Assembly (NCBI RefSeq): GCF_003627965.1
Contig: NZ_RBWE01000001.1
Span: 1,356,769 to 1,420,768 of the forward strand
Length of the DNA: 64,000 bases
Direction: 5' to 3'
Source: Desulfofundulus salinus
GTDB lineage: Bacteria; Bacillota; Desulfotomaculia; Desulfotomaculales; Desulfovirgulaceae
A program made the position numbers and the translations under genes. Of this stretch, positions 1 to 64,000 are shown piece after piece (the first letter of the stretch is position 1; every line of letters begins with the position of its first letter). Below the pieces are notes generated by a model. It saw only the letters and a list, made by a program, of their open reading frames with translations. It was not told the DNA's origin and made no database searches.

Positions 1-359
1 GCTGGCGGTGGCCGTAGGCCGGATACGACAAAAACAAGGAATAAATTTGAGGAGCCTGGTAAAGGCGGCCTGACAAGAACCAATCGGAGAAACTACACTA
101 CCAAAAGGGCGCCCTAAGGGGGGTGTTAGGTTAAGTATGCCCTTTGACAGGGGTGGCAAAGGATAAATAAGCCACTTGTCCCAATATAAGGTTAATCTCC
201 CTGTCCTATGCCTTGGAAAACGTCCCTGTCTGGTATGGGCTTTAGCCTCCCAGAGGGTAAAAATGTTGACAACGCAAATAGCTCTGTAACGGGAGAGCTT
301 GACGACTTATTGGAGTAATGGTAAACTATGGTGAACATATCCAACCCCAAATAAATATA
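1..359. other. Left-edge region, mostly without a recognisable gene
   Basis: Frame 2 is open from the window edge to a TGA at 71-73 and reads as a plausible basic C-terminus ending RSLVKAA. It may be the 3' end of a gene that starts outside the window. Beyond that I see no convincing gene, RNA or repeat up to the promoter at 360. Confidence 0.25.
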
Positions 360-388
360 TTGCAAGCGAAAATATTCTGTAGTATAAT
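360..388 (+). promoter_or_regulatory. Sigma-A-type promoter of the ferredoxin gene
   Basis: TTGCAA (360-365) and a consensus TATAAT (383-388) are separated by 17 bases. They lie just upstream of the ferredoxin gene, whose Shine-Dalgarno is GGAGG at about 401-405. The promoter probably also reads into the FmdB-type gene 38 bases further on. Confidence 0.7.
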
Positions 389-416
389 AGTAGAAAAACG
401 GGAGGCAGACTTAACC

Positions 417-590
417 ATGCCTGCCTATGTAGTAAAGGATCTTTGTGCCGGCTGCGGAGCCTGTGCTCACGTTTGTCCCTATGAAGCTATAACCGTTGCC
501 GCCAGGCTGGCAACGGTTGACCCTCAGTTATGCCGGGATTGTGAAGAATGCGTTTTTATCTGCCCCAACGGAGCCATCACGGCTGCCTGA
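417..590 (+). CDS. 2[4Fe-4S] ferredoxin, 57 aa
   Basis: A short ferredoxin of the clostridial type and a small cytosolic electron carrier. Two Cys clusters are visible: CAGCGACAHVCP near residues 10-21 and CRDCEECVFICP near residues 39-50. Each has the C-x2-C-x2-C-x3-CP pattern that binds a [4Fe-4S] cluster. An in-frame ATG exists at 318, but the start at 417 is preferred because GGAGG lies 11 bases before it, the promoter at 360-388 falls between the two ATGs, and the family normally begins right before the first cluster. The redox partner cannot be told from the sequence. Confidence 0.85.
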   Translation: MPAYVVKDLCAGCGACAHVCPYEAITVAARLATVDPQLCRDCEECVFICPNGAITAA

Positions 591-627
591 TGATGAAGTA
601 TAAACATATTTTGGGAGGTGTATATAG

Positions 628-825
628 ATGCCCATTTACGACTTCCAGTGCAACAGTTGCGGCCACAAATTTACCCTGCTGGTGGGGATTGATGACCGGG
701 ACAAGGTTACCTGTCCCCAGTGCCAGAGCCGGGATGTACGCCAGCTGATTACCGGCTGTGCCGTTCGCATAAAGGGCGGCAGTTGCGGTGGCGGGCAAAG
801 CAGTTCTGGTTCTGCCGGCGGCTGA
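628..825 (+). CDS. FmdB-family zinc-ribbon protein, 65 aa
   Basis: The N-terminus MPIYDFQCNSCG and the paired C8-x2-C11 and C29-x2-C32 motifs match the FmdB (CxxC-CxxC) regulatory-protein family, a small zinc ribbon. The tail is Gly/Ser rich and carries one further Cys. The function of the family is poorly defined; some members were linked to amide and formamide metabolism genes. The start is supported by GGGAGGTG about 10 bases upstream. It sits between a ferredoxin and thioredoxin, all on the plus strand, and may be co-transcribed with the ferredoxin. Confidence 0.8.
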   Translation: MPIYDFQCNSCGHKFTLLVGIDDRDKVTCPQCQSRDVRQLITGCAVRIKGGSCGGGQSSSGSAGG

Positions 826-890
826 GGGATTTAATCTAAAGGGCTGGTAGCCCTTCTTAATCTATTAACCAAGGATAGGAGTGAAATTTT

Positions 891-1208
891 ATGGCCCTGG
901 AATTAAATGAAAGCAATTTTGACAGCGAAGTTTTACAATCCACCCAGCCGGTACTGGTGGATTTCTGGGCGCCCTGGTGCGGTCCCTGCCGCAGTATGGC
1001 TCCCATTATTGATGAACTGGCCACCGAATTTGCCGGCCGGGTAAAGGTGGCCAAGGTAAACGTGGATCAAAACCGGGCCCTGGCCGGCCGTTACGGTGTC
1101 ATGAGCATTCCCACGTTAATTATGTTTAAGGCCGGACAGGTGGTGGGCCAGATGGTCGGCTATACTCCCAAGGGGGTCCTGGCTAAAAAGCTTGAAAGCC
1201 TGCTGTAG
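891..1208 (+). CDS. trxA: Thioredoxin
   Basis: A complete 105-aa thioredoxin, the usual family length. It reduces protein disulfides in the cytosol and is itself reduced by thioredoxin reductase, which is not in this window. The WCGPC redox site is at residues 29-33 (Cys30 and Cys33) after the VDFWAPW strand. The conserved cis-Pro segment SIPT and the C-terminal helix are present. The start has AGGAGTG upstream. A terminator follows at 1235-1293, shared with the convergent glutaredoxin-like gene. Confidence 0.93.
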
Positions 1209-1234
1209 AACGGATTTTTAAACTCAAAGCCGGA

Positions 1235-1293
1235 ATGGCGGTGGCCTGTCCCGCGGGATGCCTGCCGCAGGATGGATGGTCACCGCCATTTTT
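1235..1293. terminator. Bidirectional terminator between trxA and the glutaredoxin-like gene
   Basis: ATGGCGGTG (1235-1243) pairs with CACCGCCAT (1281-1289) and is followed by a T run to 1293. A smaller GC hairpin lies within the loop. An A run at the left is weak, so termination on the minus strand is less certain. Confidence 0.6.
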
Positions 1294-1301
1294 CACTGCA
1301 T

Positions 1302-1538
1302 TTAATGTAACAATTTTTCCAGTTCCTCCCGGTTGAACCCCACCACCACCCGTTCTCCCACGGTAATGGTGGGCACGGCCAGGCGGCCGGTTTTGCGCAC
1401 CATTTCACTGCGGGCTATTTCGTCCTCGGCCACGTTCTTTTCCGTGAATTTCACGCCCTTTTGGGAAAGAAACTCTTTCACCGTGCGGCAGTGGGGTCAG
1501 GTGGGGGTGGTATACACCGTTACGGGTTCCGTAGTCAC
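1302..1538 (-). CDS. Glutaredoxin-like protein with in-frame UGA (candidate selenoprotein, U-P-H-C)
   Basis: Read on the minus strand from a GTG at 1538 (Shine-Dalgarno GGGAGG just before it) to a TAA at 1302-1304, this gives 78 residues of a glutaredoxin/NrdH-like fold. It starts TTEPVTVYTTPT, has the active site, then RTVKEFLSQKGV and the cis-Pro segment AVPTITVGERVVVGF. The only interruption is codon 14, a TGA (1497-1499), exactly where the first redox Cys of the CPHC motif belongs. Reading it as selenocysteine gives UPHC. Selenocysteine glutaredoxin-like proteins are known in anaerobic bacteria. A suitable hairpin lies just downstream of the UGA (see 1465-1479). An ordinary gene finder would split or miss the gene. 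The alternative is a Cys-to-stop mutation, but the rest of the frame is well preserved. Confidence 0.75.
1465..1479 (-). promoter_or_regulatory. Candidate bacterial SECIS hairpin
   Basis: On the minus-strand RNA, GAAAGA pairs perfectly with UCUUUC around the loop GUU. The loop G is 24 bases after the UGA. Known bacterial SECIS elements are a stem with a small apical loop that has G in the first positions, about 16-37 bases after the UGA. The match is by eye and was not scored. Confidence 0.5.
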
Positions 1539-1635
1539 TTTAAATACCTCCCGGTGGATAGATTTTTCCCCTGCGGGTAATTCTATTTTTTGATCCTGGG
1601 ATAAATTATATACGCCGGTGAAGGAGGAATGGCCG

Positions 1636-2088
1636 TTGGAACTAATCAATGAGGACCGGCTGGGTGTGGCCAAAGGTACTGAAGTGGAAGAGGCAGTAGA
1701 TAAGGAGTTTCGGGGTGAAACCTGGGAGGTGGGCATCTACCTGGCCATGGCCCGGCAGGCCCAGCGGGAGGGCTACCCCGAGGTGGCGGAAGCACTCAAG
1801 TCCATTGCCATGGATGAGGCCTGGCATGCCGCCCATTTTGCCGAGTTAAACGGGAAGATTTCCGAAAGCACCAGGGAAAATCTGCTCAAAATGCTTAAAG
1901 GTGAGCAGGAAGCCAACCGGGGCAAAAAGGAAGTGGCCAAACGGGCCAGGGAGTTAAACCTGGACCCGGTGCATGATATTATGGACGAATCGTCCCGGGA
2001 TGAGGCCAGGCACGCCCGTACTCTGGCCGGCCTGATAGACCGGTATTTTGCTGGTAATAAGGAAGGCCTGGGGTGCTACTGCAGTTAA
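1636..2088 (+). CDS. Rubrerythrin-like ferritin-fold protein
   Basis: A di-iron ferritin-like protein of about 150 aa, probably acting in peroxide defence in the cytosol. Two iron-binding segments with the ExxH spacing are visible, in AMDEAWHAAHF and DESSRDEARHAR, along with upstream Glu-rich helices. The C-terminal rubredoxin domain of classical rubrerythrin is absent and the protein ends in CYCS. The TTG at 1636 is chosen because AAGGAGG sits 8 bases before it; the frame is also open upstream to a GTG at 1618, but that GTG has the ribosome site downstream. It is divergent from the candidate seleno-glutaredoxin, which suggests an oxidative-stress pair. Confidence 0.85.
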   Translation: MELINEDRLGVAKGTEVEEAVDKEFRGETWEVGIYLAMARQAQREGYPEVAEALKSIAMDEAWHAAHFAELNGKISESTRENLLKMLKGEQEANRGKKEVAKRARELNLDPVHDIMDESSRDEARHARTLAGLIDRYFAGNKEGLGCYCS

Positions 2089-2110
2089 GTAAAGTCGAGA
2101 TTTTCTTAAA

Positions 2111-2147
2111 AGAACCGGCCCCATGCAAAAGGCCGGTTCTTTTTTTC
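2111..2147 (+). terminator. Rho-independent terminator after rubrerythrin
   Basis: AGAACCGGCC (2111-2120) and GGCCGGTTCT (2131-2140) form a perfect 10-bp stem with a 10-base loop, followed by a run of T. Confidence 0.9.
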
Positions 2148-2210
2148 CATTCTGGCAGGAACCCTGTTCGAATATGGCGAACTTAATTGCCCGGAAAGGA
2201 GCTACAGTAG

Positions 2211-2903
2211 TTGGTTGGCACATTAATTAACGCAGCAGCTATTTGTGCAGGTGCGGTGCTCGGTGCCTTACTTAAAAAAGGCATACCGCAGAGAGTGGGT
2301 GATACGGTCATACAGGGGCTCGGCCTGGCCGTCATCCTGATTGGTGCCCAGATGGCCCTGCAAACCAAAAACCCGCTTATTGTCATTGGCAGCCTTGCGC
2401 TGGGCGGTGTGGTGGGATCAGGTTTGGACATTGAGGGCAGGCTGGAGTCCCTGGGGAAACGCATCGAGGCCAGATTTGGCCGCCCCGGGGAGAGCGGCAT
2501 GGCTTATGCCTTTGTTACCGCCAGCCTGATTTTTTGCGTTGGTGCTATGGCCGTAATGGGTGCCATCGAGGACGGGCTCACCGGCAACCCCAAAACCCTG
2601 ATCGCCAAGGCCATGCTGGATGGTATCGCCGCCACTATTTTTGCCTCCACTATGGGCATCGGGGTGCTTTTTTCGGCTGTTCCGGTGCTTATTTACCAGG
2701 GCAGCATTACCCTTGCCGCACGATTCGTAGGTGCAGGCTTAAGCCCCTGGGTGGTGGCGGAGCTTACCGCCACCGGTGGCCTACTCATTGTGGCCATTGG
2801 GTTGAATTTAATCAAGGCTGCCCGGATTAAAGTGGGAAACCTTTTACCCGCCATTTTTATTGCGGCCATTATCACAGCCGTTATTGAAATGACGAGGCAG
2901 TAG
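2211..2903 (+). CDS. DUF554 family membrane protein
   Basis: A 230-aa hydrophobic protein with about six to seven membrane segments and the start MVGTLINAAAICAGAVLGALL typical of the DUF554 (YqgA/YdfK) family. Its transport or other role is unknown. A TTG start is used, with GGAAAGGAG about 7 bases upstream. Length matches the family. It is transcribed alone: a terminator precedes it at 2111-2147 and a hairpin region follows before the convergent toxin-antitoxin genes. Confidence 0.8.
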   Translation: MVGTLINAAAICAGAVLGALLKKGIPQRVGDTVIQGLGLAVILIGAQMALQTKNPLIVIGSLALGGVVGSGLDIEGRLESLGKRIEARFGRPGESGMAYAFVTASLIFCVGAMAVMGAIEDGLTGNPKTLIAKAMLDGIAATIFASTMGIGVLFSAVPVLIYQGSITLAARFVGAGLSPWVVAELTATGGLLIVAIGLNLIKAARIKVGNLLPAIFIAAIITAVIEMTRQ

Positions 2904-2984
2904 TAAGCTGGCATCAAATAGTACTACCGCCAGGTCGGGGATATCAGGGTGACGGTGGTACCGGCACCCACGGCAGTCACACAA

Positions 2985-3009
2985 CCGCCGGAACACGGAA
3001 TTCCGGCGG
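2985..3009. other. Perfect 9-bp hairpin downstream of the DUF554 gene
   Basis: CCGCCGGAA (2985-2993) and TTCCGGCGG (3001-3009) form a perfect GC-rich stem with a 7-base loop. No T run follows, so it may stabilise mRNA ends rather than terminate. The surrounding 2904-3058 stretch holds no gene that I can recognise. Confidence 0.5.
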
Positions 3010-3058
3010 CAATACAGGTTGATTGCTGGCGCGCGGAACGCCGGCAAAATTTAGGATC

Positions 3059-3087
3059 GGGGTCGGTGGTTTTAACCAACCGGCCCC
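3059..3087. terminator. Likely bidirectional terminator
   Basis: GGGGTCGGTGG and CCAACCGGCCCC form a long stem with one bulge, a short TTAA-type loop and a TTTAATTT tail. It sits between the convergent DUF554 gene and the toxin-antitoxin pair. Confidence 0.55.
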
Positions 3088-3125
3088 TTTAATTTCTTGG
3101 GTTATAGGATACTCCCGAAAAGGAA

Positions 3126-3416
3126 TCAATTCGCTTGCCGTTTCGGCTTAATCTCCAGTTTGAGATCTAAGGCGTCGAGAGCTTTCGCGACAGTGGCAAA
3201 ATTTCCAATACGGCCCCTTTCCAACCGGGACACTTGAGCCTGGGTTAAACGGGCTTTTCGGGCAAGTGTTCCCTGATTCCAGCCGCGCCGGATTCGCTCG
3301 GCGATGATTGCCCTGGCGATCTGGTAGCGCGGTTCGTATTCAAGCATCTCCTTTATGATTTGCGGCTTATTTTCAAGGCGTTTAGCAATTTCGTCAATGG
3401 TCACAAATTCAGCCAT
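3126..3416 (-). CDS. XRE-family HTH antitoxin (HigA-like)
   Basis: A 96-aa protein with a helix-turn-helix in the C-terminal half: IRRGWNQGTLARKARL and then TQAQVSRLERG at about residues 42-70. Its start abuts the stop of the upstream toxin gene, which is the toxin-first order of HigBA-type modules. It should neutralise the toxin and repress the operon. The second pair at 4007-4635 is built the same way, but its antitoxin shares only family-level similarity, so this is not a recent tandem copy. Confidence 0.8.
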   Translation of the reverse strand: MAEFVTIDEIAKRLENKPQIIKEMLEYEPRYQIARAIIAERIRRGWNQGTLARKARLTQAQVSRLERGRIGNFATVAKALDALDLKLEIKPKRQAN

Positions 3417-3749
3417 TCATTTTCCCTCCTGTCGTGTTTGTAGAAATTTGCGAAGAATATTTTCAGCTTTGCGGATTTCAGATTGCGGTACCTTGTTCGA
3501 TGTTTTGCGGAAGCAATTTGTTAAGAGAAACTTATCACCCAGAACTGAAAAGAAGAGGGTTCTCTCATCGTACCGGGAAAATTTCGTCCGCAGTTCCCAT
3601 AATTTTTCCGAGCTTTCCCAGATGCGGTGAATATATCTGTCCGGTAAACTAAATCCGAATTCGTTCAGCAGCATGATATCGTGGAGCATTTTTGCCGACA
3701 CTTTTGGATGGGGGTGATTTAAGATGTAGTGCATGACTTCCTCGGTCAT
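3417..3749 (-). CDS. RelE/HigB-type (Gp49-like) toxin
   Basis: A 110-aa basic protein. The segment SSEKLWELRTKF, followed by a strand-rich RTLFFSVLGDKFLLTNCFRK and a Pro-x-x-EI-x-KAENI helix, is the signature of the phage-derived Gp49/HigB toxins, which are ribosome-dependent mRNA endonucleases. It is followed directly by its antitoxin gene. The start ATG at 3749 faces the MFS relic to the right, with no clear promoter there, so expression may have been altered by the rearrangement. Confidence 0.75.
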   Translation of the reverse strand: MTEEVMHYILNHPHPKVSAKMLHDIMLLNEFGFSLPDRYIHRIWESSEKLWELRTKFSRYDERTLFFSVLGDKFLLTNCFRKTSNKVPQSEIRKAENILRKFLQTRQEGK

Positions 3750-4014
3750 TTACGAGTGACAGGCTTCCGACTGGGCATTGCCGGGGGAGTGCTGGCCGCT
3801 ACCCGGAACGTGGGAATGGTGCTGGGTATTGCCCTGGGCGGCGCGATACTGACGGCCCGGCAGGCCACCCATTTGGATCTGAGCCGGTCTGGTGCCTTTC
3901 TGGCCGGTCTACAGGAAGCTTACCTGACGGCTATGCTTCTTTGGCGCTCTTCATCACCTTCATGCCAGGCCTGCGCCCGGTGTGGGTTTTCCTTGTGGAC
4001 GCTTGCTCAGTTGT
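3750..4014 (+). pseudogene. Relic of an MFS (EmrB/QacA-type) transporter C-terminus
   Basis: The plus strand encodes GIAGGVLAATRNVGMVLGIA, then GGAILTARQATHLD and GLQEAYLTA, which is the late transmembrane region of drug/H+ antiporters of the EmrB/QacA type. The frame has to shift near 3930 to continue as ASLALFITFMPGLRPVW. There is no 5' end and no stop in the proper place. The fragment lies between two toxin-antitoxin modules on the opposite strand, evidence that these modules landed in, or recombined through, an old transporter gene. Confidence 0.6.
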
Positions 4015-4285
4015 CGCATTTTAACGACACTTCGATTTTCCCGCCCAGAGCTTTCGCGACTTTCTTTAAAAACCGAAGGGAAGGATTGTAGGTTCCGCTT
4101 TCTAGCCTGGCGATGGCCGACTGACGGGTGCCGACTCTACGGGCGAGTTCGGCCTGGGTCATTCCCTTTAATTTCCGCTGTTTAATGATGGCCCTGATAA
4201 GCTGGTATTCCGGTTCCAGCTCTTCGTAAGCTTGCCGGAAAGCCGGATCTTCCATCAGTTCATTTTTTAAATCGCTCCATTTCAT
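4007..4285 (-). CDS. XRE-family HTH antitoxin (HigA-like)
   Basis: A 92-aa protein with the HTH motif KGMTQAELARRVGTRQSAIARLESG at about residues 40-64, shown here only to identify the fold. Its start overlaps the toxin stop by 4 bases (ATGA), typical of translationally coupled toxin-antitoxin pairs. The expected role is to bind the toxin and repress the promoter at 4671-4699. Confidence 0.82.
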   Translation of the reverse strand: MKWSDLKNELMEDPAFRQAYEELEPEYQLIRAIIKQRKLKGMTQAELARRVGTRQSAIARLESGTYNPSLRFLKKVAKALGGKIEVSLKCDN

Positions 4286-4635
4286 TTGTTATCACCGATC
4301 CTTCTTTTGTAGTCTTTCATCCTTGCAATGGCGGTATTCAGCTCTTTAAGCGGCGTTTTCGGGGTCTTCTTGGAAAAGCCGTGCACCATAATCAGGGTGT
4401 TACCCTCGATGAAAAACAGCAGTCGGAACGTCTGCCCGCCGAATGGCACGCGCAATTCCCAAAGACCGCCGTCCAGGTGCCTAACATAAGGCATCCCGAT
4501 CTGCGGGCCGAATTCTTCCAGGAGGTCGATGGCCCGGGCAATTTTCGCCTGTTCTTTCGGCTGCAGCGACACAATAAAATCGGCCGCCGGTTTCCTGCCC
4601 GCAGCGCTTTTGTAAAATTCAACTTCCCAGCGCAT
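4282..4635 (-). CDS. RelE/HigB-type (Gp49-like) toxin
   Basis: A 117-aa toxin: an N-terminal strand WEVEFYKSAAGRKPAADFI, then GLWELRVPFGGQTFRLLFF, then HGFSKKTPKTPLKELNTAI. This order is characteristic of Gp49/HigB toxins that cleave mRNA. The pair has its own promoter and an inverted repeat upstream, so it appears intact and regulated, unlike the pair at 3126-3749. Conserved basic residues (Arg in LRVPF, Lys-Lys in SKKT) are present. Confidence 0.82.
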   Translation of the reverse strand: MRWEVEFYKSAAGRKPAADFIVSLQPKEQAKIARAIDLLEEFGPQIGMPYVRHLDGGLWELRVPFGGQTFRLLFFIEGNTLIMVHGFSKKTPKTPLKELNTAIARMKDYKRRIGDNK

Positions 4636-4652
4636 GGAGCAACCTTCTCTGG

Positions 4653-4670
4653 TATAACGTATATGTTATA
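4653..4670 (-). promoter_or_regulatory. Inverted-repeat operator of the toxin-antitoxin operon
   Basis: TATAAC and GTTATA arms are separated by 6 bases. They lie between the -10 box at 4671-4676 and the toxin start at 4635, where an antitoxin dimer would block transcription. Confidence 0.55.
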
Positions 4671-4699
4671 ATTGTAAACCGCAAAATCTGTCTTGTCAA
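4671..4699 (-). promoter_or_regulatory. Sigma-A-type promoter of the second toxin-antitoxin pair
   Basis: On the minus strand TTGACA (4694-4699) and TACAAT (4671-4676) are spaced by exactly 17 bases. Confidence 0.75.
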
Positions 4700-4709
4700 T
4701 GAAATTCGG

Positions 4710-4787
4710 GGAGGCCTGCCGGATAAGCCTAGCACTCAGGTAACTGAGTGCTGGGTAACCCGTGTCGAGAGGCACGGCTGAGCCTCC
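4710..4787. ncRNA. Possible structured RNA, unidentified
   Basis: Three nested stems can be drawn: an outer GGAGGC (4710-4715) with GCCTCC (4782-4787); a perfect 9-bp hairpin AGCACTCAG-GTAA-CTGAGTGCT (4731-4752); and CCGTG (4760-4764) with CACGG (4773-4777). This is more organised than chance and fits a three-way-junction RNA on either strand. I do not match it to a known riboswitch or ribozyme. The rest of 4788-5093 is AT-rich and contains no gene; part of it (around 4915-4950) resembles transposon-end debris. Confidence 0.35.
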
Positions 4788-5109
4788 TGGTTGTCCATGG
4801 CTTCCACCTTTTTGTCTAAATTTGTCGGAATAATTTATAAATAGTGTTAACAGGAAATTCCCTGCCCTCTGAAGGAGGCGTGTCCCCAGGCCGCGGTTTT
4901 TGTGGTAGCAAAAGGGGTACATTTCGAGCCTGAAAGTCGTAATTTTGAGCCGAGTTTTTTTAAGAAAAAAATTGTCCCTTGGGGAAGGAAAATGAGCAAA
5001 AGTATCAAAATAGGGAAGTAAAGGTTGTTGTACCAAATTTTATCGACATTTTTCGTCATAGTTACTCCAACCGGTGCCTCCAACTTTGTTTAAGGGAGGG
5101 TGTAGTTGG

Positions 5110-7194
5110 TTGTTCATTGAAAAGCTGGTAGCCCAGGGTCGTCCCTTTCTGGCCTACGGCATGTCTCCCGCGGAGACCCTGCGGCAGATTTCGGATGTCA
5201 AAGAGCAAGGACGCTTTTTAGAAAATGTGATTGTGATTGAGGCGGAAGGGGAAGAGAAGTTTAAAACAGATGCTTTACCTTTACAGACCTGGGGCAGGTA
5301 TGATGAGCAAGGGGGTACAAGGAGGAAAAAGAAAATAATTTTTCAAGCTGAAGTAGACCGGGGATTGGGCACGCCTTTTGTCATTGTCAGTGGCGGAAAC
5401 AAAAGGGCCCCCCAGGGCAGGTATGGTGTGCCGGTTTATCCGGTTTTTCCCAGCCATATACCCCTGCTTGCTGCCAGTGAGAAGGAAGCCCTTAGCTTCT
5501 GGCAGGGCCGGCTTAAAAGGACTTTGAGCTTGCCGAGAGTGTTCTCCCAGGATGAGGAAATGCGTCTTGCCGGGTTGTTGAAAAGAGCCGCGGCAGATGT
5601 AGCAAAAAAGATGGAGGAAAGCCAAAGCCAGGGTCATGCTTTAGTGGTGTTGGTTTCGCCGCAACCGGAAGGCCCCTACCGTTACGCTGATAAAATGCCG
5701 GTAAAAGGCGACCGCGATTACACCCTGGTGGGGGAGAGCGTCCTTAATCCGGGAAAGTATATTGTGGCCCATTTGCCCACCGTGGCCAGGTATTTTTGGG
5801 CTTCCAAAATGGAAGAAGGAGCGGAGAAAGGGAAGAGGGAAAGGTGCTCTTTGTGCGGCCGGGAGGGGGAAGCGGTATCTGCATACAGTAAAGCCTGGCC
5901 GTTGCTGGCCCCCACGTGGCATCCTCCCATTTCCGAGGAATTAAAAAAAGGCAAAAACATAGACTTAGCTGCTGCCATCGGGGCATTGTGCCGGGAATGT
6001 TATTCTTCACTGATTGTCGGCGCCGGTGTTTTCGACGAGCTTTCCACCCGTTTACCCCTATCCTTGACCAGGGAACTTTTTGTACCCGTGGCTTCTGCCG
6101 GGGGAAGGGAGGTAGCCAGGAGGTCTAAAAGCCAGCCTCCGGGTATCTGGGGATGTGCTCTCGTTGTTTCCCTTTTTGCTGAACAAGGGGAGGAGCAGGG
6201 TGAATTTTTTACTGATGCCTTAAAAACTTTAAGGCTCAAACAGATTCGCCCGGACAGGCAGGATCGGCTTATAACGGCCATAACGGGTTTTGAAGCCGTG
6301 TTGCCCGATGAATTTAACTCCGACCAGTACCGTCTTACGCTAATTTACTATTCCGGCAACCCGGCCCAGGGAGATGTGCACCTGAGGGCGGTCATTGAAG
6401 ATGTGCTCCCTTCAACAGTGAGCAGGCTTTTAGATTACATGCCCCAGGTGGCGGAAGAAGCGGTACATGTGCGACGCCGCCTGGTGGGTGAACGTAACGA
6501 GGAACAACGGGATGGACGCTACGACTCCCTGTTTTACCTGCTTACCAGGGCTTACGGGGGATGTTATTTATGGCATGCCCTGCGTTCTGTTCTGCACAGG
6601 AGACCCATTGCCTGGGATGCTTTTACTGCCGGGGCCGCCGCCCGGATGAACGGTTGGGCCCGCCTGGGCGATGAAAAGCTCAGTTACTGGAATTTGCGAT
6701 ATGAGGTTATCTTTTACCTGGCGTTCCGCCGTTTTTACAACTTGTACAACAGTTTGCTGCCGGGAGGGGGAAGAAAAGTGGGTGATTGGCGGGAGATGTT
6801 GAATAAGGTATCGAGTGTTTCGCCAGCAGAGCTTTCTTTTGATAATGTAGAGGAGCTCGGCTTTGCCGCGGGGTATCTTGTACGACTTTTTGACCGCTGG
6901 TACTGGACGAAAACAGGTGGAGACAGGGGTGGTAAGAATTTCGTAAAACACAGAATAATGGCTTTTGGTTCCAGCCTGACTCCGGAAATGATCTGGAAGA
7001 AAGGGTTGAGTCGTTTCCAGGAATATGCCCTGAAGCTGGACATGGGGTTACCGGATGATTTCCGCCGCCGGGCGGGTGTGGTGGAAAGCGAGTACCGGCG
7101 CTTAAAGGAACAGGTCATGGCCCATAAAGACGATTTCATAGGAGCCTTCTGGAGCGGCTATGCGCTGGCTTTTCCAGCAAAGCAATCCGATTAA
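5110..7194 (+). CDS. cas8b: Cas8b/Csh1-type large subunit of type I-B Cascade
   Basis: Large subunit of the crRNA surveillance complex, which is thought to recognise the PAM and recruit Cas3. About 694 aa, usual for the family. A zinc-binding pair is visible (CSLC near residues 246-249 and CREC near 294-297), and the segment with DVHLRAVIEDVLPS is typical of the TM1802/Csh1 family. The frame is open from a GTG at 5074, but TTG 5110 has GGGAGGG 9 bases upstream and gives the expected start FIEKLV. It is the first gene of the cas operon; cas7 follows after 23 bases. Cas8 proteins are very divergent, so the subtype rests partly on gene order. Confidence 0.85.
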   Translation: MFIEKLVAQGRPFLAYGMSPAETLRQISDVKEQGRFLENVIVIEAEGEEKFKTDALPLQTWGRYDEQGGTRRKKKIIFQAEVDRGLGTPFVIVSGGNKRAPQGRYGVPVYPVFPSHIPLLAASEKEALSFWQGRLKRTLSLPRVFSQDEEMRLAGLLKRAAADVAKKMEESQSQGHALVVLVSPQPEGPYRYADKMPVKGDRDYTLVGESVLNPGKYIVAHLPTVARYFWASKMEEGAEKGKRERCSLCGREGEAVSAYSKAWPLLAPTWHPPISEELKKGKNIDLAAAIGALCRECYSSLIVGAGVFDELSTRLPLSLTRELFVPVASAGGREVARRSKSQPPGIWGCALVVSLFAEQGEEQGEFFTDALKTLRLKQIRPDRQDRLITAITGFEAVLPDEFNSDQYRLTLIYYSGNPAQGDVHLRAVIEDVLPSTVSRLLDYMPQVAEEAVHVRRRLVGERNEEQRDGRYDSLFYLLTRAYGGCYLWHALRSVLHRRPIAWDAFTAGAAARMNGWARLGDEKLSYWNLRYEVIFYLAFRRFYNLYNSLLPGGGRKVGDWREMLNKVSSVSPAELSFDNVEELGFAAGYLVRLFDRWYWTKTGGDRGGKNFVKHRIMAFGSSLTPEMIWKKGLSRFQEYALKLDMGLPDDFRRRAGVVESEYRRLKEQVMAHKDDFIGAFWSGYALAFPAKQSD

Positions 7195-7217
7195 AAATTA
7201 CTGGGGAGTGAGAGAAA

Positions 7218-8159
7218 ATGACGGTGGCCACCGGAGAAATTTTATTTGTTAAGTCCGTTAAAGACGGCATTCCAAACAGGGACCCGCTTAACGACAGCGA
7301 TGCCCGGCGCATCTTTGGAGAGGAAGACGGGCGCATATCCCTTTCCGATGTGAGCATAAAAAGGGATGTGCGTGACTATGTCCTGGCCAAATATCCGGAT
7401 GGCGGTCCCGATAAACGCTACTTCGTCTGGTGCAGGGGAGAGCGTACTCCCGAGGGGAAACTGTATGATAGGGATAAACTGGCAGAACTCATTTTAGAAC
7501 GGGCGGTGCGTAAAAATGAAACGGACGAAGAACAAGCCTTGTTGAAATCATCTTTTGACATGCGGGTCTTCGGTGCTGTGTTCAGCGTGAAGAACAAAAG
7601 TTTCCACAAAACAGGACCGGTTCAATTCGGCTGGGCCCACTCCCTGCATCCCGTGGAGACGAAATATGTCCAGGGTACCGTGGTCATGCCCAGCGGCGAA
7701 CAGGCCGGGCAGGGTACCATCTGGACCACTTATATTCTTCCCTTTGCCGTCTTTGCCATGCCGGGAGTAATCAATGCTACCATTGCTCAAGAGAACAAAA
7801 TGAGTGAAGCCGACGTGGAGTTATTGCTGGAGGGATTGTGGAAAGGCACCCTTTACCGCCAGGCCCGGGGCAGGGGATTGCAGCAGCCCTTGCTTTTAGT
7901 TCATGTGGAATACAATGATCCCTTCTTCCGCATCGGTTACCTGGAAGATTACATAACCCTGGAGCCGGGTAGGGAAGCATGGCTGGGTGCTAGCCCCCCA
8001 ACGCAGCTGCCCGATGTAACCCTGGACGTCAGGGAACTGGCAAAAATAACCGGTTCGGACGGCCCCTTTGCCTCCCAGATTAAGAGGGTTCGCTGGTGGA
8101 AAAACCCGGAGTTAAGATTACTAGGCGAGCTTTCCGGCAGCGAGGAAAAGATGTGGTAG
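7218..8159 (+). CDS. cas7: Cas7/Csh2-type backbone protein of type I-B Cascade
   Basis: A 313-aa RAMP protein expected to form the multi-copy backbone that coats the crRNA. The start GEILFVKSVKDGIPNRDPLND is followed by a GRISLSDVSIKRDVRDYV segment, typical of the Csh2/Cas7 group, where this region binds crRNA. Further on, FGAVFSVKNKSFHKTGPVQFGWAHS is another hallmark stretch. ATG at 7218 has GGGGAGTG upstream. It lies between cas8b and cas5, the normal I-B order. Confidence 0.9.
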   Translation: MTVATGEILFVKSVKDGIPNRDPLNDSDARRIFGEEDGRISLSDVSIKRDVRDYVLAKYPDGGPDKRYFVWCRGERTPEGKLYDRDKLAELILERAVRKNETDEEQALLKSSFDMRVFGAVFSVKNKSFHKTGPVQFGWAHSLHPVETKYVQGTVVMPSGEQAGQGTIWTTYILPFAVFAMPGVINATIAQENKMSEADVELLLEGLWKGTLYRQARGRGLQQPLLLVHVEYNDPFFRIGYLEDYITLEPGREAWLGASPPTQLPDVTLDVRELAKITGSDGPFASQIKRVRWWKNPELRLLGELSGSEEKMW

Positions 8160-8187
8160 GCGCGTCTTGGAAGGGGGTGCCGCAGCA

Positions 8188-8922
8188 TTGACCGATTACC
8201 TGAAAGTATTGATCTTTTCCTTACGGGCTAAAATCGCACATTTCCGGCAACCCGATACCATCATCACCCAGGCGACCTATCCTTTTCCACCCCGGCCAAC
8301 CATGCACGGGCTTTTAGCTTCGGTTTTGGGGATTGACTTTTCCACAAGGGAAGGAAAGGCCTTTCTCAATGACCCGCATTTTATAGGCCTGTCCCTCCTT
8401 TCACCTGTACGCACCGTATGTGTGCAGATGTCATTGCTGGGCAAAGGCTTTGTCAGCGGAGAGGGGGATTTTTTTAACCGCCCCACCGTGGTGGAGATGG
8501 TGGTTGAGCCCCGCTACCGCGTTTACTATGCCGGTAAATGGGTAGAAGAATTATCCGAAAAAATACGTGCCAACAAAAGCGTTTACCACACCTATTTGGG
8601 CAGCGCCTACTGCCTTACGTTTCCCGAATACGAGGATACAGTAGAAGCCAGGTTGTTGCAACCTGTGCCCGAAGATCCAATCCCTGTGCATACCGTGGTA
8701 CCACGGGAGCTGGCGGCCCACATAGCTCTGGAGGCGGGAGCTGCCTATGCCGCGGCAAGGGCCATGCCCTATCAACATTGCGGCGGAAGAATCTTCGAGA
8801 GAACCGTTACGGTGCTTTACGAGGAAAAGGGTGAAACTTTAAAGGTTCGTTTCAAGGAGAAGCCGCCATTTCCCTACCTTGCCGTAGAACTGCCGGGGGG
8901 AGAAGTTGCGTGTCTGTGGTGA
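8188..8922 (+). CDS. cas5: Cas5 (type I-B)
   Basis: A RAMP protein of about 244 aa that caps the 5' handle of the crRNA in Cascade. The N-terminal strand LKVLIFSLRAKIAHFRQPDT and the segment TYPFPPRPTMHGLLASVLG are characteristic of Cas5 (the first Gly-Pro loop normally contacts the repeat-derived handle). The frame is open from TTG 8167, but the second TTG at 8188 has the strong GGAAGGGGGTG 8 bases upstream. The 3' end overlaps cas3 by 13 bases, which implies translational coupling. Confidence 0.88.
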   Translation: MTDYLKVLIFSLRAKIAHFRQPDTIITQATYPFPPRPTMHGLLASVLGIDFSTREGKAFLNDPHFIGLSLLSPVRTVCVQMSLLGKGFVSGEGDFFNRPTVVEMVVEPRYRVYYAGKWVEELSEKIRANKSVYHTYLGSAYCLTFPEYEDTVEARLLQPVPEDPIPVHTVVPRELAAHIALEAGAAYAAARAMPYQHCGGRIFERTVTVLYEEKGETLKVRFKEKPPFPYLAVELPGGEVACLW

Positions 8923-11318
8923 AGGCTTATCCCTTATCCGAGTGTATCGCCCGTCCTAAGGGACCTGGGGGAGAAGATTATCCGCTGGTCGATCACCTGC
9001 TGGCCGTAGCTAATGGTATGGGCAATCCTCAAGAAGACATTTATGACCGTTTACGTTTCCTGGCCGGGCTTTTACATGATGCGGGAAAAAGCCGTTACAA
9101 CTGGCAGGAGTATATTCGCGGGCGCGGTAAAGGAGTTCCCCACGCCTTTGCCGGGGCCATGCTTTTCGCCGTGTGTTTGGACGAACTCATAAAGAAGTGG
9201 GACTTAAAGCTAAAGGAAAAACAGGCCCTCCTCCATCTGGGGTTGGGCCTCGTCCACTTCCTTTACGAGCACCACGGTGAGATACCCGATATCAATGATT
9301 GTTACCCACCCTGGACAGGAGGTTTTGTACCTTCTGATTTAAAAGAGTGTGATTTGGAAGGTATATTTACCCTGGTGAGAAAATATTTCCCGGAGCTGGA
9401 TGAAAAAGGCATTTCATTTACCGCCCTTGACGAGAGATTGCAAGAAATTAATTTACGCTGGAAGAACTGGTTTCAGAATGCATGGCGCCATGTAGACAGA
9501 TTGCTGGAAAGCGGCAACCGCTATGCCGTAGGTGCGCGGTTGTGCCTTCAGCGGGAAAATGCCCGTTTAATTGCCGCCGACCGCTTCCATGCCGCAGGCG
9601 TCCGGGTTGATGAACTGCCGGAAGAATATATCTCACCCGGCCTGGCCCGCCAGGTGCAAGCCAGGATAGAACAATTTTGCTCCGCCCGGAAGCAAGTTTT
9701 AACAGCGGCCGGGGCAGACCGGTTGTTGCTGGGTGCGAGGGAAAAATGGCGGAGAAAGGCGGTAGAGGCATTTGCCCGGGAATGGGGTAATGGTGTGTTT
9801 ACCCTGGAACTGCCCACGGGATATGGGAAGACCCTCACCTCTTTGAGCATAGCCCTGAAGGCCATCGAATTGGGGTTGTGCAGGCGCATCGTTTATGTAG
9901 CGCCATATATCTCCATTCTCTCCCAGGCGGCAACGGAAATCCAGGGTTCCACGGGTTTAAATGTGATGACCCATCACCATATTTCTACACTGCAAAGGCT
10001 AATGGAAGAAGAGCGGGACGAAGATGTGCTTCTGGAATCGTGGCGGGCTCCTGTGGTGGCCACCACGTTCAACCAGCTGTTCCGCGCCCTTTTCCCCTCC
10101 CGGGCCCAGCATACCTTGAGGCTTCACGGTTTAAAAGACTCCTTTGTTATTGTGGATGAACCTCAAATTATCAGTGCCGGCGTCTGGAACCTCTTTTTAG
10201 CCCTGATGGAGGCAACTACCGCGGAACTGAACACCAAAGTTCTCCTCACTACTGCCACCCTCCCGGAGCTGGAAGGGGGTATTTTCAATTCGGCTGTATC
10301 CCTCGGAAAAGCCGAAGTTGTGATTGCCCGCTTCTCCGTAGAAGTCCGGGGTGAGGGGGATGAAGAGTACCTGGCCCGGGAGGCTGTAGAAGCCTACAAG
10401 GATTATGGGTCGGTAGCGGTAATCTGCAATACCGTTAAGGATGCGGCGGAGGTTTACCGGTGGTTAATAAAATTAGTCCCTGGCGAAACTGTTTATTTTC
10501 TTTCCGGCAGGCTTACCCCCCTGCATAAAAAGGCGCGCATCGAGGAGATCAGGCAGGCGTTGAAAAATGGTTCCAGGGCCCTGGTGGTTTGTACCCAGGT
10601 GCTAGAAGCGGGAGTGGATTTAAGCTTTCGCGTCGTGTTTCGAGCCCTGCCGGTTATACCCTCTGTAGTACAGGCGGCCGGGAGGTGCAACCGTCACGGG
10701 GAAGGGGAAACCGGGCGTTTATACGTGCTGAACTTATTGCGGGGAGGGGAAACTGACACACGTAATTATGTCTACCGGGACCCGGATCAAAGGGAAGTTA
10801 CAGATAAGTGTTTGACAAACTATCCTGTTTTTTCGGAATATGAGGCATCGCAGGTGGTGCGGGAATTTTACCGTGAGTGTTTTCGCCGCAACACCCATCA
10901 GGCCGTCCTGGAGAAAATCCTGGAGGCTGCCTCGGGCTATTACTCTGCTCCCGCAAATGTGCATCCATTCGGTCCCGAGGTTCCCGGGTACGGCATCTTT
11001 GTACCCAGGTGGTGGGGTGAACCACCAGAGATAATTAAGACTGCTTTGCGGAAATTCCATATTTCCCGTCCTGATGAAATCTGGGAGTTGTATGCAGGCA
11101 AAGATTTTCTAAGGTCGTTAAGCTTTATGGAGAGAAAAGCTTTCATGGGGTTGATGAACCACTTTGTCGTCCAGGTCCCCGCAGAAGTGGCTCAAGAAAT
11201 CGGTGAGCCTGCTTCCAACAGGTCATTGTTGCGTTTGAGATATGATTCCCGCTACCGGGATGACACGGGCCTTTCGGTGGTGGATATGAAAGATGAGCAC
11301 GAAGCCTGGTTTATCTGA
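8910..11318 (+). CDS. cas3: Cas3 HD nuclease-helicase
   Basis: A single-chain Cas3, 802 aa, that unwinds and degrades target DNA after Cascade binding. The HD domain occupies the N-terminal ~230 residues: His29, the HD pair 56-57 in GLLHDAGK, and His78 in the HAFAG segment. The superfamily 2 helicase follows: Walker A ELPTGYGKT near 300, motif II VDEPQ near 414 (the last position is Gln rather than the usual His), TTATLP near 447, and motif VI QAAGRCNRHGE near 590. GTG at 8910 with GGGGGGAG upstream lies inside the end of cas5. Its own 3' end overlaps cas4 by 26 bases. Confidence 0.93.
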   Translation: MSVVKAYPLSECIARPKGPGGEDYPLVDHLLAVANGMGNPQEDIYDRLRFLAGLLHDAGKSRYNWQEYIRGRGKGVPHAFAGAMLFAVCLDELIKKWDLKLKEKQALLHLGLGLVHFLYEHHGEIPDINDCYPPWTGGFVPSDLKECDLEGIFTLVRKYFPELDEKGISFTALDERLQEINLRWKNWFQNAWRHVDRLLESGNRYAVGARLCLQRENARLIAADRFHAAGVRVDELPEEYISPGLARQVQARIEQFCSARKQVLTAAGADRLLLGAREKWRRKAVEAFAREWGNGVFTLELPTGYGKTLTSLSIALKAIELGLCRRIVYVAPYISILSQAATEIQGSTGLNVMTHHHISTLQRLMEEERDEDVLLESWRAPVVATTFNQLFRALFPSRAQHTLRLHGLKDSFVIVDEPQIISAGVWNLFLALMEATTAELNTKVLLTTATLPELEGGIFNSAVSLGKAEVVIARFSVEVRGEGDEEYLAREAVEAYKDYGSVAVICNTVKDAAEVYRWLIKLVPGETVYFLSGRLTPLHKKARIEEIRQALKNGSRALVVCTQVLEAGVDLSFRVVFRALPVIPSVVQAAGRCNRHGEGETGRLYVLNLLRGGETDTRNYVYRDPDQREVTDKCLTNYPVFSEYEASQVVREFYRECFRRNTHQAVLEKILEAASGYYSAPANVHPFGPEVPGYGIFVPRWWGEPPEIIKTALRKFHISRPDEIWELYAGKDFLRSLSFMERKAFMGLMNHFVVQVPAEVAQEIGEPASNRSLLRLRYDSRYRDDTGLSVVDMKDEHEAWFI

Positions 11319-11823
11319 GCGGTCTGGAGAAATTGGCGTAAGCGGAACGCTGGTTTGGTACTACTACATCTGTCCCCGACAGGTGTGGTTGATTGCCCAC
11401 CAGCTTACACCGGATGCGGAGGACGATAACCTGGCCATTGGGCGTTTTATCGGGGAAATGTCTTATGCCAGGGAAAAAAAAGAACTGGCCGTAGGATCCA
11501 GCAAAATGGATGTTTACCACATAGCCAACGGTGAACTGGTGGTGGGGGAAGTCAAGAAGAGTTCCAAATACCGCCACAGCGCCCGCATGCAGCTGGCCTT
11601 TTATTTGAAAGAATTACATAGCCGGGGCATACCGGCACGGGGAGAGTTGCGCTTTCCAAAAGAGAAAAAACGGGAGGATGTGGTTTTAGATGAAGAAACT
11701 TTAGAAGAACTGGAAAGGGTGGAGCGGGAGATCCTGCGCATTGTGTACCTTCCACAACCACCACCACCGTCAAAAAACCGTTACTGCAAAAAGTGTGCTT
11801 ATGCCGAGTTTTGCTGGTCTTAG
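11293..11823 (+). CDS. cas4: Cas4 RecB-like exonuclease
   Basis: A 176-aa Cas4 that helps select and trim PAM-proximal prespacers for Cas1-Cas2. It has the typical single Cys near the N-terminus (Cys27 in CPRQVWL) and a C-terminal cluster Cys165, 168 and 174, which together bind an Fe-S cluster. The RecB motif ELVVGEVKKSSK holds the catalytic Glu and Lys. It overlaps the 3' end of cas3, so it is part of the same operon. Confidence 0.92.
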   Translation: MSTKPGLSERSGEIGVSGTLVWYYYICPRQVWLIAHQLTPDAEDDNLAIGRFIGEMSYAREKKELAVGSSKMDVYHIANGELVVGEVKKSSKYRHSARMQLAFYLKELHSRGIPARGELRFPKEKKREDVVLDEETLEELERVEREILRIVYLPQPPPPSKNRYCKKCAYAEFCWS

Positions 11824-11860
11824 AGAGTACTATTGATTTTTCCGTCAGGGTGGATGGTGC

Positions 11861-12856
11861 ATGAAGAAAACCTTTTACATTTTTTCCAGCGGGGATTTTC
11901 GCCGGAAAGATAATACCCTTTACTTTGAGACCGAGCAAGGGGAAAGACGATTTATTCCCGTTGAGGATACGGCCGAGATCATGGTCTTTGGTGAAGTAGC
12001 AATAAATAAAAGATTTTTGGAATTCCTATCTCAGAAAGAGATTGTGCTGCACTACTTCAACCATCATGGATACTACATGGGGAGTTTCTACCCGCGGGAA
12101 CACCTGAACTCAGGTTATATGACTTTAAAGCAGGCCGAGCACTATCTGGACCAGGAAAAGCGCCTGACCATTGCCCGGTTGCTGGTAGAAGGTGCAGCCA
12201 AAAATATTCTGCGCGTGCTGAAATATTACAGCGCCCGGGGGAAGCAGGTTGAGGAGCAAATTGAGTCCATACAAAAACTGCTGCCGGCAGTTGGTGAGTG
12301 CCATGAGACCGCAGCTCTCATGGCCATAGAAGGGAATATGCGGGAGCACTACTACCGGGCCTTTGATGAAATCATTGGCCTTCCGGATTTCATTTTTGAA
12401 GCACGCAGCCGAAGACCGCCGAAAAATTATTTAAATACCCTGATTAGTTTTGGCAATTCACTTCTTTATACGATCTGTTTATCGGAAATTTACCGCACCC
12501 ATCTAGATCCTCGTATTGGTTATTTACATACTACAAACTTCAGGCGTTTTACCCTGAACCTTGACCTGGCGGAAATTTTTAAGCCGGTAATTGTGGACCG
12601 GGTCATTTTCACCCTTTTAGGGCGGAAAATGATTACAGCAGACGACTTTGAGCGCGGCACCGAAGGTATTTTAATGAAGGACAAAGCGAAACGCTCCTTC
12701 GTGGAGCAACTGGAAGAAAAGCTAAAAACCACCATCAGCCACCGGGAAATAGGCAGGCCGGTTTCTTACCGCAGGTTGATTCGCCTGGAATTGTACAAGC
12801 TGGAAAAGCATCTCATGGGCGAGAAAAAGTATGAGCCTTTTGTAGCTACATGGTGA
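11861..12856 (+). CDS. cas1: Cas1 integrase
   Basis: A 331-aa Cas1 that inserts new spacers at the leader end of the array. The metal ligands are in place: Glu157 in the AIEGNMRE segment, His223 in GYLHTTN, and Glu238 in LDLAEIFKP. The N-terminal beta domain ends with GYYMGSFYPRE, a typical I-B pattern. Start ATG 11861 has GGTGG a short way upstream and lies 37 bases after cas4. The active-site residues are intact, so the adaptation module could be functional. Confidence 0.94.
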   Translation: MKKTFYIFSSGDFRRKDNTLYFETEQGERRFIPVEDTAEIMVFGEVAINKRFLEFLSQKEIVLHYFNHHGYYMGSFYPREHLNSGYMTLKQAEHYLDQEKRLTIARLLVEGAAKNILRVLKYYSARGKQVEEQIESIQKLLPAVGECHETAALMAIEGNMREHYYRAFDEIIGLPDFIFEARSRRPPKNYLNTLISFGNSLLYTICLSEIYRTHLDPRIGYLHTTNFRRFTLNLDLAEIFKPVIVDRVIFTLLGRKMITADDFERGTEGILMKDKAKRSFVEQLEEKLKTTISHREIGRPVSYRRLIRLELYKLEKHLMGEKKYEPFVATW

Positions 12857-12946
12857 TAAGCATTTAGCTTTTTCACCACTGGTATGGGGGCCACGTGACT
12901 TCAATAGCCATTTTTCGCCCCGAAATGTTTTGGGGCTGAATGGTGC

Positions 12947-13237
12947 ATGGTGTTAGAATGGTGGTGTGCAACATTGTTCATCATTCTAGTCTATGATGTT
13001 AACGTGAAGAGAGTAAGCAAAGTCCTTAAAACATGCCGCAAATACTTGCATTGGGTGCAAAACTCTGTCCTGGAAGGAGAAATTTCCGAGGCAAACCTGA
13101 AAAAGCTGAGAATGGAATTAAACCGTCTTATCGACAAAGAGGAAGATTCGGTAATCATTTATAACCTGAGAACCACAAGATACTCTACCAGGGAAATTTT
13201 GGGACTAAAAAAGGGAGGGGAAGAACAAATAATTTAG
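12947..13237 (+). CDS. cas2: Cas2 adaptation protein
   Basis: A 96-aa Cas2 that forms the complex with Cas1. The first strand FIILVYDVN ends in the conserved Asp; then KRVSKVLKTCRKYLHWVQNSVLEGEI is typical of the I-B/I-C type. The frame opens with MVLEWWCAT before the first strand, which is unusual: family members start at the strand, so a TTG at 12974 is a serious alternative start. ATG 12947 is kept because it has GGGGC upstream. It is the last gene before the CRISPR leader. Confidence 0.88.
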   Translation: MVLEWWCATLFIILVYDVNVKRVSKVLKTCRKYLHWVQNSVLEGEISEANLKKLRMELNRLIDKEEDSVIIYNLRTTRYSTREILGLKKGGEEQII

Positions 13238-13413
13238 GCATAGACGGCTCTTTTTTTTGTCGTCGACCTTCGATAGAGTAAAAAACCTGGGAGGTCGACG
13301 ACAAATTTTTTCACGGAACGCCCGGAATACCCTTGATCTGGAGCATGAAAGTAGTAAAATAATAGCTAGCGAAGGGCAAATAAAAATTGCCCAACTTTTG
13401 CGGCATCCAAGTG
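13238..13413 (+). promoter_or_regulatory. CRISPR leader
   Basis: The 176 bases between cas2 and the first repeat. They contain a perfect 14-bp inverted repeat, TTTGTCGTCGACCT (13256-13269) and AGGTCGACGACAAA (13292-13305), enclosing an A-rich GAGTAAAAAACC core. Related GTCGACCT...AGGTCGAC leader motifs occur in other thermophile arrays and probably help Cas1-Cas2 recognise the leader. T and A runs flank it. Its position next to cas2 and the repeat orientation say that the array is transcribed to the right. Confidence 0.75.
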
Positions 13414-16400
13414 GTTCGGAGCCTACCTATGAGGGATTGAAATATGCGCTCGATGAGCTTCTGCCAGCCCTCTTTGTTTGTTCGGAGCCTACCTATGAGG
13501 GATTGAAATAAGAAGGCTACGACCTGATTTATCGGCCTCCCCGTGGTTCGGAGCCTACCTATGAGGGATTGAAATTCAACTTGCGGCACTCCAGTCCCTC
13601 TTCCTCGGTTATGTTCGGAGCCTACCTATGAGGGATTGAAATACCCCTACTCTGCAGCGCACTTCCAGGGGGTATCTCCGTTCGGAGCCTACCTATGAGG
13701 GATTGAAATTCAAGTTCGATTCACCCGTACTGTGCTCCCCCGAAGGTTCGGAGCCTACCTATGAGGGATTGAAATTCAGGTACTTCGTCAGGAAACTGGA
13801 ATTCGACCCGAGTTCGGAGCCTACCTATGAGGGATTGAAATAAGCCGCCCGGCAGGCGGCAAAGCGAAGGCCCCTTGCGTTCGGAGCCTACCTATGAGGG
13901 ATTGAAATCCTTGCTACTCACTATCGCAGCGGCTGGGCTTTGTAGTTCGGAGCCTACCTATGAGGGATTGAAATTGTGTGTCCACACGCGCATACTGCGC
14001 GGCAAGTTTCGTTCGGAGCCTACCTATGAGGGATTGAAATCCAACACCAGTTTAGCACGTGGTGATTGAGTATGCAAGGTTCGGAGCCTACCTATGAGGG
14101 ATTGAAATCGGGTAGAAATTGAGGAAGATACTTTGCTAAAGGAGTTCGGAGCCTACCTATGAGGGATTGAAATACTTCCAGCACTACCGTTGTTCTAGCC
14201 ATCAACGAGTTCGGAGCCTACCTATGAGGGATTGAAATGTCTCAGTGTAAAAAGCCTGGCGTGCTTCCTTATAGGTTCGGAGCCTACCTATGAGGGATTG
14301 AAATCCGATCCAGTAGCTTTTTGCAGTTAGTCCGTTGCCGGTTCGGAGCCTACCTATGAGGGATTGAAATAGAGTTTAGCCGACATGAATGCGGTGGCTG
14401 CTTCGGTTCGGAGCCTACCTATGAGGGATTGAAATTAAGGATTAGAGAGTATAGACCGGGTTCGTTAATCAAGTTCGGAGCCTACCTATGAGGGATTGAA
14501 ATCGGCCTACCTGCATTTTGTCGAATGTTACCACGTTTGCGTTCGGAGCCTACCTATGAGGGATTGAAATTCAAACTTGTTTAGAAACTCATTCTTGCCG
14601 CTATAAGTTCGGAGCCTACCTATGAGGGATTGAAATGTATTTTATCGCCTCCCGCTCGGCGTTCCAGGTGCGTTCGGAGCCTACCTATGAGGGATTGAAA
14701 TACCCTCACCTGATACTCCCACCAGACTGCCTCCTTCCGTTCGGAGCCTACCTATGAGGGATTGAAATGTTGTATCAATCCATTCAACAAAACTGCTTTC
14801 AGTCGTTCGGAGCCTACCTATGAGGGATTGAAATTCGCCTCCCGCTCCAACAACCACAGCAAGGCTTTACGTTCGGAGCCTACCTATGAGGGATTGAAAT
14901 ATAGGTAAAAATCACAATCTGTACGCCTACTGCCGGGAGGTTCGGAGCCTACCTATGAGGGATTGAAATCTACAACGGCTGGGGCTTCGTGTTCGACATG
15001 GACTAGTTCGGAGCCTACCTATGAGGGATTGAAATATAACTGCCCGGGATTTAGCTGCCCCCGTCGTATCAGTTCGGAGCCTACCTATGAGGGATTGAAA
15101 TTGCGGCATTACCTGACGGGTGACGTGGCCGCGCTGAGTTCGGAGCCTACCTATGAGGGATTGAAATAGCGCCCCCGCCTCCTGGCTGCGGGCCGGGGCG
15201 ACCGTTCGGAGCCTACCTATGAGGGATTGAAATGCCGGTGACTCCCTTGATGATGCCGTGCGCCTTCTCAGTTCGGAGCCTACCTATGAGGGATTGAAAT
15301 CTCCACCGGTAACGGGTTTTTTACAGAGGGCGATCCAGTTCGGAGCCTACCTATGAGGGATTGAAATCCGCTGCATCGGCAGGGAACACGGGTTCAACTG
15401 CAGGAAGTTCGGAGCCTACCTATGAGGGATTGAAATTTACGTAGGGATTGTCTTTGCTCTTCTGTATGCGGAGTTCGGAGCCTACCTATGAGGGATTGAA
15501 ATTGATGCAAGGGATAGCAGGCATTGCGATGCTAGGTGCGTTCGGAGCCTACCTATGAGGGATTGAAATAAATTAACATGGCTAAGTTCGTGGTCAATTT
15601 GACCAGTTCGGAGCCTACCTATGAGGGATTGAAATGACAAATACCGCAAGACCCGGAAAATTCAGGCTTCGAGTTCGGAGCCTACCTATGAGGGATTGAA
15701 ATTAGCTTTCTTTTCTTCCCTCTCCGCCCGCCGGATGAGTTCGGAGCCTACCTATGAGGGATTGAAATTGATTCCTGCCGATAAGACATTTGCAAACCGC
15801 ATTCTTCGTTCGGAGCCTACCTATGAGGGATTGAAATCCTGAAGACGCAGGTAAACAAACTCCTGGTGCAGACGTTCGGAGCCTACCTATGAGGGATTGA
15901 AATTCGAATCAACTGTCCTGGAGTCATTTCCATCGCCTGTTCGGAGCCTACCTATGAGGGATTGAAATCAAGTTTTTGCGCCGCATTGAGTACCGCCGCG
16001 TACGTTCGGAGCCTACCTATGAGGGATTGAAATATCTGATACAGGCAGGCAGTGTGCGATTTGCCTTTTCGTTCGGAGCCTACCTATGAGGGATTGAAAT
16101 CTGGAGGACAAGATTAACTCCCGCTTCAAACTAGCACGTTCGGAGCCTACCTATGAGGGATTGAAATTTGTTTGGCGGTAGGAGCTTTTCTTATCAGATA
16201 TTCGTTCGGAGCCTACCTATGAGGGATTGAAATAACATACCAGCAATCACCTCTCTTGCGACATCTGCCGTTCGGAGCCTACCTATGAGGGATTGAAATT
16301 TGGAGGGGACAAACGGCACCTGTGGGAAGTCAAGAAGTTCGGAGCCTACCTATGAGGGATTGAAATCTGGGCTACGTCGCGGCTGAGGCCGCCGTTGACG

Positions 16401-17031
16401 CGTTCGGAGCCTACCTATGAGGGATTGAAATTCGGCGATTTCTCCGGCCTGTCTCAACTGTTCTTCTGTTCGGAGCCTACCTATGAGGGATTGAAATCTT
16501 TGAGAAAGAATATATGTTTCCCGAGCAGTGGAAGTTCGGAGCCTACCTATGAGGGATTGAAATTCAGATAACAGTACCGGCGGGCGACCAGGGCACAGAC
16601 GTTCGGAGACTACCTATGAGGGATTGAAATCCTCAAGGACCTGGCCGGCCGGGAGGACTACAAGCCGTTTGGAGCCTACCTATGAGGGATTGAAATCTGA
16701 TGACCTCGTCGTAGGCCTCGCCGTTCCGGTACCGTTCGGAGCCTACCTATGAGGGATTGAAATTCCTCACGCCCCTAATATCAACACTACCATCATTCCG
16801 TTCGGAGCCTACCTATGAGGGATTGAAATTCCGCTACTTCGTGGGCGTGGATTATGGTACCAATAAGTTCGGAGCCTACCTATGAGGGATTGAAATACGG
16901 CATTCTTGCCGCCGAGTGGATGCGGCGGCATTACGTTCGGAGCCTACCTATGAGGGATTGAAACAACCATGCGGAATATGCTTCAGCCTGAAGGGAGGTC
17001 AGTTCGGAGCCTACCTATGAGGGATTGAAAC
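13414..17031 (+). CRISPR. CRISPR array 1, 55 repeats, 54 spacers
   Basis: A 30-base repeat beginning GTTCGGAGCCTACC and ending GGATTGAAAT is repeated at a period of 65-69 bases, with spacers of about 35-39 bases. The 3' end gives the ATTGAAA(T/C) handle typical of type I-B crRNA. Repeats 1-53 end in T; repeats 54 and 55 (16935 and 17002) end in C. Variants are seen in repeat 49 (16601, A for C at base 9 of the unit) and repeat 50 (16667, T for C). The array is newest at the left, next to the leader, and is cut on the right inside the spacer after repeat 55 by the element at 17052-18656. Counts are by eye. Confidence 0.97.
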
Positions 17032-17043
17032 ATGTTAACTTTG

Positions 17044-17051
17044 GAGTAAAT
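17044..17051. repeat. Left 8-bp target-site duplication
   Basis: GAGTAAAT, identical to 18657-18664, directly flanks the inserted element. It is part of a CRISPR spacer that begins at 17032. Confidence 0.8.
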
Positions 17052-17179
17052 GTAAGCGTAAAATAAACCCCACCTTGCAATCAGGTGGGGACATAATCTG
17101 GCTTATTTATTAACCCTGCACACAGGGGGCAGCGAATCGGACCAGGGGAGTAACTGATCCAGGGCGTTACTGTCTTTAG

Positions 17180-18178
17180 GGTCCAGGTTGGGAAGTTTTT
17201 CAAAACCACGTCAAAAAGCAAAAAGAACTCGACGATAACTCGCCCACCAAAAACGACCGGAAAGACGCCCTGATCATCGCCACTTTAACCTGGGAAGGAC
17301 GCTTTTTCCACTGCTATCTACCCAAAGGGATCTGGGCGGAACTCCGGGGGTACACCCAAAACCGCCACCAGCAAAAGGCCAAACTAAACGCCGCCCAGAA
17401 CAACCTGGTGGCGATCCTGGACGAGCGCTTTCCCGAATATCCGCAGGTTTTTAAGAACCTTCTAGGGAAAGCCTCCCTGTACATCCTGACCCACCGGCCC
17501 TTCCCGGCCGACCTAAAACAGCTCACGACAGAAGAGCTGACCGCTGAACTTAAGGCAGCCAGCGGCGGGAAAGTGGGTCAAAAACGGGCCGTTCTTTTAC
17601 TGGCTGCCGCCAATGAATCCATCGGCGTGCCGGAAGGTTTAGATGCTGCCCGTCTGCGCCTGACCCAGTGCCTGGAAGAAATCTTCTTCTGGCAAAAGCA
17701 ATTGCTCCAAACCGAAGCGGCCATGGAAAAGGCCCTGGCCAAAACCGGCTTAGCCGAGTACCTTTTAAGCATCCCCGGGATCGGAGTCGTCACTGCCGCC
17801 AGCTTCTTAGGGGAAGTGGGGGATTTCACCCGGTACGAAGACTGGCGCCAGATCCGCAAACTGGCCGGTTACAACCTGACCATCAACCAATCCGGGGATT
17901 CCAAAAAAGGGGTTACAAAGATCTCCAAGCGGGGCCGGGCGGGGTTGCGGAGCATCCTCTACCAGGCTGCCCTGGTCCTGGTGGCCAAAAACCCTCAGTT
18001 TAAAGCGCTCTACCGTTACCTGGTGACCCGGCCGCAAAACCCGCTGAAAAGCAAGCAGGCCCTGGTAGTGATCGCCTGCAAACTCCTCCGGGTAATGTTC
18101 ACCTTAGCTAAAGAAAAACGCCTGTACGACCCGGAGAAGGTTTTGGGTAGCTACCGCCGGCAGCAACTGGCGGCCTAG
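17180..18178 (+). pseudogene. 5'-truncated IS110-family transposase
   Basis: The frame after a TAG at 17177 encodes DDNSPTKNDRKDALIIA, the conserved middle of the IS110 DEDD domain, and then the C-terminal Transposase_20 domain with LLSIPGIGVVTAASFLGEVG and SKRGRAGLRSILYQAA. The first catalytic Asp and roughly the first 80-100 residues are missing, so this copy cannot be active. The longest start-to-stop reading is from GTG 17408. The C-terminal catalytic Ser region is present. Confidence 0.8.
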
Positions 18179-18180
18179 AA

Positions 18181-18332
18181 GGCTTGTGGATATGCCGCTC
18201 GTGTGGACTTGCGGGAGGCCTCCTGCCACTTAAGAGGAGCCTGGAGGTTTAGGCATGGTTTATCTTCCGCCTGTCCACAGGGTCCACACTCGCTTGGACA
18301 AAGCTAAAGCGTTGCCCACATATCCACAAGCC
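18181..18332. repeat. Long inverted repeat downstream of the IS110 gene
   Basis: GGCTTGTGGATATG (18181-18194) is perfectly complementary to 18319-18332, and GTGTGGAC (18201-18208) to 18282-18289. An RNA from here would fold into a large hairpin. It may be the remains of an IS110/IS1111 end region. The rest of the non-coding tail, 18333-18656, holds no gene that I can see. Confidence 0.45.
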
Positions 18333-18656
18333 CGACGGCGTAAAGGAATCATCATGAGGCAAAAATCTTGGGTGGGGGAAACCGAAAAAACTTCCATTAG
18401 GGCATGACCCTGCTTCTGAGTAACGGTGCCCCACCCGCCCCCATTATGCTGAACGAAGGAATGTAAGGGCTTTTGACCCCGGGAGACATGATAGGGTAAG
18501 CAGGGGGCGAGCAGGTGGGTTAGACCACCCAAGATAAATTTTTTAAAAATGGCAGATAGAGTGAGCTTTTTAGAGCATCAATGAAAAATATTGAGATAGG
18601 AAGATTATCCCTTAAACTTGGGTATTATGCCAAGGTGGGTTGTGTTTGACGCTTAC

Positions 18657-18664
18657 GAGTAAAT
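18657..18664. repeat. Right 8-bp target-site duplication
   Basis: GAGTAAAT directly follows the right end of the inserted element; the remaining spacer bases run 18665-18681 up to the next repeat. Confidence 0.8.
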
Positions 18665-18681
18665 CCTAAAGCGGAGATGGA

Positions 18682-19173
18682 GTTCGGAGCCTACCTATGA
18701 GGGATTGAAACAACCATGCGGAATATGCTTCAGCCTGAAGGGAGGTCAGTTCGGAGCCTACCTATGAGGGATTGAAACCCGTTAACCAGGTAAATCTTCC
18801 CGCTGCCGTCCTCGTTCGGAGCCTACCTATGAGGGATTGAAACTCGTTTTACACCGCCGGTGTCCTCCCAGTAGACTGGTTCGGAGCCTACCTATGAGGG
18901 ATTGAAACGGATATTCCTTCCAATCCTTTACCGCCTGTAAAATAATGTTCGGAGCCTACCTATGAGGGATTGAAACGCTTCACCTACTTGGAATACAGAA
19001 CCAGCCATTTAGTTCGGAGCCTACTTATGAGGGATTGAAACGTACTCCAGTCAACTGCTGTATCCTCTCCCAAGACCGTTCGGAGCCTACCTATGAGGGA
19101 TTGAAACCAGCACCACCTAACAGTAAGTTATGCTACTACCGCAGTTCGGAGCCTACCTATGAGGGATTGAAAC
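18682..19173 (+). CRISPR. CRISPR array 2 (old end of the same array), 8 repeats, 7 spacers
   Basis: The same repeat, with every copy ending in C. Repeat 6 (19012) carries a T for C in CTACTTATG. The first spacer (18712-18748) is identical to spacer 54 of array 1. The array has no leader of its own; it is the leader-distal remainder after the 1.6-kb insertion. After the last repeat the final spacer is followed by IS3-type DNA with no further repeat, so the true end of the array has been lost. Confidence 0.95.
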
Positions 19174-19210
19174 TGCGTACTATTTAGCCCCCTAATCCGG
19201 TTGGAGAATC

Positions 19211-19889
19211 TGTGTTAAGGTTGTACAATCAGGTTAGGGGGGTTGAACACCCATGAAACGTTACAGCGACGAATTCAAAGAGCAAATCCTTGAGGAGTGC
19301 AGCCAAGTAGGGAATATCGCTCTGGTTGCTAGACGCCACAACATTTCTAAAAGCACCATCCACAGCTGGATAAAGGCGCATCGGAAGAACGGTTCCGTTA
19401 AGCCCCTCCCCAAGGTCCTGGACAAGCGGATCAACGAACTTGAGAAGAGGCTTGAAGAAGTCAGCACCGAGAACGAGCGACTCAAACGGCTGGTGGCAGA
19501 GAAAGAACTTGAGTTGGCCATTCTTAGGGACCTCAGGAACAGGGTAAACCCTCGGTAGCCGACAAAGTCGTCATAGCAAATAAGTGGATTAACAAGGGTT
19601 ACAGCACAAGCCGGGTCCTCGGCTTTGTCGGCTTGGCTCCATCCACCTACTACGAGTTCATGTCCAGACAGACCCGGCGTCAGAACGATGCTAACAAAGA
19701 ACAGCTGCCGCTTGCAGCAACTCCGAAGCGTTGCGGAAGGCCCATACCGGCATATTCCTTTACTCATGACGGCAGAAAGGTGTCCGACGAACAGATCAAG
19801 GAGTGGCTGTGCGAACTGGTCTGTGGCGATGGTTTTCCCTATGGGTATCGAAAGCTCACAGTTTCCCTGATAGAAGAATATGGTCTCGT
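19211..19889 (+). mobile_element. Truncated IS3-family element
   Basis: A left end TGTGTTAAGG-like sequence is followed by orfA and the first part of orfB. The right part is missing because the IS21-type element begins at about 19890. The exact left end is uncertain. Confidence 0.6.
19253..19558 (+). CDS. IS3-family OrfA (transposase HTH subunit)
   Basis: A 101-aa protein with the N-terminal HTH_Tnp_1 domain (KRYSDEFKEQILEE, then ISKSTIHSWI) and a C-terminal leucine-zipper coiled coil (INELEKRLEEV, NERLKRLVAEKELELAIL). It binds the element's ends and is normally joined to OrfB by -1 frameshifting. Intact itself, but the element lacks the catalytic part. Confidence 0.85.
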   Translation: MKRYSDEFKEQILEECSQVGNIALVARRHNISKSTIHSWIKAHRKNGSVKPLPKVLDKRINELEKRLEEVSTENERLKRLVAEKELELAILRDLRNRVNPR

Positions 19890-19905
19890 TGTTGATTGTC
19901 AATAG
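19561..19905 (+). pseudogene. IS3-family OrfB, truncated
   Basis: Read in the -1 frame relative to orfA, it starts near the orfA stop and encodes WINKGYSTSRVLGFVG, LAPSTYYEF and DEQIKEWLCELVCGDGFPYGYRK, the HTH_21 region before the DDE integrase core. It stops where the IS21-type element begins; the last few codons are already IS21 sequence. The DDE residues are absent, so no active transposase can be made. Confidence 0.75.
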
Positions 19906-19981
19906 AATTGACCCACTTTGTGCAAATAAAATTGACCCACTGGAGAACAAAAATAACCAGCATTGATCCCCCCTGATGAGA

Positions 19982-20153
19982 CGAAAATTTTGCCTGGCTC
20001 GCTTCGCTCGGCCTTGACAGGAACCGGCAGCAGCCGGTGCAGGAATACACGGGCGAGGCGACGGCGATGGGGAGCATGATGGGGGTAAGGAACCGCCTCG
20101 CTCCAATCCATTGTACCGGTTGCTTCCACCTGTCAAGGCAGGCAAAATTTTCG
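19982..20153. repeat. Palindromic mini-element inside the IS21 end
   Basis: CGAAAATTTTGCCTG (19982-19996) and GCCTTGACAGG (20011-20021) on the left match, in reverse complement, CCTGTCAAGGC (20129-20139) and CAGGCAAAATTTTCG (20139-20153) on the right. The left arm differs by a small inserted hairpin. A CCGGC-AGCA-GCCGG hairpin (20024-20037) lies inside. This looks like a non-autonomous, MITE-like insertion. The remaining bases of 19906-20212 hold no gene. Confidence 0.55.
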
Positions 20154-20212
20154 CATTTCAAAGGGGAGCTCAGCTCAAGCTAAAAAGAGCATGAGGTTAT
20201 GGGCTTACCATT

Positions 20213-20961
20213 TTAACGGTTGTTTGCTGTTTTTAGCTTGCCTTTAAGCCTGTAGCTTGTCCCGTTGATATAAAATATCCGGGCGTGATGGACAAGCCGG
20301 TCAATTATGGCCGCCGCCACCACCTGGTCGGAAAATATCTCCCCCCATTCGTTAAAGTTATAGTTGCTGGTTAAGATAATACTCCCTTTCTCATAGCGCA
20401 TGGAGACCAGACGGAAGAGAAGGTTGGCCTGCTCTTTGCTCACGGGCATATAGCCAAGCTCATCTATGATCAAAAGGTTAAGCCGGGAATAGCCCAGCAG
20501 CTTGTCCGCCAGGCTACCGTCCCTGGCGCTGAGCATTAATTCTTCCAGCAGCTTCTGGGCAGTAATAAACACTACCCGATATTTGGCCATGCATGCCTTA
20601 ATGCCTAGGGCTACTGACAGGTGGGTCTTACCGACTCCAGGATTGCCGATTATCACGATGTTTTCGCGACATTGTATAAATTCACCGGTGCTAACTGCCA
20701 GACCAGGGCCTCCTTAACGTGAGGTAGGGCGTCAAACTTGAACTCGTCCAGGGTTTTGATCAAGGGAAAGCGGGCATCCCGGATTCTTTTCTTCACCTGA
20801 TTCTCCTTACGGACAGATACTTCCCGGGTCAACATCTCGTGCAAGAATTCTTCATAGCCGAGGCCTTTTTCGGCAGCCAGACGCAATACCTGCTGGTAAT
20901 CAGCAAACGTGGAAAGTTTCAATTCCCTGGCTAACAGTGCTATGCTCTGGGGGGTACTCAC
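20213..20961 (-). pseudogene. istB: istB, frameshifted IS21 helper ATPase
   Basis: An AAA+ ATPase that helps IstA target insertion. The N-terminal 100 residues (20653-20961) and the C-terminal 147 residues (20213-20656) are in different frames. The second part carries the Walker A GNPGVGKTH, the Walker B LLIIDELGYMP, and TSNYNFNEW. Between them both frames read through the short segment around 20655-20700; a single indel there would restore ...WQLA-EFIQCRENIVIIGNPG. So the helper is broken, and this copy should be immobile alone. Confidence 0.85.
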
Positions 20962-22439
20962 CGGGCCGCACCTCCCAGGAGCTGGTCGTAGATGTGCAGG
21001 TCCACTGGTTTTACCTGGGGCAAGCCTGTTTCCAGTTCGAGCTGGCAGGTCACCGGTTTTTTCTTGCTGGTCAGATAGTAGTGTACAGCCTGGAAACTGT
21101 ACTGGTTTGCTGCCAGGGCCTGAACAATGGCTTCTTCCACCGCTTCAATGCCGTATTCTATAACCAGGCCCAGCACCTGGGCCAGTTCGTAGCTTTGAGC
21201 CCGGGCCAGCAGGTGTTCTTTCAGCTGGTTTAAACCGGGTGGCAGGACTGCCTGACGTAAGGGCAGGGCATTTTGCAAAGAACGGGGCTTTTTCACCAGC
21301 AACGGCAGGTAATGCTCCCATTCCAGCCTGGTTTTGTTTTGCTGGTAACAGCGTGGGTGACAGGCTATTTCCCTGGAGCGGTAATAGATCTTCACTTGAA
21401 AGGGATAACCCTTCACCGTTACTGTTTTACCGGCCAGGGCCACCGGTACCGAATAACGGTTCCGGTCAAACTTAACCAGGCTCAGGCTATCCACCTCTGC
21501 CGTTCTGGTCCGGGCGTAGTCGAACTCCCTGGCCGGCAGGGGGGTCAGGTGCTGTTGTTCCAGGGTGAGCGCTTCTTTGATCGTAGTGGGGCGATATTGC
21601 AGGTGCTTGTCCTGGTATTTCAGGCATCTTTTGTCCAGTTCGGGCTGCAACTCTTCTATGGCGTTAACATTCGGCACGGGAACGAAGATGTTCCGGCGAA
21701 TGTAGCCGACCAGCCCTTCGACCAGACCCTTTTCATGGGCTGCTCCGGGGTTGCAAAAGTCCGCTTGAAAGGCATAGTGGCTGCGCAGGGCCAGGAAGTC
21801 CTTCTGCAGGCTCTGTACATATTTCCCCCAGCCGTCTTTTACTGCCGTTTTAAGATTGTCGTATATCAGCCGCTTTGATATACCGCCGAAAAAGTTGAAG
21901 GCTAAAACATGGCCGGCCAGAAAATTGTCGCTGCTCTGGTTGGGAAAAACGGCCACATAGGGTGCACAGCTGTAACAGAGCCGGAAACAGAGGATGTTTA
22001 CACGTATCCTCTCACCATTTACAATGACCACTGTCTGCCCCCAGTCCACCTGGGTCGCTTCGCCGGGGTCGAATTCTAAAGGTATATACGCCTGCAGATT
22101 TTTTGGTCGTAATTCCCGAACCAGTTTTCTAATTGTCGAGTAAGAGCCGGTAAAACCTTGTTCATTTACCAGGCGTTCGTAAATGCGCTGGGCAGTATGT
22201 TGTTGTTTGGCAGGTGCTTCCCTATCTGATTCCAGCCACTCTTTAACGGTCTCTCTAATGGGGTCGGTAACCGGGCATTTACCCTGCCGGGGTTTCCTTT
22301 CCCAGGGTACATTTTCACCGTCACAGTAACGCTTGACGGTATTGCGGGATACGCCCAATCTTCTTGCAATTTCTCTTTTAGAAAGTTTTTCCACGGCATA
22401 AAGGTACCTGATTTGTTCGTAAAGATTAATTTCAATCAC
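20958..22439 (-). CDS. istA: IstA, IS21-family transposase
   Basis: A full-length 493-aa transposase: an N-terminal HTH (KLSKREIARRLGVSRNTVKRY, here only to identify it), an rve-type DDE core starting with VDWGQTVV and continuing through LVEGLVGYIRRN, and a C-terminal beta domain with VDSLSLVKFDRNRYSVPVAL. It cuts and joins element ends. Overlaps the istB start by 4 bases. It appears intact, but its partner istB does not. Confidence 0.9.
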   Translation of the reverse strand: MIEINLYEQIRYLYAVEKLSKREIARRLGVSRNTVKRYCDGENVPWERKPRQGKCPVTDPIRETVKEWLESDREAPAKQQHTAQRIYERLVNEQGFTGSYSTIRKLVRELRPKNLQAYIPLEFDPGEATQVDWGQTVVIVNGERIRVNILCFRLCYSCAPYVAVFPNQSSDNFLAGHVLAFNFFGGISKRLIYDNLKTAVKDGWGKYVQSLQKDFLALRSHYAFQADFCNPGAAHEKGLVEGLVGYIRRNIFVPVPNVNAIEELQPELDKRCLKYQDKHLQYRPTTIKEALTLEQQHLTPLPAREFDYARTRTAEVDSLSLVKFDRNRYSVPVALAGKTVTVKGYPFQVKIYYRSREIACHPRCYQQNKTRLEWEHYLPLLVKKPRSLQNALPLRQAVLPPGLNQLKEHLLARAQSYELAQVLGLVIEYGIEAVEEAIVQALAANQYSFQAVHYYLTSKKKPVTCQLELETGLPQVKPVDLHIYDQLLGGAAR

Positions 22440-22527
22440 TTCCCTTCTCCCCCCAAACCCGGATGAATGTACATCCAGTATAGGGGATTATTGAAGGAAG
22501 TGGATCAGTTTTATAGTAGCAAATACA

Positions 22528-22697
22528 CCTGGGCAAAAGCCCTGCGCCAAAAAAGCCCGCAGTTTCGCCGTCGATCAAAGCGTATAGAATCGGTCGTGCC
22601 CGGCTGTTGCTGTTTACGGCAGCCGATAAGAGAGCAGGTAGCAATGTTTGTCGTTTCCCTGGTAAGTGAAAATGTTTTAGGGAAGGGTGGTGTTTTC
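22528..22697. other. Short non-coding stretch before cas6
   Basis: The cas6 frame runs open through here without homology to Cas6, so it is not counted as coding. No repeat unit is present. It may be debris of the DNA removed when the IS elements arrived. Confidence 0.4.
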
Positions 22698-23504
22698 ATG
22701 CGCCTTATGGTAACTCTGGAGAGCCCGGGGGAAATTATACTTCCCGTCCATTACAACTACCTCTTACAGGCTGCCATTTACCGTCAGATTACACGGCCGG
22801 TCTTGCGGGAATTTTTGCATGAGAAGGGCTTTGCTCTGGGCCAGCGCCGTTTTAAGTTATTTACTTTTTCACGCCTGATGGGACGGTTGCGGCTTGACCG
22901 GGCGGCAGGTAAAATTATTTTCAAGCCTCCCTTTGATCTTGTTGTGTGTTCACCCATCCCCTTTGTTCTGGAGGAGATAGGAAATGGCCTTCTCCGGGAA
23001 GGGAACATGCGCCTTGGGGACAGTCTTTTAGAGGTACGTGCTGTTAAAGTGGAGGATGTGGTGGTGCGGTCAAGCCCCATTCTGGTGCGGATGCTTTCCC
23101 CGGTGGTGGTGTACAGCACCCTGGAGACTGGAGGAAAGCGCTACACTTACTACTATTCACCTTTTGAGCCGCGTTTTAAAGAGCTCATTTTGACCAACTT
23201 GTCCAAAAAGTACCTTTTGATCTTTGGGCGGCCCGGGGATGGGGAGGGTTTTGATATCTCGCCGGTCCGGGTAAGGCCTTCCGACCTGAAAATCATGGAA
23301 TACAAGGGAACGGTTATTAAGGGGTGGATGGGTACATACAGGCTTGCTGGGGATCCGCAGCTTTTAGAGGTAGCCCTTGACGCCGGACTTGGAGGGAAAA
23401 ATTCCCAGGGGTTTGGTTGTTGTACGGTGGAGGGGCGGTGCGGTGGGGAGACTCCTTCAGGGAACAGCCAGGGTTTCGGCATGTTCCGCGTCGTGTCCCG
23501 TTAA
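22698..23504 (+). CDS. cas6: Cas6 CRISPR RNA endonuclease
   Basis: A RAMP nuclease of 268 aa that cuts the repeat in pre-crRNA to leave the 8-base ATTGAAA(Y) handle. It starts MRLMVTLESPGEIILPVHYNYLLQ, the classical Cas6 N-terminus, and ends near the Gly-rich loop GLGGKNSQGFGCC of the family. ATG 22698 is chosen over the open frame from 22467 because GGAAGGGTGG lies just before it. The expected catalytic His is in the first domain (candidates in PVHYNY), not confirmed. It is the only cas gene downstream of the array, 9.5 kb from cas2. Confidence 0.9.
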   Translation: MRLMVTLESPGEIILPVHYNYLLQAAIYRQITRPVLREFLHEKGFALGQRRFKLFTFSRLMGRLRLDRAAGKIIFKPPFDLVVCSPIPFVLEEIGNGLLREGNMRLGDSLLEVRAVKVEDVVVRSSPILVRMLSPVVVYSTLETGGKRYTYYYSPFEPRFKELILTNLSKKYLLIFGRPGDGEGFDISPVRVRPSDLKIMEYKGTVIKGWMGTYRLAGDPQLLEVALDAGLGGKNSQGFGCCTVEGRCGGETPSGNSQGFGMFRVVSR

Positions 23505-23533
23505 AGGTGATGGCGGCCGGTTATCGGGCGTAG

Positions 23534-23831
23534 GCGGCCGCTGTAGCAGGTTTTTCTAAAAAGCTTTGCACAGGTATCCTGCTGGCCTGGGCGGCCGAGG
23601 CGCATCAAAAAGGCCTGCTGCCGCGGGGAGAACCTGGTGTCGACCTTGCCTTCGGTAATACGGAAGCTTATCTGAAGGCGGTAAATAACCTCGGGGTCCA
23701 GCTCGACGATTTTTACAGGACGCTGGCCCGGGGGCTTGCCGCTGCGGTTTGCTGTTACGGGGGGAGGATTTTGCGCTGCTGCTGGGCGGGCACGAGATGG
23801 CAGGGTATCTTCGACCCCTACGGGAAATTTT
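23534..23831 (+). other. Open reading frame of unknown origin, no start, between cas6 and sigK
   Basis: After a TAG at 23531-23533 the frame stays open into sigK, with a protein-like composition: LLAWAAEAHQKGLLPRG, DLAFGNTEAYLKAVNNL, DDFYRTLARG. There is no clear start codon with a ribosome site, so it is probably a gene remnant. I do not recognise the family. Confidence 0.3.
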
Positions 23832-24545
23832 CTATGGTGCAGGGGGGCTTTCTTTTTTCATCTCCCGGGTTAACTTGTAGAGGGCTTTCTTTTCAATACG
23901 GGACACATAGGACCTGGATATTCCCAGCTTCCGGGCGACTTCCCGTTGAGTTGCACGGATGCCACTGCTTAAACCAAACCGCAGGGTCAGAACCTTTTTT
24001 TCCTGGGGGCTTAGCTGGCCAATTCTTTCCAGCAGGTGTTTTAGTTCAAACTGGTTCTCAACTATTTCGGTTACTACTTCCGGGTGTGTACCCAGGATTT
24101 CGATCAGGGCGATTTCATTGCCTTCCTTATCCACGCCAACGGGATCGTATAAAGAGACCTCCTGGCGTATTTTTTTGATCAGTCTTAAATGCATGAGGAT
24201 CTCATTTTCTATGCACCGGGCAGCATAGGTGGCCAGGCGGGTTCCTTTCTTGGGATCAAAGGAGTTGATGGCTTTAATAAGTCCGATAGTTCCTGTAGAA
24301 ATCAAATCGTCTGTGTCCTCGCCCGTGCCCTCATACTTTTTCACTATATGGGCCACCAGGCGCAGGTTGTGTTCTACCAGAACAGCCCGGGCCTTTTCGT
24401 CTCCCCGGGCAGCCAGGTTTAAGTAGTGTGCTTCTTCTTCCTCGGACAACGGTTGCGGGAAAATGTTACTGGCTATATAGGAAACCAGGAGCAGTAAACC
24501 GTTGACCAGGGACAAACAGAGCAAAGCCCAGAGGCCGGAAAACAC
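23832..24545 (-). CDS. sigK: Sporulation sigma factor sigma-K
   Basis: The mother-cell sigma factor for late sporulation. The order matches SigK: a hydrophobic pro-sequence GLLLLVSYIASN, then FPQPLSEEEEAHYL, region 2 with VEHNLRLVAHIVKKYEGTGED and LISTGTIGLIKAI, and region 4 with TQREVARKLGISRSYVSRIEKKAL. GTG 24545 has a GGGGGGAAGG site upstream and gives 237 aa, the normal size; a longer frame to 24692 is unlikely. The gene is uninterrupted: no skin-type element splits it. The N-terminal pro-sequence implies activation by proteolysis (SpoIVFB), which is established for the family. Confidence 0.92.
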   Translation of the reverse strand: MFSGLWALLCLSLVNGLLLLVSYIASNIFPQPLSEEEEAHYLNLAARGDEKARAVLVEHNLRLVAHIVKKYEGTGEDTDDLISTGTIGLIKAINSFDPKKGTRLATYAARCIENEILMHLRLIKKIRQEVSLYDPVGVDKEGNEIALIEILGTHPEVVTEIVENQFELKHLLERIGQLSPQEKKVLTLRFGLSSGIRATQREVARKLGISRSYVSRIEKKALYKLTREMKKESPPAP

Positions 24546-24691
24546 GCGCCTTCCCCCCAGAACCGGCTGCACCGGGTAATCAGTAGATAATATGGAACGG
24601 TTGAATTTGCTGTGCCTGTCCAGCAGATTGCGTGTTGGCTGTAGCAGGACTTGGTGGACCACAGGTCGAAGTATGTTTCCAGGTGAGTACA

Positions 24692-25453
24692 ATGATTTTA
24701 GTTCTTTACGGAACTACGGAGGCTCGGGAACTAATATCTTTGCTTAGTGCCGGTGGTTATCCAGTATTGGCTACCGCCCTGACGGCTTATGGGGGTACCA
24801 TGGCCGGCATGGGTGGGGTGGTGGAGGTGTTGCCGGCCCCGGAAAGTGTGGCTGATCTGGCCGGGCAGATGAAGCAGCGCGGTATTGCCATGGTGGTGGA
24901 TGCCACCCACCCTTTCCCGGGTCCTTTGTCCGAAATGGCACGGAAGGCCTGCAATAATTTGCAGGTGCCATATGTCCGCTATCAGCGTGAGGAAACGACC
25001 CTGCCGGATGATCCGCTTATTCACCCCGTGGATTCCTGGAACGAAGCGGTGCATGCAGCTGCCCGGCTTGGGGATACTATTTTTCTCACCACGGGGAGCA
25101 ATAATTTAGAACTTTTTGTGCGTTCTCCGGTCATGAAGGGAAAACGCCTGGTGGTCAGGGTACTGCCGGACCATCGCATAATTAAAAAATGCCAGGATTT
25201 AGGTTTTTTGCCCCGGGATATCGTGGCCCTGCAGGGACCTTTTTCTACCCGTTTTAACCGGGCCATCTTTCAGGCCTACAAGGCGGATGTCATTGTAACC
25301 AGGGATAGTGGCCGCACCACCGATACCAAGATCAAGGCCGCCCTGGCCTTAAAGCTGCCGGTGGTAATCATCAAGCGTACGCCACCGGCGGAAAATAACA
25401 TGGTTTATACATACGAACAGGTACTCCGTCTGGTACAACGGTATCTGGGATAG
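24692..25453 (+). CDS. cbiJ: Cobalt-precorrin-6A reductase (CbiJ/CobK)
   Basis: NAD(P)H-dependent reduction of cobalt-precorrin-6A in cobalamin (B12) ring synthesis. The protein begins MILVLYGTTEARELISLL, close to the family signature ILVLGGTTEAR, and continues with VVDATHPFP, LTTGSNNLELF and VTRDSGRTTDTKIKAAL. 253 aa, usual length. ATG 24692 has AGGTGAG upstream; an open frame continues to TTG 24632. It stands alone here, without the other cbi genes, so B12 synthesis genes must be elsewhere. Confidence 0.88.
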   Translation: MILVLYGTTEARELISLLSAGGYPVLATALTAYGGTMAGMGGVVEVLPAPESVADLAGQMKQRGIAMVVDATHPFPGPLSEMARKACNNLQVPYVRYQREETTLPDDPLIHPVDSWNEAVHAAARLGDTIFLTTGSNNLELFVRSPVMKGKRLVVRVLPDHRIIKKCQDLGFLPRDIVALQGPFSTRFNRAIFQAYKADVIVTRDSGRTTDTKIKAALALKLPVVIIKRTPPAENNMVYTYEQVLRLVQRYLG

Positions 25454-25465
25454 CCTGACCGGGAA

Positions 25466-26149
25466 ATGGGGATGAGAATGAAACATGGGGAAGGGGTGGG
25501 ACCTGCCGGTCCCACGTCTGAATGCAACATACCGGCCGCGGGCGGTGATCGCTGTTTTGCCGGAACGGTTACGGGGGTAGTCCTGGTGGGTGGGGGCAGC
25601 AACCGCATGGGTGCCAACAAGGCGCTGCTTCACTTCGGCCGGGAAAGGTTATTGGACCGGGTCGTGGCCCGGGTGCAGGAAGCCTTTCCCCGGGTGATAC
25701 TGGTCAGTAACGACCCCGCCAGCTATAATTATCTCGGCCTGCCGGTTATCAGGGACATTTACCCAGGGCGAGGGCCGCTGTCCGGCATTCATGCCGCTTT
25801 GTCAGCCGTCGCCACCCCTTACATATTTGTGGTGGCCTGTGATATGCCTTTTGTCGATCCCAAACTGGCCCTTTACCTGGCACGCCAGGCACCAGGGTAT
25901 GATGTGGTGGTGGTGCGGGATGGCCCTTACCTGGAGCCCCTTTTTGCTGTTTACGGCAAGGGTTGCCATGAGCCTATCGATTCACTATTGCGTAAGGGTT
26001 TGCGGGCGAGGGTAGTGGACTTTTTTTCTACCGTACGGGTAAAATATATTGAACGCGGGGACTTGTCGGCTGTTGCCGATGTTGATAAAGTGTTTATGAA
26101 TATTAATACACCCCGTGATCTGGAGAAAGCATTGCAACTGCTGGATTAG
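25466..26149 (+). CDS. mobA: Molybdenum cofactor guanylyltransferase (MobA-like)
   Basis: A nucleotidyltransferase that attaches GMP to molybdopterin to form the guanine dinucleotide cofactor. The signature VVLVGGGSNRMGANKALL and the metal-binding DMPF loop are present, and the length (about 220 aa) fits. The N-terminus up to AGTVTGVV is unlike the family; real translation may start at an internal ATG (25472 or 25478). It follows cbiJ by 12 bases and precedes a YqeG-like phosphatase gene. Confidence 0.82.
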   Translation: MGMRMKHGEGVGPAGPTSECNIPAAGGDRCFAGTVTGVVLVGGGSNRMGANKALLHFGRERLLDRVVARVQEAFPRVILVSNDPASYNYLGLPVIRDIYPGRGPLSGIHAALSAVATPYIFVVACDMPFVDPKLALYLARQAPGYDVVVVRDGPYLEPLFAVYGKGCHEPIDSLLRKGLRARVVDFFSTVRVKYIERGDLSAVADVDKVFMNINTPRDLEKALQLLD

Positions 26150-26171
26150 CCTTTATGTAGAGGAGAACAGA

Positions 26172-26693
26172 ATGTTCAAGCTGCTTTACCCCAAACTGTA
26201 TGTGGCTAAACTTTTTGATATCGACCTGGCTGAACTGCAAGAAAAGGGTATTTACGCCATTCTTCTGGATTTGGACAACACTATTGTTCCCAGAGATCAG
26301 GATTGTTGTCCCGATGAGATAAAGCAGTGGATAAAGAAGGCAAAAAAACACGGGTTCAAGCTTTGTATTGTGTCAAATAATTCTCCTGCGCGGGTTCAAG
26401 CGTTAGCTTCATCCCTGGACATACCGGCGGTTTACCGGGCGGTTAAGCCTGCCAGGCGTCCTTTCATTCAAGCCATGAAACTGCTCGGGGTGACCCCTGA
26501 CCAGACTGCCGTCATTGGTGACCAGATTTTTACCGATGTGCTGGGTGGCAACCGTTTGGGCCTCTATACCATCCTGGTGGTTCCCCTTCCCGGTCGTGAA
26601 TTCTGGGCCACACGGCTCTTCAGCCGCCGGCTGGAAAAAGTGGTTCTCTGGCATTTGGCCAGGAAAATGTCGGGTGGGTCGGTTGCCCGCTAA
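26172..26693 (+). CDS. YqeG family HAD phosphatase
   Basis: A 173-aa HAD subfamily IIIA protein. The motif LLDLDNTIVP gives the nucleophile Asp and the acid/base Asp, and VSNNSPARV and AVIGDQIFTDVLGGNRLG provide motifs II and III. The substrate is not known. ATG 26172 has AGGAG 6 bases upstream; the frame is open further to 26115, but without a ribosome site. Neighbours aroE-aroC commonly follow this gene in related firmicutes, so the order suggests a conserved block. Confidence 0.88.
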   Translation: MFKLLYPKLYVAKLFDIDLAELQEKGIYAILLDLDNTIVPRDQDCCPDEIKQWIKKAKKHGFKLCIVSNNSPARVQALASSLDIPAVYRAVKPARRPFIQAMKLLGVTPDQTAVIGDQIFTDVLGGNRLGLYTILVVPLPGREFWATRLFSRRLEKVVLWHLARKMSGGSVAR

Positions 26694-26716
26694 CTATTCT
26701 GTAAATGGGGGATTCC

Positions 26717-27673
26717 ATGAGCGAACTGATTAGCGGTCGCACCAGGGTTTGCGGCCTTTTCGGCTTTCCGGTGGAACATTCCTTTTCGCCGGTCATGCAC
26801 AATGCGGCCTTCAGGCATCTGGGCCTGGATTTTGTCTACGTGGCCTTCGCCGTGCCTCCCCGGGAGCTGGAAAGGGCGGTGGCCGGGATCCGGGCGCTGA
26901 ACCTGGCCGGGGTCAATGTGACCGTGCCCCACAAAGAAAAGGTTATACCTTATCTTGATGAGTTGACCGCCGGGGCCCGGCTGGCCGGGGCGGTGAACAC
27001 CATCGTTCACCGGGACGGGCGCCTGGTGGGACACAATACCGACGGGGCCGGTTTTGTGCGCTTCCTGACTGATGACGCCGGGTTTAATCCTGCCGGCAAA
27101 CGGATACTGCTCCTGGGAGCCGGGGGCGCGGCCAGGGCGGTGGCCGTCCACCTGGCCCTGGCCGGGGTTAAGCAGCTGCTGGTGGCCAACCGCACCCTTT
27201 CCCGGGCGGCAGAACTGGCCGCTCTGATTAACGAGGAGACACCCGCCCGGGCGTGGGCCGTGCCCTGGCCGGCGAAAGATGACCGGGTTTTGCCTGAACG
27301 ACTCGAGAGGAAGCCGCCGGGCGGCCATGATCCTGAAGAGGGAAAGGGCACTTTCGTTCTGGATACAAATAACGGCAATATCAAAGAACTGGTTGCCCTG
27401 GTGGATCTGGTCGTTCAAACCACGCCGCTGGGCATGCACCCCCGGGAAGACACCTGCCCGGATTTCCCTTTTGACTGCCTGCGGCCGGGACAGGCGGTGG
27501 TGGATCTGGTTTACAACCCGCCGCGCACCCTCTTTATGGAACGGGCCGCCCGTTCCGGCGCCCGGGTATATAACGGCCTGGGCATGCTGCTGTACCAGGG
27601 GGTACTGGCCTTTGAACTGTGGACCGGGGAGGAGGCCCCGGTGGAAGTAATGCGCCGGGCTCTGCCTTTTTGA
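26717..27673 (+). CDS. aroE: Shikimate dehydrogenase
   Basis: NADPH-dependent reduction of 3-dehydroshikimate to shikimate. VEHSFSPVMHNAAF (substrate Ser-x-Ser), NVTVPHKE with the catalytic Lys, and GLGMLLYQGVLAFELWTG are all present, as is the nucleotide-binding GAGGAARAVAVHLA. The protein is about 318 aa against 270-290 usual, because of an insertion of about 30 residues near residues 185-220, rich in Pro and charged residues. ATG 26717 has GGGGGA 4 bases upstream; the ATG at 26705 is an alternative. It heads the aroE-C-K-B cluster. Confidence 0.9.
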   Translation: MSELISGRTRVCGLFGFPVEHSFSPVMHNAAFRHLGLDFVYVAFAVPPRELERAVAGIRALNLAGVNVTVPHKEKVIPYLDELTAGARLAGAVNTIVHRDGRLVGHNTDGAGFVRFLTDDAGFNPAGKRILLLGAGGAARAVAVHLALAGVKQLLVANRTLSRAAELAALINEETPARAWAVPWPAKDDRVLPERLERKPPGGHDPEEGKGTFVLDTNNGNIKELVALVDLVVQTTPLGMHPREDTCPDFPFDCLRPGQAVVDLVYNPPRTLFMERAARSGARVYNGLGMLLYQGVLAFELWTGEEAPVEVMRRALPF

Positions 27674-27758
27674 TCCTGCTCGCGGTACGTAAGAGCGCCC
27701 ACCACCCCGGGTGGATGACCTGCAGAAGAGCTTGTTGAAATAAGGGGGAACATTCCGC

Positions 27759-29030
27759 ATGTTGCGTTATTTAACAGCCGGAGAATCACATGGTCCTGCT
27801 TTGACGGTCATCATTGAAGGGTTACCCGCCGGATTGGCCCTGCCGGAAGATTATGTAAACCGGCAACTGGCCCGGCGCCAGGGCGGCTACGGCCGGGGCG
27901 GCCGCATGCGGATCGAGCAGGACCGGGTGCGTTTTCTGGCCGGAGTCAGGGGTGGTTTTACGCTGGGCAGCCCCGTAGCCCTGTACATCGAAAACCGGGA
28001 CTGGGCCAGCTGGCAGGAGATTATGGATCCCGGTGCTGCTGCCCGGCTGGACCAGCGGGTGGTCACCAGGCCCAGGCCGGGCCACGCCGACCTGGCCGGG
28101 GCTTTAAAATACGGTCACCGGGATATCCGCAACGTGCTGGAACGGGCCAGCGCCCGGGAGACGGCCGCCCGGGTGGCCGCCGGCAGTGTGGCCCGCCGTC
28201 TTCTGGAGGAACTGGGCATAGAGATCATCGGTCATGTGGTGCGTATCGGGCCGGTAGCGGCACCGGAACTGGACTTAATCCGGGAAATGCCGTCCACCCC
28301 TCCGGGCGGGGCCGGTAAAGGGCCGGATGAAGCGGAGGAAGATGGTGGGTGCGGGCCCGGCCGGCCGGGCGGGTCCCCGGGCGTGGATCTGCGCCGGCTG
28401 CGGGAGATTCTGGATGCTTCCCCCGTTTACTGCCTCCACCGGGAGACGGCAGAGGCGATGATGCGTGAAATCGACCGGGCCCGGGAAGCCGGGGACTCCC
28501 TGGGGGGTGTCTTTGAGATCCGGGTTTACGGCCTGCCGCCCGGCCTTGGCAGCTATGTCCACTGGGACCGCCGCCTGGACGGGCGCCTGGCCGGCGCGCT
28601 GATGAGCATTCAGGCCATCAAAGGGGTCGAGATCGGGCTGGGCTTTGCCGGTGCCGCCCTGCCCGGTTCGCAGGTGCACGATGAGATATTTTACAGCCGG
28701 GAGAGGGGTTTTCACCGCCGCACCAACCGGGCCGGCGGCCTGGAGGGGGGCGTGACCAACGGTGAGCCACTGATAGTGCGGGCGGCCATGAAACCCATCC
28801 CTACCTTATATAAACCTTTACGCAGTGTGGATCTGGCCTCTAAGGAACCCTTTACTGCCTCGGTGGAACGCTCCGATGTCTGTGCCGTACCGGCCGCCTG
28901 CGTGGTGGGCGAGGCGGTGGTGGCCTGGGAACTGGCGGCGGCCTGCGTGGAGAAATTTGGCGGCGACACCCTGCAGGAAATGAAAGCAAATTATCAGCAA
29001 TACCTTGATTATCTCAAGACCAGGATATGA
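27759..29030 (+). CDS. aroC: Chorismate synthase
   Basis: FMN-dependent synthesis of chorismate from EPSP. Opens [21 protein letters not shown] and holds [36 protein letters not shown], and the C-terminal [13 protein letters not shown] and [11 protein letters not shown], all hallmark segments. At 423 aa it is about 30 longer than usual: a low-complexity Gly/Pro/Glu stretch at about residues 178-208 is not in typical homologues. All other elements are intact, so activity is likely. Between aroE and aroK. Confidence 0.93.
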
Positions 29031-29073
29031 TGATGATTGCCGGGTAGGACGGGAGTGTGGCGGAGGAGAGGAA

Positions 29074-29592
29074 ATGAAAAATATTGTCCTGATCGGTTTT
29101 ATGGGTACGGGGAAAAGTGCCGTCGGCCGGCGCCTGGCTGCCCGCCTGGGGCGGGAATTTGTGGATACCGACGAGGAGATAGAGCGGGTTACCGGCAAAA
29201 CCATTCCCCAGATTTTTGCTCGGGACGGGGAGATCCGTTTCCGTTCGGAGGAGGCCCTGGTGGTGAAGAAGGTAGCCGCCAGGGACAACCTGGTGGTGGC
29301 CACCGGGGGCGGGGTGGTGCTGAACCCCGAAAATGTGCGGGCACTGCAGCAGAACGGCGTACTCATCGGGCTGGTGGCCGACCCCGGGGTAATTTACCAG
29401 CGGGTGAAGCGCAAGCGTAACCGGCCCCTGTTAAACGGCCCGGGGGACATCCTGGCCCGGATCAAAGAACTGCTGGCCGCCCGGGCAGGCGCCTACGCGG
29501 TGGCGGAATTCACCGTGGATACCGGCCGGCACACCATCGACGAGGTGGTGGAGATGATCATCGCCTACCTGAAGGAACGCGGAATTGTTTGA
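29074..29592 (+). CDS. aroK: Shikimate kinase
   Basis: Phosphorylates shikimate at the 3-hydroxyl with ATP. 172 aa. Walker A GFMGTGKSAVG at residues 8-18, the shikimate-binding VDTDEEIE segment, the DGE...FR motif, and the GGG of ATGGGVV are all present, as is the lid RNRPLLN. ATG 29074 has GGAGGAGAGG upstream; the frame open to 29005 overlaps the end of aroC and is not needed. Confidence 0.93.
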   Translation: MKNIVLIGFMGTGKSAVGRRLAARLGREFVDTDEEIERVTGKTIPQIFARDGEIRFRSEEALVVKKVAARDNLVVATGGGVVLNPENVRALQQNGVLIGLVADPGVIYQRVKRKRNRPLLNGPGDILARIKELLAARAGAYAVAEFTVDTGRHTIDEVVEMIIAYLKERGIV

Positions 29593-29646
29593 AACCGTAC
29601 AAAACGTAGAAGAACATAAAGGGATACCGAAGAAAGGACATCATCA

Positions 29647-30750
29647 ATGCAGGAAGTTTACATAAATCTTGGCGCCCGCAGTTACTCCATTTACGTTGAC
29701 ACCGGCCTGCTGCCCCGGCTGGGGGAGTACCTGAAAGTCCTCAAATTAACTCCCCGGGTGCTCCTCATTACCAACCCCGTGGTGGGCTCCCTTTACGGCG
29801 CGGTGGCCGAAACCGCCCTCAGGAATGCCGGTTTTGAGGTGATCCGGGCGGAGATACCCGACGGGGAGGAATATAAGAGCCTGGCCACGGCCGAAAAGCT
29901 CTACGACCTGGCCTACACCCGCGAACTGGACCGGCGGAGCCCCGTGGTGGCCCTGGGGGGCGGGGTGGTGGGGGACCTGGCCGGTTTTGTGGCCGCTACC
30001 TACCTAAGAGGCGTGCCCTTCATCCAGGTGCCCACCACGCTGCTTGCCCAGGTGGACTCCAGCGTGGGGGGCAAGGTGGCCGTCAACCACCCCCGGGGCA
30101 AGAACATCATCGGCGCCTTCTACCAGCCCCGGCTGGTCCTGGCCGACCTGGATGTGCTGAAGACCCTGGACCCGCGGGAGGTGCGGGCCGGCCTGGCCGA
30201 GGTGATCAAGTACGGCGTCATTGCCGATCAGGCCTTCTTTGCCTGGCTGGAGGAGAACCTGGAGCGTCTGCTGGCTCTGGAGGCCCGGGCCCTGGCCCAT
30301 GCCGTGGCCGTCTCCTGCCGCATTAAAGCGCGGGTGGTGCAGGAGGACGAAACCGAACAGGGCCGCCGGGCCATCCTCAACTTCGGCCACACCCTGGGCC
30401 ACGCCCTGGAGGCCCTCACCGGCTACACCACATACCGCCACGGGGAGGCGGTGGCCATCGGGATGGCGGCGGCGGTCCGGCTGGCGGTGGCCCTGGGGAT
30501 GTTCCCGGAAGGAGACGCCGCGCGGGTAATCAACCTTATCCGCCGGGCCGGTCTGCCGGTAGAAGTGCCCGCCGGGATCTCTCCGGGCGAGTTGCTGGCC
30601 TCCATGCGCCGGGACAAGAAAGTGCTGGCCGGGCGGCTTACCTTCGTCCTGCCGGTGGAAATAGGCCGGGTGGAGATCGTCCGGGACGCGCCGGAAGAAG
30701 CGGTGGGGCGGGTTTTGCGTTTATGCTGTAATCAAAAGTTAAAATTTTAA
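29647..30750 (+). CDS. aroB: 3-dehydroquinate synthase
   Basis: Converts DAHP to 3-dehydroquinate; NAD and a metal are bound. 367 aa. GGGVVGDLAGFVAATYLRGV, QVPTTLLAQVDSSVGGKVAVNHPRGKN (only partly shown here) and NFGHTLGHALE with the metal-binding His are visible, and the metal-binding Glu lies in the segment AGLAEVIKYG. AGGACA precedes the ATG. Last of the four clustered aro genes; aroQ is 16 kb away in the window, next to pepP. Confidence 0.94.
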   Translation: MQEVYINLGARSYSIYVDTGLLPRLGEYLKVLKLTPRVLLITNPVVGSLYGAVAETALRNAGFEVIRAEIPDGEEYKSLATAEKLYDLAYTRELDRRSPVVALGGGVVGDLAGFVAATYLRGVPFIQVPTTLLAQVDSSVGGKVAVNHPRGKNIIGAFYQPRLVLADLDVLKTLDPREVRAGLAEVIKYGVIADQAFFAWLEENLERLLALEARALAHAVAVSCRIKARVVQEDETEQGRRAILNFGHTLGHALEALTGYTTYRHGEAVAIGMAAAVRLAVALGMFPEGDAARVINLIRRAGLPVEVPAGISPGELLASMRRDKKVLAGRLTFVLPVEIGRVEIVRDAPEEAVGRVLRLCCNQKLKF

Positions 30751-30764
30751 GGAGAGATTGTCAC

Positions 30765-31526
30765 TTGCCGCTGCCCTGGTTCTGGTTCTTTTCTTTCCTC
30801 CTCGGCCTTTGTATCGGCAGCTTTTTAAACGTATGCATCTACCGCCTGCCCCGGGGGATGTCCCTGCTGGCGCCCCCCTCCCACTGCCCGGCCTGCGGCG
30901 CACGCCTGGGCCCTCTGGATTTAATCCCCGTGGTGAGCTATCTTTTCCTGCGGGGCCGGTGCCGTCGTTGCAGCGGGGCGATCTCCCCCCGCTACCTCCT
31001 GGTGGAGCTTTTGACCGGGGCCGGCTTCCTGCTGATTGCCCGGGAACACGGCCTGCACGTTCATACTGCCGGCCTGCTGGTCCTGTTTTCCGTCCTCGTG
31101 GCGGCCAGCTTCATTGACCTGGACCACCGGATCATCCCCGACCGGCTCACCCTGTTTGCTCTGGCCACCGGCATACCCCTGGCCGCCCTCCAGGGTGCGG
31201 AGGCTCTCAAAGACGGCCTCATAGGCTCTGTGCTGGGGGGCGGAATATTGTTGATCGTGGCCCTGTTTTCGCGGGGCGGCATGGGCGGTGGGGACGTGAA
31301 GCTGGCCTTTGCCATCGGATGGTACCTGGGCTGGCAGGAGACCCTGGTGGCCCTGTTCCTGGCGTTTGTGCTGGGTGCGGTTGTGGGGGTTTTATGGGCG
31401 CTCAGGACGGGGAGGACCCTTAAAACGGCCATCCCCTTCGGCCCGTTTCTTTCATCGGGAGCCATGCTGGCCGTGTTGACAGGGGATAAGCTTATTTCCT
31501 GGTATCTGAACCTGTGGGGTGGTTGA
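30765..31526 (+). CDS. pilD: Prepilin peptidase
   Basis: Membrane aspartic protease that cleaves and N-methylates type IV prepilins. 253 aa with about seven membrane spans. The cytoplasmic zinc-type loop has CPAC and CRRC pairs, and the two catalytic Asp motifs are in FIDLDHRIIPD and GGGDVKLA. A TTG start has AAGGAGAG 7 bases upstream. It starts the pilus operon and overlaps or abuts pilB. Confidence 0.93.
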   Translation: MPLPWFWFFSFLLGLCIGSFLNVCIYRLPRGMSLLAPPSHCPACGARLGPLDLIPVVSYLFLRGRCRRCSGAISPRYLLVELLTGAGFLLIAREHGLHVHTAGLLVLFSVLVAASFIDLDHRIIPDRLTLFALATGIPLAALQGAEALKDGLIGSVLGGGILLIVALFSRGGMGGGDVKLAFAIGWYLGWQETLVALFLAFVLGAVVGVLWALRTGRTLKTAIPFGPFLSSGAMLAVLTGDKLISWYLNLWGG

Positions 31527-31528
31527 AA

Positions 31529-33223
31529 ATGGCCGTTTACACCAGAAAGCGCCTGGGGGACCTCCTTCTGCAAACCGGGTTGATTACCCGGGAGCAGTTG
31601 AACCAGGCGCTCGAGGTGCAGAAGCAGACCGAGGAGCGCCTGGGCCGGGTTCTCATCAACCTGGGCCTGGTCACGGAGCAGGACATCCTGAACACCCTGG
31701 AAATGCAGCTGGGCATTCCCCAGATTACCCTGATGGACAAAGTCGACCCCGTGCTGATCAAATCTCTCCCCGAGGCCGTCCTGCGCCGGCATAAGGTGGT
31801 GCCCGTGAAAAAAGAGGGACGGCGGCTGATCGTGGCCATGTCCGACCCCCTGAACCTGGTTGCCCTGGACGACATCCGCCTGGCCAGCGGGCTGGAAGTG
31901 GAGCCGGTGCTGGCCCGGGAAGAGGAAATCGACGCCGTCCTCCAGAAGGTATTCGGCCTTACCTTTGTGGAGCAGGCCTTCGGCCAGCCGGCCGCCCCGG
32001 AGGAGCGGGAAATCCAGACCCTCACCCTGGCGGCGGGGGATGAGGTGCCCCCGGAGGAAGCACCGGTGGTGCGCCTGGTCAATACCATCATTGCCCAGGC
32101 GGTGTCGGAAAAGGCCAGCGATATTCATATTGAACCACAGGAGGACCGGGTGCTGGTGCGTTACCGGGTGGATGGGTTGTTGAGGGAAGCCCTTACTCTG
32201 CCCCGGCATATCCGCTCCAACCTTACTACCAGGATCAAAATCCTGGCCGGCCTGGACATTGCCGAAAAGCGCCTCCCCCAGGACGGCCGGTTTCAGGTTA
32301 AGTACGGGGAACAGGAAATAGATGTGAGGGTATCCACCCTGCCTACGGTTCACGGGGAAAAGGTGGTCCTGCGTTTGCTGCTTAAGAGCGGGCGGATCCT
32401 GCCCGTTGACCGGCTGGGATTCCACCGCTACAACCTGGAGCGTTTTACAGAGGTAATCCATCGCACTTCCGGCATGATCCTGGTCACCGGGCCCACCGGC
32501 AGCGGCAAGACCACCACCCTGTACGCGGTACTGGCCCAGTTGAATTCCCCGGAGCGCAATATTGTGACCATAGAGGACCCGGTGGAGTACCTCCTGCGGG
32601 GGATCAACCAGACCCAGATCAACGTGAAAGCCGGGCTTACCTTTGCCGCCGGCCTGCGCTCCATCCTCCGCCAGGACCCGGACATCATCATGGTGGGGGA
32701 AATAAGGGACGGGGAGACGGCCCAGATCGCGGTGAGGGCGGCCACCACCGGCCACCTGGTGCTCAGCAGCCTGCACACCAACGACGCCGCGGGTGCCCTG
32801 ACCCGCCTCATCGATATGGGGGTGGAGCCCTTCCTGGTGGCCTCCTCGGTGGTAGGCGTGGTTTCCCAGCGCCTGGTGCGCCTGCTCTGCCCCCGCTGCC
32901 GGGAGCCCTACCAGCTCCCGGAAGACGCGCCGGAGAGGATTTTCATGGGCCTGCCGCCCGGTGAGCCGGTGACCCTTTACCGGGCCGCCGGCTGCCACCA
33001 CTGCAACCACACCGGTTACCGGGGGCGGACGAGCATCCAGGAGGTGCTGCCCGTGACCCGGGCCATAAGGGAGCTGGTAAATAAAAAAACTTCTGCCGAT
33101 GTGATCAAAGAAAAGGCGGTGGCCGAGGGAATGGTCACCCTGAAGGAAGATGGAATAGACAAGGCCCGGCAGGGGATCACCTCCATAGCGGAAGTGATGC
33201 GCGTGGCCTATAACGAGTGGTGA
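31529..33223 (+). CDS. pilB: Type IV pilus assembly ATPase PilB
   Basis: Hexameric extension ATPase (GspE/PilB family), 564 aa. The N-terminal MshEN domain includes RLGDLLLQTGLITREQLNQAL, a domain that in related proteins binds c-di-GMP. The core has Walker A TGPTGSGKTTTLYA, an Asp box IEDPVEYL, Walker B, and a C-terminal tetracysteine zinc site CPRC and CHHC. ATG 31529 is preferred; GTG 31514 overlaps the pilD end. With the riboswitch at 34405 this suggests two layers of c-di-GMP control. Confidence 0.93.
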   Translation: MAVYTRKRLGDLLLQTGLITREQLNQALEVQKQTEERLGRVLINLGLVTEQDILNTLEMQLGIPQITLMDKVDPVLIKSLPEAVLRRHKVVPVKKEGRRLIVAMSDPLNLVALDDIRLASGLEVEPVLAREEEIDAVLQKVFGLTFVEQAFGQPAAPEEREIQTLTLAAGDEVPPEEAPVVRLVNTIIAQAVSEKASDIHIEPQEDRVLVRYRVDGLLREALTLPRHIRSNLTTRIKILAGLDIAEKRLPQDGRFQVKYGEQEIDVRVSTLPTVHGEKVVLRLLLKSGRILPVDRLGFHRYNLERFTEVIHRTSGMILVTGPTGSGKTTTLYAVLAQLNSPERNIVTIEDPVEYLLRGINQTQINVKAGLTFAAGLRSILRQDPDIIMVGEIRDGETAQIAVRAATTGHLVLSSLHTNDAAGALTRLIDMGVEPFLVASSVVGVVSQRLVRLLCPRCREPYQLPEDAPERIFMGLPPGEPVTLYRAAGCHHCNHTGYRGRTSIQEVLPVTRAIRELVNKKTSADVIKEKAVAEGMVTLKEDGIDKARQGITSIAEVMRVAYNEW

Positions 33224-33248
33224 CGGAAAAGGAAGGTGTTGCGGCGGA

Positions 33249-34334
33249 ATGCATGCCGATGAACTTTTAAAGCTGGCCTTCGAGCTGAAAGCTTCCGATA
33301 TCCACCTTACTGCCGGCCGTCCGCCCGTCTTCCGGGTTCACGGGAAGCTTTTTGCGGCCGACGAGCTGGGCGCCCGGGCCGTGCCGGGGGTGGAGGATCT
33401 GCCCGTCCTCACCGCCGGGGATACCGAGGCCCTGGCCCGCCAGCTGATCCCCGGGGACCGGTTCCAGCAGTTCATGCAGGTGGGCGAGAGCGACCTGTCT
33501 TACGCCATCCCGGGAGTGGGCCGCTTCCGCGTGAACGCCTTCAAGCAGCGCGGTACGGTGGCCCTGGCCATCCGCCTCATCCCGGAGCGCATCCCCACCT
33601 TCGATGAACTGGGCCTGCCCGAGGTGGTGGCCCACCTGGCCAGGCGGCCCCGGGGCCTGGTGCTGGTTACCGGGCCCACGGGCAGCGGCAAGTCCACCAC
33701 CCTGGCGGCCATGATCGACCTCATCAACAGCGAAAGCCGCCTGCACATCATCACCCTGGAAGACCCCATCGAGTACGTCCACCGGCACAAGAAGAGCCTG
33801 GTCAACCAGCGGGAAATCGGCCGGGACTCCCTTTCTTTTGCCGCCGCCCTGCGTGCGGCCCTGCGGGAGGACCCCGACGTCATCCTGGTGGGGGAGATGC
33901 GGGACCTGGAGACCATCGCTACGGCCATCACCGCCGCCGAAACCGGTCACCTGGTGCTGGCCACCCTGCACACCACCAGCGCAGCCCAGACCATCGACCG
34001 CATCATCGACGTTTTCCCGCCCCATCAGCAGCAGCAGGTCCGGCTGCAGCTGGCCGGCGCCCTGGAAGGAGTGATTGCCCAGCAGTTGCTGCCCCGCAGG
34101 GACCGTCCCGGCCGGGTGGCGGCGCTGGAAATCCTGGTGGCCACGCCGGCCATCCGCAACCTCATCCGGGAGGGGAAGACCCACCAGATTATCTCCCACC
34201 TGCAGACCGGGGCCAGGTACGGTATGCAGACGCTGGATATGGCTTTAAGAAACCTCGTCCGTACAGGGGTGATCGGCAGGGAGGAGGCCCTGGCCCGGGC
34301 GGCTGATGCCGAAAATTTGTTAAAAATGATTTAA
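33249..34334 (+). CDS. pilT: Pilus retraction ATPase PilT
   Basis: Depolymerises pili. 361 aa. The start MHADELLKLAFELKASDIHLTAGRPP, Walker A VTGPTGSGKSTTLAAM, Asp box TLEDPIEYVH, Walker B ILVGEMRD and the LHTTSAAQTIDRI His-box are all clear. ATG 33249 follows pilB after 26 bases. It is the last gene before the riboswitch, so pilD-pilB-pilT can be made when the pilC-pilin part is off. Confidence 0.94.
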   Translation: MHADELLKLAFELKASDIHLTAGRPPVFRVHGKLFAADELGARAVPGVEDLPVLTAGDTEALARQLIPGDRFQQFMQVGESDLSYAIPGVGRFRVNAFKQRGTVALAIRLIPERIPTFDELGLPEVVAHLARRPRGLVLVTGPTGSGKSTTLAAMIDLINSESRLHIITLEDPIEYVHRHKKSLVNQREIGRDSLSFAAALRAALREDPDVILVGEMRDLETIATAITAAETGHLVLATLHTTSAAQTIDRIIDVFPPHQQQQVRLQLAGALEGVIAQQLLPRRDRPGRVAALEILVATPAIRNLIREGKTHQIISHLQTGARYGMQTLDMALRNLVRTGVIGREEALARAADAENLLKMI

Positions 34335-34404
34335 AACAACCAGCTGGTTATTGACTGGCAGGGCAGCTGCCGTTAAGATAGTTTTCAGGAAGAGTGCGGC
34401 AAAG

Positions 34405-34495
34405 CGAAAAAAGGCAAACCTGCCGAAAGGCAGGGGCGCAAAGCCGCGGGCCTAAAGCGGCATGCAAGGCCGCCATGGCAGCCGGGCTGCCGAAC
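34405..34495 (+). promoter_or_regulatory. c-di-GMP-I (GEMM) riboswitch
   Basis: The order of conserved blocks is that of the GEMM-I aptamer: GGCAAACC, then a GAAA tetraloop closing P2 (TGCCGAAAGGCA), GGCGCAAAGCC, GGGCCTAA, a variable hairpin, then CCATGGCAGCCGGGCTGCC. It lies in the 226-base gap between pilT and pilC and is followed by an intrinsic terminator at 34511-34534. Boundaries are approximate and no covariance score was run. Confidence 0.88.
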
Positions 34496-34510
34496 TTTCC
34501 GGCACGTACT

Positions 34511-34534
34511 TCCAGGCGCGTCGCCTGGATTTTT
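34511..34534 (+). terminator. Riboswitch-linked terminator before pilC
   Basis: TCCAGGCG (34511-34518) and CGCCTGGA (34522-34529) form a perfect 8-bp stem with a 3-base loop and a T run at 34530-34534. It is placed as an expression platform for the aptamer: ligand state would decide whether transcription continues into pilC. Confidence 0.8.
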
Positions 34535-34560
34535 ATTTCCGGGAGGTGGTGAGGGGAGCT

Positions 34561-35781
34561 TTGCCCGTCTATGCCTATCGGGCCCGGGATTTAACCGGCA
34601 GGGTGGTTTCCGGCCGGCTGGAAGCCAGCGGACCAAGGGAGGCGGCCAGGATACTGCAGGGCCAGCGGCTCATCCCCGTGCAGATCCGGGCCGTGCGGGG
34701 GGGCGTCAGCCTGCCTATGCGGCTGCCTTCATTCCGGCGTGGAGTCAGGCTGAGGGAGCTGGCCCTCTTCTGCCGCCAGCTTTCCACCCTGGTCAGCGCC
34801 GGCGTGCCCCTGGTGGGGGCCATGCGCATCCTGGAGCTGCAGGTGGAGGGCCGGGTGCTCAAAGAGGTGGTGCGCGGGGTGACCGCCCGCCTGGAGCAGG
34901 GACACTCCCTGGCCGAATCCTTCGGCGCCTACACCTCGGTCTTCCCCGAGATCTTCATCAGCATGGTGGAGGCCGGGGAAGTGGGCGGCGTGCTGGACGA
35001 GGTGCTGGAGAGCCTGGCCGGACATTTTGAGAGGGAACACGAGGTGAGGGAAAAGGTGAAGTCGGCCCTCACCTACCCCACCATGGTCCTGGGCTTTGCC
35101 GTGGTCATCCTCACCTTCGTGCTCACCTTCGTCCTGCCCCCCATCATCAATACCATCCAGAACCTGGGTGTGTCCCTGCCCCTGCCCACCCGGGTGGTGA
35201 TGGGAGCCAGCCGCCTGGTGGGGCGCTACTGGTACCTCCTCCCGCTGTTTCCGCTGGCGGCGGCTTTTGGCTTTCAGCGCCTGCGGGCCTCGCCCCGGGG
35301 CCGGGAGATCTGGGACCGCCTGGTCCTGAAAATGCCCGTATTCGGACCGGTGCTGAAAAAAATAATTATTGCCCGCTTCGCCCGCACCCTGGCCGCCATG
35401 CTCAAAGGCGGGGTGCCCATCATCCAGGCCCTGGAAGTGGTGAAGAAAACCGCCGGCAACCAGGTGGTGGCGGCCGGCGTGGCCAGGGCGCAGGAGAGCG
35501 TGCGGGAGGGGCAGGGCCTGGCCGGCCCCCTGGAAGAAAGCGGCATCTTCCCCCCGCTGGTCATCCGCATGATTGCCGTGGGGGAAGAAACCGGCAGCCT
35601 GGACGCGCTGCTGGTCCGCATCGGCGCCTTTTACGACCAGGAAGTGAACATCACCGTGGGCCGTCTCTCCAGCGTGCTGGAGCCGGTGCTGATTGTCTTC
35701 CTGGGCGGCATAGTGGGGTTCATCGTCCTTTCGGTGCTCCTGCCCATGTTCACCAGCATGATGCAGGGGCTGGGCAGGTAG
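34561..35781 (+). CDS. pilC: Pilus inner-membrane platform protein PilC
   Basis: Integral membrane protein that couples the ATPases to pilus growth. 406 aa, two T2SSF domains with three main membrane segments (VILTFVLTFVLPPII near residues 185-200, the LLPLFPLAAAFG segment, and a C-terminal VFLGGIVGFIVLSVLLPMF). The start is TTG 34561 giving PVYAYRARDLTGRVVSG, the usual beginning; a longer frame to 34462 would begin inside the riboswitch and is rejected. Ribosome sites GGGAGG and GAGGGGAG are nearby but not ideally spaced, so GTG 34549 is possible. Confidence 0.9.
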   Translation: MPVYAYRARDLTGRVVSGRLEASGPREAARILQGQRLIPVQIRAVRGGVSLPMRLPSFRRGVRLRELALFCRQLSTLVSAGVPLVGAMRILELQVEGRVLKEVVRGVTARLEQGHSLAESFGAYTSVFPEIFISMVEAGEVGGVLDEVLESLAGHFEREHEVREKVKSALTYPTMVLGFAVVILTFVLTFVLPPIINTIQNLGVSLPLPTRVVMGASRLVGRYWYLLPLFPLAAAFGFQRLRASPRGREIWDRLVLKMPVFGPVLKKIIIARFARTLAAMLKGGVPIIQALEVVKKTAGNQVVAAGVARAQESVREGQGLAGPLEESGIFPPLVIRMIAVGEETGSLDALLVRIGAFYDQEVNITVGRLSSVLEPVLIVFLGGIVGFIVLSVLLPMFTSMMQGLGR

Positions 35782-35841
35782 GGCGGTGGTTTCAAAGGTG
35801 TTCTTACATACTCTAACCGGCCGTTTAGGCACCGTTTCCAG

Positions 35842-35859
35842 GTCAATTATTTAATTGAC
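35842..35859. promoter_or_regulatory. Palindrome over a possible -35 of the main pilin gene
   Basis: GTCAATT and AATTGAC arms with 4 bases between overlap TTGACA (35855-35860). The -10 region is a poor match, so the promoter is tentative; a palindrome here could be an operator. Confidence 0.4.
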
Positions 35860-35902
35860 AACCCTTTTTATTAAGACACTACTTTTTGGGGAGGGAAAAA
35901 CT

Positions 35903-36400
35903 ATGCGCAAAAAACTCAAGGACAACCGCGGCTTCACCCTGGTGGAGCTGCTGGTGGTCATCGCCATCATTGGCATCCTGGCCGCCATCATCGCCCCCAA
36001 CGCCTTCAAGGCCATTGAAAAGGGCAAGGTGGCGGCGGCGGAAGCGGATTACAAGGCCATCAAGGCGGCGGCGCTGAACTACTATACAGATACAGGTAAA
36101 TGGCCTATGGCTACTGATAATTCTTGGTCCGACGAAACAGAGTGTTTTGTTACAGGAAAATCAGATTCTTCCCAGAACCCCGCTGGCTGGAACGGCCCCT
36201 ACCTGGAGCGCTGGCCCAGCAAGAACCCGTGGGGCGGGACTTATACTTTTAAAAATGAAAGCTCAAAAAGAAGTCTTGAACTTAATTCTGTCCCCTCCAG
36301 CGCCGCAACTAAAATGAAAGCTGACCTTGGCAATGATGTAGTCGAGATAGACGGTTCGGGTGCTACTGTCACCGTCGACATTCTAATCTCGAAGGACTAA
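35903..36400 (+). CDS. Type IV pilin / GspG-like major pseudopilin
   Basis: A class III-type prepilin: short basic leader [10 protein letters not shown], cleavage before [19 protein letters not shown], and mature Glu5. The later part, [25 protein letters not shown], is characteristic of GspG-type major pseudopilins. 165 aa. ATG 35903 has GGGGAGGG upstream. Positioned directly after pilC, so it is likely the main pilin under the riboswitch, although it may also have its own promoter. Confidence 0.88.
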
Positions 36401-36653
36401 GAAGTTGTAATGTTATAAAAGTGATGTTGTGTCGTTTCTCTGAAGTAAGAGAGCGGCTAGAGCAAAGTACCGGTGAAATCTTTGAGTAAAAGCAGCGAGC
36501 ATGCAACGGAGATATTGCGCGGTCGGAGTAGTCTGCCTGCGGCGTTCGGGTGCCGGGGCAGGCTACCCGGCCCCACCTTAATCTGCCCCGCCATTTTCCG
36601 GCAGGGGTGGGTGGTGAGTAGATGCGATTTCTTCCGGGGAAGGATGTGAGCCG
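36401..36653. other. Intergenic stretch with a long hairpin
   Basis: No intact gene. A strong hairpin with arms GTAGTCTGCCTGCGGC and GCCGGGGCAGGCTAC lies near 36525-36568, followed by GGGG/CCCC-rich segments. No T run follows, so it is not an obvious terminator. I could not match it to a riboswitch. Confidence 0.4.
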
Positions 36654-36779
36654 GTGAGGTTTCGTCTATCAAACCTGCGCCGCGATCAGCGCGGCTTCAC
36701 CCTGGTGGAGCTTCTGGTGGTCATCGAACCTTTAAGTACGCCTGCAATGCTTCATGTAGTAGACGAGGAATGGTTATGA
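36654..36779 (+). pseudogene. Truncated prepilin N-terminus
   Basis: A GTG-start frame gives [20 protein letters not shown], then VVIE and an unrelated end (41 aa). It has the full leader, cleavage site and half of the hydrophobic helix of a pilin, then loses the rest. It overlaps the start of the next pseudopilin gene. Probably a degenerated extra pilin rather than a working one. Confidence 0.65.
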
Positions 36780-37162
36780 TTATGCGTACATTTTCCAGAC
36801 ATGACCGCGCCTTTACCCTGATCGAGGTCCTGGTGGCCGCCGCCATTCTGGTGCTGGTGGCGGCCACTGCCGTAAATCTGATGGTTTCGGGCAAAATGGC
36901 GGCTAAAGCAGCCTGGGAGGACACGGTGGCCGTTAACGCCGCCCAGGCCGTGATGGAGGAACTGCTGGCCGGCTCCCTTGCCGGCGGCGAAAGGCAGGAT
37001 GAACCGCGGCCCTTTCCCGGCGCGTCCGGTTATACTTACACATATTCGGTAGAGACCTATCAGCCGGATGATCGGCTGGTCCAGGTGCGGGTCAACGTCC
37101 ACTACCGGCACCAGGGGCGGGAGCGGCAGCTGGAACTGGTAACGCTGAAACGCAGGGGATGA
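36776..37162 (+). CDS. PilV-type minor pseudopilin
   Basis: About 129 aa. Prepilin signature RHDRAFTLIEVLVAAAILVLVAATAV with Glu5, then a soluble part with a strand-rich C-terminus (YSVETYQPDDRLVQVRVNVHYRHQ). Such minor pilins prime fibre assembly. ATG 36776 has GAGGA upstream; alternatives at 36770 and 36782. Partly overlaps the truncated pilin upstream. Confidence 0.82.
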   Translation: MIMRTFSRHDRAFTLIEVLVAAAILVLVAATAVNLMVSGKMAAKAAWEDTVAVNAAQAVMEELLAGSLAGGERQDEPRPFPGASGYTYTYSVETYQPDDRLVQVRVNVHYRHQGRERQLELVTLKRRG

Positions 37163-37202
37163 CGGCCGGCGCAAATTTGATGAGTTGGCGGGACGAGGCC
37201 TG

Positions 37203-37817
37203 ATGGGACCGGTTAAAAAAGTTGCAGTGCGCAGAGCGGTTGGCGATAATAACGCGGCTATAACCGCTAAAGGAGCCGGGTACGTAAAATATGGCACGGC
37301 TGATACACCGGCCTCTGGTCGGCGGGCCGCCCTGCCGGGACTGGCGGTTGACCGCCGGGGCCTGACGCTGATCGAGGTTCTGGTGACGGCCGTCCTTCTT
37401 TCTTTAATCCTGGGGGCGGCCTATTTCGTCGTCGACAGCACCATGCTCAACTGGAAAAAAGGCGACGAGCAGGTTGACGTGCAGCAGAACCTGCGGCTGG
37501 CCATGGACCGGCTGACCCGGGAACTGAGGGTCAGTGCAGGGGTGGACGAAATAAATCCCCAATCATACATCATTTTTAAGAGCCCGGACAATACAAAATA
37601 CATCAAGTATTATCTTTACGGCGGCGAGATCAAGCGGGCCACCAGCACTGATAAAGCCTCCTGGCAAGGGAATAATCCCGTGGCCGGGCGGGTTCAGGCG
37701 GTATCATTCCAGGGAGTTACCGGCTTGCCGGCTACGGTGGAGATAAAGCTCACCGGCACCAACGGTTTTGTCTTAACTTCCCGTGTGACCGTGCGGATGA
37801 TGCGCGAACAAAATTGA
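37203..37817 (+). CDS. PilW-type minor prepilin
   Basis: About 204 aa. The prepilin motif RRGLTLIEVLVTAVLLSLIL is present, preceded by an unusually long N-terminal leader of about 50 residues. The mature part (DEQVDVQQNLRLAMDRLTRELR) is typical of PilW/GspJ-type proteins. ATG 37203 is chosen; TTG 37185 is possible and so is a start nearer the motif. Next in the pilin series. Confidence 0.75.
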   Translation: MGPVKKVAVRRAVGDNNAAITAKGAGYVKYGTADTPASGRRAALPGLAVDRRGLTLIEVLVTAVLLSLILGAAYFVVDSTMLNWKKGDEQVDVQQNLRLAMDRLTRELRVSAGVDEINPQSYIIFKSPDNTKYIKYYLYGGEIKRATSTDKASWQGNNPVAGRVQAVSFQGVTGLPATVEIKLTGTNGFVLTSRVTVRMMREQN

Positions 37818-37870
37818 TTTTTCCGGGAATAGATGTTCTGTATGGAAGTGATTTGGGAGGGCGACCTGTA

Positions 37871-39229
37871 TTGACCGGCGGGCAAAAGGGAAAATTCGAG
37901 AGCGGGCAGGTATGCCGGAGGCTCCCTGCTTTCTGGAAAAACATGCGTGCCGGAGCACAAAAAGGCGCGGCCCTGGTCACGGTGATCCTGCTCACCCTCC
38001 TGCTCCTGGTCTTTGCCGGCTCCCTGGTCCAGCTGACCACGGTGGACAAAAGAATGTCCGCCAGCCAGGTAGCCATGACCCAGGCCCTTTATTTGGCCGA
38101 GGCGGGAGTGGAAATGATGGTCGTCCGGCTGGCCGGGAATTTTGATGCCGGGCCGCCGTCCACGCCAATCGTGCTGGGGAACGGCCGGATTTCCAAAATT
38201 ACCGTGAACCCGGTGGACGCCAGCACCAGAGAGATCCTGGCCGAGGGGCGGGCGGGCAACGCCCGCAAGGCACTCAAAGTGCGGGTGCAGCGCACGGCTA
38301 CTCCCGTGCTGCAGAACGCCCTTTGTGCCGGAAATTCCCCTAACTTAAGCGGCAACGTATCTATTAGCGGTAACTTGTTGATTAACGGCAATTTGGAAAC
38401 TGGCTCCAGTATAAGCCTTACCAATTCCAGGCTGGTGGTGGTGAAGGGCAATCTGGATAATAAAAATGGTAGCATCAACATTTTGTCCGGAGGCAGCCTT
38501 TTGGTGGGAGGCAACCTCTATAATAGACACGGCCGCATTGAAACACCGGGCTACCTCCAGGCAGACGGTGCCATCGATAATTCTTCAGGCACCGTGATTT
38601 TCTCCCCCGGCGGGACCTACTTCACCCCCGCCACGCAATATCCGGCGGGCACGTTTATCATTCAAAATGACGGCCAGGTACCCCGGCTGGACGGCCCGCG
38701 GGAAAATATTGCTGCCCTTGTAGAGCCGGCCGCCCTTCTGGATCCAGCGGGAAAAGTGGCTGCCTACCAGGGCTATCCCCGTTTGGGTGTAACCGAAACG
38801 GGAAACAGGTTCGAGAGCAATCTTACCGGCAGGTCTGCCGGGACCTATTACCTGGACACCGGTGGAAAGGAACTCTGGCTTGAGGGTACATACAGCGGGA
38901 AATGGGTTATTGCCGTTAAAGGGAACGTGGAGATCAGCGGCGATTTGCAGCCGGCAAATGCAGGCCGGGACGTCCTGGTTTTGCATGTAGACGGTACGGT
39001 TAGCGTACACGGGAATGAAAACGTCAGCGCCGTTATATATGCGTGCCGGTTCGAAGCCGGCGGGAGCAGTACCATCAGGGGGACGGTGGTTGCCCAATCT
39101 TTTGATGTCAGTGGTAACGTAAGCCTGATCCAGGATAATGACCTGATCCAGAACGCCGTTCCCGTCCTGCCGTCAGACCTGGTCACTGTGAAAATTATTT
39201 CCTGGCAGGAGGAATACCCCGTATTTTGA
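37871..39229 (+). CDS. PilX-like pilus-associated protein
   Basis: About 452 aa. The N-terminal hydrophobic helix GAALVTVILLTLLLLVFAGSL is followed by KRMSASQVAMTQALYLAEAG, typical of PilX N-terminal domains (no Glu5-type pilin). The remainder is rich in short strands (SGNVSISGNLLINGN, GGSLLVGGNLYNRHG), resembling a parallel beta-helix. TTG 37871 with GGGAGGG 9 bases upstream is preferred; ATG 37946 is an alternative. It probably acts at the pilus base or tip. Confidence 0.75.
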   Translation: MTGGQKGKFESGQVCRRLPAFWKNMRAGAQKGAALVTVILLTLLLLVFAGSLVQLTTVDKRMSASQVAMTQALYLAEAGVEMMVVRLAGNFDAGPPSTPIVLGNGRISKITVNPVDASTREILAEGRAGNARKALKVRVQRTATPVLQNALCAGNSPNLSGNVSISGNLLINGNLETGSSISLTNSRLVVVKGNLDNKNGSINILSGGSLLVGGNLYNRHGRIETPGYLQADGAIDNSSGTVIFSPGGTYFTPATQYPAGTFIIQNDGQVPRLDGPRENIAALVEPAALLDPAGKVAAYQGYPRLGVTETGNRFESNLTGRSAGTYYLDTGGKELWLEGTYSGKWVIAVKGNVEISGDLQPANAGRDVLVLHVDGTVSVHGNENVSAVIYACRFEAGGSSTIRGTVVAQSFDVSGNVSLIQDNDLIQNAVPVLPSDLVTVKIISWQEEYPVF

Positions 39230-39329
39230 TTTCCCGAGCCTGCCCGTACGTCCTGAAAATTTGGTAACATATCCATTTCAGGGTTTCCTTTAAGCAGGAC
39301 TTTTTTACTTTCGCCACGAAAATATATGC

Positions 39330-39824
39330 ATGTTTCGGCAGTGTTCGTTCCCAAAAGTTATATCCTCGCCCGGGGGCATTACTTTACTCGAGGTTCTTGT
39401 CTCCACGGCCATCAGTGCCACCCTGCTTTTAATTGCGGTGCCCGCCGTACTTAACGGTTTGAGCAAGTACGCCCTGTACACCAGCGCCCGCCAGATAGCT
39501 ACAGATATTCGCGGCTGGCAGCAACAGGCCCTTTCCGCAGGGGATACCATGTCTACTTACAGCATACAGTTTGATCCTTTCAACGACGCCTATCATTTAA
39601 TGATTAATAATGTATCCAGACAAAAGCAGTGTCTCCCTGTTTACCTGGACCTGGTCTCGACAAATTTTCCGTCCAATGAGCTTAAATTTAACCTGCGGGG
39701 GATCCCCATTTCCGGTGGCGGGACGGTTACCTTGAGTGAAAAATTGACCCGAAGACGGTATTACGTCATTGTCGCCCCTGTTACCGGAAGGGTGCGAGTT
39801 TCTCCTCTGCCTCCGGCAGGTTAA
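39330..39824 (+). CDS. GspH/FimT-type pseudopilin
   Basis: A 164-aa prepilin-like protein: SPGGITLLEVLVSTAISATLLLIAV is the leader/helix junction with the conserved Glu, and a GspH-type C-terminal domain follows (YYVIVAPVTGRVRVSP). The ribosome site is weak. It ends the pilin set and precedes pilM by 30 bases. Confidence 0.78.
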   Translation: MFRQCSFPKVISSPGGITLLEVLVSTAISATLLLIAVPAVLNGLSKYALYTSARQIATDIRGWQQQALSAGDTMSTYSIQFDPFNDAYHLMINNVSRQKQCLPVYLDLVSTNFPSNELKFNLRGIPISGGGTVTLSEKLTRRRYYVIVAPVTGRVRVSPLPPAG

Positions 39825-39854
39825 TCCAGATTATTTAATAATGGAAGGTCACCA

Positions 39855-40919
39855 ATGTTCAGAAGCAAAACTTTTACTGCTGTTGACATCGGAGCGGGCG
39901 AAATCAAAATTGCGGTTCTTTCCTGCTGCCGCCGGAGGGTGATCTGCAACCTGCTGCATCGTTACTTGAGCCCCGGCATGGAGCACCTGGAAGAGGACAG
40001 GACTGATGAACTGGCCGCAGCTCTCAAGGCGGCCTTTAAATCTGCACCCGGAGCAGGAAGAAAGGTAATTACCGCCATCGGGGGGCAAGGAGTGATTACC
40101 CGGCAGCTGCGCCTGCCGGCAATGCCAATGAAGGAACTGGAACAGGCGGTCGTGTGGGAGGCGGAGAAACTGGTGCCGCTGCCCGTCGATGAACTGGTAA
40201 TCCGGCCCGTGGTGCTTGGGGAAAGCCAGAACGGAGAAAGCGGGCTGTTTCATGTCCTCCTGGTGGCCGTAAGAAAAGAACTTGTCTACCGTTATTACGA
40301 GGCCTTCGACCGGGCCGGCCTGCAGGTTACGGCCATCGACCTGCATCACCTGGCCCTGTGGCGGGTCTTTCACGGTTCTTTTGGATACCCGGTTCATGAC
40401 GGTGGGGTACGGGCAGTGCTGGATCTGGGTTTTTCTTCCGGTCAGTTTATCGTTTTAAAAGGACAGGAACTGGTTTATGTGCGTTCTTTGCCGGTCGAAT
40501 TGGGAAGGTTGCTGCCCGCGGGCGTTTTTGAACCGGCACCGGCAGAACCTGCACCACCCCCCGGGGGTGAGGAAATACCGGGCGGGGAAGCCGCTGCCGC
40601 TGCGGAAGAACTGTCCGGTGAATATGCCGGTTATGATGAAGCACAGTTCGAACTTTTGGGGGAGCTGGTACGGGAGATCCGCCGCTCCCTGGACTTTTAC
40701 CAGCTGCAGGAGCGGGACAACCCGGTGGAAACCCTGGTGGTTACCGGCGGCTTCAGCAAAATCAAGGGGTTACCTGCTTATCTGGCTGACCAGCTGGGAA
40801 TAAGAGTGGCGGCCGGTTTTCCCCGGCTGCCCTTCCGGGATGTTAAGAATACTCCCCAGGTGCTGGACCCGGGCTTTTCCGTGGCGGTGGGCCTGGCTTT
40901 GCGGGAGGTGCTAAAGTGA
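39855..40919 (+). CDS. pilM: PilM, actin-like pilus assembly protein
   Basis: 354 aa. FtsA/actin-type fold: TAVDIGAGEIKIAVL at the N-terminus, AVLDLGFSSGQFIVL in the middle and VVTGGFSKIKGLPAYLADQLG at the end are the ATPase phosphate and adenosine loops. An acidic Ala/Pro-rich loop (about residues 215-250) interrupts the second half. It overlaps pilN by 4 bases, so the two are coupled. Confidence 0.9.
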   Translation: MFRSKTFTAVDIGAGEIKIAVLSCCRRRVICNLLHRYLSPGMEHLEEDRTDELAAALKAAFKSAPGAGRKVITAIGGQGVITRQLRLPAMPMKELEQAVVWEAEKLVPLPVDELVIRPVVLGESQNGESGLFHVLLVAVRKELVYRYYEAFDRAGLQVTAIDLHHLALWRVFHGSFGYPVHDGGVRAVLDLGFSSGQFIVLKGQELVYVRSLPVELGRLLPAGVFEPAPAEPAPPPGGEEIPGGEAAAAAEELSGEYAGYDEAQFELLGELVREIRRSLDFYQLQERDNPVETLVVTGGFSKIKGLPAYLADQLGIRVAAGFPRLPFRDVKNTPQVLDPGFSVAVGLALREVLK

Positions 40920-41698
40920 ATTACCGGGTTAACCTCCTGCCTGCGGAACTGCAACCCGGGCCCGTCCTGGAACCGAAACGCCTGCTGTTGATTTCACTGG
41001 CTACCCTCACAGCAGGGGGGCTTGTTACTGCCTGTGTCTTTTGGGGCATAAATTTTCACCACATGCGTATTGAGCTGGCTGCCGTCAAGCGGCAGGTGCC
41101 CAAACTCCAGGAAACGGTTGCCCGGCTGGAGGAGCTCAAGAAACAGCGCCAGGAGCTGGAGGCGGCGTCCGGTGAACTGGAACGCCTGCTCCAGCAAAGG
41201 CACACCTGGTCCAGAATGTTGCTGGACCTCAATAAAGTGGTCCCCCGGGAAATCTGGCTGACTGCTCTGCGATTGCAGGCGGCTGGAAATGTTTCAGGAG
41301 CAGGCCAGAATGTGACCGGACCCGCCACCGCTCAAAAACCGGGTTCCGTTCCCTCCCTGCTGCAGAGCAGCCTGGAGCATGATGCACTCCAGCAGGTATC
41401 CGCTCAGCCCGGGGCACCGGCAGCCGTGCCGGCAAGCCAGGGCGGGGAAACCGGGCAGCCGGGGCAGGCAGGCAGCCAGGTCCGGCGCGAGGACGGGAAT
41501 GCCATTCCCCAGCCGCCCGATACTTTAACCCTGGAAGGCAACACTACCTCCCTGGCCGCCGTGGGGGTATTCATTTATCACCTGGGAAAACTACCCTATT
41601 TCTCCCGGGTTGACCTGAACGAAATTAAATACGATGAGACAAAGGGCGTCGCCACTTTTAGTATTTCCGCCCGCCTAAAAGGGGGCGGTGGGGGTTGA
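40916..41698 (+). CDS. pilN: PilN, pilus alignment complex protein
   Basis: 260 aa. A single membrane span (LLLISLATLTAGGLVTACVFW) and a long coiled coil (KLQETVARLEELKKQRQELEAA, truncated here) precede a C-terminal ferredoxin-like domain with YFSRVDLNEIKYDE. A Gln/Pro/Gly-rich linker lies around residues 135-200. Binds PilM and PilO in the inner membrane. Confidence 0.85.
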   Translation: MNYRVNLLPAELQPGPVLEPKRLLLISLATLTAGGLVTACVFWGINFHHMRIELAAVKRQVPKLQETVARLEELKKQRQELEAASGELERLLQQRHTWSRMLLDLNKVVPREIWLTALRLQAAGNVSGAGQNVTGPATAQKPGSVPSLLQSSLEHDALQQVSAQPGAPAAVPASQGGETGQPGQAGSQVRREDGNAIPQPPDTLTLEGNTTSLAAVGVFIYHLGKLPYFSRVDLNEIKYDETKGVATFSISARLKGGGGG

Positions 41699-42444
41699 TG
41701 GCACGCGGCCTGGATAAGAAGACCAGAACCATACTCATTCTTTTACTGTTGCTGGCCTTTATTTATGCCGGTTACCGTTTCGTAATAATGACCCAAATCC
41801 AGGCTTACCAGAAGACAAAAACCGAGTTGAACGAAGCCAGGGCCCTCATTTCCCGGTTGTCCGCCAGGGCCGGTTCCCTGGAAGAGGAAAAAAAGGTCCT
41901 GGAAAAGGCCAGAAAGCGTTTTCTGGAGCTGAACAACAGATTCAACACCGATATGCAGGACGGCCAGTTTCTCGTTCAGTTCAGCCGTGTGACGGAAAAA
42001 AACCGGGTACTGGTGTTGAAATTTAAACCGCTGGCCATCGTGGACAGGGGATATGTGCTGGTTTTGCCTGTGGAAATAGAGCTGAGAGGTTTGTTTCCCC
42101 AGGTGACGCTGGTGATCGACTATCTGGAAAATCTCCCCAACCTGAGTGAGCTGCGCAATATTCAAATTACCCGTTACGAGCCTGAAAATGCGGGTGGACA
42201 GTCCCCGGCACTGCCCGATGGTACGGTGACGGCAAGTACGACGCTGCTGCTCTACTCCCGGCCGACTCCCGCCGGGCGCCTGCAGCTGGAGGAGGTCAGA
42301 CGCTGGGCCCTGGGCCGTTCCAACCCCTTCTTTTCAGGCCGGCCGCCTGTTTCTCCTGCATTGCCGGAACAGGCGGCGGAGCCGGCTGGCCGGGAGCCTG
42401 TTCCGGCGTCTGCACCGGAGCGAGCGGGAGCCAAAACAGGGTAG
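41698..42444 (+). CDS. pilO: PilO, pilus alignment complex protein
   Basis: About 248 aa. One N-terminal membrane segment (TILILLLLLAFIYAGYRF), a coiled coil and a PilO-type domain (VLVLPVEIELRGLFPQVTLVIDYLENL). A Pro/Ala-rich tail ends the protein. ATG 41698 shares an A with the pilN stop. No pilQ or pilP follows, in keeping with a single-membrane Gram-positive cell. Confidence 0.85.
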   Translation: MARGLDKKTRTILILLLLLAFIYAGYRFVIMTQIQAYQKTKTELNEARALISRLSARAGSLEEEKKVLEKARKRFLELNNRFNTDMQDGQFLVQFSRVTEKNRVLVLKFKPLAIVDRGYVLVLPVEIELRGLFPQVTLVIDYLENLPNLSELRNIQITRYEPENAGGQSPALPDGTVTASTTLLLYSRPTPAGRLQLEEVRRWALGRSNPFFSGRPPVSPALPEQAAEPAGREPVPASAPERAGAKTG

Positions 42445-42638
42445 TTGGAAAGTGGGGATAACTCAGGGTATAATCTTGTAAAAAGTCGGTTCAAAACCCC
42501 GGTTGCACCGCATCTGCCATTGCCTGTTTTAAAGAAATGGGCTTAATTTAGGTTATAGTAAAGAGGTATAAATGTTAAATTCTTACTAACAATATTACTT
42601 AATGTGCATTGATTAATCCCACCAGGAGGTGATTCTTT
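42445..42638. other. Intergenic region before tldD
   Basis: About 190 AT-rich bases. A TATAGT-like -10 candidate lies near 42560, but without a convincing -35. The end contains AGGAGGTG, the ribosome site of tldD. Nothing else is seen. Confidence 0.4.
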
Positions 42639-44057
42639 TTGGTCGACGAACAGTTGTTGAAAGAAGTTCTGGATCTCGCCCTGGCCAGCGGGGGAGATTT
42701 TGCCGATATTTTTGTCGAGCACAAACGGGCTACGGGTGTCGGCCTTGAAGGCGGCAAGATTGAGCGGGTCCATTCGGGCATAGACATGGGTGCCGGCATC
42801 CGCGTGATTAACGGTGATTCCACGGCCTATGCCTATACCAACGACCTGAGCAGGGAAGGCCTCCTCGAGGCCGCCCGCATTGTCAGTCATGCTTCCCGGG
42901 GGGAGAAAAAGGACTACCACCTGGACCTGCGCCGGGTGCGGCCACTGGTGGATTTTTCTATAGCAGAGCGTCCCGATGCGGTCAAGCCGGAACGCAAGGT
43001 GGAGGCGGTCCAGGCCGCCGACCGGGCCGCCCGGGCCGTGGATGTGGAGAAAATCAAGCAGGTAATGGTGGGCTACGGGGACGTGGTCCAGAAGGTGATC
43101 ATTGCCAACAGCGCCGGTGAATATGTGGAAGACGAGCGCATCCGCACCCGCCTGATGGTGCAGGTGGTGGCCGCCGAGGGGCCGACCATTCAAACGGGTT
43201 ACGAGGCCGTGGGCGGCCTGACCGGCTTTGAGCTGCTGGAGCGTTATCACCCCGAGTCGGTGGCGGAAATCGCGGCCCGGCGGGCCGTGGAGATGCTCAG
43301 GGCAAAGGAGGCCCCCAGCGGTAAAATGCCCGTGGTGATGGCCGGGGAGGCCGGGGGGACCATGGTTCACGAAGCCTGCGGCCACGGCCTGGAAGCGGAT
43401 CTGGTACAGAAGAAGCTTTCGGTTTATGCCGGCAAAAAGGGTCAAAAGGTGGCTGCCGACATTGTTACCGTTATCGATGACGCCAGCATGGCCGGCCATT
43501 ACGGTTCCTACCGCTTTGACGACGAGGGAGTGCCGGCCCGGAAAGTAACCCTGATTGAAAAAGGCGAGCTTACGGACTACATGTACGACCGGCTCACCGC
43601 TTCGCGGGAAGGGAAAGCATCCAACGGCCACGGCCGCCGGGAGTCCTACCAGCACAAACCCATCCCCCGCATGGGCAATACGTACATAGCCCCGGGCAGG
43701 ATGGACCCGGAAAAGATCATCCGGGAGACAAAAAATGGTCTTCTGGTGAAGAAAATGGGCGGCGGCCAGGTGAATACCACCACCGGGGATTTTGTTTTTG
43801 ACGTGGCCGAGGGGTACCTGATTCAGGACGGGGAAGTGGGCCCCATGGTGCGTGGTGCTACTTTAACGGGCAACGGCCCCGAAGTCCTGCGCATCGTGGA
43901 GATGATCGGCAAGGACCTGGGCTTCACCATCGGTACCTGCGGCAAGGACGGGCAGGGGGTACCGGTAAGCGACGCCCAGCCCACCATGGCCATCAAGGAG
44001 CTCATCGTGGGCGGCACAAGCCACAGCCGGCCCAGCGGCAGGATCCGGCGCCTGTAG
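42639..44057 (+). CDS. tldD: TldD metalloprotease
   Basis: 472 aa. The zinc motif HEACGH in GGTMVHEACGHGLEADL identifies TldD; the active subunit of the TldD/TldE heterodimer that degrades unfolded peptides and matures some peptide natural products. TTG 42639 with AGGAGGTG upstream. A Uma2-type gene, a DUF3243 gene and a YabG fragment lie between it and tldE. Confidence 0.93.
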   Translation: MVDEQLLKEVLDLALASGGDFADIFVEHKRATGVGLEGGKIERVHSGIDMGAGIRVINGDSTAYAYTNDLSREGLLEAARIVSHASRGEKKDYHLDLRRVRPLVDFSIAERPDAVKPERKVEAVQAADRAARAVDVEKIKQVMVGYGDVVQKVIIANSAGEYVEDERIRTRLMVQVVAAEGPTIQTGYEAVGGLTGFELLERYHPESVAEIAARRAVEMLRAKEAPSGKMPVVMAGEAGGTMVHEACGHGLEADLVQKKLSVYAGKKGQKVAADIVTVIDDASMAGHYGSYRFDDEGVPARKVTLIEKGELTDYMYDRLTASREGKASNGHGRRESYQHKPIPRMGNTYIAPGRMDPEKIIRETKNGLLVKKMGGGQVNTTTGDFVFDVAEGYLIQDGEVGPMVRGATLTGNGPEVLRIVEMIGKDLGFTIGTCGKDGQGVPVSDAQPTMAIKELIVGGTSHSRPSGRIRRL

Positions 44058-44095
44058 GACCGTCGGTCACAGGCAAAAGCTAAGGGGGGGCAATA

Positions 44096-44737
44096 ATGAG
44101 CCGGCTTAAGGAAACAGCACCGGTTTACGAAACCAGGCCGCTGCCGGAAGGCAAGATCACCTTTGAGGAGTTTTTGGCCTGGTGCGATGAAGATACCTGG
44201 GCGGAGTGGGTGGATGGGGAGGTCGTTATATTGACGCCGGCAGCCAGAAAGCATCAAAAAATAACTGCCTTATTATCAACCTTGCTAAGGGAATTTGTTC
44301 TAAAGCAGAGCTTGGGAGATGTTTTGACCGCTCCTTTTTTGGTGCGCCTGCCAGAAAGCCTGCGCCGGGGCCGGGAGCCGGATATTTTTTACGTAAGCAA
44401 CGAAAAGCTACCTCTTTTAAAGGAAACCTATATGGACGGCCCCCCCGATCTGATTGTGGAAATAACCTCTCCGGAAAGCCTGGCCCGGGACCGGGGGGAG
44501 AAGTATGTGGAATATGAGGCTGCAGGCGTTAAAGAATACTGGCTTATCGACCCGGACCGGCGGCAGGCGGAATTTTACAGGCTGGCTGAAGAAGGGCGCT
44601 ACCGCACAATTCATCCGGACGAAAAGGGGATCTATTGTTCGGAGGCCATCCCCGGCTTCTGGCTGCAGGTGAGCTGGCTGTGGCAGGAACCCCTTCCTTC
44701 AGCTATTGACTGTTTGAAAGAATTGGGTTTGATTTAA
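44096..44737 (+). CDS. Uma2-family (DUF820) putative endonuclease
   Basis: 213 aa. ITFEEFLAWCDED, WVDGEVVILTPA, REPDIFYVSNE, DLIVEITSPES and KYVEYEAAGVKEYWLIDP follow the Uma2 PD-(D/E)xK pattern. Often expanded in cyanobacteria and some thermophilic firmicutes and linked to mobile DNA. Its role here is unknown. A terminator follows directly. Confidence 0.85.
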   Translation: MSRLKETAPVYETRPLPEGKITFEEFLAWCDEDTWAEWVDGEVVILTPAARKHQKITALLSTLLREFVLKQSLGDVLTAPFLVRLPESLRRGREPDIFYVSNEKLPLLKETYMDGPPDLIVEITSPESLARDRGEKYVEYEAAGVKEYWLIDPDRRQAEFYRLAEEGRYRTIHPDEKGIYCSEAIPGFWLQVSWLWQEPLPSAIDCLKELGLI

Positions 44738-44738
44738 C

Positions 44739-44772
44739 AAAAGGCAGGGTTCACTGCCGAACCCCGCCTTTT
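44739..44772. terminator. Terminator between the Uma2 and DUF3243 genes
   Basis: AAAAGGCAGGGTTC and GAACCCCGCCTTTT form a long stem with one mismatch and a 6-base loop. A and T runs at both ends suggest that it works in both directions for the convergent genes. Confidence 0.85.
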
Positions 44773-44801
44773 AATGTTTTATCTTTCTGCTTAAATTGTT
44801 C

Positions 44802-45089
44802 TTAAAACGCGGTGTAATTTCCCGGCCGCTCAGAAACCAGCCTGGTCATCAGGCTGGCGATGACCTGTTTTTCCTGCTGGTCGGCCACCTGCCATAACTC
44901 TTTTAGCACTTTTTGTTCCGGGTTGGCCGGGGGTACGTGATCGGCCAGCACCTGACCGGCCTGCTGAGCCAGATTTACAATGCGCTCCCGGGAAATGCCC
45001 AGCTCCTCCGCAAATTCCACCGCCTGGCCGAGAAAACGTTTCCAGTTATCCCAGTCCGTGCTAACCTGGCGAATATCCAATTTTAACAC
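44802..45089 (-). CDS. DUF3243 family protein
   Basis: 95 aa. WDNWKRFLGQAVEFAEELGISRE and KVLKELWQVADQQEKQVIAS match the DUF3243 family of small firmicute proteins of unknown function (YmfJ-like). Start with an AGGAG site upstream on the minus strand. Single gene between two terminators. Confidence 0.82.
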   Translation of the reverse strand: MLKLDIRQVSTDWDNWKRFLGQAVEFAEELGISRERIVNLAQQAGQVLADHVPPANPEQKVLKELWQVADQQEKQVIASLMTRLVSERPGNYTAF

Positions 45090-45245
45090 TCCTCTCCTGA
45101 TTACTGGCAGGGCTTATTTCTATTTTGTTCCTCTTTTCACCGTCTTATTCAAGAAAAGGAATACACACCTCTTTAAACAGTGGCATATGGTAACAAAAGA
45201 ATAGGGAGTATGCTTACTTTAGGCCTTATCCAGGGGGTAGGCTGC

Positions 45246-45458
45246 ATGAAAATTGGTGATATTGTGACCCGTAAGGTATGTGGGGAAGATATGCAGTTTT
45301 GTATTCTGGGTTTTTACACCAAACAGAGCACCGGAGAACGGGTGGCCATTCTGGCCATGCTGGACCCCACCACCATAGTGGAAGCTTCAGTACAGGAACT
45401 TGCCCCGGTATCCCCAAGAGGTATATTTGCTCTCACCACCAATCTTTATGTACACTAG
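45246..45458 (+). CDS. Short YabG N-terminal-like protein
   Basis: 71 aa beginning MKIGDIVTRKVCGEDMQFCILGFY, which resembles the start of sporulation protease YabG (MKIGDIVxRKSYGGDxxF). The C-terminal protease part is missing and the protein ends with unrelated YVH. Could be a stand-alone SH3-like domain or the remains of a yabG copy. The ribosome site CAGGGGGTAGG supports the ATG. Confidence 0.55.
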   Translation: MKIGDIVTRKVCGEDMQFCILGFYTKQSTGERVAILAMLDPTTIVEASVQELAPVSPRGIFALTTNLYVH

Positions 45459-45553
45459 CTGCCGGCAGGCAGTTTTTTTGTTGGGCTCTAAAGGAATAGG
45501 CTGGCGGTTATTGAATAATACTTATGTTGACGTGGAAAGGAGTGGGATTTGCG

Positions 45554-46894
45554 TTGGCCGACTTTATGGAGATTGCCCGGTATGCTCTGCAGCGGGCTGC
45601 CAGCCTGGGGGCCGACCAGGTTGAAGCATTCCTGAATGCCGGCAAGGAACTGGTCATTGAAGTGCGGGACGGACAGGTGGAAACCATGAAGCTGGCCCGC
45701 GATCGGGGTCTGGGCTTGCGGGTGATGGTTAATAAGTGTGCCGGATTTGCCTTTACGACCGACCTTACCAAAACGGCTGTGGAGGATATTGTGCGCCAGG
45801 CCGTGAGCAATGCCGCCAGCGCAGCCCCTGATCCTTACCGGGTGCTGCCTGAACCCGCTTCCGCCTACCCGGAACTAAACCTTTATGACCCGGCCATCCG
45901 AAAGGCCACGGTGGAAGAAAAAATCGAGCTGGCCCGGGCCATGGAAAGGGCGGCCCGGGATTTTGATCCCCGGGTTAAAATTATTGAAAGCGCCGCCTAC
46001 CATGACGCTGAAGTAGAGGTTACCCTGGTCAACAGCCGGGGTATTCAAGCCACTTACCAGAGCGCTTACTGCGGCCTTTATATGTCGCTGGTAGCTGAAG
46101 AAAACAACGACAGCCAGACGGGCTTTGCCATGGATTACCGCCTGCAGTATGATCAGTTGAATCCCGTCAAAGTAGGGCGGGAAGCCGCGGAGCGCGCCGT
46201 ACGCATGCTCGGGGCCAAACCGGTGACCACCCGGCGGGCGGCGGTAATCCTGGAGCCCTACGTGGTCACGGGCTTTTTGGGTCTCCTGGGTCCCGGGCTT
46301 ACTGCCGAAGCAGTGCAGAAGAACCGGTCGCCCTTTGCCGGTAAGGTGGGGCAGGAGGTGGCCTCCCCGCTGGTGAACATCATTGACGACGGCGCCCTGG
46401 CCGGGGGTATTGCTTCCGCTCCTTTTGACGGCGAAGGCGTGCCCACAGGCCGTACGGTCTTGATTGAAGGCGGAATTTTACGCGGCTTTCTACATAATAC
46501 TTACACTGCCGCCAGAGACGGCGTCAAATCCACCGGCAACGGGGTGCGCGGCTCCTTTAAAAGCCCCCCGGAAGTGGGGACGACCAACTTTTTCATCCAG
46601 CCGGGAACCATTTCCCCAGAGGACCTCATCCGCGACACGCAACAGGGACTGTATGTAACCGAAGTATTGGGAATGCACACGGCCAACCCCATTTCCGGCG
46701 ACTTTTCCGTAGGAGCGGCAGGGATTTTAATTGAAAACGGGCAGCTTACCCGTCCTGTACGGGGCGTAGCCATAGCCGGCAATCTTCTTGATTTACTCAA
46801 GCAGGTGGATGGCGTGGCCAGTAATCTGACCTTTTTTGGAGGGCGGGGGGCACCGGCCATCAGGGTGGCCGGAATGTCCATCAGCGGCCACTAA
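45554..46894 (+). CDS. tldE: TldE/PmbA, TldD partner
   Basis: 446 aa. PmbA/TldE lacks a zinc motif but pairs with TldD. Visible: GADQVEAFLNAGKELVIEVRDGQVE near the start, RGLGLRVMVNK, and VEVTLVNSRGI. TTG 45554 is preferred because AAAGGAG lies 10 bases upstream; a frame open from ATG 45524 is longer. Separated from tldD by about 1.5 kb of other genes. Confidence 0.9.
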   Translation: MADFMEIARYALQRAASLGADQVEAFLNAGKELVIEVRDGQVETMKLARDRGLGLRVMVNKCAGFAFTTDLTKTAVEDIVRQAVSNAASAAPDPYRVLPEPASAYPELNLYDPAIRKATVEEKIELARAMERAARDFDPRVKIIESAAYHDAEVEVTLVNSRGIQATYQSAYCGLYMSLVAEENNDSQTGFAMDYRLQYDQLNPVKVGREAAERAVRMLGAKPVTTRRAAVILEPYVVTGFLGLLGPGLTAEAVQKNRSPFAGKVGQEVASPLVNIIDDGALAGGIASAPFDGEGVPTGRTVLIEGGILRGFLHNTYTAARDGVKSTGNGVRGSFKSPPEVGTTNFFIQPGTISPEDLIRDTQQGLYVTEVLGMHTANPISGDFSVGAAGILIENGQLTRPVRGVAIAGNLLDLLKQVDGVASNLTFFGGRGAPAIRVAGMSISGH

Positions 46895-46969
46895 CAACGG
46901 GCTTTGCAATTATTCTGGGTTATGGTAAAATTTTTTTTGCGATCCTCTTCTGGCAGGACGGTGCTTCGG

Positions 46970-47425
46970 GTGAAAATACTGGTTCTCAATGGTCCCAATC
47001 TAAATCTATTAGGGCGCCGGGAACCCCAGGTTTACGGCGCCCTTACCCTGGACGAGATCAATGCTTCCCTTGAACGGCTGGCCGGGGAACTGGGGGTGGA
47101 GGTAACCTTTTACCAGTCCAACCACGAAGGCGAACTGGTGGACAGGCTCCACCAGGCAGTGGGTAAAGAGGATGCGGTGGTTTTTAACCCCGGTGCCTAT
47201 ACCCATTACAGCATCGCCTTAAGGGATGCGGTGGCCGCCATTGGCTTGCCGGTAATCGAAGTGCATCTTTCCAATATCTATGCCCGGGAAGAATTCCGCC
47301 ACCATTCAGTAATTGCCCCGGTAGCCGCCGGTCAAATCAGCGGCCTGGGTGTGCTCGGTTACCGGCTGGCCCTTCGGGCGGCGGTGGAACTGGCACGGAG
47401 CAGGGGGCATGGACGTGCAGGGTAG
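46970..47425 (+). CDS. aroQ: Type II 3-dehydroquinate dehydratase
   Basis: 151 aa dodecameric dehydratase converting 3-dehydroquinate to 3-dehydroshikimate. [17 protein letters not shown] opens the protein; [16 protein letters not shown] and [18 protein letters not shown] hold the catalytic residues. GTG 46970 is preferred over the long frame to 46904. It completes the aro set of the window. Overlaps pepP by 17 bases. Confidence 0.92.
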
Positions 47426-48491
47426 GATTGAACGCCTGCTGGCCAGACTTGCTCAAGAGAATGTGGACGCCTTTTTGGTGATGCGTCCGGAAAACCGGTT
47501 TTACTTAAGTGGCTTTACCGGTTCTGCCGGTGCCCTGGTGGTTACTGCCCGGCAGGTTTATTTTCTGGCTGATTTCCGTTATTTTGAGCAGGCGCGAGAA
47601 CAATGCCCCCTTTGTCAGGTGGTAGGGTTCAAGGAATCCCTTTATGATGCACTGGCTGAAAAACTGCCCCAGTGGGGGGGTAGCCGGCTGGGTTGTGAAG
47701 GAGATTTCCTTACTTATAGGCAGGTAGTCACCCTCCAGGAGAAGCTGGAAAACATCCCGGTCACCCCCCTCTACGGTCTGGTCGAGGAATTAAGGCAGGT
47801 CAAGGACCAGGAGGAAATTGAACTTCTGTCCCGGGCGGTGGCTCTGGCCGACAGGGCTTTTGAGCATATCCTTGACTACCTGAAACCCGGGGTTACCGAA
47901 TGGGATGTGGCCGTGGAACTGGAATGTTTTATGCGCCGCCTGGGTGCCAGTAAAAGTGCCTTTGATACTATTGTAGCTTCCGGCCCCCGGGGAGCTTTGC
48001 CCCATGGCGTAGCTTCCCACCGGGTCATTCGCGAGGGGGATCTGGTCACCATGGACTTCGGCTGCCTGTACCGGGGCTATAATTCCGATCTCACCCGCAC
48101 GGTGGTGGTGGGTTCGCCCCATCCCCGCCAGAAGGAAATCTACGACCTGGTGCTGGCCGCCCAGCGGGCCGCTCTGGCAGCCGTGCGGGCCGGAGTGAAG
48201 GCCTGTGATGTGGACCGGGCGGCCCGGGAAGTGATTGCCTCCGCCGGTTACGGGGAAAACTTCGGGCACAGCACCGGCCACGGCGTGGGCCTGGCGGTAC
48301 ACGAAGATCCTTCCGTATCTAAAAAGAATGAAACTGTGCTGCAGCCGGGCATGGTCATCACCGTGGAACCGGGCATTTACCTTCCGGGATGGGGCGGCGT
48401 ACGGATTGAGGATATGGTGGTGGTGGAGGAACAGGGGTGCCGTATTCTCACCCGCGCCCCAAAGGATCCTCTGCCCGTTGTTCCCGTGTAA
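47409..48491 (+). CDS. pepP: Xaa-Pro peptidase (M24 family)
   Basis: 360 aa. Creatinase N-terminal domain ([21 protein letters not shown]) and an M24 domain: metal ligands in [36 protein letters not shown] and EDMVVVEE. Cleaves peptides with a second-position Pro. The order aroQ-pepP-efp is conserved in firmicutes. ATG 47409 starts inside aroQ. Confidence 0.92.
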
Positions 48492-48551
48492 ATTATTCAG
48501 CAAAACCGTGTTTCCGTTTAATGAAATATTTTAAAGGAGGTTTAGCTAAAG

Positions 48552-49109
48552 GTGATTTCCACCAACGACTTCCGAACCGGATTAACCATTGATCTGGACG
48601 GCGAAGTGTACCAGGTGATTGACTTCCAGCACGTCAAACCGGGGAAAGGGGCGGCATTTGTCCGGTCAAAGCTCAAAAACCTGCGTACCGGGGCGGTAAT
48701 TGAAAAGACCTTTAATGCCGGCGAAAAAATACCCCGGGCCCACGTGGAGCGGCGGGAAGTCCAGTACCTTTACAATGACGGGACCAGCTACAACTTTATG
48801 GATATGGAAACCTTTGACCAGTTTTCCCTGACCAGGGAACAGCTGGGCGATGCAATCAACTTCTTGAAGGAAAACATGACCATCAACCTCCTCATGTTCC
48901 AGGGTAAGTCAATTGGCGTGGATTTACCCAACTTTGTGGAGCTGAAAGTGGTGGACACGCCCCCGGGCATCAAGGGAGACACCGCCTCCGGAGGCTCCAA
49001 GCCGGCCACCCTGGAAACCGGATATGTCGTCCAGGTTCCCTTCTTTATCGAAGTAGGGGATGTTTTGCAAATCGACACCCGCACCGGTCAATATATCAAG
49101 CGGGCTTAA
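48552..49109 (+). CDS. efp: Elongation factor P
   Basis: 185 aa. Three beta domains; opens [24 protein letters not shown] and carries the loop [10 protein letters not shown] with Lys32, the residue that is modified in many bacteria. Relieves ribosome stalling at poly-Pro. GTG 48552 with AAAGGAGG 11 bases upstream. Following aroQ-pepP is the usual order. Confidence 0.95.
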
Positions 49110-49218
49110 CGCGAAAGGGACGGCATTGTCCCCAGGAAATATATGTTTAAAACCCCCGGAAAAGAGCAATACTATAACAGTCCAGTTGGGTACTCATCAA
49201 ACCAAAGGGGGTTTTGTA

Positions 49219-49665
49219 ATGGAGGACCTGAAATCCAGGGTGGCTTACCTGCAGGGCCTTTCCGCGGGTATGGACCTTGAAAAGGAAAGTAAGGAGGGCC
49301 GGTTGCTTTCAAGCATCATCGACGTTCTCGGTGACTTTGCTGATTCCTTTAACGAACTGCAGGAGGCCCAGGGACAGCTGGAGGACTACCTGGAAAGCAT
49401 TGACGAGGACCTTTATTCCCTGGAAGACGAGATTTACGACGGACGCCCGGGTATGGAGGATGAAGATTACATGGAAGTGGAATGCCCGCGCTGCGGTGAA
49501 ATCGTTTGCTTTGACCGGGACATTGTCGATGACGAAGATGTAATTGAAGTAACCTGTCCCAATTGCGATGAGGTAGTCTTCGTTAATGACGACACCTATG
49601 CCTCTGCCGATGAGCCCGAGCTGCTGGAAGGGCGCACGCAGGTAGAGCATGAGGATGACCTCTGA
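49219..49665 (+). CDS. CD1247-type zinc-ribbon protein
   Basis: 148 aa, acidic. The N-terminal half is a helical segment (SRVAYLQGLSAGMDLEKESKEG) found in the CD1247 N-terminal domain family; the C-terminal half has CPRCGEIVCFDRD and CPNCDEVVF, two CxxC knuckles. It is commonly found near efp in clostridia. Function unknown. ATG 49219 has AAAGGGGG upstream. A terminator follows at once. Confidence 0.8.
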   Translation: MEDLKSRVAYLQGLSAGMDLEKESKEGRLLSSIIDVLGDFADSFNELQEAQGQLEDYLESIDEDLYSLEDEIYDGRPGMEDEDYMEVECPRCGEIVCFDRDIVDDEDVIEVTCPNCDEVVFVNDDTYASADEPELLEGRTQVEHEDDL

Positions 49666-49693
49666 GGTTTCGGTGATGCCGAAACCTTTTTTT
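49665..49693 (+). terminator. Terminator after the zinc-ribbon gene
   Basis: AGGTTTCGG and CCGAAACCT arms around TGATG, with a T run. It separates the efp block from the next gene. Confidence 0.9.
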
Positions 49694-49792
49694 CATCTTT
49701 AGGAGCCGGGTGCGGCACGATAATACCCCTTGACTTCCGGCTAAAGGCGGGTTTACAATAGGCCAGAGATTTCAAGGGAGGCGGATAACACC

Positions 49793-51472
49793 ATGAGCAA
49801 AATTGTCATTATCGGTGGTGTGGCGGCAGGCCCCAAGGTGGCGGCCCGGGCCCGGCGGCTCATGCCGGATGCCGAGATCACCATTATTGAACGGGGCCGC
49901 CTTATTTCCTATGCCGGATGCGGTATGCCCTTTTATGTCGGCGGTCAAATTAAGGACTTTGACCAGTTATTCAGTACATCTTATGGAGTAATCAGGGACG
50001 AGCACTATTTTATGAACGAAAAAGGGGTAAAAGTGCTCACCCGTACCGAGGCCAGGGCTATTGACCGGCAGAAGAAGGAAGTGACGGTGACCAACCTGGA
50101 TACCGGGGAAACCAGCACCATCCCCTATGACAAGCTGGTGCTGGCCACGGGATCCAGCCCGGTGGTTCCCCCCATACCCGGCCTGGATTTAAAGGGCGTC
50201 CACCGGCTCAATCACCCCGATGACGCCCGGCAGATTGTGGAGCAGCTGGAAGGGGTCAGTGAGGCGGTAATTGTGGGGGCAGGCCTGATTGGTATGGAGG
50301 CAATGGAGGCCCTGCTCAAGCGGAAGATCTTTGTTTCGGTGGTGGAACTCAAGGAGCAGATTTTGCCCGGGGTGCTCGATCCCGACCTGGCGGCGGTGCT
50401 GGCCTTCCGCCTGGAAGAGGAAGGCGTGGAATTCCACCTGGGTAAAAAGGTCTTGCGCCTGGAGGGTGATGAAGAGGGCCATGTCACCGGAGTGGTGACC
50501 GACGGCGGTACCCTGGATGCCCAGATGGTTATTGTGGCTGTGGGAGTAAGGCCCAATGTGGAGCTGGCCCGGGCCGCCGGCCTCACCATTGGCGAGACGG
50601 GAGCCATTGCGGTAAACGAATACCTCCAGACCAGCGACCCGGACATCTACGCCGTGGGAGACTGCGTGGAAAACCTGCACCTGGTTTCCGGACGCAAGGT
50701 GTATATTCCCCTGGCTTCCACTGCCAACCGCCAGGGCCGGGTGGCGGGGGACAACGTGGCCGGCCGGAAGAGTAAATTCAAGGGGGTGCTGGGTACGGCA
50801 GTGCTGAAAGTTTTGGGCTGGAACGTAGGCCGTACCGGGCTGGGCGAGCAGCAGGCCCGGGATCTGGGTTACGATGTAATTACTGCCATCAACGCCACCC
50901 ATGACCGCACCCATTACTACCCCGGTCACGACAACCTGCTCATTAAACTGGTGGTGGATAAAAAGAGCCGCAAACTATTGGGCGCCCAGGCCATTGGTGG
51001 TGGTGACGCGATTAAACGCATTGACGTGGTGGCTACGGCTTTGCACTTCGGGGCTACGGTGGACGACCTGTTTGATGTGGATCTGGGTTATGCCCCGCCC
51101 TTCAGCACCCCCATCGATGCCAGCCACCACACGGCCAACATTGTACGCAACAAGCTGGACGGCCTGGCCCGGACCATCACCGCCCGGGAGCTCAAGGAAA
51201 AGCTTGACCGGGGCGACGATTTTATCCTGCTGGATGTGCGTACCCCGGAACAGTTCAACTACCGGCACATTGAGGACGACCGGGTGATGCTGGTGACCCT
51301 GGGCGACCTGCGCCGTCGCATTGACGAAATTCCCCGGGACAAGGAAATCGTTACCCTTTGCGCCCTGGGCGTGCGGGCCTATGAAGCCATGCGCACTTTA
51401 AGCGGGGCCGGCTTCAAAGACGTAAAATTCCTGGAGGGCGGCCTTCAGGGCTGGCCCTACGAGCTGGAATAA
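49793..51472 (+). CDS. CoA-disulfide reductase / rhodanese fusion
   Basis: 559 aa. FAD/NAD oxidoreductase core with GGVAAGPKVAARARR at the N-terminus, the redox Cys43 in SYAGCGMPFYVGG, GAGLIGMEAMEALL and AVGDCVE. A C-terminal rhodanese domain (LLDVRTPEQFNYRHI, Cys near residue 523 in CALGVRAYEA). This is the layout of CoADR-RHD/Npsr proteins that reduce CoA disulfides, persulfides and polysulfides. Stands alone after a terminator, in keeping with a sulfur-metabolising anaerobe. Substrate not decided by sequence. Confidence 0.92.
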   Translation: MSKIVIIGGVAAGPKVAARARRLMPDAEITIIERGRLISYAGCGMPFYVGGQIKDFDQLFSTSYGVIRDEHYFMNEKGVKVLTRTEARAIDRQKKEVTVTNLDTGETSTIPYDKLVLATGSSPVVPPIPGLDLKGVHRLNHPDDARQIVEQLEGVSEAVIVGAGLIGMEAMEALLKRKIFVSVVELKEQILPGVLDPDLAAVLAFRLEEEGVEFHLGKKVLRLEGDEEGHVTGVVTDGGTLDAQMVIVAVGVRPNVELARAAGLTIGETGAIAVNEYLQTSDPDIYAVGDCVENLHLVSGRKVYIPLASTANRQGRVAGDNVAGRKSKFKGVLGTAVLKVLGWNVGRTGLGEQQARDLGYDVITAINATHDRTHYYPGHDNLLIKLVVDKKSRKLLGAQAIGGGDAIKRIDVVATALHFGATVDDLFDVDLGYAPPFSTPIDASHHTANIVRNKLDGLARTITARELKEKLDRGDDFILLDVRTPEQFNYRHIEDDRVMLVTLGDLRRRIDEIPRDKEIVTLCALGVRAYEAMRTLSGAGFKDVKFLEGGLQGWPYELE

Positions 51473-51486
51473 AACCTGGATTTTTT

Positions 51487-51521
51487 GGACCCTTCACATA
51501 AAGTGGAGGGTTCTTTTTTTT
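51487..51521 (+). terminator. Terminator after the CoA-disulfide reductase gene
   Basis: GGACCCTTCAC and GTGGAGGGTTC pair with G-U pairs around ATAAA; a run of eight T follows. Confidence 0.85.
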
Positions 51522-51589
51522 GACAATTTTTTGGGGTATAAAAACTTGTCCTTTCAAATATCTATGGACTGAAGAAGGAGGGACAAACC

Positions 51590-52600
51590 ATGGCCACTGC
51601 GCCTTTGCTTCGACCGGTCAAATCCAGCAAAAGCCATCCCGTGGAAGAAGTGTTGCCGGTGCTGCCGGTTCAGCTGCGCAACCTGATTGCCGGGCTGCCC
51701 CCGGAAGTCCTGGAACGGCTGGAGGAAATTCGCCTGCGCCAGGAGCGGCCCCTGGCCCTGGGACTGGTCCATAAGGATGCCTTCCTCAGCCCGGAGGGAA
51801 ACCTGGTGAGCAGCCCGGAACAGGCCTACCGGGTCAGCGCCGGCGACCTGGAACGTACCCTCCAGCTCGTTACCGGTTCATCCCTTTATGCCCTGGAAGA
51901 GGAACTGCGCAACGGGTACATCACCCTTCCCGGCGGGCACCGGGTCGGCCTGGCCGGGCGGGCGGTTATGGAAGGGGGGCGGGTGAAAACCCTAAAGTAC
52001 ATAAGTTCCCTGAACATCCGTATTTCCCGGGAAGTGCCGGGGCTGGCCACCCCCCTCCTGCCGCACCTCATTGACCGCCGGCTAAAAAGCATTTATCACA
52101 CGCTGATCTTTTCCCCACCCCGCTGCGGGAAGACCACCCTGCTGCGGGATATCATCCGCCAGCTCAGCAACGGTGCGCCGGAGCTGGACCTGCCCGGCCT
52201 GACCGTAGGGGTGGTTGACGAGCGTTCCGAGCTGGCCGGTTGCTACCGGGGGGTGCCGCAACGGGACGTGGGGGTGCGTACGGATGTTCTGGACGGTTGC
52301 CCCAAGGCCGAGGGTATGATCATGTTGCTGCGTTCCATGGCTCCCCAGGTGATTGCCACCGACGAGATCGGGAGAGACGAGGATATCGCCGCTCTGGAAG
52401 AGGTGTTCCATGCCGGAGTGCGCGTACTGGTTACCGTTCACGGTGCTTCCCTGGCCGAGCTGGCCAGCCGCCCGGCCCTGCAACATCTCTTCAAGCTTAA
52501 GGTAATCCAGCGCTTTGTCCTTTTGGGGCGTTCCCGCGGTGTGGGTACGGTGGAAGATATCCTGGATGGTCAGACCATGCGTTCCCTGGGGGTGAGGTGA
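51590..52600 (+). CDS. spoIIIAA: SpoIIIAA ATPase
   Basis: 336 aa. Cytoplasmic ATPase of the SpoIIIA-SpoIIQ channel between mother cell and forespore. Walker A SPPRCGKTTLLRD near residue 175, VGVVDERSELAG and EIGRDEDIAALE are visible. First gene of the complete spoIIIA operon, which is controlled by sigma-E in characterised species. Overlaps spoIIIAB by 4 bases. Confidence 0.93.
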   Translation: MATAPLLRPVKSSKSHPVEEVLPVLPVQLRNLIAGLPPEVLERLEEIRLRQERPLALGLVHKDAFLSPEGNLVSSPEQAYRVSAGDLERTLQLVTGSSLYALEEELRNGYITLPGGHRVGLAGRAVMEGGRVKTLKYISSLNIRISREVPGLATPLLPHLIDRRLKSIYHTLIFSPPRCGKTTLLRDIIRQLSNGAPELDLPGLTVGVVDERSELAGCYRGVPQRDVGVRTDVLDGCPKAEGMIMLLRSMAPQVIATDEIGRDEDIAALEEVFHAGVRVLVTVHGASLAELASRPALQHLFKLKVIQRFVLLGRSRGVGTVEDILDGQTMRSLGVR

Positions 52601-53118
52601 TGCTGAAGATCCTTGGATGTGCCCTGATCCTCCTGGCCGGTGGCGGGGCAGGGATGACCATGGCCGGGCATTATGCCCGGCGGCCGCGGGACCTGCGCAG
52701 TTTACAGGCAGCTTTAAAGATGCTGGAAACGGAGATCACCTATACCGCCACTCCCCTACCCGAGGCCCTGGGCCGGGTGGCGGAGCGGGCGGGCCCGCGG
52801 GTGGCTTTGCTGTTTAACCTTGCCAAAGAAGAGCTCCTATCCCCATCGGGCCGTACGGCGCGGGAGGCCTGGGAGAGTGCCCTGAAAGCCTTTTATCCCA
52901 CCAGCGCCCTGGTGCCTTCAGATCTGGCCGTTCTCCGGCAGCTGGGTCCGGCCCTGGGTATTTCCAGCGTACAGGACCAGAGCAAACACCTGCACCTGGC
53001 CATGGAGCAACTGGGCGTGGAAATGGTGCGGGCTGAAGAGGAAGCCTCCCGCTATGTCAGGCTCTGGAACTACCTGGGCTTTCTCGGCAGTTTAGCCCTG
53101 GTTCTGATGTTGTATTAA
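52597..53118 (+). CDS. spoIIIAB: SpoIIIAB
   Basis: 173 aa. N- and C-terminal membrane segments and the helical domain (LRSLQAALKMLETEITYTATPL) that resembles GspF/PilC-type proteins. Part of the SpoIIIA complex. The C-terminal LWNYLGFLGSLALVLMLY is a membrane helix. Follows SpoIIIAA with overlap. Confidence 0.9.
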   Translation: MMLKILGCALILLAGGGAGMTMAGHYARRPRDLRSLQAALKMLETEITYTATPLPEALGRVAERAGPRVALLFNLAKEELLSPSGRTAREAWESALKAFYPTSALVPSDLAVLRQLGPALGISSVQDQSKHLHLAMEQLGVEMVRAEEEASRYVRLWNYLGFLGSLALVLMLY

Positions 53119-53134
53119 AGAAGGGGGGAGCCAT

Positions 53135-53338
53135 ATGGGCTACGATATCAGTTTAATTTTTAAGATTATCGGCATTGGAATTCTCGTCGGGGTTGCCCAT
53201 TACGTCCTGAAAAATTCCGGAAAGGAGGATTATGCCGTTATTGCTACCCTGGGCGGTCTTGGCATTGTGCTCATCTGGGTGGTACAGCTTTTGGGCGGTT
53301 TCTTTGACCAGGTAAGGTCGGTGTTCAAGTTGTTTTAG
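53135..53338 (+). CDS. spoIIIAC: SpoIIIAC
   Basis: 67 aa, two membrane segments (IFKIIGIGILVGVAHYVL and YAVIATLGGLGIVLIWVVQLL). Normal size for this small subunit of the channel. GGGGGGAG just upstream supports the ATG. Confidence 0.9.
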   Translation: MGYDISLIFKIIGIGILVGVAHYVLKNSGKEDYAVIATLGGLGIVLIWVVQLLGGFFDQVRSVFKLF

Positions 53339-53351
53339 AGGGGTGGCACCA

Positions 53352-53738
53352 GTGGAGATCATGCAGATTGTCGGCCTGGGGATAGTGGCGGCGGTACTGG
53401 CAGTAACCATCCGGCACAATAAACCGGAAATGGCCATGCTTTTAAGCATTGCTGTAGGGATTATCCTCTTCATGATGGTCCTGGGCAAGATTGGTGCGGT
53501 AATTGACGTGCTCAAGGAGCTTTCCACCCGGGCCAATTTAAATATGGTTTACCTGGGGACAATCCTCAAAATTGTGGCCATAGCCTATATTGCCGATTTT
53601 GGCGCCCAGATCTGCCGGGATGCTGGTGAGGGGGCAGTAGCCTCCAAAATTGAATTTGCGGCCAAGGTTCTCATCCTTGTCCTGGCAGTGCCTATAATGA
53701 TCGCCGTGCTCCAGTCCCTGTTAAAACTTGTACCCTGA
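53352..53738 (+). CDS. spoIIIAD: SpoIIIAD
   Basis: 128 aa membrane protein starting MEIMQIVGLGIVAAVLAVTI, with KIVAIAYIADFGAQICRDAGEGAVASKIEFA in the C-terminal half (shortened), typical of the family. GTG 53352 is chosen because it follows the AGGGGTGG site; GTG 53343 is possible. Confidence 0.9.
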   Translation: MEIMQIVGLGIVAAVLAVTIRHNKPEMAMLLSIAVGIILFMMVLGKIGAVIDVLKELSTRANLNMVYLGTILKIVAIAYIADFGAQICRDAGEGAVASKIEFAAKVLILVLAVPIMIAVLQSLLKLVP

Positions 53739-53749
53739 GGTGATAGGGG

Positions 53750-54931
53750 ATGCTCCGGCCTTTCTGGTTTTGCGTGTTCTGTGTGGTATTGTTATTCTTT
53801 CCCGCTGCCGCCCTGGCTTTACCGGGGGGGGTATCCGAATCTACTTCCTCCCTGGAGCCGGTGCAAAAGACACTGGATATCAGCGGGGTGGAGGATTACA
53901 TAAACACCCTGGACGCGGAAATTAAAGAAGCCATTCCCGGGTTTAACTTTAAAGAAATGGTCATGAAGTTAATCCGTGGAGAAATTGACTTGAGCGCCGG
54001 GGAACTCTTTCGCAGTCTCCTTTCCTATTTGTTTCGCGAGGTGGTGGCCAATTCCGCCCTCCTGGGCAAACTGGTCGTCCTGGCCATAATATGCGTGGTA
54101 CTGCAAAATTTTACCGCCGCCTTTGACCGGGGGACCACCGGCCAGCTTACCCATACCGTCACCTACCTGGTGCTGGTTACTATTGCCATTGGTTCCTTTG
54201 CCCTGGCGGTGCAAACCGGTAGGGAAGTGGTGGACAAGATGGTTACCTTTATGCAGGCCTTGATGCCCGTCTTGCTCACCCTGCTGGTGGCCCTGGGCGG
54301 GGTTGCTTCGGCGGCCATCTTTCACCCCGTGATTTTGGTCAGCATCACCTTTATTGGAACCATGATTAAAAACGTCGTGTTGCCTCTGGTTTTCTTTTCC
54401 GCCGTGCTGGGACTGGTCAGTCACCTTTCCCCCCGCTTTAAGGTTTCCGGCCTGGCCGGCCTGTTGCGGGGTGCAGCAGTGGGGCTTTTAGGGATAATGG
54501 GGACGGTTTTCCTGGGTCTGCTGGCCATTCAGGGGGTGGCCGGGGCTGTAGGGGATGGAGTGGTTTTGCGCACGGCTAAGTTTTCTCTGGATGCCTTTAT
54601 ACCGGTAGTGGGAGGAATGTTTTCCGATGCCCTGGAGGCAGTGATCAGTTCTTCCCTGCTGATTAAAAATGCCCTGGGTATTGCCGGTGTGGTGGCAGTG
54701 GTGATGATTATGACCCTGCCGCTGGTCAAGCTCATTTCCCTGGCTTTTATTTATAAACTGGCCGGGGCGTTGATTCAACCGGTAGGTGATTCCCAGGTGG
54801 TGGCCTGTCTTTCCGACCTGGGCAACAGTATAATCATCATCTTTGCCACAGTGGCCACAGTGGGTTTACTCTTTTTCTTCGCCATTGCCATCCTGGTAGG
54901 GGTGGGCAACCTTACCGTCATGCTGCGTTAG
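53750..54931 (+). CDS. spoIIIAE: SpoIIIAE
   Basis: 393 aa. A signal peptide (FVLCVFCVVLLFFPAAALA-like, shortened) and about seven membrane helices. The largest membrane subunit of the SpoIIIA complex. FTAAFDRGTTGQLTHTVTYLVL and FKVSGLAGLLRGAAVGLLGIMG are hallmark stretches. Confidence 0.92.
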   Translation: MLRPFWFCVFCVVLLFFPAAALALPGGVSESTSSLEPVQKTLDISGVEDYINTLDAEIKEAIPGFNFKEMVMKLIRGEIDLSAGELFRSLLSYLFREVVANSALLGKLVVLAIICVVLQNFTAAFDRGTTGQLTHTVTYLVLVTIAIGSFALAVQTGREVVDKMVTFMQALMPVLLTLLVALGGVASAAIFHPVILVSITFIGTMIKNVVLPLVFFSAVLGLVSHLSPRFKVSGLAGLLRGAAVGLLGIMGTVFLGLLAIQGVAGAVGDGVVLRTAKFSLDAFIPVVGGMFSDALEAVISSSLLIKNALGIAGVVAVVMIMTLPLVKLISLAFIYKLAGALIQPVGDSQVVACLSDLGNSIIIIFATVATVGLLFFFAIAILVGVGNLTVMLR

Positions 54932-54946
54932 GGGGGGAGGGATGAT

Positions 54947-55603
54947 GTGGAACTCGTCCGTAACCTGGTCCAGAACCTGATTATTATCGTAGTCCTGGCG
55001 GTTTTTCTGGAAATGTTGCTGCCGGCCAGCGACATGCGACGCTATGTGAAAATGGTTATGGGACTGTTAATTATCGTGGTGGTTTTGCAGGCTATAGGGG
55101 GGGTGGTGCGGGGGGAATGGCAGCACGACCTGCCGGAACCGGCTTTAACCGGTACTCCATCAGGAGTACCGGATTTGACGGATATTATGGCTGCCGGGCA
55201 GCGTTTAAAGGACGGGCACCAGCAAAAAGCCCTGGAGGAGTACCGGCAGGGCCTCTCCCGCCAGATCGCCGCCCTGGCAGGTTTAAACAAGGAGGTACAG
55301 GTAGTAAAAGCACAGGTGGAAGTTTATAGTGATCCCCAGGACAGGCGTTTTGGACAAATCCGGGAGGTTCTACTTTTACTGGCCGCGGCCTCCCCTGGTG
55401 CCCGGGAAAAGGGGGCCAGGCCGGATGACCCTTTAGTGGACCCGGTAACCATTGATGTGGGCGGCCGGGGCCTATCAGGGAATGAGGGCATGAGTTTGAA
55501 ACCAGGGCCGGAAGCGGAAAGGGCAGCGGAACAGGTGGCCAAAACGGTAGCCAATTTCTATAACCTTTCGCCTGAACAGGTTAAGGTACACTGGGTGAGT
55601 TAG
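54947..55603 (+). CDS. spoIIIAF: SpoIIIAF
   Basis: 218 aa. Two membrane segments (LVQNLIIIVVLAVFLEMLLP and YVKMVMGLLIIVVVLQAI) and a ring-building domain of the YscJ/FliF type at the C-terminus, ending YNLSPEQVKVHWVS. GTG 54947 with GGGGGGAGGG upstream. Confidence 0.9.
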   Translation: MELVRNLVQNLIIIVVLAVFLEMLLPASDMRRYVKMVMGLLIIVVVLQAIGGVVRGEWQHDLPEPALTGTPSGVPDLTDIMAAGQRLKDGHQQKALEEYRQGLSRQIAALAGLNKEVQVVKAQVEVYSDPQDRRFGQIREVLLLLAAASPGAREKGARPDDPLVDPVTIDVGGRGLSGNEGMSLKPGPEAERAAEQVAKTVANFYNLSPEQVKVHWVS

Positions 55604-55755
55604 TTTGAGGAGTTACTCATAAGAACATTCGTTCTCTCCATTAATCATGAAAATCGATCAAGCAAGTTCAATTTGGAATTCGCTTTAGCGAATTCCGACT
55701 ATCCCGATGACTGACTACTGACGACTGACGACTATTTTTGAGGAGGTCGGTGAAG
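55604..55755. repeat. Palindrome plus short tandem repeats inside the spoIIIA operon
   Basis: An extra 150 bases between spoIIIAF and spoIIIAG. GGAATTCGC (55675-55683) and GCGAATTCC (55688-55696) form a perfect stem with a TTTA loop, followed by short repeats of GACTGACTACTGACGACTGA type to about 55735. It has no coding content and is unusual in a tight operon. Confidence 0.55.
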
Positions 55756-56394
55756 GTGTCTATCTGGGATGCATGGAAGAAATTCCTTGGAAACCGGGAG
55801 GAAGGGGATCTCCCTCCGAAAATGACGCGGCGCCAGCTCGGGGTACTGGGCGGCCTGGTTGCCCTGGGGGTAGTCCTGCTCCTTTTGGGCAGTGTAAGCT
55901 TTCCGGCAAAAGGAAAACTGCCGGTGAATGAAGGGAACCATCCCCCCCAGGAGAGCCTGGCAAAACAACCGGGTGACTCGAATATGGCCCGCCAGGAGGC
56001 AGCCCTGGAGGAAAAGTTGCGGGAAATGCTTGGACAAGTAGAGGGGGCCGGTAAGGTGAAGGTTACGGTGCGCCTGGCCAGTTCCAGCCGGGAGGAATAT
56101 GCCGTGAACACCACCACCGGGCGCAAAACCACCCAGGAAAAGGACCAGGCGGGTGGGACCAGGGTAACCAGTGAAGATACCGGTAGCGACCAGCTGGTTT
56201 TAATCCGTTCCGGCCAGGGGGAAATACCGGTGGTGGAACAGGAAATTGCCGCCCGGGTGGCGGGAGTGCTGGTGGTGGCCGATGGAGCCCGGGATCCCCT
56301 GGTGAAGGCCCGGCTTTTCCAGGCCGTGCAGGTGGCCCTTGGTATTGAACCGCAAAAAATCCTGGTATTACCGCGGGAAAGGGGAGAGATTTAA
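55756..56394 (+). CDS. spoIIIAG: SpoIIIAG
   Basis: About 212 aa. One N-terminal membrane helix (LGVLGGLVALGVVLLLLGSV) and a ring-building domain with VEGAGKVKVTVRLASSSREEYAVN. SpoIIIAG forms a large ring in the forespore-facing channel. The GTG at 55756 is 8 bases after AGGAGGT. The preceding intergenic element puts it 150 bases from spoIIIAF. Confidence 0.88.
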   Translation: MSIWDAWKKFLGNREEGDLPPKMTRRQLGVLGGLVALGVVLLLLGSVSFPAKGKLPVNEGNHPPQESLAKQPGDSNMARQEAALEEKLREMLGQVEGAGKVKVTVRLASSSREEYAVNTTTGRKTTQEKDQAGGTRVTSEDTGSDQLVLIRSGQGEIPVVEQEIAARVAGVLVVADGARDPLVKARLFQAVQVALGIEPQKILVLPRERGEI

Positions 56395-56964
56395 ATGCAT
56401 ACCATCCTGATCCAAAAACGGATCCTTCTGGCCTTCTTGTTGGGTTTGCTGGGATTAACATTGCTTGTTCTGGGCTGGCAGGGTGTTCCCGGACAGATGA
56501 AACGGCAGGATGACGGTGCACCGGTGTCCGCAAATAATATGCCTGCCACCCAGGGGACAGTAGCGGGAACTGTGCCGGAGTCGCCCCGGCAGGTTCAGGA
56601 TGTGTCCCGGGATGGAGCGGCCTTTTTTGTGGAGTATCGTCTGGACCGGGAGCGCACCAGGGGTCAGCAGCTGGAACTGCTCCGGGAAATTATCAACAAC
56701 CCCCAGGCTGCGGCCGAAACCCGCAGGACCGCTCAGGAGCGGCTGCTGGCCATCAGCCAGAGCATGGCCCGGGAAGTTGAAGTGGAAAATCTGCTCCGGG
56801 CCAAGGGCTTCAAGGATGCCGCCGTATCATTAGACGACCGGGGTGCCACCGTGGTAGTCCAGGCGGCCCGCATCTCCCCCGAGGAGGCCACCCGCATTGC
56901 CGAACTGGTGTCCCGGGGTGCCGGGGTACCGGAACAGGATGTGGTAATTATTCCCAGGCCGTAG
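56395..56964 (+). CDS. spoIIIAH: SpoIIIAH
   Basis: 189 aa. One N-terminal membrane helix (LLAFLLGLLGLTLLVLGW) and the C-terminal ring-building domain (LLRAKGFKDAAVSLDDRGATVVVQAA) that pairs with SpoIIQ across the forespore membranes. It follows spoIIIAG with no gap; GGAAAGGGGAGAG is upstream. Last gene of the operon. Confidence 0.93.
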   Translation: MHTILIQKRILLAFLLGLLGLTLLVLGWQGVPGQMKRQDDGAPVSANNMPATQGTVAGTVPESPRQVQDVSRDGAAFFVEYRLDRERTRGQQLELLREIINNPQAAAETRRTAQERLLAISQSMAREVEVENLLRAKGFKDAAVSLDDRGATVVVQAARISPEEATRIAELVSRGAGVPEQDVVIIPRP

Positions 56965-56970
56965 TAAAGA

Positions 56971-56999
56971 AAGGGAGCAACCGCAAGTGGTGCTCCCTT
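56971..56999 (+). terminator. Hairpin after spoIIIAH
   Basis: AAGGGAGCA and TGCTCCCTT form a 9-bp stem around a GC-rich loop. The tail is A-rich, not T-rich, so the terminator call is moderate. Confidence 0.6.
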
Positions 57000-57142
57000 A
57001 AAAATTTCCTGAAACACAAAACACGAAAAAATGCTACAATGTAATAATAAGCAAACTGCTACCTTTCACCGGGAAAAGCTTCATCAGGACTGTAAACATT
57101 ATGACAAAAATAAGGGTGTTTTTGCTGTCCGGTAGGTGGCAG

Positions 57143-57171
57143 TTGGATTGTCAATTACCTGACATTATTTA
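57143..57171 (+). promoter_or_regulatory. Promoter of the Crp/Fnr gene with TGTCA-N6-TGACA palindrome
   Basis: TTGGAT (57143-57148) and TATTTA (57166-57171) are 17 bases apart. Between them sits a perfect inverted repeat, TGTCA (57149-57153) and TGACA (57160-57164), with 6 bases between. Crp/Fnr proteins bind such 5-6-5 palindromes, so autorepression is likely. Confidence 0.6.
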
Positions 57172-57189
57172 TTTGGTGGAGGAGAGGTA

Positions 57190-57852
57190 ATGAAGGTTAA
57201 AAAAGCAGGATTGGAGGATGAGCAGTTAAAAGAGCAGTTAAAGGGTCACGGTACGGCTATTGATTATCCCCGGGGTCAATTAATTTTTTCCTCTGGGGAA
57301 GTTGCAGACAGGGTTTATTTCGTTCAGAAGGGGTTAATTAAAATTTACTACCTGGCCGGAGACGGCCGCCGGGTTACTGTGGCCTTACGTCATCCCGGAG
57401 AATTTGTTGGCCTGGCCGAGGCTTTGTGCGGCATGGAGCGTATCTGTTTTGCCGAGGCCGTGGAAGATGTAAATATTTTGGTGTTCAAACGAGATGACTT
57501 TCTTAAACTCCTCACCTCAAAACCTGTCCTGGCGGTAAAAATAGCGCAAATTCTGGGGAAGAGAATCCGGGAAGCCCAGAACACCATATACGAAATTGTT
57601 TCATGGCCCGTTGCAGGACGGCTGGCTCTTCTGCTCCTTAAACTGGCCGAACGCACAGAAACAACAGGAAAAATGGAACTGGTAGAAATCAACCTGCGCC
57701 TCACCCATGAGGAAATTGCATGCATGATTGGTACTTCTCGCCCCACTGTTACCACCCTTTTAAACACATTTAAACAAGAAGGAGCCATTACTGTGGAAGG
57801 GCGTGAGATCAAAGCAATTCGACCTGCAAAATTACTTAAATGGATAGAATAA
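57190..57852 (+). CDS. Crp/Fnr-family transcription regulator
   Basis: 220 aa. Effector-binding beta-barrel (RGQLIFSSGEVADRVYFVQKGLIKIYY, shortened) and a C-terminal HTH with THEEIACMIGTSRPTVTTLL. No N-terminal Cys cluster for Fe-S is seen, so it is not a classical FNR; the ligand is unknown. Transcribed toward the transporter-aprAB genes, with a terminator between, so it probably regulates them rather than sharing an mRNA. Confidence 0.88.
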   Translation: MKVKKAGLEDEQLKEQLKGHGTAIDYPRGQLIFSSGEVADRVYFVQKGLIKIYYLAGDGRRVTVALRHPGEFVGLAEALCGMERICFAEAVEDVNILVFKRDDFLKLLTSKPVLAVKIAQILGKRIREAQNTIYEIVSWPVAGRLALLLLKLAERTETTGKMELVEINLRLTHEEIACMIGTSRPTVTTLLNTFKQEGAITVEGREIKAIRPAKLLKWIE

Positions 57853-57857
57853 AGAGC

Positions 57858-57887
57858 AACCCAGTTTCAACTGGGTTTTATTTTTTT
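57858..57887 (+). terminator. Terminator after the Crp/Fnr gene
   Basis: AACCCAGTT and AACTGGGTT form a perfect 9-bp stem with a 2-base spacer (TC) and a T run. Confidence 0.88.
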
Positions 57888-58117
57888 GTAAGCAAGATAA
57901 CAAATCTTCAGTATGTTAGGAAACTGCAGGTTTTAAAAGTTTCTGTTATATTGGCCATAAGTATTTGCTGAATAAAGCTGTGCAAAAAAGGGGGGAGTGA
58001 AAGCTTTTTATGAACTAAAAGAAAGTAAATAAAGTACTGCGACAAAAGAAAAGGTTAAAATGGTGAGCAAGCTGCTATTAAGGAAGAATTTTCACCTGGA
58101 AAAGTGGAGGGGACTTT
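57888..58117. other. Upstream region of the SLC13-type transporter
   Basis: 230 AT-rich bases. A weak TTGTAA/CAGTAT pair with a 17-base spacer lies at about 57888-57916. No copy of the TGTCA-N6-TGACA palindrome is found here by eye. GGAGGGG just before 58118 is the ribosome site. Confidence 0.4.
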
Positions 58118-59626
58118 ATGCGGGGTAATGGCGATCTCAGGTGGTACATACGGTTCGTACCCGGATTTATGGTCGAGAATGCCAGAAAGGCAGGACTGGA
58201 TCCAAACACGGCTTTTCCTGGTTTTGTGGCAGCGTGGATCGCCTTTTTCATCATTCTTTCCTTACCCGTTCCGCCGGGGTTAGAGCCCGCGGGATTGGCA
58301 GCGGCTGCGGTAGCCGTTTGGGCCGTCATTATGTGGATTACCGAAGCAATGCCGGTTGGAGTGACGGGACTGCTCATTCCGCTCCTTTTGGTGTTAACTA
58401 ATGCTCAGAAAAAAATTCCCCAGGCCTTTGGGGGTTTTAGTCAGGACGTATCTTTTTTGGTTCTGGGTTCCTTCATTTTTGCCGCTATCATGCAGAGCAC
58501 TGGTCTCGATAGAAGGATTGCCCTGGCCGTATTGAGCAGGGTTAAGCCGCGCGTTGACCAGGTGATCAAAGGATTAATGGCTGTAAATATTGCTTTAAGC
58601 GTGATCATCCCGGCGGCGGTTTCCAGGTCTGCTGTACTCCTGCCTATTGTCAAGGGCATCATGGAATTGTTTGAAGAAACCCCTGAAGGCAGGAGGGCCA
58701 GGGGAGCGCTGGCTATAACGGGCCTATGTTATTTCCCCATGGTTGGTGGAATTCTGCTTCTTACTGCCCACATGCCTAACGTGATAATGGCCGGTCTATT
58801 CGAAAAAGAGCTGGGGTATCAGTTAAATTATGCAAGGTGGTTCTGGTTGCACTGGCCGATTATAGGCCTGCTCCCTGTTATGTTTCTGATCATAAGGAAG
58901 CAGTTGAATGTGGGCGGAATCTCAGTGCCCGGCGGAACTGATTTCATTCAGTGTGAGAAAAAAAATATGGGTAAAATGAGCTTTATAGAATGGCTTGTAC
59001 TGGCAATCTTTGCTGTTGCGGTTCTGCTCTGGATCACAGAACCCCAGCACAAGATAAAGACAGGCCTGGCCACCTTAATTGCCCTGGGAATTTTCTTTAT
59101 ACCCGGGTTGCTGCCCACTCCATGGAAAACGTTACAGAACAAAACCATTTGGGGAACGTGGCTTTTGTTGGCCGGAGCACTATCTTTGGCCAGCGCAATC
59201 AGTGCTACGGGTCTTTCGGAGTGGATTGCCGGGTATGCAGGAATGTACTTTAAAGGACAGCATTTCCTGGTTATCGTGGTCGGTTTCATCGTGCTCACCG
59301 CATTTGTCAGGATATTTATGCTCAGCAACGTGGCTGCGGTATCCATGCTGGCGCCGATACTGATATCCCTGTCCAGGGTACTTAACTTAAACCCGGTAGC
59401 CTTTACTTTGCTGGTGGCGAATTTTGATACCTTCTCCTTCCTTGTTCCCACTCAGGTAACCGCCTGTGTGATTGCTTACGGGACGGGAACTTTTGACACG
59501 AAGACCTACGCCAGAGTAGGAATACCGATCATGGTGGCAACTCTCCTTTACTTTGTGCTGGTTATGATGCCCTGGTACGCTGTTAACGGCTTACCCGTTT
59601 GGGGCGGATATGTCACATGGAGGTGA
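58118..59626 (+). CDS. SLC13/DASS-type anion transporter
   Basis: 502 aa with about 11-12 membrane segments. The family brings in sulfate, other inorganic anions or dicarboxylates with Na+. Visible family segments: PVPPGLEPAGLAAAAVAVWAVIMWITEAMP, ending in the EAMP motif of loop 1 (shortened), and NFDTFSFLVPTQ. The ligand cannot be told. Directly upstream of aprA-aprB on the same strand, suggesting that it supplies their anion (sulfate, sulfite, or an organosulfonate). ATG with GGAGGGG upstream. Confidence 0.85.
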   Translation: MRGNGDLRWYIRFVPGFMVENARKAGLDPNTAFPGFVAAWIAFFIILSLPVPPGLEPAGLAAAAVAVWAVIMWITEAMPVGVTGLLIPLLLVLTNAQKKIPQAFGGFSQDVSFLVLGSFIFAAIMQSTGLDRRIALAVLSRVKPRVDQVIKGLMAVNIALSVIIPAAVSRSAVLLPIVKGIMELFEETPEGRRARGALAITGLCYFPMVGGILLLTAHMPNVIMAGLFEKELGYQLNYARWFWLHWPIIGLLPVMFLIIRKQLNVGGISVPGGTDFIQCEKKNMGKMSFIEWLVLAIFAVAVLLWITEPQHKIKTGLATLIALGIFFIPGLLPTPWKTLQNKTIWGTWLLLAGALSLASAISATGLSEWIAGYAGMYFKGQHFLVIVVGFIVLTAFVRIFMLSNVAAVSMLAPILISLSRVLNLNPVAFTLLVANFDTFSFLVPTQVTACVIAYGTGTFDTKTYARVGIPIMVATLLYFVLVMMPWYAVNGLPVWGGYVTWR

Positions 59627-59699
59627 TGAAGCCCGGGTTTAAGTTCAGTTAGTTGTAAGGAGTTATCAAATAAAGATTGATTTGAGGAGGTTTTAGAAT

Positions 59700-61457
59700 A
59701 TGGCTGCAAAACTGCCTGCGAAACTTGAAGAGGTGGGAGAGGTAAGGCTTGAGACTGACATTTTGATTATCGGTGCCGGTAACGCCGGCTGCTATGCTGC
59801 CATTGAAGCCAAGCGCCGTCGTCCCGATCTGCGGGTCACCCTGATGGAAAAAGCCCACATCGATCGCAGCGGCTGCCTGGCCTCAGGCATGGATGCCATC
59901 AATACTTACATTAAGAAAAACGAAACCGTGGAAAACCTGGTTCGCTGGAGCCGCGCCCAGGCAGGAGGTCTCTTGCGGGAAGACCTGACCATTACCATGG
60001 CCGAACTTTTAAATCAGGCCATTGAAGAATGGGAAGAGTGGGGCCTGCCCATTAAAAAGGACGAAAACGGGGAATACCTGGCCCGGGGGCGCTGGGATAT
60101 TGCCATCCAGGGTTCAGAGATGAAGGTGATCCTGGCCGAGAAGGTGCGGGAATACGGCTGCGAAGTTTTAAACCGGGTGGTGGCCACCAATTATCTCCTC
60201 GATGGTGACCGCGTTATCGGCGCCATGGGGTTTGGTGTCCGGGACGGCAAGTTCTATATTATTAAAGCCGGAGCGACCATTGTGGCCACCGGAGGAGCAG
60301 CCGGGCTATATAAACCCTATACCAACGATGGCGTTGATAGCCACCATCAGATCTGGTATTGCCCCTTTAACGTGGGTACCGGTTATGCCATGGGTATTCG
60401 TGCCGGTGCGGAAATGACCACCTTCGAGATGCGCTGGTGCGCTGTGCGTACCAAGGATTTTAACGGGCCCATTGACACCATTTCGGTAGGTTATAAAGCG
60501 CCTATGATTAACGCCAAAGGGGAGAAAATTTTAGCCGAACGGTACGCTCACATGGGCGGTGATGCTTCTCCTCGTTTCGTGCGGGCCAACGCACCGATGG
60601 AAGAATGGCTGGCCGGCAGGGGCCCCTGTTATGTTGATACCCGTCATATGACTCCAGAACAGGTCAAGACCCTGAAAATAGATTATCTGAATGAGCGTCC
60701 CAGCTTTGTACTCTTCCTGGCTGCCCGCGGTCAGGACATTACCAGGGAGCCCATTGAGGTCTACGGTAGCGACCCCTACATCGTGGGAGGCCATACGGCC
60801 AGCGGGTACTGGATTGATGTTAAGCGTGCTACTACCCTGCCCGGTCTTTTTGCCTGCGGCGATGTGGCCGGTGGGGTACCGAACAAGTTTGTCGGCGGTT
60901 GTGCTGCCGAAGGAATGCTGGCGGCCCGGGGGGCTATCGAATACCTGGAATCCCTGGCAGACAGGGGTCAGGTGGATGAGTCTCTTGTGGCAGCGGAAAA
61001 GGCGCGGGTTTATGCACCGGCCATCAGGCAGGTTCGGGAAGGGGATGGTGTTATCCCGCGGGAAATGGAGGAACGCCTTCAGCGGCTTATGGATGAATAT
61101 GCAGGTGGTGTGCACCAGTTTTACCGGATGAACCGGGAAAGACTGGAATATGCCCTGAAACACCTGGCTATTTTGAAGGATCAAACCAGGTATCTTGTAG
61201 CCCACGATTTACACGAGCTAATGGAAGCTCATGAAATAATTGACCGGCTGGATGTAGCGGAAGTGCTGGTACATCACCTGTTGTTCCGTGAGGAAACCCG
61301 CTGGCCGGGCTGGCAGAACAGGGTGGACTTCCCCGAGCGGGATGATACCCGTTTCGATTGCTTTGTCAACTCCCGGCGTAACCCGCAAACCGGCGAGATA
61401 GAAGTATTTACCAGGCCATACGAACAGATAATCCCTGGAGATCGTTACCGGCCATAA
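59700..61457 (+). CDS. aprA: Adenylylsulfate reductase alpha-like flavoprotein (divergent AprA)
   Basis: 585 aa FAD flavoprotein of the AprA/fumarate-reductase superfamily. GAGNAGCYAAIEAKRR is the FAD-binding loop and the C-terminus HDLHELMEAHEIIDRL, HHLLFREETRWPGW mirrors AprA closely. Active-site positions known from Archaeoglobus AprA (Asn, Trp, Arg, His) appear kept as Asn68, Trp219, Arg250 and His365, which sets it apart from fumarate reductases. It is shorter than canonical AprA (roughly 630-660 aa). The order aprA-aprB is also reversed from the usual aprB-aprA, and no sat gene is seen, so the substrate could be APS, sulfite or a related oxyanion. ATG 59700 with GAGGAGG upstream. Confidence 0.8.
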   Translation: MAAKLPAKLEEVGEVRLETDILIIGAGNAGCYAAIEAKRRRPDLRVTLMEKAHIDRSGCLASGMDAINTYIKKNETVENLVRWSRAQAGGLLREDLTITMAELLNQAIEEWEEWGLPIKKDENGEYLARGRWDIAIQGSEMKVILAEKVREYGCEVLNRVVATNYLLDGDRVIGAMGFGVRDGKFYIIKAGATIVATGGAAGLYKPYTNDGVDSHHQIWYCPFNVGTGYAMGIRAGAEMTTFEMRWCAVRTKDFNGPIDTISVGYKAPMINAKGEKILAERYAHMGGDASPRFVRANAPMEEWLAGRGPCYVDTRHMTPEQVKTLKIDYLNERPSFVLFLAARGQDITREPIEVYGSDPYIVGGHTASGYWIDVKRATTLPGLFACGDVAGGVPNKFVGGCAAEGMLAARGAIEYLESLADRGQVDESLVAAEKARVYAPAIRQVREGDGVIPREMEERLQRLMDEYAGGVHQFYRMNRERLEYALKHLAILKDQTRYLVAHDLHELMEAHEIIDRLDVAEVLVHHLLFREETRWPGWQNRVDFPERDDTRFDCFVNSRRNPQTGEIEVFTRPYEQIIPGDRYRP

Positions 61458-61480
61458 TTCTGACAGGAGGTTGATTACTG

Positions 61481-61804
61481 GTGCCGCCAAAGGTTAATCT
61501 CCAAAAATGTGACGGTTGCCGTGCTGAAAGCGAAGCCCTTTGTGTACAAATATGCCCTGGGGATTTAATGGCTCTGGATGAAAATAATGGAAAGGCATAT
61601 TGCCGTTCGGCACGGGACTGCTGGGATTGTATGTCCTGCGTGAAAGCCTGTCCCAACGGAGCCATTGAAACCCGTCTACCTTACCAGTTGGGTTATTACC
61701 CGGCCAAGCTTATTCCGCTGGTTGGAAGCAATAAAATCAGCTGGACTGTTGTGGATATTCACGGTAAGGTAGAACGCTTCACCTTTAAAAACAGGAATGA
61801 CTAA
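61481..61804 (+). CDS. aprB: Adenylylsulfate reductase beta-like ferredoxin (short AprB)
   Basis: 107 aa with two [4Fe-4S] sites: CDGC...CVQICP and CWDCMSCVKACP, as in AprB. KVNLQKCDGCRAESEALCVQ and NKISWTVVDIHGKVERFTFKNR match AprB before its tail. The C-terminal tail of canonical AprB (about 40 more residues), which wraps around AprA, is missing. GTG start with AGGAGGTTG upstream. Electron path AprA-AprB-Qmo-type complex is inferred. Confidence 0.82.
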   Translation: MPPKVNLQKCDGCRAESEALCVQICPGDLMALDENNGKAYCRSARDCWDCMSCVKACPNGAIETRLPYQLGYYPAKLIPLVGSNKISWTVVDIHGKVERFTFKNRND

Positions 61805-61811
61805 GAATTAA

Positions 61812-61837
61812 GGGGCCGGCGGCCCATTGCCGGCCCC
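61812..61837 (+). other. Strong hairpin between aprB and the HdrA/QmoB-like gene
   Basis: GGGGCCGGC (61812-61820) and GCCGGCCCC (61829-61837) form a perfect 9-bp GC stem with an 8-base loop. Only a short TTTT follows. It may set relative expression within the operon. Confidence 0.55.
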
Positions 61838-61862
61838 CGGTGTTTTCAGGGGGGGGAACACA

Positions 61863-64000
61863 GTGCCGCCAAAAATCGGTGTCTACCTGTGTCATTGTTA
61901 CGGTGAAATTGGTAAAATTCTTGACCTGGAGAAATTATCCCAGCAGGCAGGCAAATGGCGCGGGGTTGTTGCCAGCATCCATTATCCTGCGTTATGTAGC
62001 GCTGACGGCCTGGAAATAATTGCTGAGGATGTGCGTCAGGGGCGTGTAGACCGGGTAGTGGTTGGAGCATGCTCACCGGCCGTACACCGGGATACCTTTC
62101 TTCGTCTTGCACGGCAGGTAGGCTTGAACGAACACTTTCTGGAACGTTGTAACCTAAGGGAACAGTGCACCAGGGCCCACCGGGACCAGCCGGCGCTGGC
62201 GATGGCAAAGGCCCGTAATTTGCTAAAAATGGCCGTGGGGCGGTTGAGCCCGGCAGAATCCTTTGAACCGGTTAGTTCTTCAACTTCCCGGTCTGTACTG
62301 GTAGTCGGGGGAGGTATTGCCGGGCTAACCGCAGCAGAGAATCTGGCCCGGGCCGGGGTTAACGTAACGCTGGTAGAAAAATCCCCTTTCCTGGGAGGCA
62401 AGGTGGCCCGGTTGCACCGCTATTACCCGCGCTTTTGCTCACCCCGGTGTGGGTTGGAGGTACTGATGGCGCGTTTGCTGGCTACGGGAAGGGTAACGGT
62501 GCACACCTTGACCGAGGTAACCGGTGTGCGTGGTACTGCCGGTAACTTTACGGTGGGACTTTTAAAACAACCCCGTTACGTCAAGGATGCCTGCACCGGG
62601 TGTGGTGCCTGCCTTGAGGTTTGCCCGGTGGAGGTAGCACCCTCCGCAGCATTGCCACCGGGCAGGCAGCGGGCCATTGAAGGCCCGGGGTTATTTCCCT
62701 ATCCTCTTAACTATGCCGTCAACCGTGAGTTTTGTCGTGGTAAATCCTGCAGCCGGTGTGTGGAAGTCTGTCCGGCCGGGGCCATTGACCTGGACCAGGA
62801 GGAAGACAGGCTGAGCATTGGTGTGGACGCGATCATTCTGGCTGCGGGTTGGGAACCTTACGATGCCGGACGGATTAACAATTACGGCTACGGGCATTTG
62901 CCTGGAGTAATTACCAGCATGGACATGGAGGTTCTGGCCCGCCCGGACGGACCAACTGGTGGCCAGTTAATCCGGCCTCACGATAAAAAGCCCGTAAGGC
63001 GGGTGGCCTTTATCCAGTGTGCCGGCAGCCGTGATAAACAGCACCTGGCTTATTGTTCCGGTGTATGCTGTGCGGCCACATTAAAACAAATTGATTACGT
63101 ACGGGTGGCGGCGCCGGAAGCCGGCATTTTTGTCTTTTACATGGACATCCGTACTCCGGGCAACCTGGAAGAACTGTACCGCCGGGCACGGGAAGAACAC
63201 GGTGCAGTTTTTATCCGGGGTAACCCCTATGCAGTGGAATGGGATCCTGTAGCAGAAGAACTGGTCGTCACGGCTGATGATACCTTAAGTGGTTCACGGG
63301 TAGCGGTACGGGCCGAACTGGTGGTACTGGCCACCGGTATGGTACCCTGTACCGTCTCGGCTTTCGAGTGCCTGGAAAAGGACACAACCGGCTTTATCAC
63401 CGGTCACCTGCCCTGTTCGCCCATGGAGGTGCGGCGTGCGGGTATTTATGTGGCCGGTTGTGCTCAGGAACCGATGGATGTGAGTACAACCGTCAAAAGC
63501 GCCCTGGCTGCAGCGGCGGAATGTCTGGCTGCCATCCAGAACCAATCTGTGGTAGTTCCACCGGTAGTGGAGCGGCACAAGTGCGACCGGTGCGGGCGCT
63601 GTGTAGAGGAATGTCCCTACGGTGCCTGCAGCTTTGATACGGACGGTTATCCGGCGGTAAATCCGCTGGCCTGCCGTGGATGTGGTATCTGTCAAGGAGG
63701 ATGTCCCTTGAGATGTATTTACCTGCCGGGATTCAGTTCCCGGGAAATGGCCGGACTTATAGAAGCGGTGGATCCGGGCAGCATGGATGAGCAACCTTGC
63801 GTCCTGGCTTTCTTATGTGCTAACGATGCTTACCCGGCGCTGGATCTGGCCGGCACCCGGGGGACCAGCTATGGGGCTAATATATTGACGGTCAGGGTTC
63901 CCTGTGCAGGAGCGGTGAATGCGGGCTGGATCAATGATGCGCTGCTCAGCGGGATAGACGGTATACTGGTGGTAGGTTGCCGTACTACGGAGTGCCATTA
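61863..64000 (+). CDS. HdrA/QmoB-like electron-transfer flavoprotein (right end cut)
   Basis: 712 codons visible, no stop before the window edge. N-terminal HdrA domain (KIGVYLCHCYGEIGKI), FAD loop VLVVGGGIAGLTAAENLARAG, four ferredoxin-type Cys groups (CTGCGACLEVCP, CSRCVEVCP, CDRCGRCVEECP, CRGCGICQGGCP) and the beginning of an MvhD/FlpD-type domain (CVLAFLCANDAYPALDLAG to GCRTTECH). This HdrA-MvhD layout is that of QmoB. Qmo complexes pass electrons between menaquinone and AprBA. GTG 61863 with GGGGGGG upstream; gene continues beyond the window. Confidence 0.82.
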   Translation, partial: MPPKIGVYLCHCYGEIGKILDLEKLSQQAGKWRGVVASIHYPALCSADGLEIIAEDVRQGRVDRVVVGACSPAVHRDTFLRLARQVGLNEHFLERCNLREQCTRAHRDQPALAMAKARNLLKMAVGRLSPAESFEPVSSSTSRSVLVVGGGIAGLTAAENLARAGVNVTLVEKSPFLGGKVARLHRYYPRFCSPRCGLEVLMARLLATGRVTVHTLTEVTGVRGTAGNFTVGLLKQPRYVKDACTGCGACLEVCPVEVAPSAALPPGRQRAIEGPGLFPYPLNYAVNREFCRGKSCSRCVEVCPAGAIDLDQEEDRLSIGVDAIILAAGWEPYDAGRINNYGYGHLPGVITSMDMEVLARPDGPTGGQLIRPHDKKPVRRVAFIQCAGSRDKQHLAYCSGVCCAATLKQIDYVRVAAPEAGIFVFYMDIRTPGNLEELYRRAREEHGAVFIRGNPYAVEWDPVAEELVVTADDTLSGSRVAVRAELVVLATGMVPCTVSAFECLEKDTTGFITGHLPCSPMEVRRAGIYVAGCAQEPMDVSTTVKSALAAAAECLAAIQNQSVVVPPVVERHKCDRCGRCVEECPYGACSFDTDGYPAVNPLACRGCGICQGGCPLRCIYLPGFSSREMAGLIEAVDPGSMDEQPCVLAFLCANDAYPALDLAGTRGTSYGANILTVRVPCAGAVNAGWINDALLSGIDGILVVGCRTTECH

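Follow-up and report, generated by a model that had tools for sequence, protein, structure and literature searches.

The type IV pilus cluster in the 64 kb stretch of Desulfofundulus salinus DNA analysed here (the window) carries, between pilT and pilC, an element whose sequence identifies it as a c-di-GMP-I riboswitch, its expression platform being of the terminator type. This riboswitch is predicted to bind c-di-GMP and probably decides whether the platform and fibre genes of the pilus are expressed. The explanation that best accounts for the whole, to which we assign a probability of about 0.55, is a promoter-headed riboswitch that would be turned on by c-di-GMP through competition between helix P1 and the terminator, with PilB being gated through its MshEN domain. 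The element adds a further, well-placed member to a known type of switch and does not define a new type: c-di-GMP and cGAMP riboswitches before pilus genes (PMC6200980, PMC9262584) and MshEN domains in pilus motors (PMC5013675, PMC11731258) are already established. Neither this element nor the placement of a GEMM-I aptamer between pilT and pilC was described in the literature covered by a partial search.

The aptamer, its terminator and the pil cluster

The c-di-GMP-I (GEMM-I) aptamer matches Rfam family RF01051 over its full length (positions 1-87 of 87) at 34403-34494 on the plus strand of the window, with a score of 83.2 bits and E=6.9e-15, the E-value being scaled to the 64 kb window. The curated gathering cut-off of RF01051 in Rfam release 15 is 35 bits, and no variant family wins the clan comparison over RF01051. 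Downstream of the aptamer, a terminator-like hairpin of eight pairs, six of them G-C (TCCAGGCG-CGT-CGCCTGGA, 34511-34529, plus strand), is followed by TTTTTATTT, which provides the U-tract at 34530-34538; in the terminator scan, this site ranks first among the terminator-like sites in 29000-45600. The predicted intrinsic terminator constitutes the downstream expression platform of an RF01051 riboswitch (34511-34538) and is kept in relatives: an alignment of six species places aptamer and terminator at the same position in five relatives. In the direct counterpart of the window's switch, found in another genus of the family (locus L054, 8287-8375, minus strand; A at position 20), both terminator arms have changed together with the stem kept. 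That a complete GEMM-I aptamer and, after it, an intrinsic terminator lie between pilT and pilC had been proposed in an initial annotation made from the sequence alone, and the Rfam search that it had called for scores far over the threshold; the span that it had given, 34405-34534, is right as to the place but starts two bases late and ends a few bases before the end of the U-tract.

The ligand is contacted by G20, A47, and C92 in Vc2 numbering, which we take to correspond to G34413, A34440, and C34490 of the window. According to the sequence and the Rfam alignment, all three contact bases are present, and the aptamer is of the c-di-GMP type. An A at position 20 of GEMM-I aptamers is linked to cGAMP recognition or mixed specificity, and it occurs in some relatives at pil loci (L054, L080, L126, L132, and L134). 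Recognition of cGAMP rather than c-di-GMP in the style of GEMM-Ib is nevertheless highly improbable for the window, which carries G at this position (34413) along with an RF01051 match that no variant family surpasses.

The surrounding genes form a type IV pilus cluster in which prepilin peptidase, assembly and retraction ATPases, platform protein, pilins, and PilMNO occur together. Beyond aroB (29647, by Pfam/NCBIfam), the genes upstream of the riboswitch are pilD (30765-31526), pilB, encoding the assembly ATPase (31514-33223, plus strand; Pfam T2SSE and MshEN), and pilT, encoding the retraction ATPase (33249-34334, plus strand; NCBIfam TIGR01420, 482 bits versus a cut-off of 319). The first gene past the switch is pilC, encoding the inner-membrane platform protein (34561-35781, plus strand; Pfam T2SSF), and it is followed by pilin-like and minor-pilin-like genes (35855-39824, plus strand; N_methyl, T2SSG, and PilX_N matches within 35855-39229, no Pfam match at 39330-39824), by pilM, pilN, and pilO (39855-42444, plus strand, with starts at 39855, 40916, and 41695; PilM_2, PilN, and PilO), and, after pilO, by a TldD-like gene (42639). 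This order, with pilD, pilB, and pilT upstream and pilC, the pilins, and pilMNO downstream, had been read from the sequence beforehand and is borne out by Pfam and NCBIfam, PilB and PilC scoring slightly under the NCBIfam equivalog cut-offs for named subtypes. The likely start of pilC is the TTG at 34561, with which relatives align from residue 1. The mechanical open reading frame start, ATG 34462, was rejected: it lies inside the aptamer, and an in-frame TAA stands close before the TTG in the counterpart L054. Elsewhere in the window, CRISPR repeats (CRISPR-DR2) occupy 16667-19173 on the minus strand in two blocks about 1.6 kb apart.

Promoter and direction of the switch

A sigma-70-type promoter motif (TTGACT-17-TAAGAT, 34351-34379, plus strand), identified by a consensus scan and with an expected start site near 34386, sits downstream of the pilT stop (34334) and ahead of the aptamer; both hexamers are kept in the alignment of six species. 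In L054, the most diverged member, the spacer agrees at 3 of 17 bases by eye, yet the -35 hexamer reads TTGACT and the -10 hexamer TATCAT. The best sigma-70 site in the window's pre-aptamer gap outscores dinucleotide shuffles (p=0.005), and promoters are enriched in pilT-pilC gaps with a riboswitch across nine non-redundant loci, among them L088 with a riboswitch-like match below the Rfam cut-off (Fisher p=1.7e-7 against dinucleotide shuffles); three of 14 riboswitch gaps are individually not significant. In the 17 pilT-pilC gaps without a riboswitch, the best sigma-70 sites were no better than shuffles (p=0.64). Since the promoter is conserved among relatives between pilT and the aptamer, the riboswitch most likely heads its own transcription unit of pilC, the pilins, and pilMNO, with promoter activity being predicted from the motif. 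The initial annotation had the element splitting the pilus operon; its position between pilT and pilC stands, but the split is not a simple one, as a conserved promoter precedes the aptamer.

No terminator was found between pilT and the promoter, so transcripts reading through from the upstream genes would encounter the switch too, and they may be attenuated in addition. That the element is a mid-operon attenuator without a promoter of its own, acting only on pilD-pilB-pilT transcripts, would suit this lack of a terminator, the mere 17 bases from the pilT stop to the -35 hexamer, and the placement of all genes on one strand; we regard it as unlikely, given that the promoter motif in the gap is both conserved and enriched and that the conserved leader starts only a few bases beyond the expected start site. 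Directly 5′ of the -35 hexamer lies a palindrome, AACCAGCTGGTT (34339-34350), which is exact in most close relatives and is a possible operator.

In the proposed mechanism, RNA polymerase would start at the promoter, or possibly arrive from pilT, and transcribe a leader carrying the aptamer; it would then either stop at 34530-34538 or go on into pilC, the pilins, and pilMNO. Binding of c-di-GMP would stabilise helix P1, the distal end of which (GGAAG/CUUCC) would take the base of the 5′ arm of the terminator, so that full closure of the terminator would be hindered and read-through promoted. PilD, PilB, and PilT would be made independently of the switch, and pilus building would be gated twice, at transcription and at the motor via c-di-GMP bound by the MshEN domain of PilB.

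The strands invoked here hardly vary among the six aligned species. The leader strand AGGAAGAGUGCGGCAAAG (34387-34404, plus strand) would provide the 5′ strand of P1 with its distal extension GGAAG, and the strand CUUUCCGGCACGUACUUCC (34495-34513, plus strand) the 3′ strand (CUUUCCGGCAC) with the extension CUUCC; the leader AGGAAG and the CTTCC are invariant in all six. Together they can form P1 plus a distal GGAAG/CUUCC helix that uses the base of the terminator 5′ arm, which the CUUCC extension overlaps. An analogous pair in other letters, UUGGAA/UUCCAA, is likewise located at the terminator base in L055, a locus from another family. That this conserved leader segment can pair with the terminator base suggests an ON switch, a direction that would agree with the C. 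difficile pilA1 and Geobacter pilM riboswitches.

We hold this direction to be the likelier one with only moderate confidence, because the terminator is preferred in equilibrium folding and the pairing does not stand out from shuffles. The P1 extension and the terminator arm share three bases, and their mutual exclusivity is favoured neither by energy nor by shuffles. The extended P1 folds 1.5 kcal/mol worse than the full terminator in the window at 37 °C, relatives being similar or worse, and the leader/terminator pairing is not significant against shuffled leaders (p=0.33 for the window, combined p=0.37 over seven loci, the C92 position used in this cross-species test being off in some loci outside the window's group). 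Equilibrium folding was set aside as a means of deciding between the two directions: the probability of the terminator hardly changes with or without the aptamer.

An OFF switch resembling Cd1, in which bound c-di-GMP would let the terminator form and shut off pilC and the pilins while an antiterminator would form in the unbound state, is a possibility that we consider rather unlikely. The aptamer overlaps the terminator only slightly, the predicted folds can accommodate both, as in Cd1 (PMC9262584), and a pairing of about -13 kcal/mol is available between the 3′ arm of the terminator and the aptamer strand 34481-34491. To form, however, this antiterminator would need to disrupt P2, a GC-rich aptamer helix; its pairing is no better than shuffles (p=0.44), and c-di-GMP raises pilus gene expression in C. 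difficile (PMC6200980). A further possible pairing, of CUUUCCGG (34495-34502) with CCGGGAGG (34539-34546), would hide the ribosome site; pyrimidine tracts pair in this way by chance.

PilB, c-di-GMP signalling and occurrence in the order

The MshEN domain consists of two motifs of the form RLGxx(LVI)(LVI)xxG(LVI)(LVI)... joined by a five-residue spacer (PMC11731258). At the N-terminus of the window's PilB, which reads RLGDLLLQTGLITREQLNQALEVQ-KQTEE-RLGRVLINLGLVTEQDILNTLEMQ, two such motifs at residues 13-36 and 42-65 keep 11 of 11 and 10 of 11 key positions around the canonical spacer KQTEE, and the protein scores 68.6 bits against NCBIfam NF053729 (cut-off 38). The earlier assignment of an MshEN domain to PilB is thereby upheld, both c-di-GMP motifs being essentially intact. 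PilB probably binds c-di-GMP directly through this domain, and a second level of c-di-GMP control, at the motor, is plausible.

The window's own genome holds six GEMM-I aptamers over the cut-off and one weak copy, 13 GGDEF matches, one pilC match, and one MshEN domain; c-di-GMP is probably made in the host, as indicated by the 13 GGDEF matches. A tandem GEMM-I pair, each with a similar terminator (L005:1501-1588 and L007:1501-1589; C1:1567591-1567947), precedes flgB (NCBIfam TIGR01396) and, beyond it, more genes that look flagellar. Of the two copies, the second scores weakly (30.6 bits) and carries A at position 20. GEMM-I may control flagella as well as pili in this genome. Two other aptamers (L003, C1:2295857; L004, C1:1532837) stand before genes for proteins that by eye resemble HD-GYP phosphodiesterases (HHERYDGxGYP), which suggests feedback on c-di-GMP, and another (L006, C1:755946) stands before a transporter-like gene.

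The survey of the order covered 100 pilC loci in 95 genomes, which were scanned with a covariance model constructed for this analysis; pil genes were mapped by tblastn. Within the pil cluster, GEMM-I is found at one of three alternative points. In 13 loci, which represent six families, it separates pilT from pilC (pilB from pilC in L103); in 12 it precedes pilB; and in five it follows pilC, ahead of the pilins, two of these five having a tandem pair. The 13 loci of the first type all exceed the Rfam cut-off, some of them as matches to RF03167, the clan's GGC variant; weak riboswitch-like matches before pilC in L088 and L057 are below the Rfam cut-offs and were left outside the 13. Intact PilB MshEN motifs are found in 12 of 14 pilT-pilC loci versus none of the 12 loci with the switch before pilB. 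A functional trade-off between riboswitch position and intact MshEN was rejected as an account of this difference, which the PilB tree reduces to one independent contrast between two PilB clades.

Proteins 96-97% identical to the window's PilC occur in Desulfofundulus thermobenzoicus DSM 14055, D. thermosubterraneus DSM 16057, and a Desulfovirgula MAG. Two other loci of the window's genus (L073 and L086) carry a different pil cluster, without a riboswitch, at the same aroB-linked place; the order aroB-pilD-pilB-pilT-pilC is kept and PilC is only 46% identical, which suggests that the cluster was replaced within the genus. In L079:6756-6937 and L089:4895-5074, the GEMM-I before pilC spans about 180 bases over the 87-position model owing to a long insertion in one helix. 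A short contig from a genome of another family (L053; genome G014, family f4) encodes a PilC 97% identical to that of the window and is possibly misbinned.

It is tentatively proposed that a two-level c-di-GMP circuit is conserved in several families of the order, in which PilB and PilT would be made without the riboswitch, PilB would be tuned via MshEN, and an internal promoter with GEMM-I would gate the platform and fibre genes, the switch point lying at one of three places according to lineage. If true, c-di-GMP riboswitch control of type IV pili extends to thermophilic, Desulfofundulus-like bacteria, and a natural system would be at hand for testing whether a single messenger governs production as well as operation of the pilus. 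The three alternative switch positions within a single cluster can be compared to see which components of the pilus require gating at the level of transcription.

Comparison with known systems

In C. difficile, the class II c-di-GMP riboswitch Cdi-2-4 before pilA1 is an ON switch with read-through into type IV pilus genes (PMC6200980). The window's element would likewise be a c-di-GMP riboswitch with read-through into type IV pilus genes, whereas the class II aptamer belongs to another RNA family and Cdi-2-4 precedes the major pilin gene instead of lying between motor and platform genes. The pilM riboswitch of Geobacter metallireducens is an ON switch with the GEMM-I fold that responds to cGAMP and in which aptamer and terminator are mutually exclusive (PMC9262584). 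Although the window shares with it the aptamer fold, the terminator platform, and the pilus genes downstream, the Geobacter element senses cGAMP and is placed before pilM, and in contrast to its exclusivity the overlap of P1 and terminator in the window amounts to only three bases with a putative role. Cd1, the GEMM-I riboswitch before the flagellar flgB operon of C. difficile, has an aptamer and a terminator that are not mutually exclusive (PMC9262584). The window resembles Cd1 in its G-type c-di-GMP-I aptamer with a terminator able to coexist; unlike the window's element, Cd1 controls flagella and is an OFF switch, and the tandem GEMM-I before flgB in the window's own genome is its nearer counterpart. 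At the level of the motor, Vibrio cholerae MshE and Thermus PilF (MshEN/GSPII) carry two 24-residue motifs with a five-residue spacer at the N-terminus (PMC5013675, PMC11731258), and PilB of the window has two 24-residue motifs and a five-residue spacer as well; its binding of c-di-GMP is predicted.
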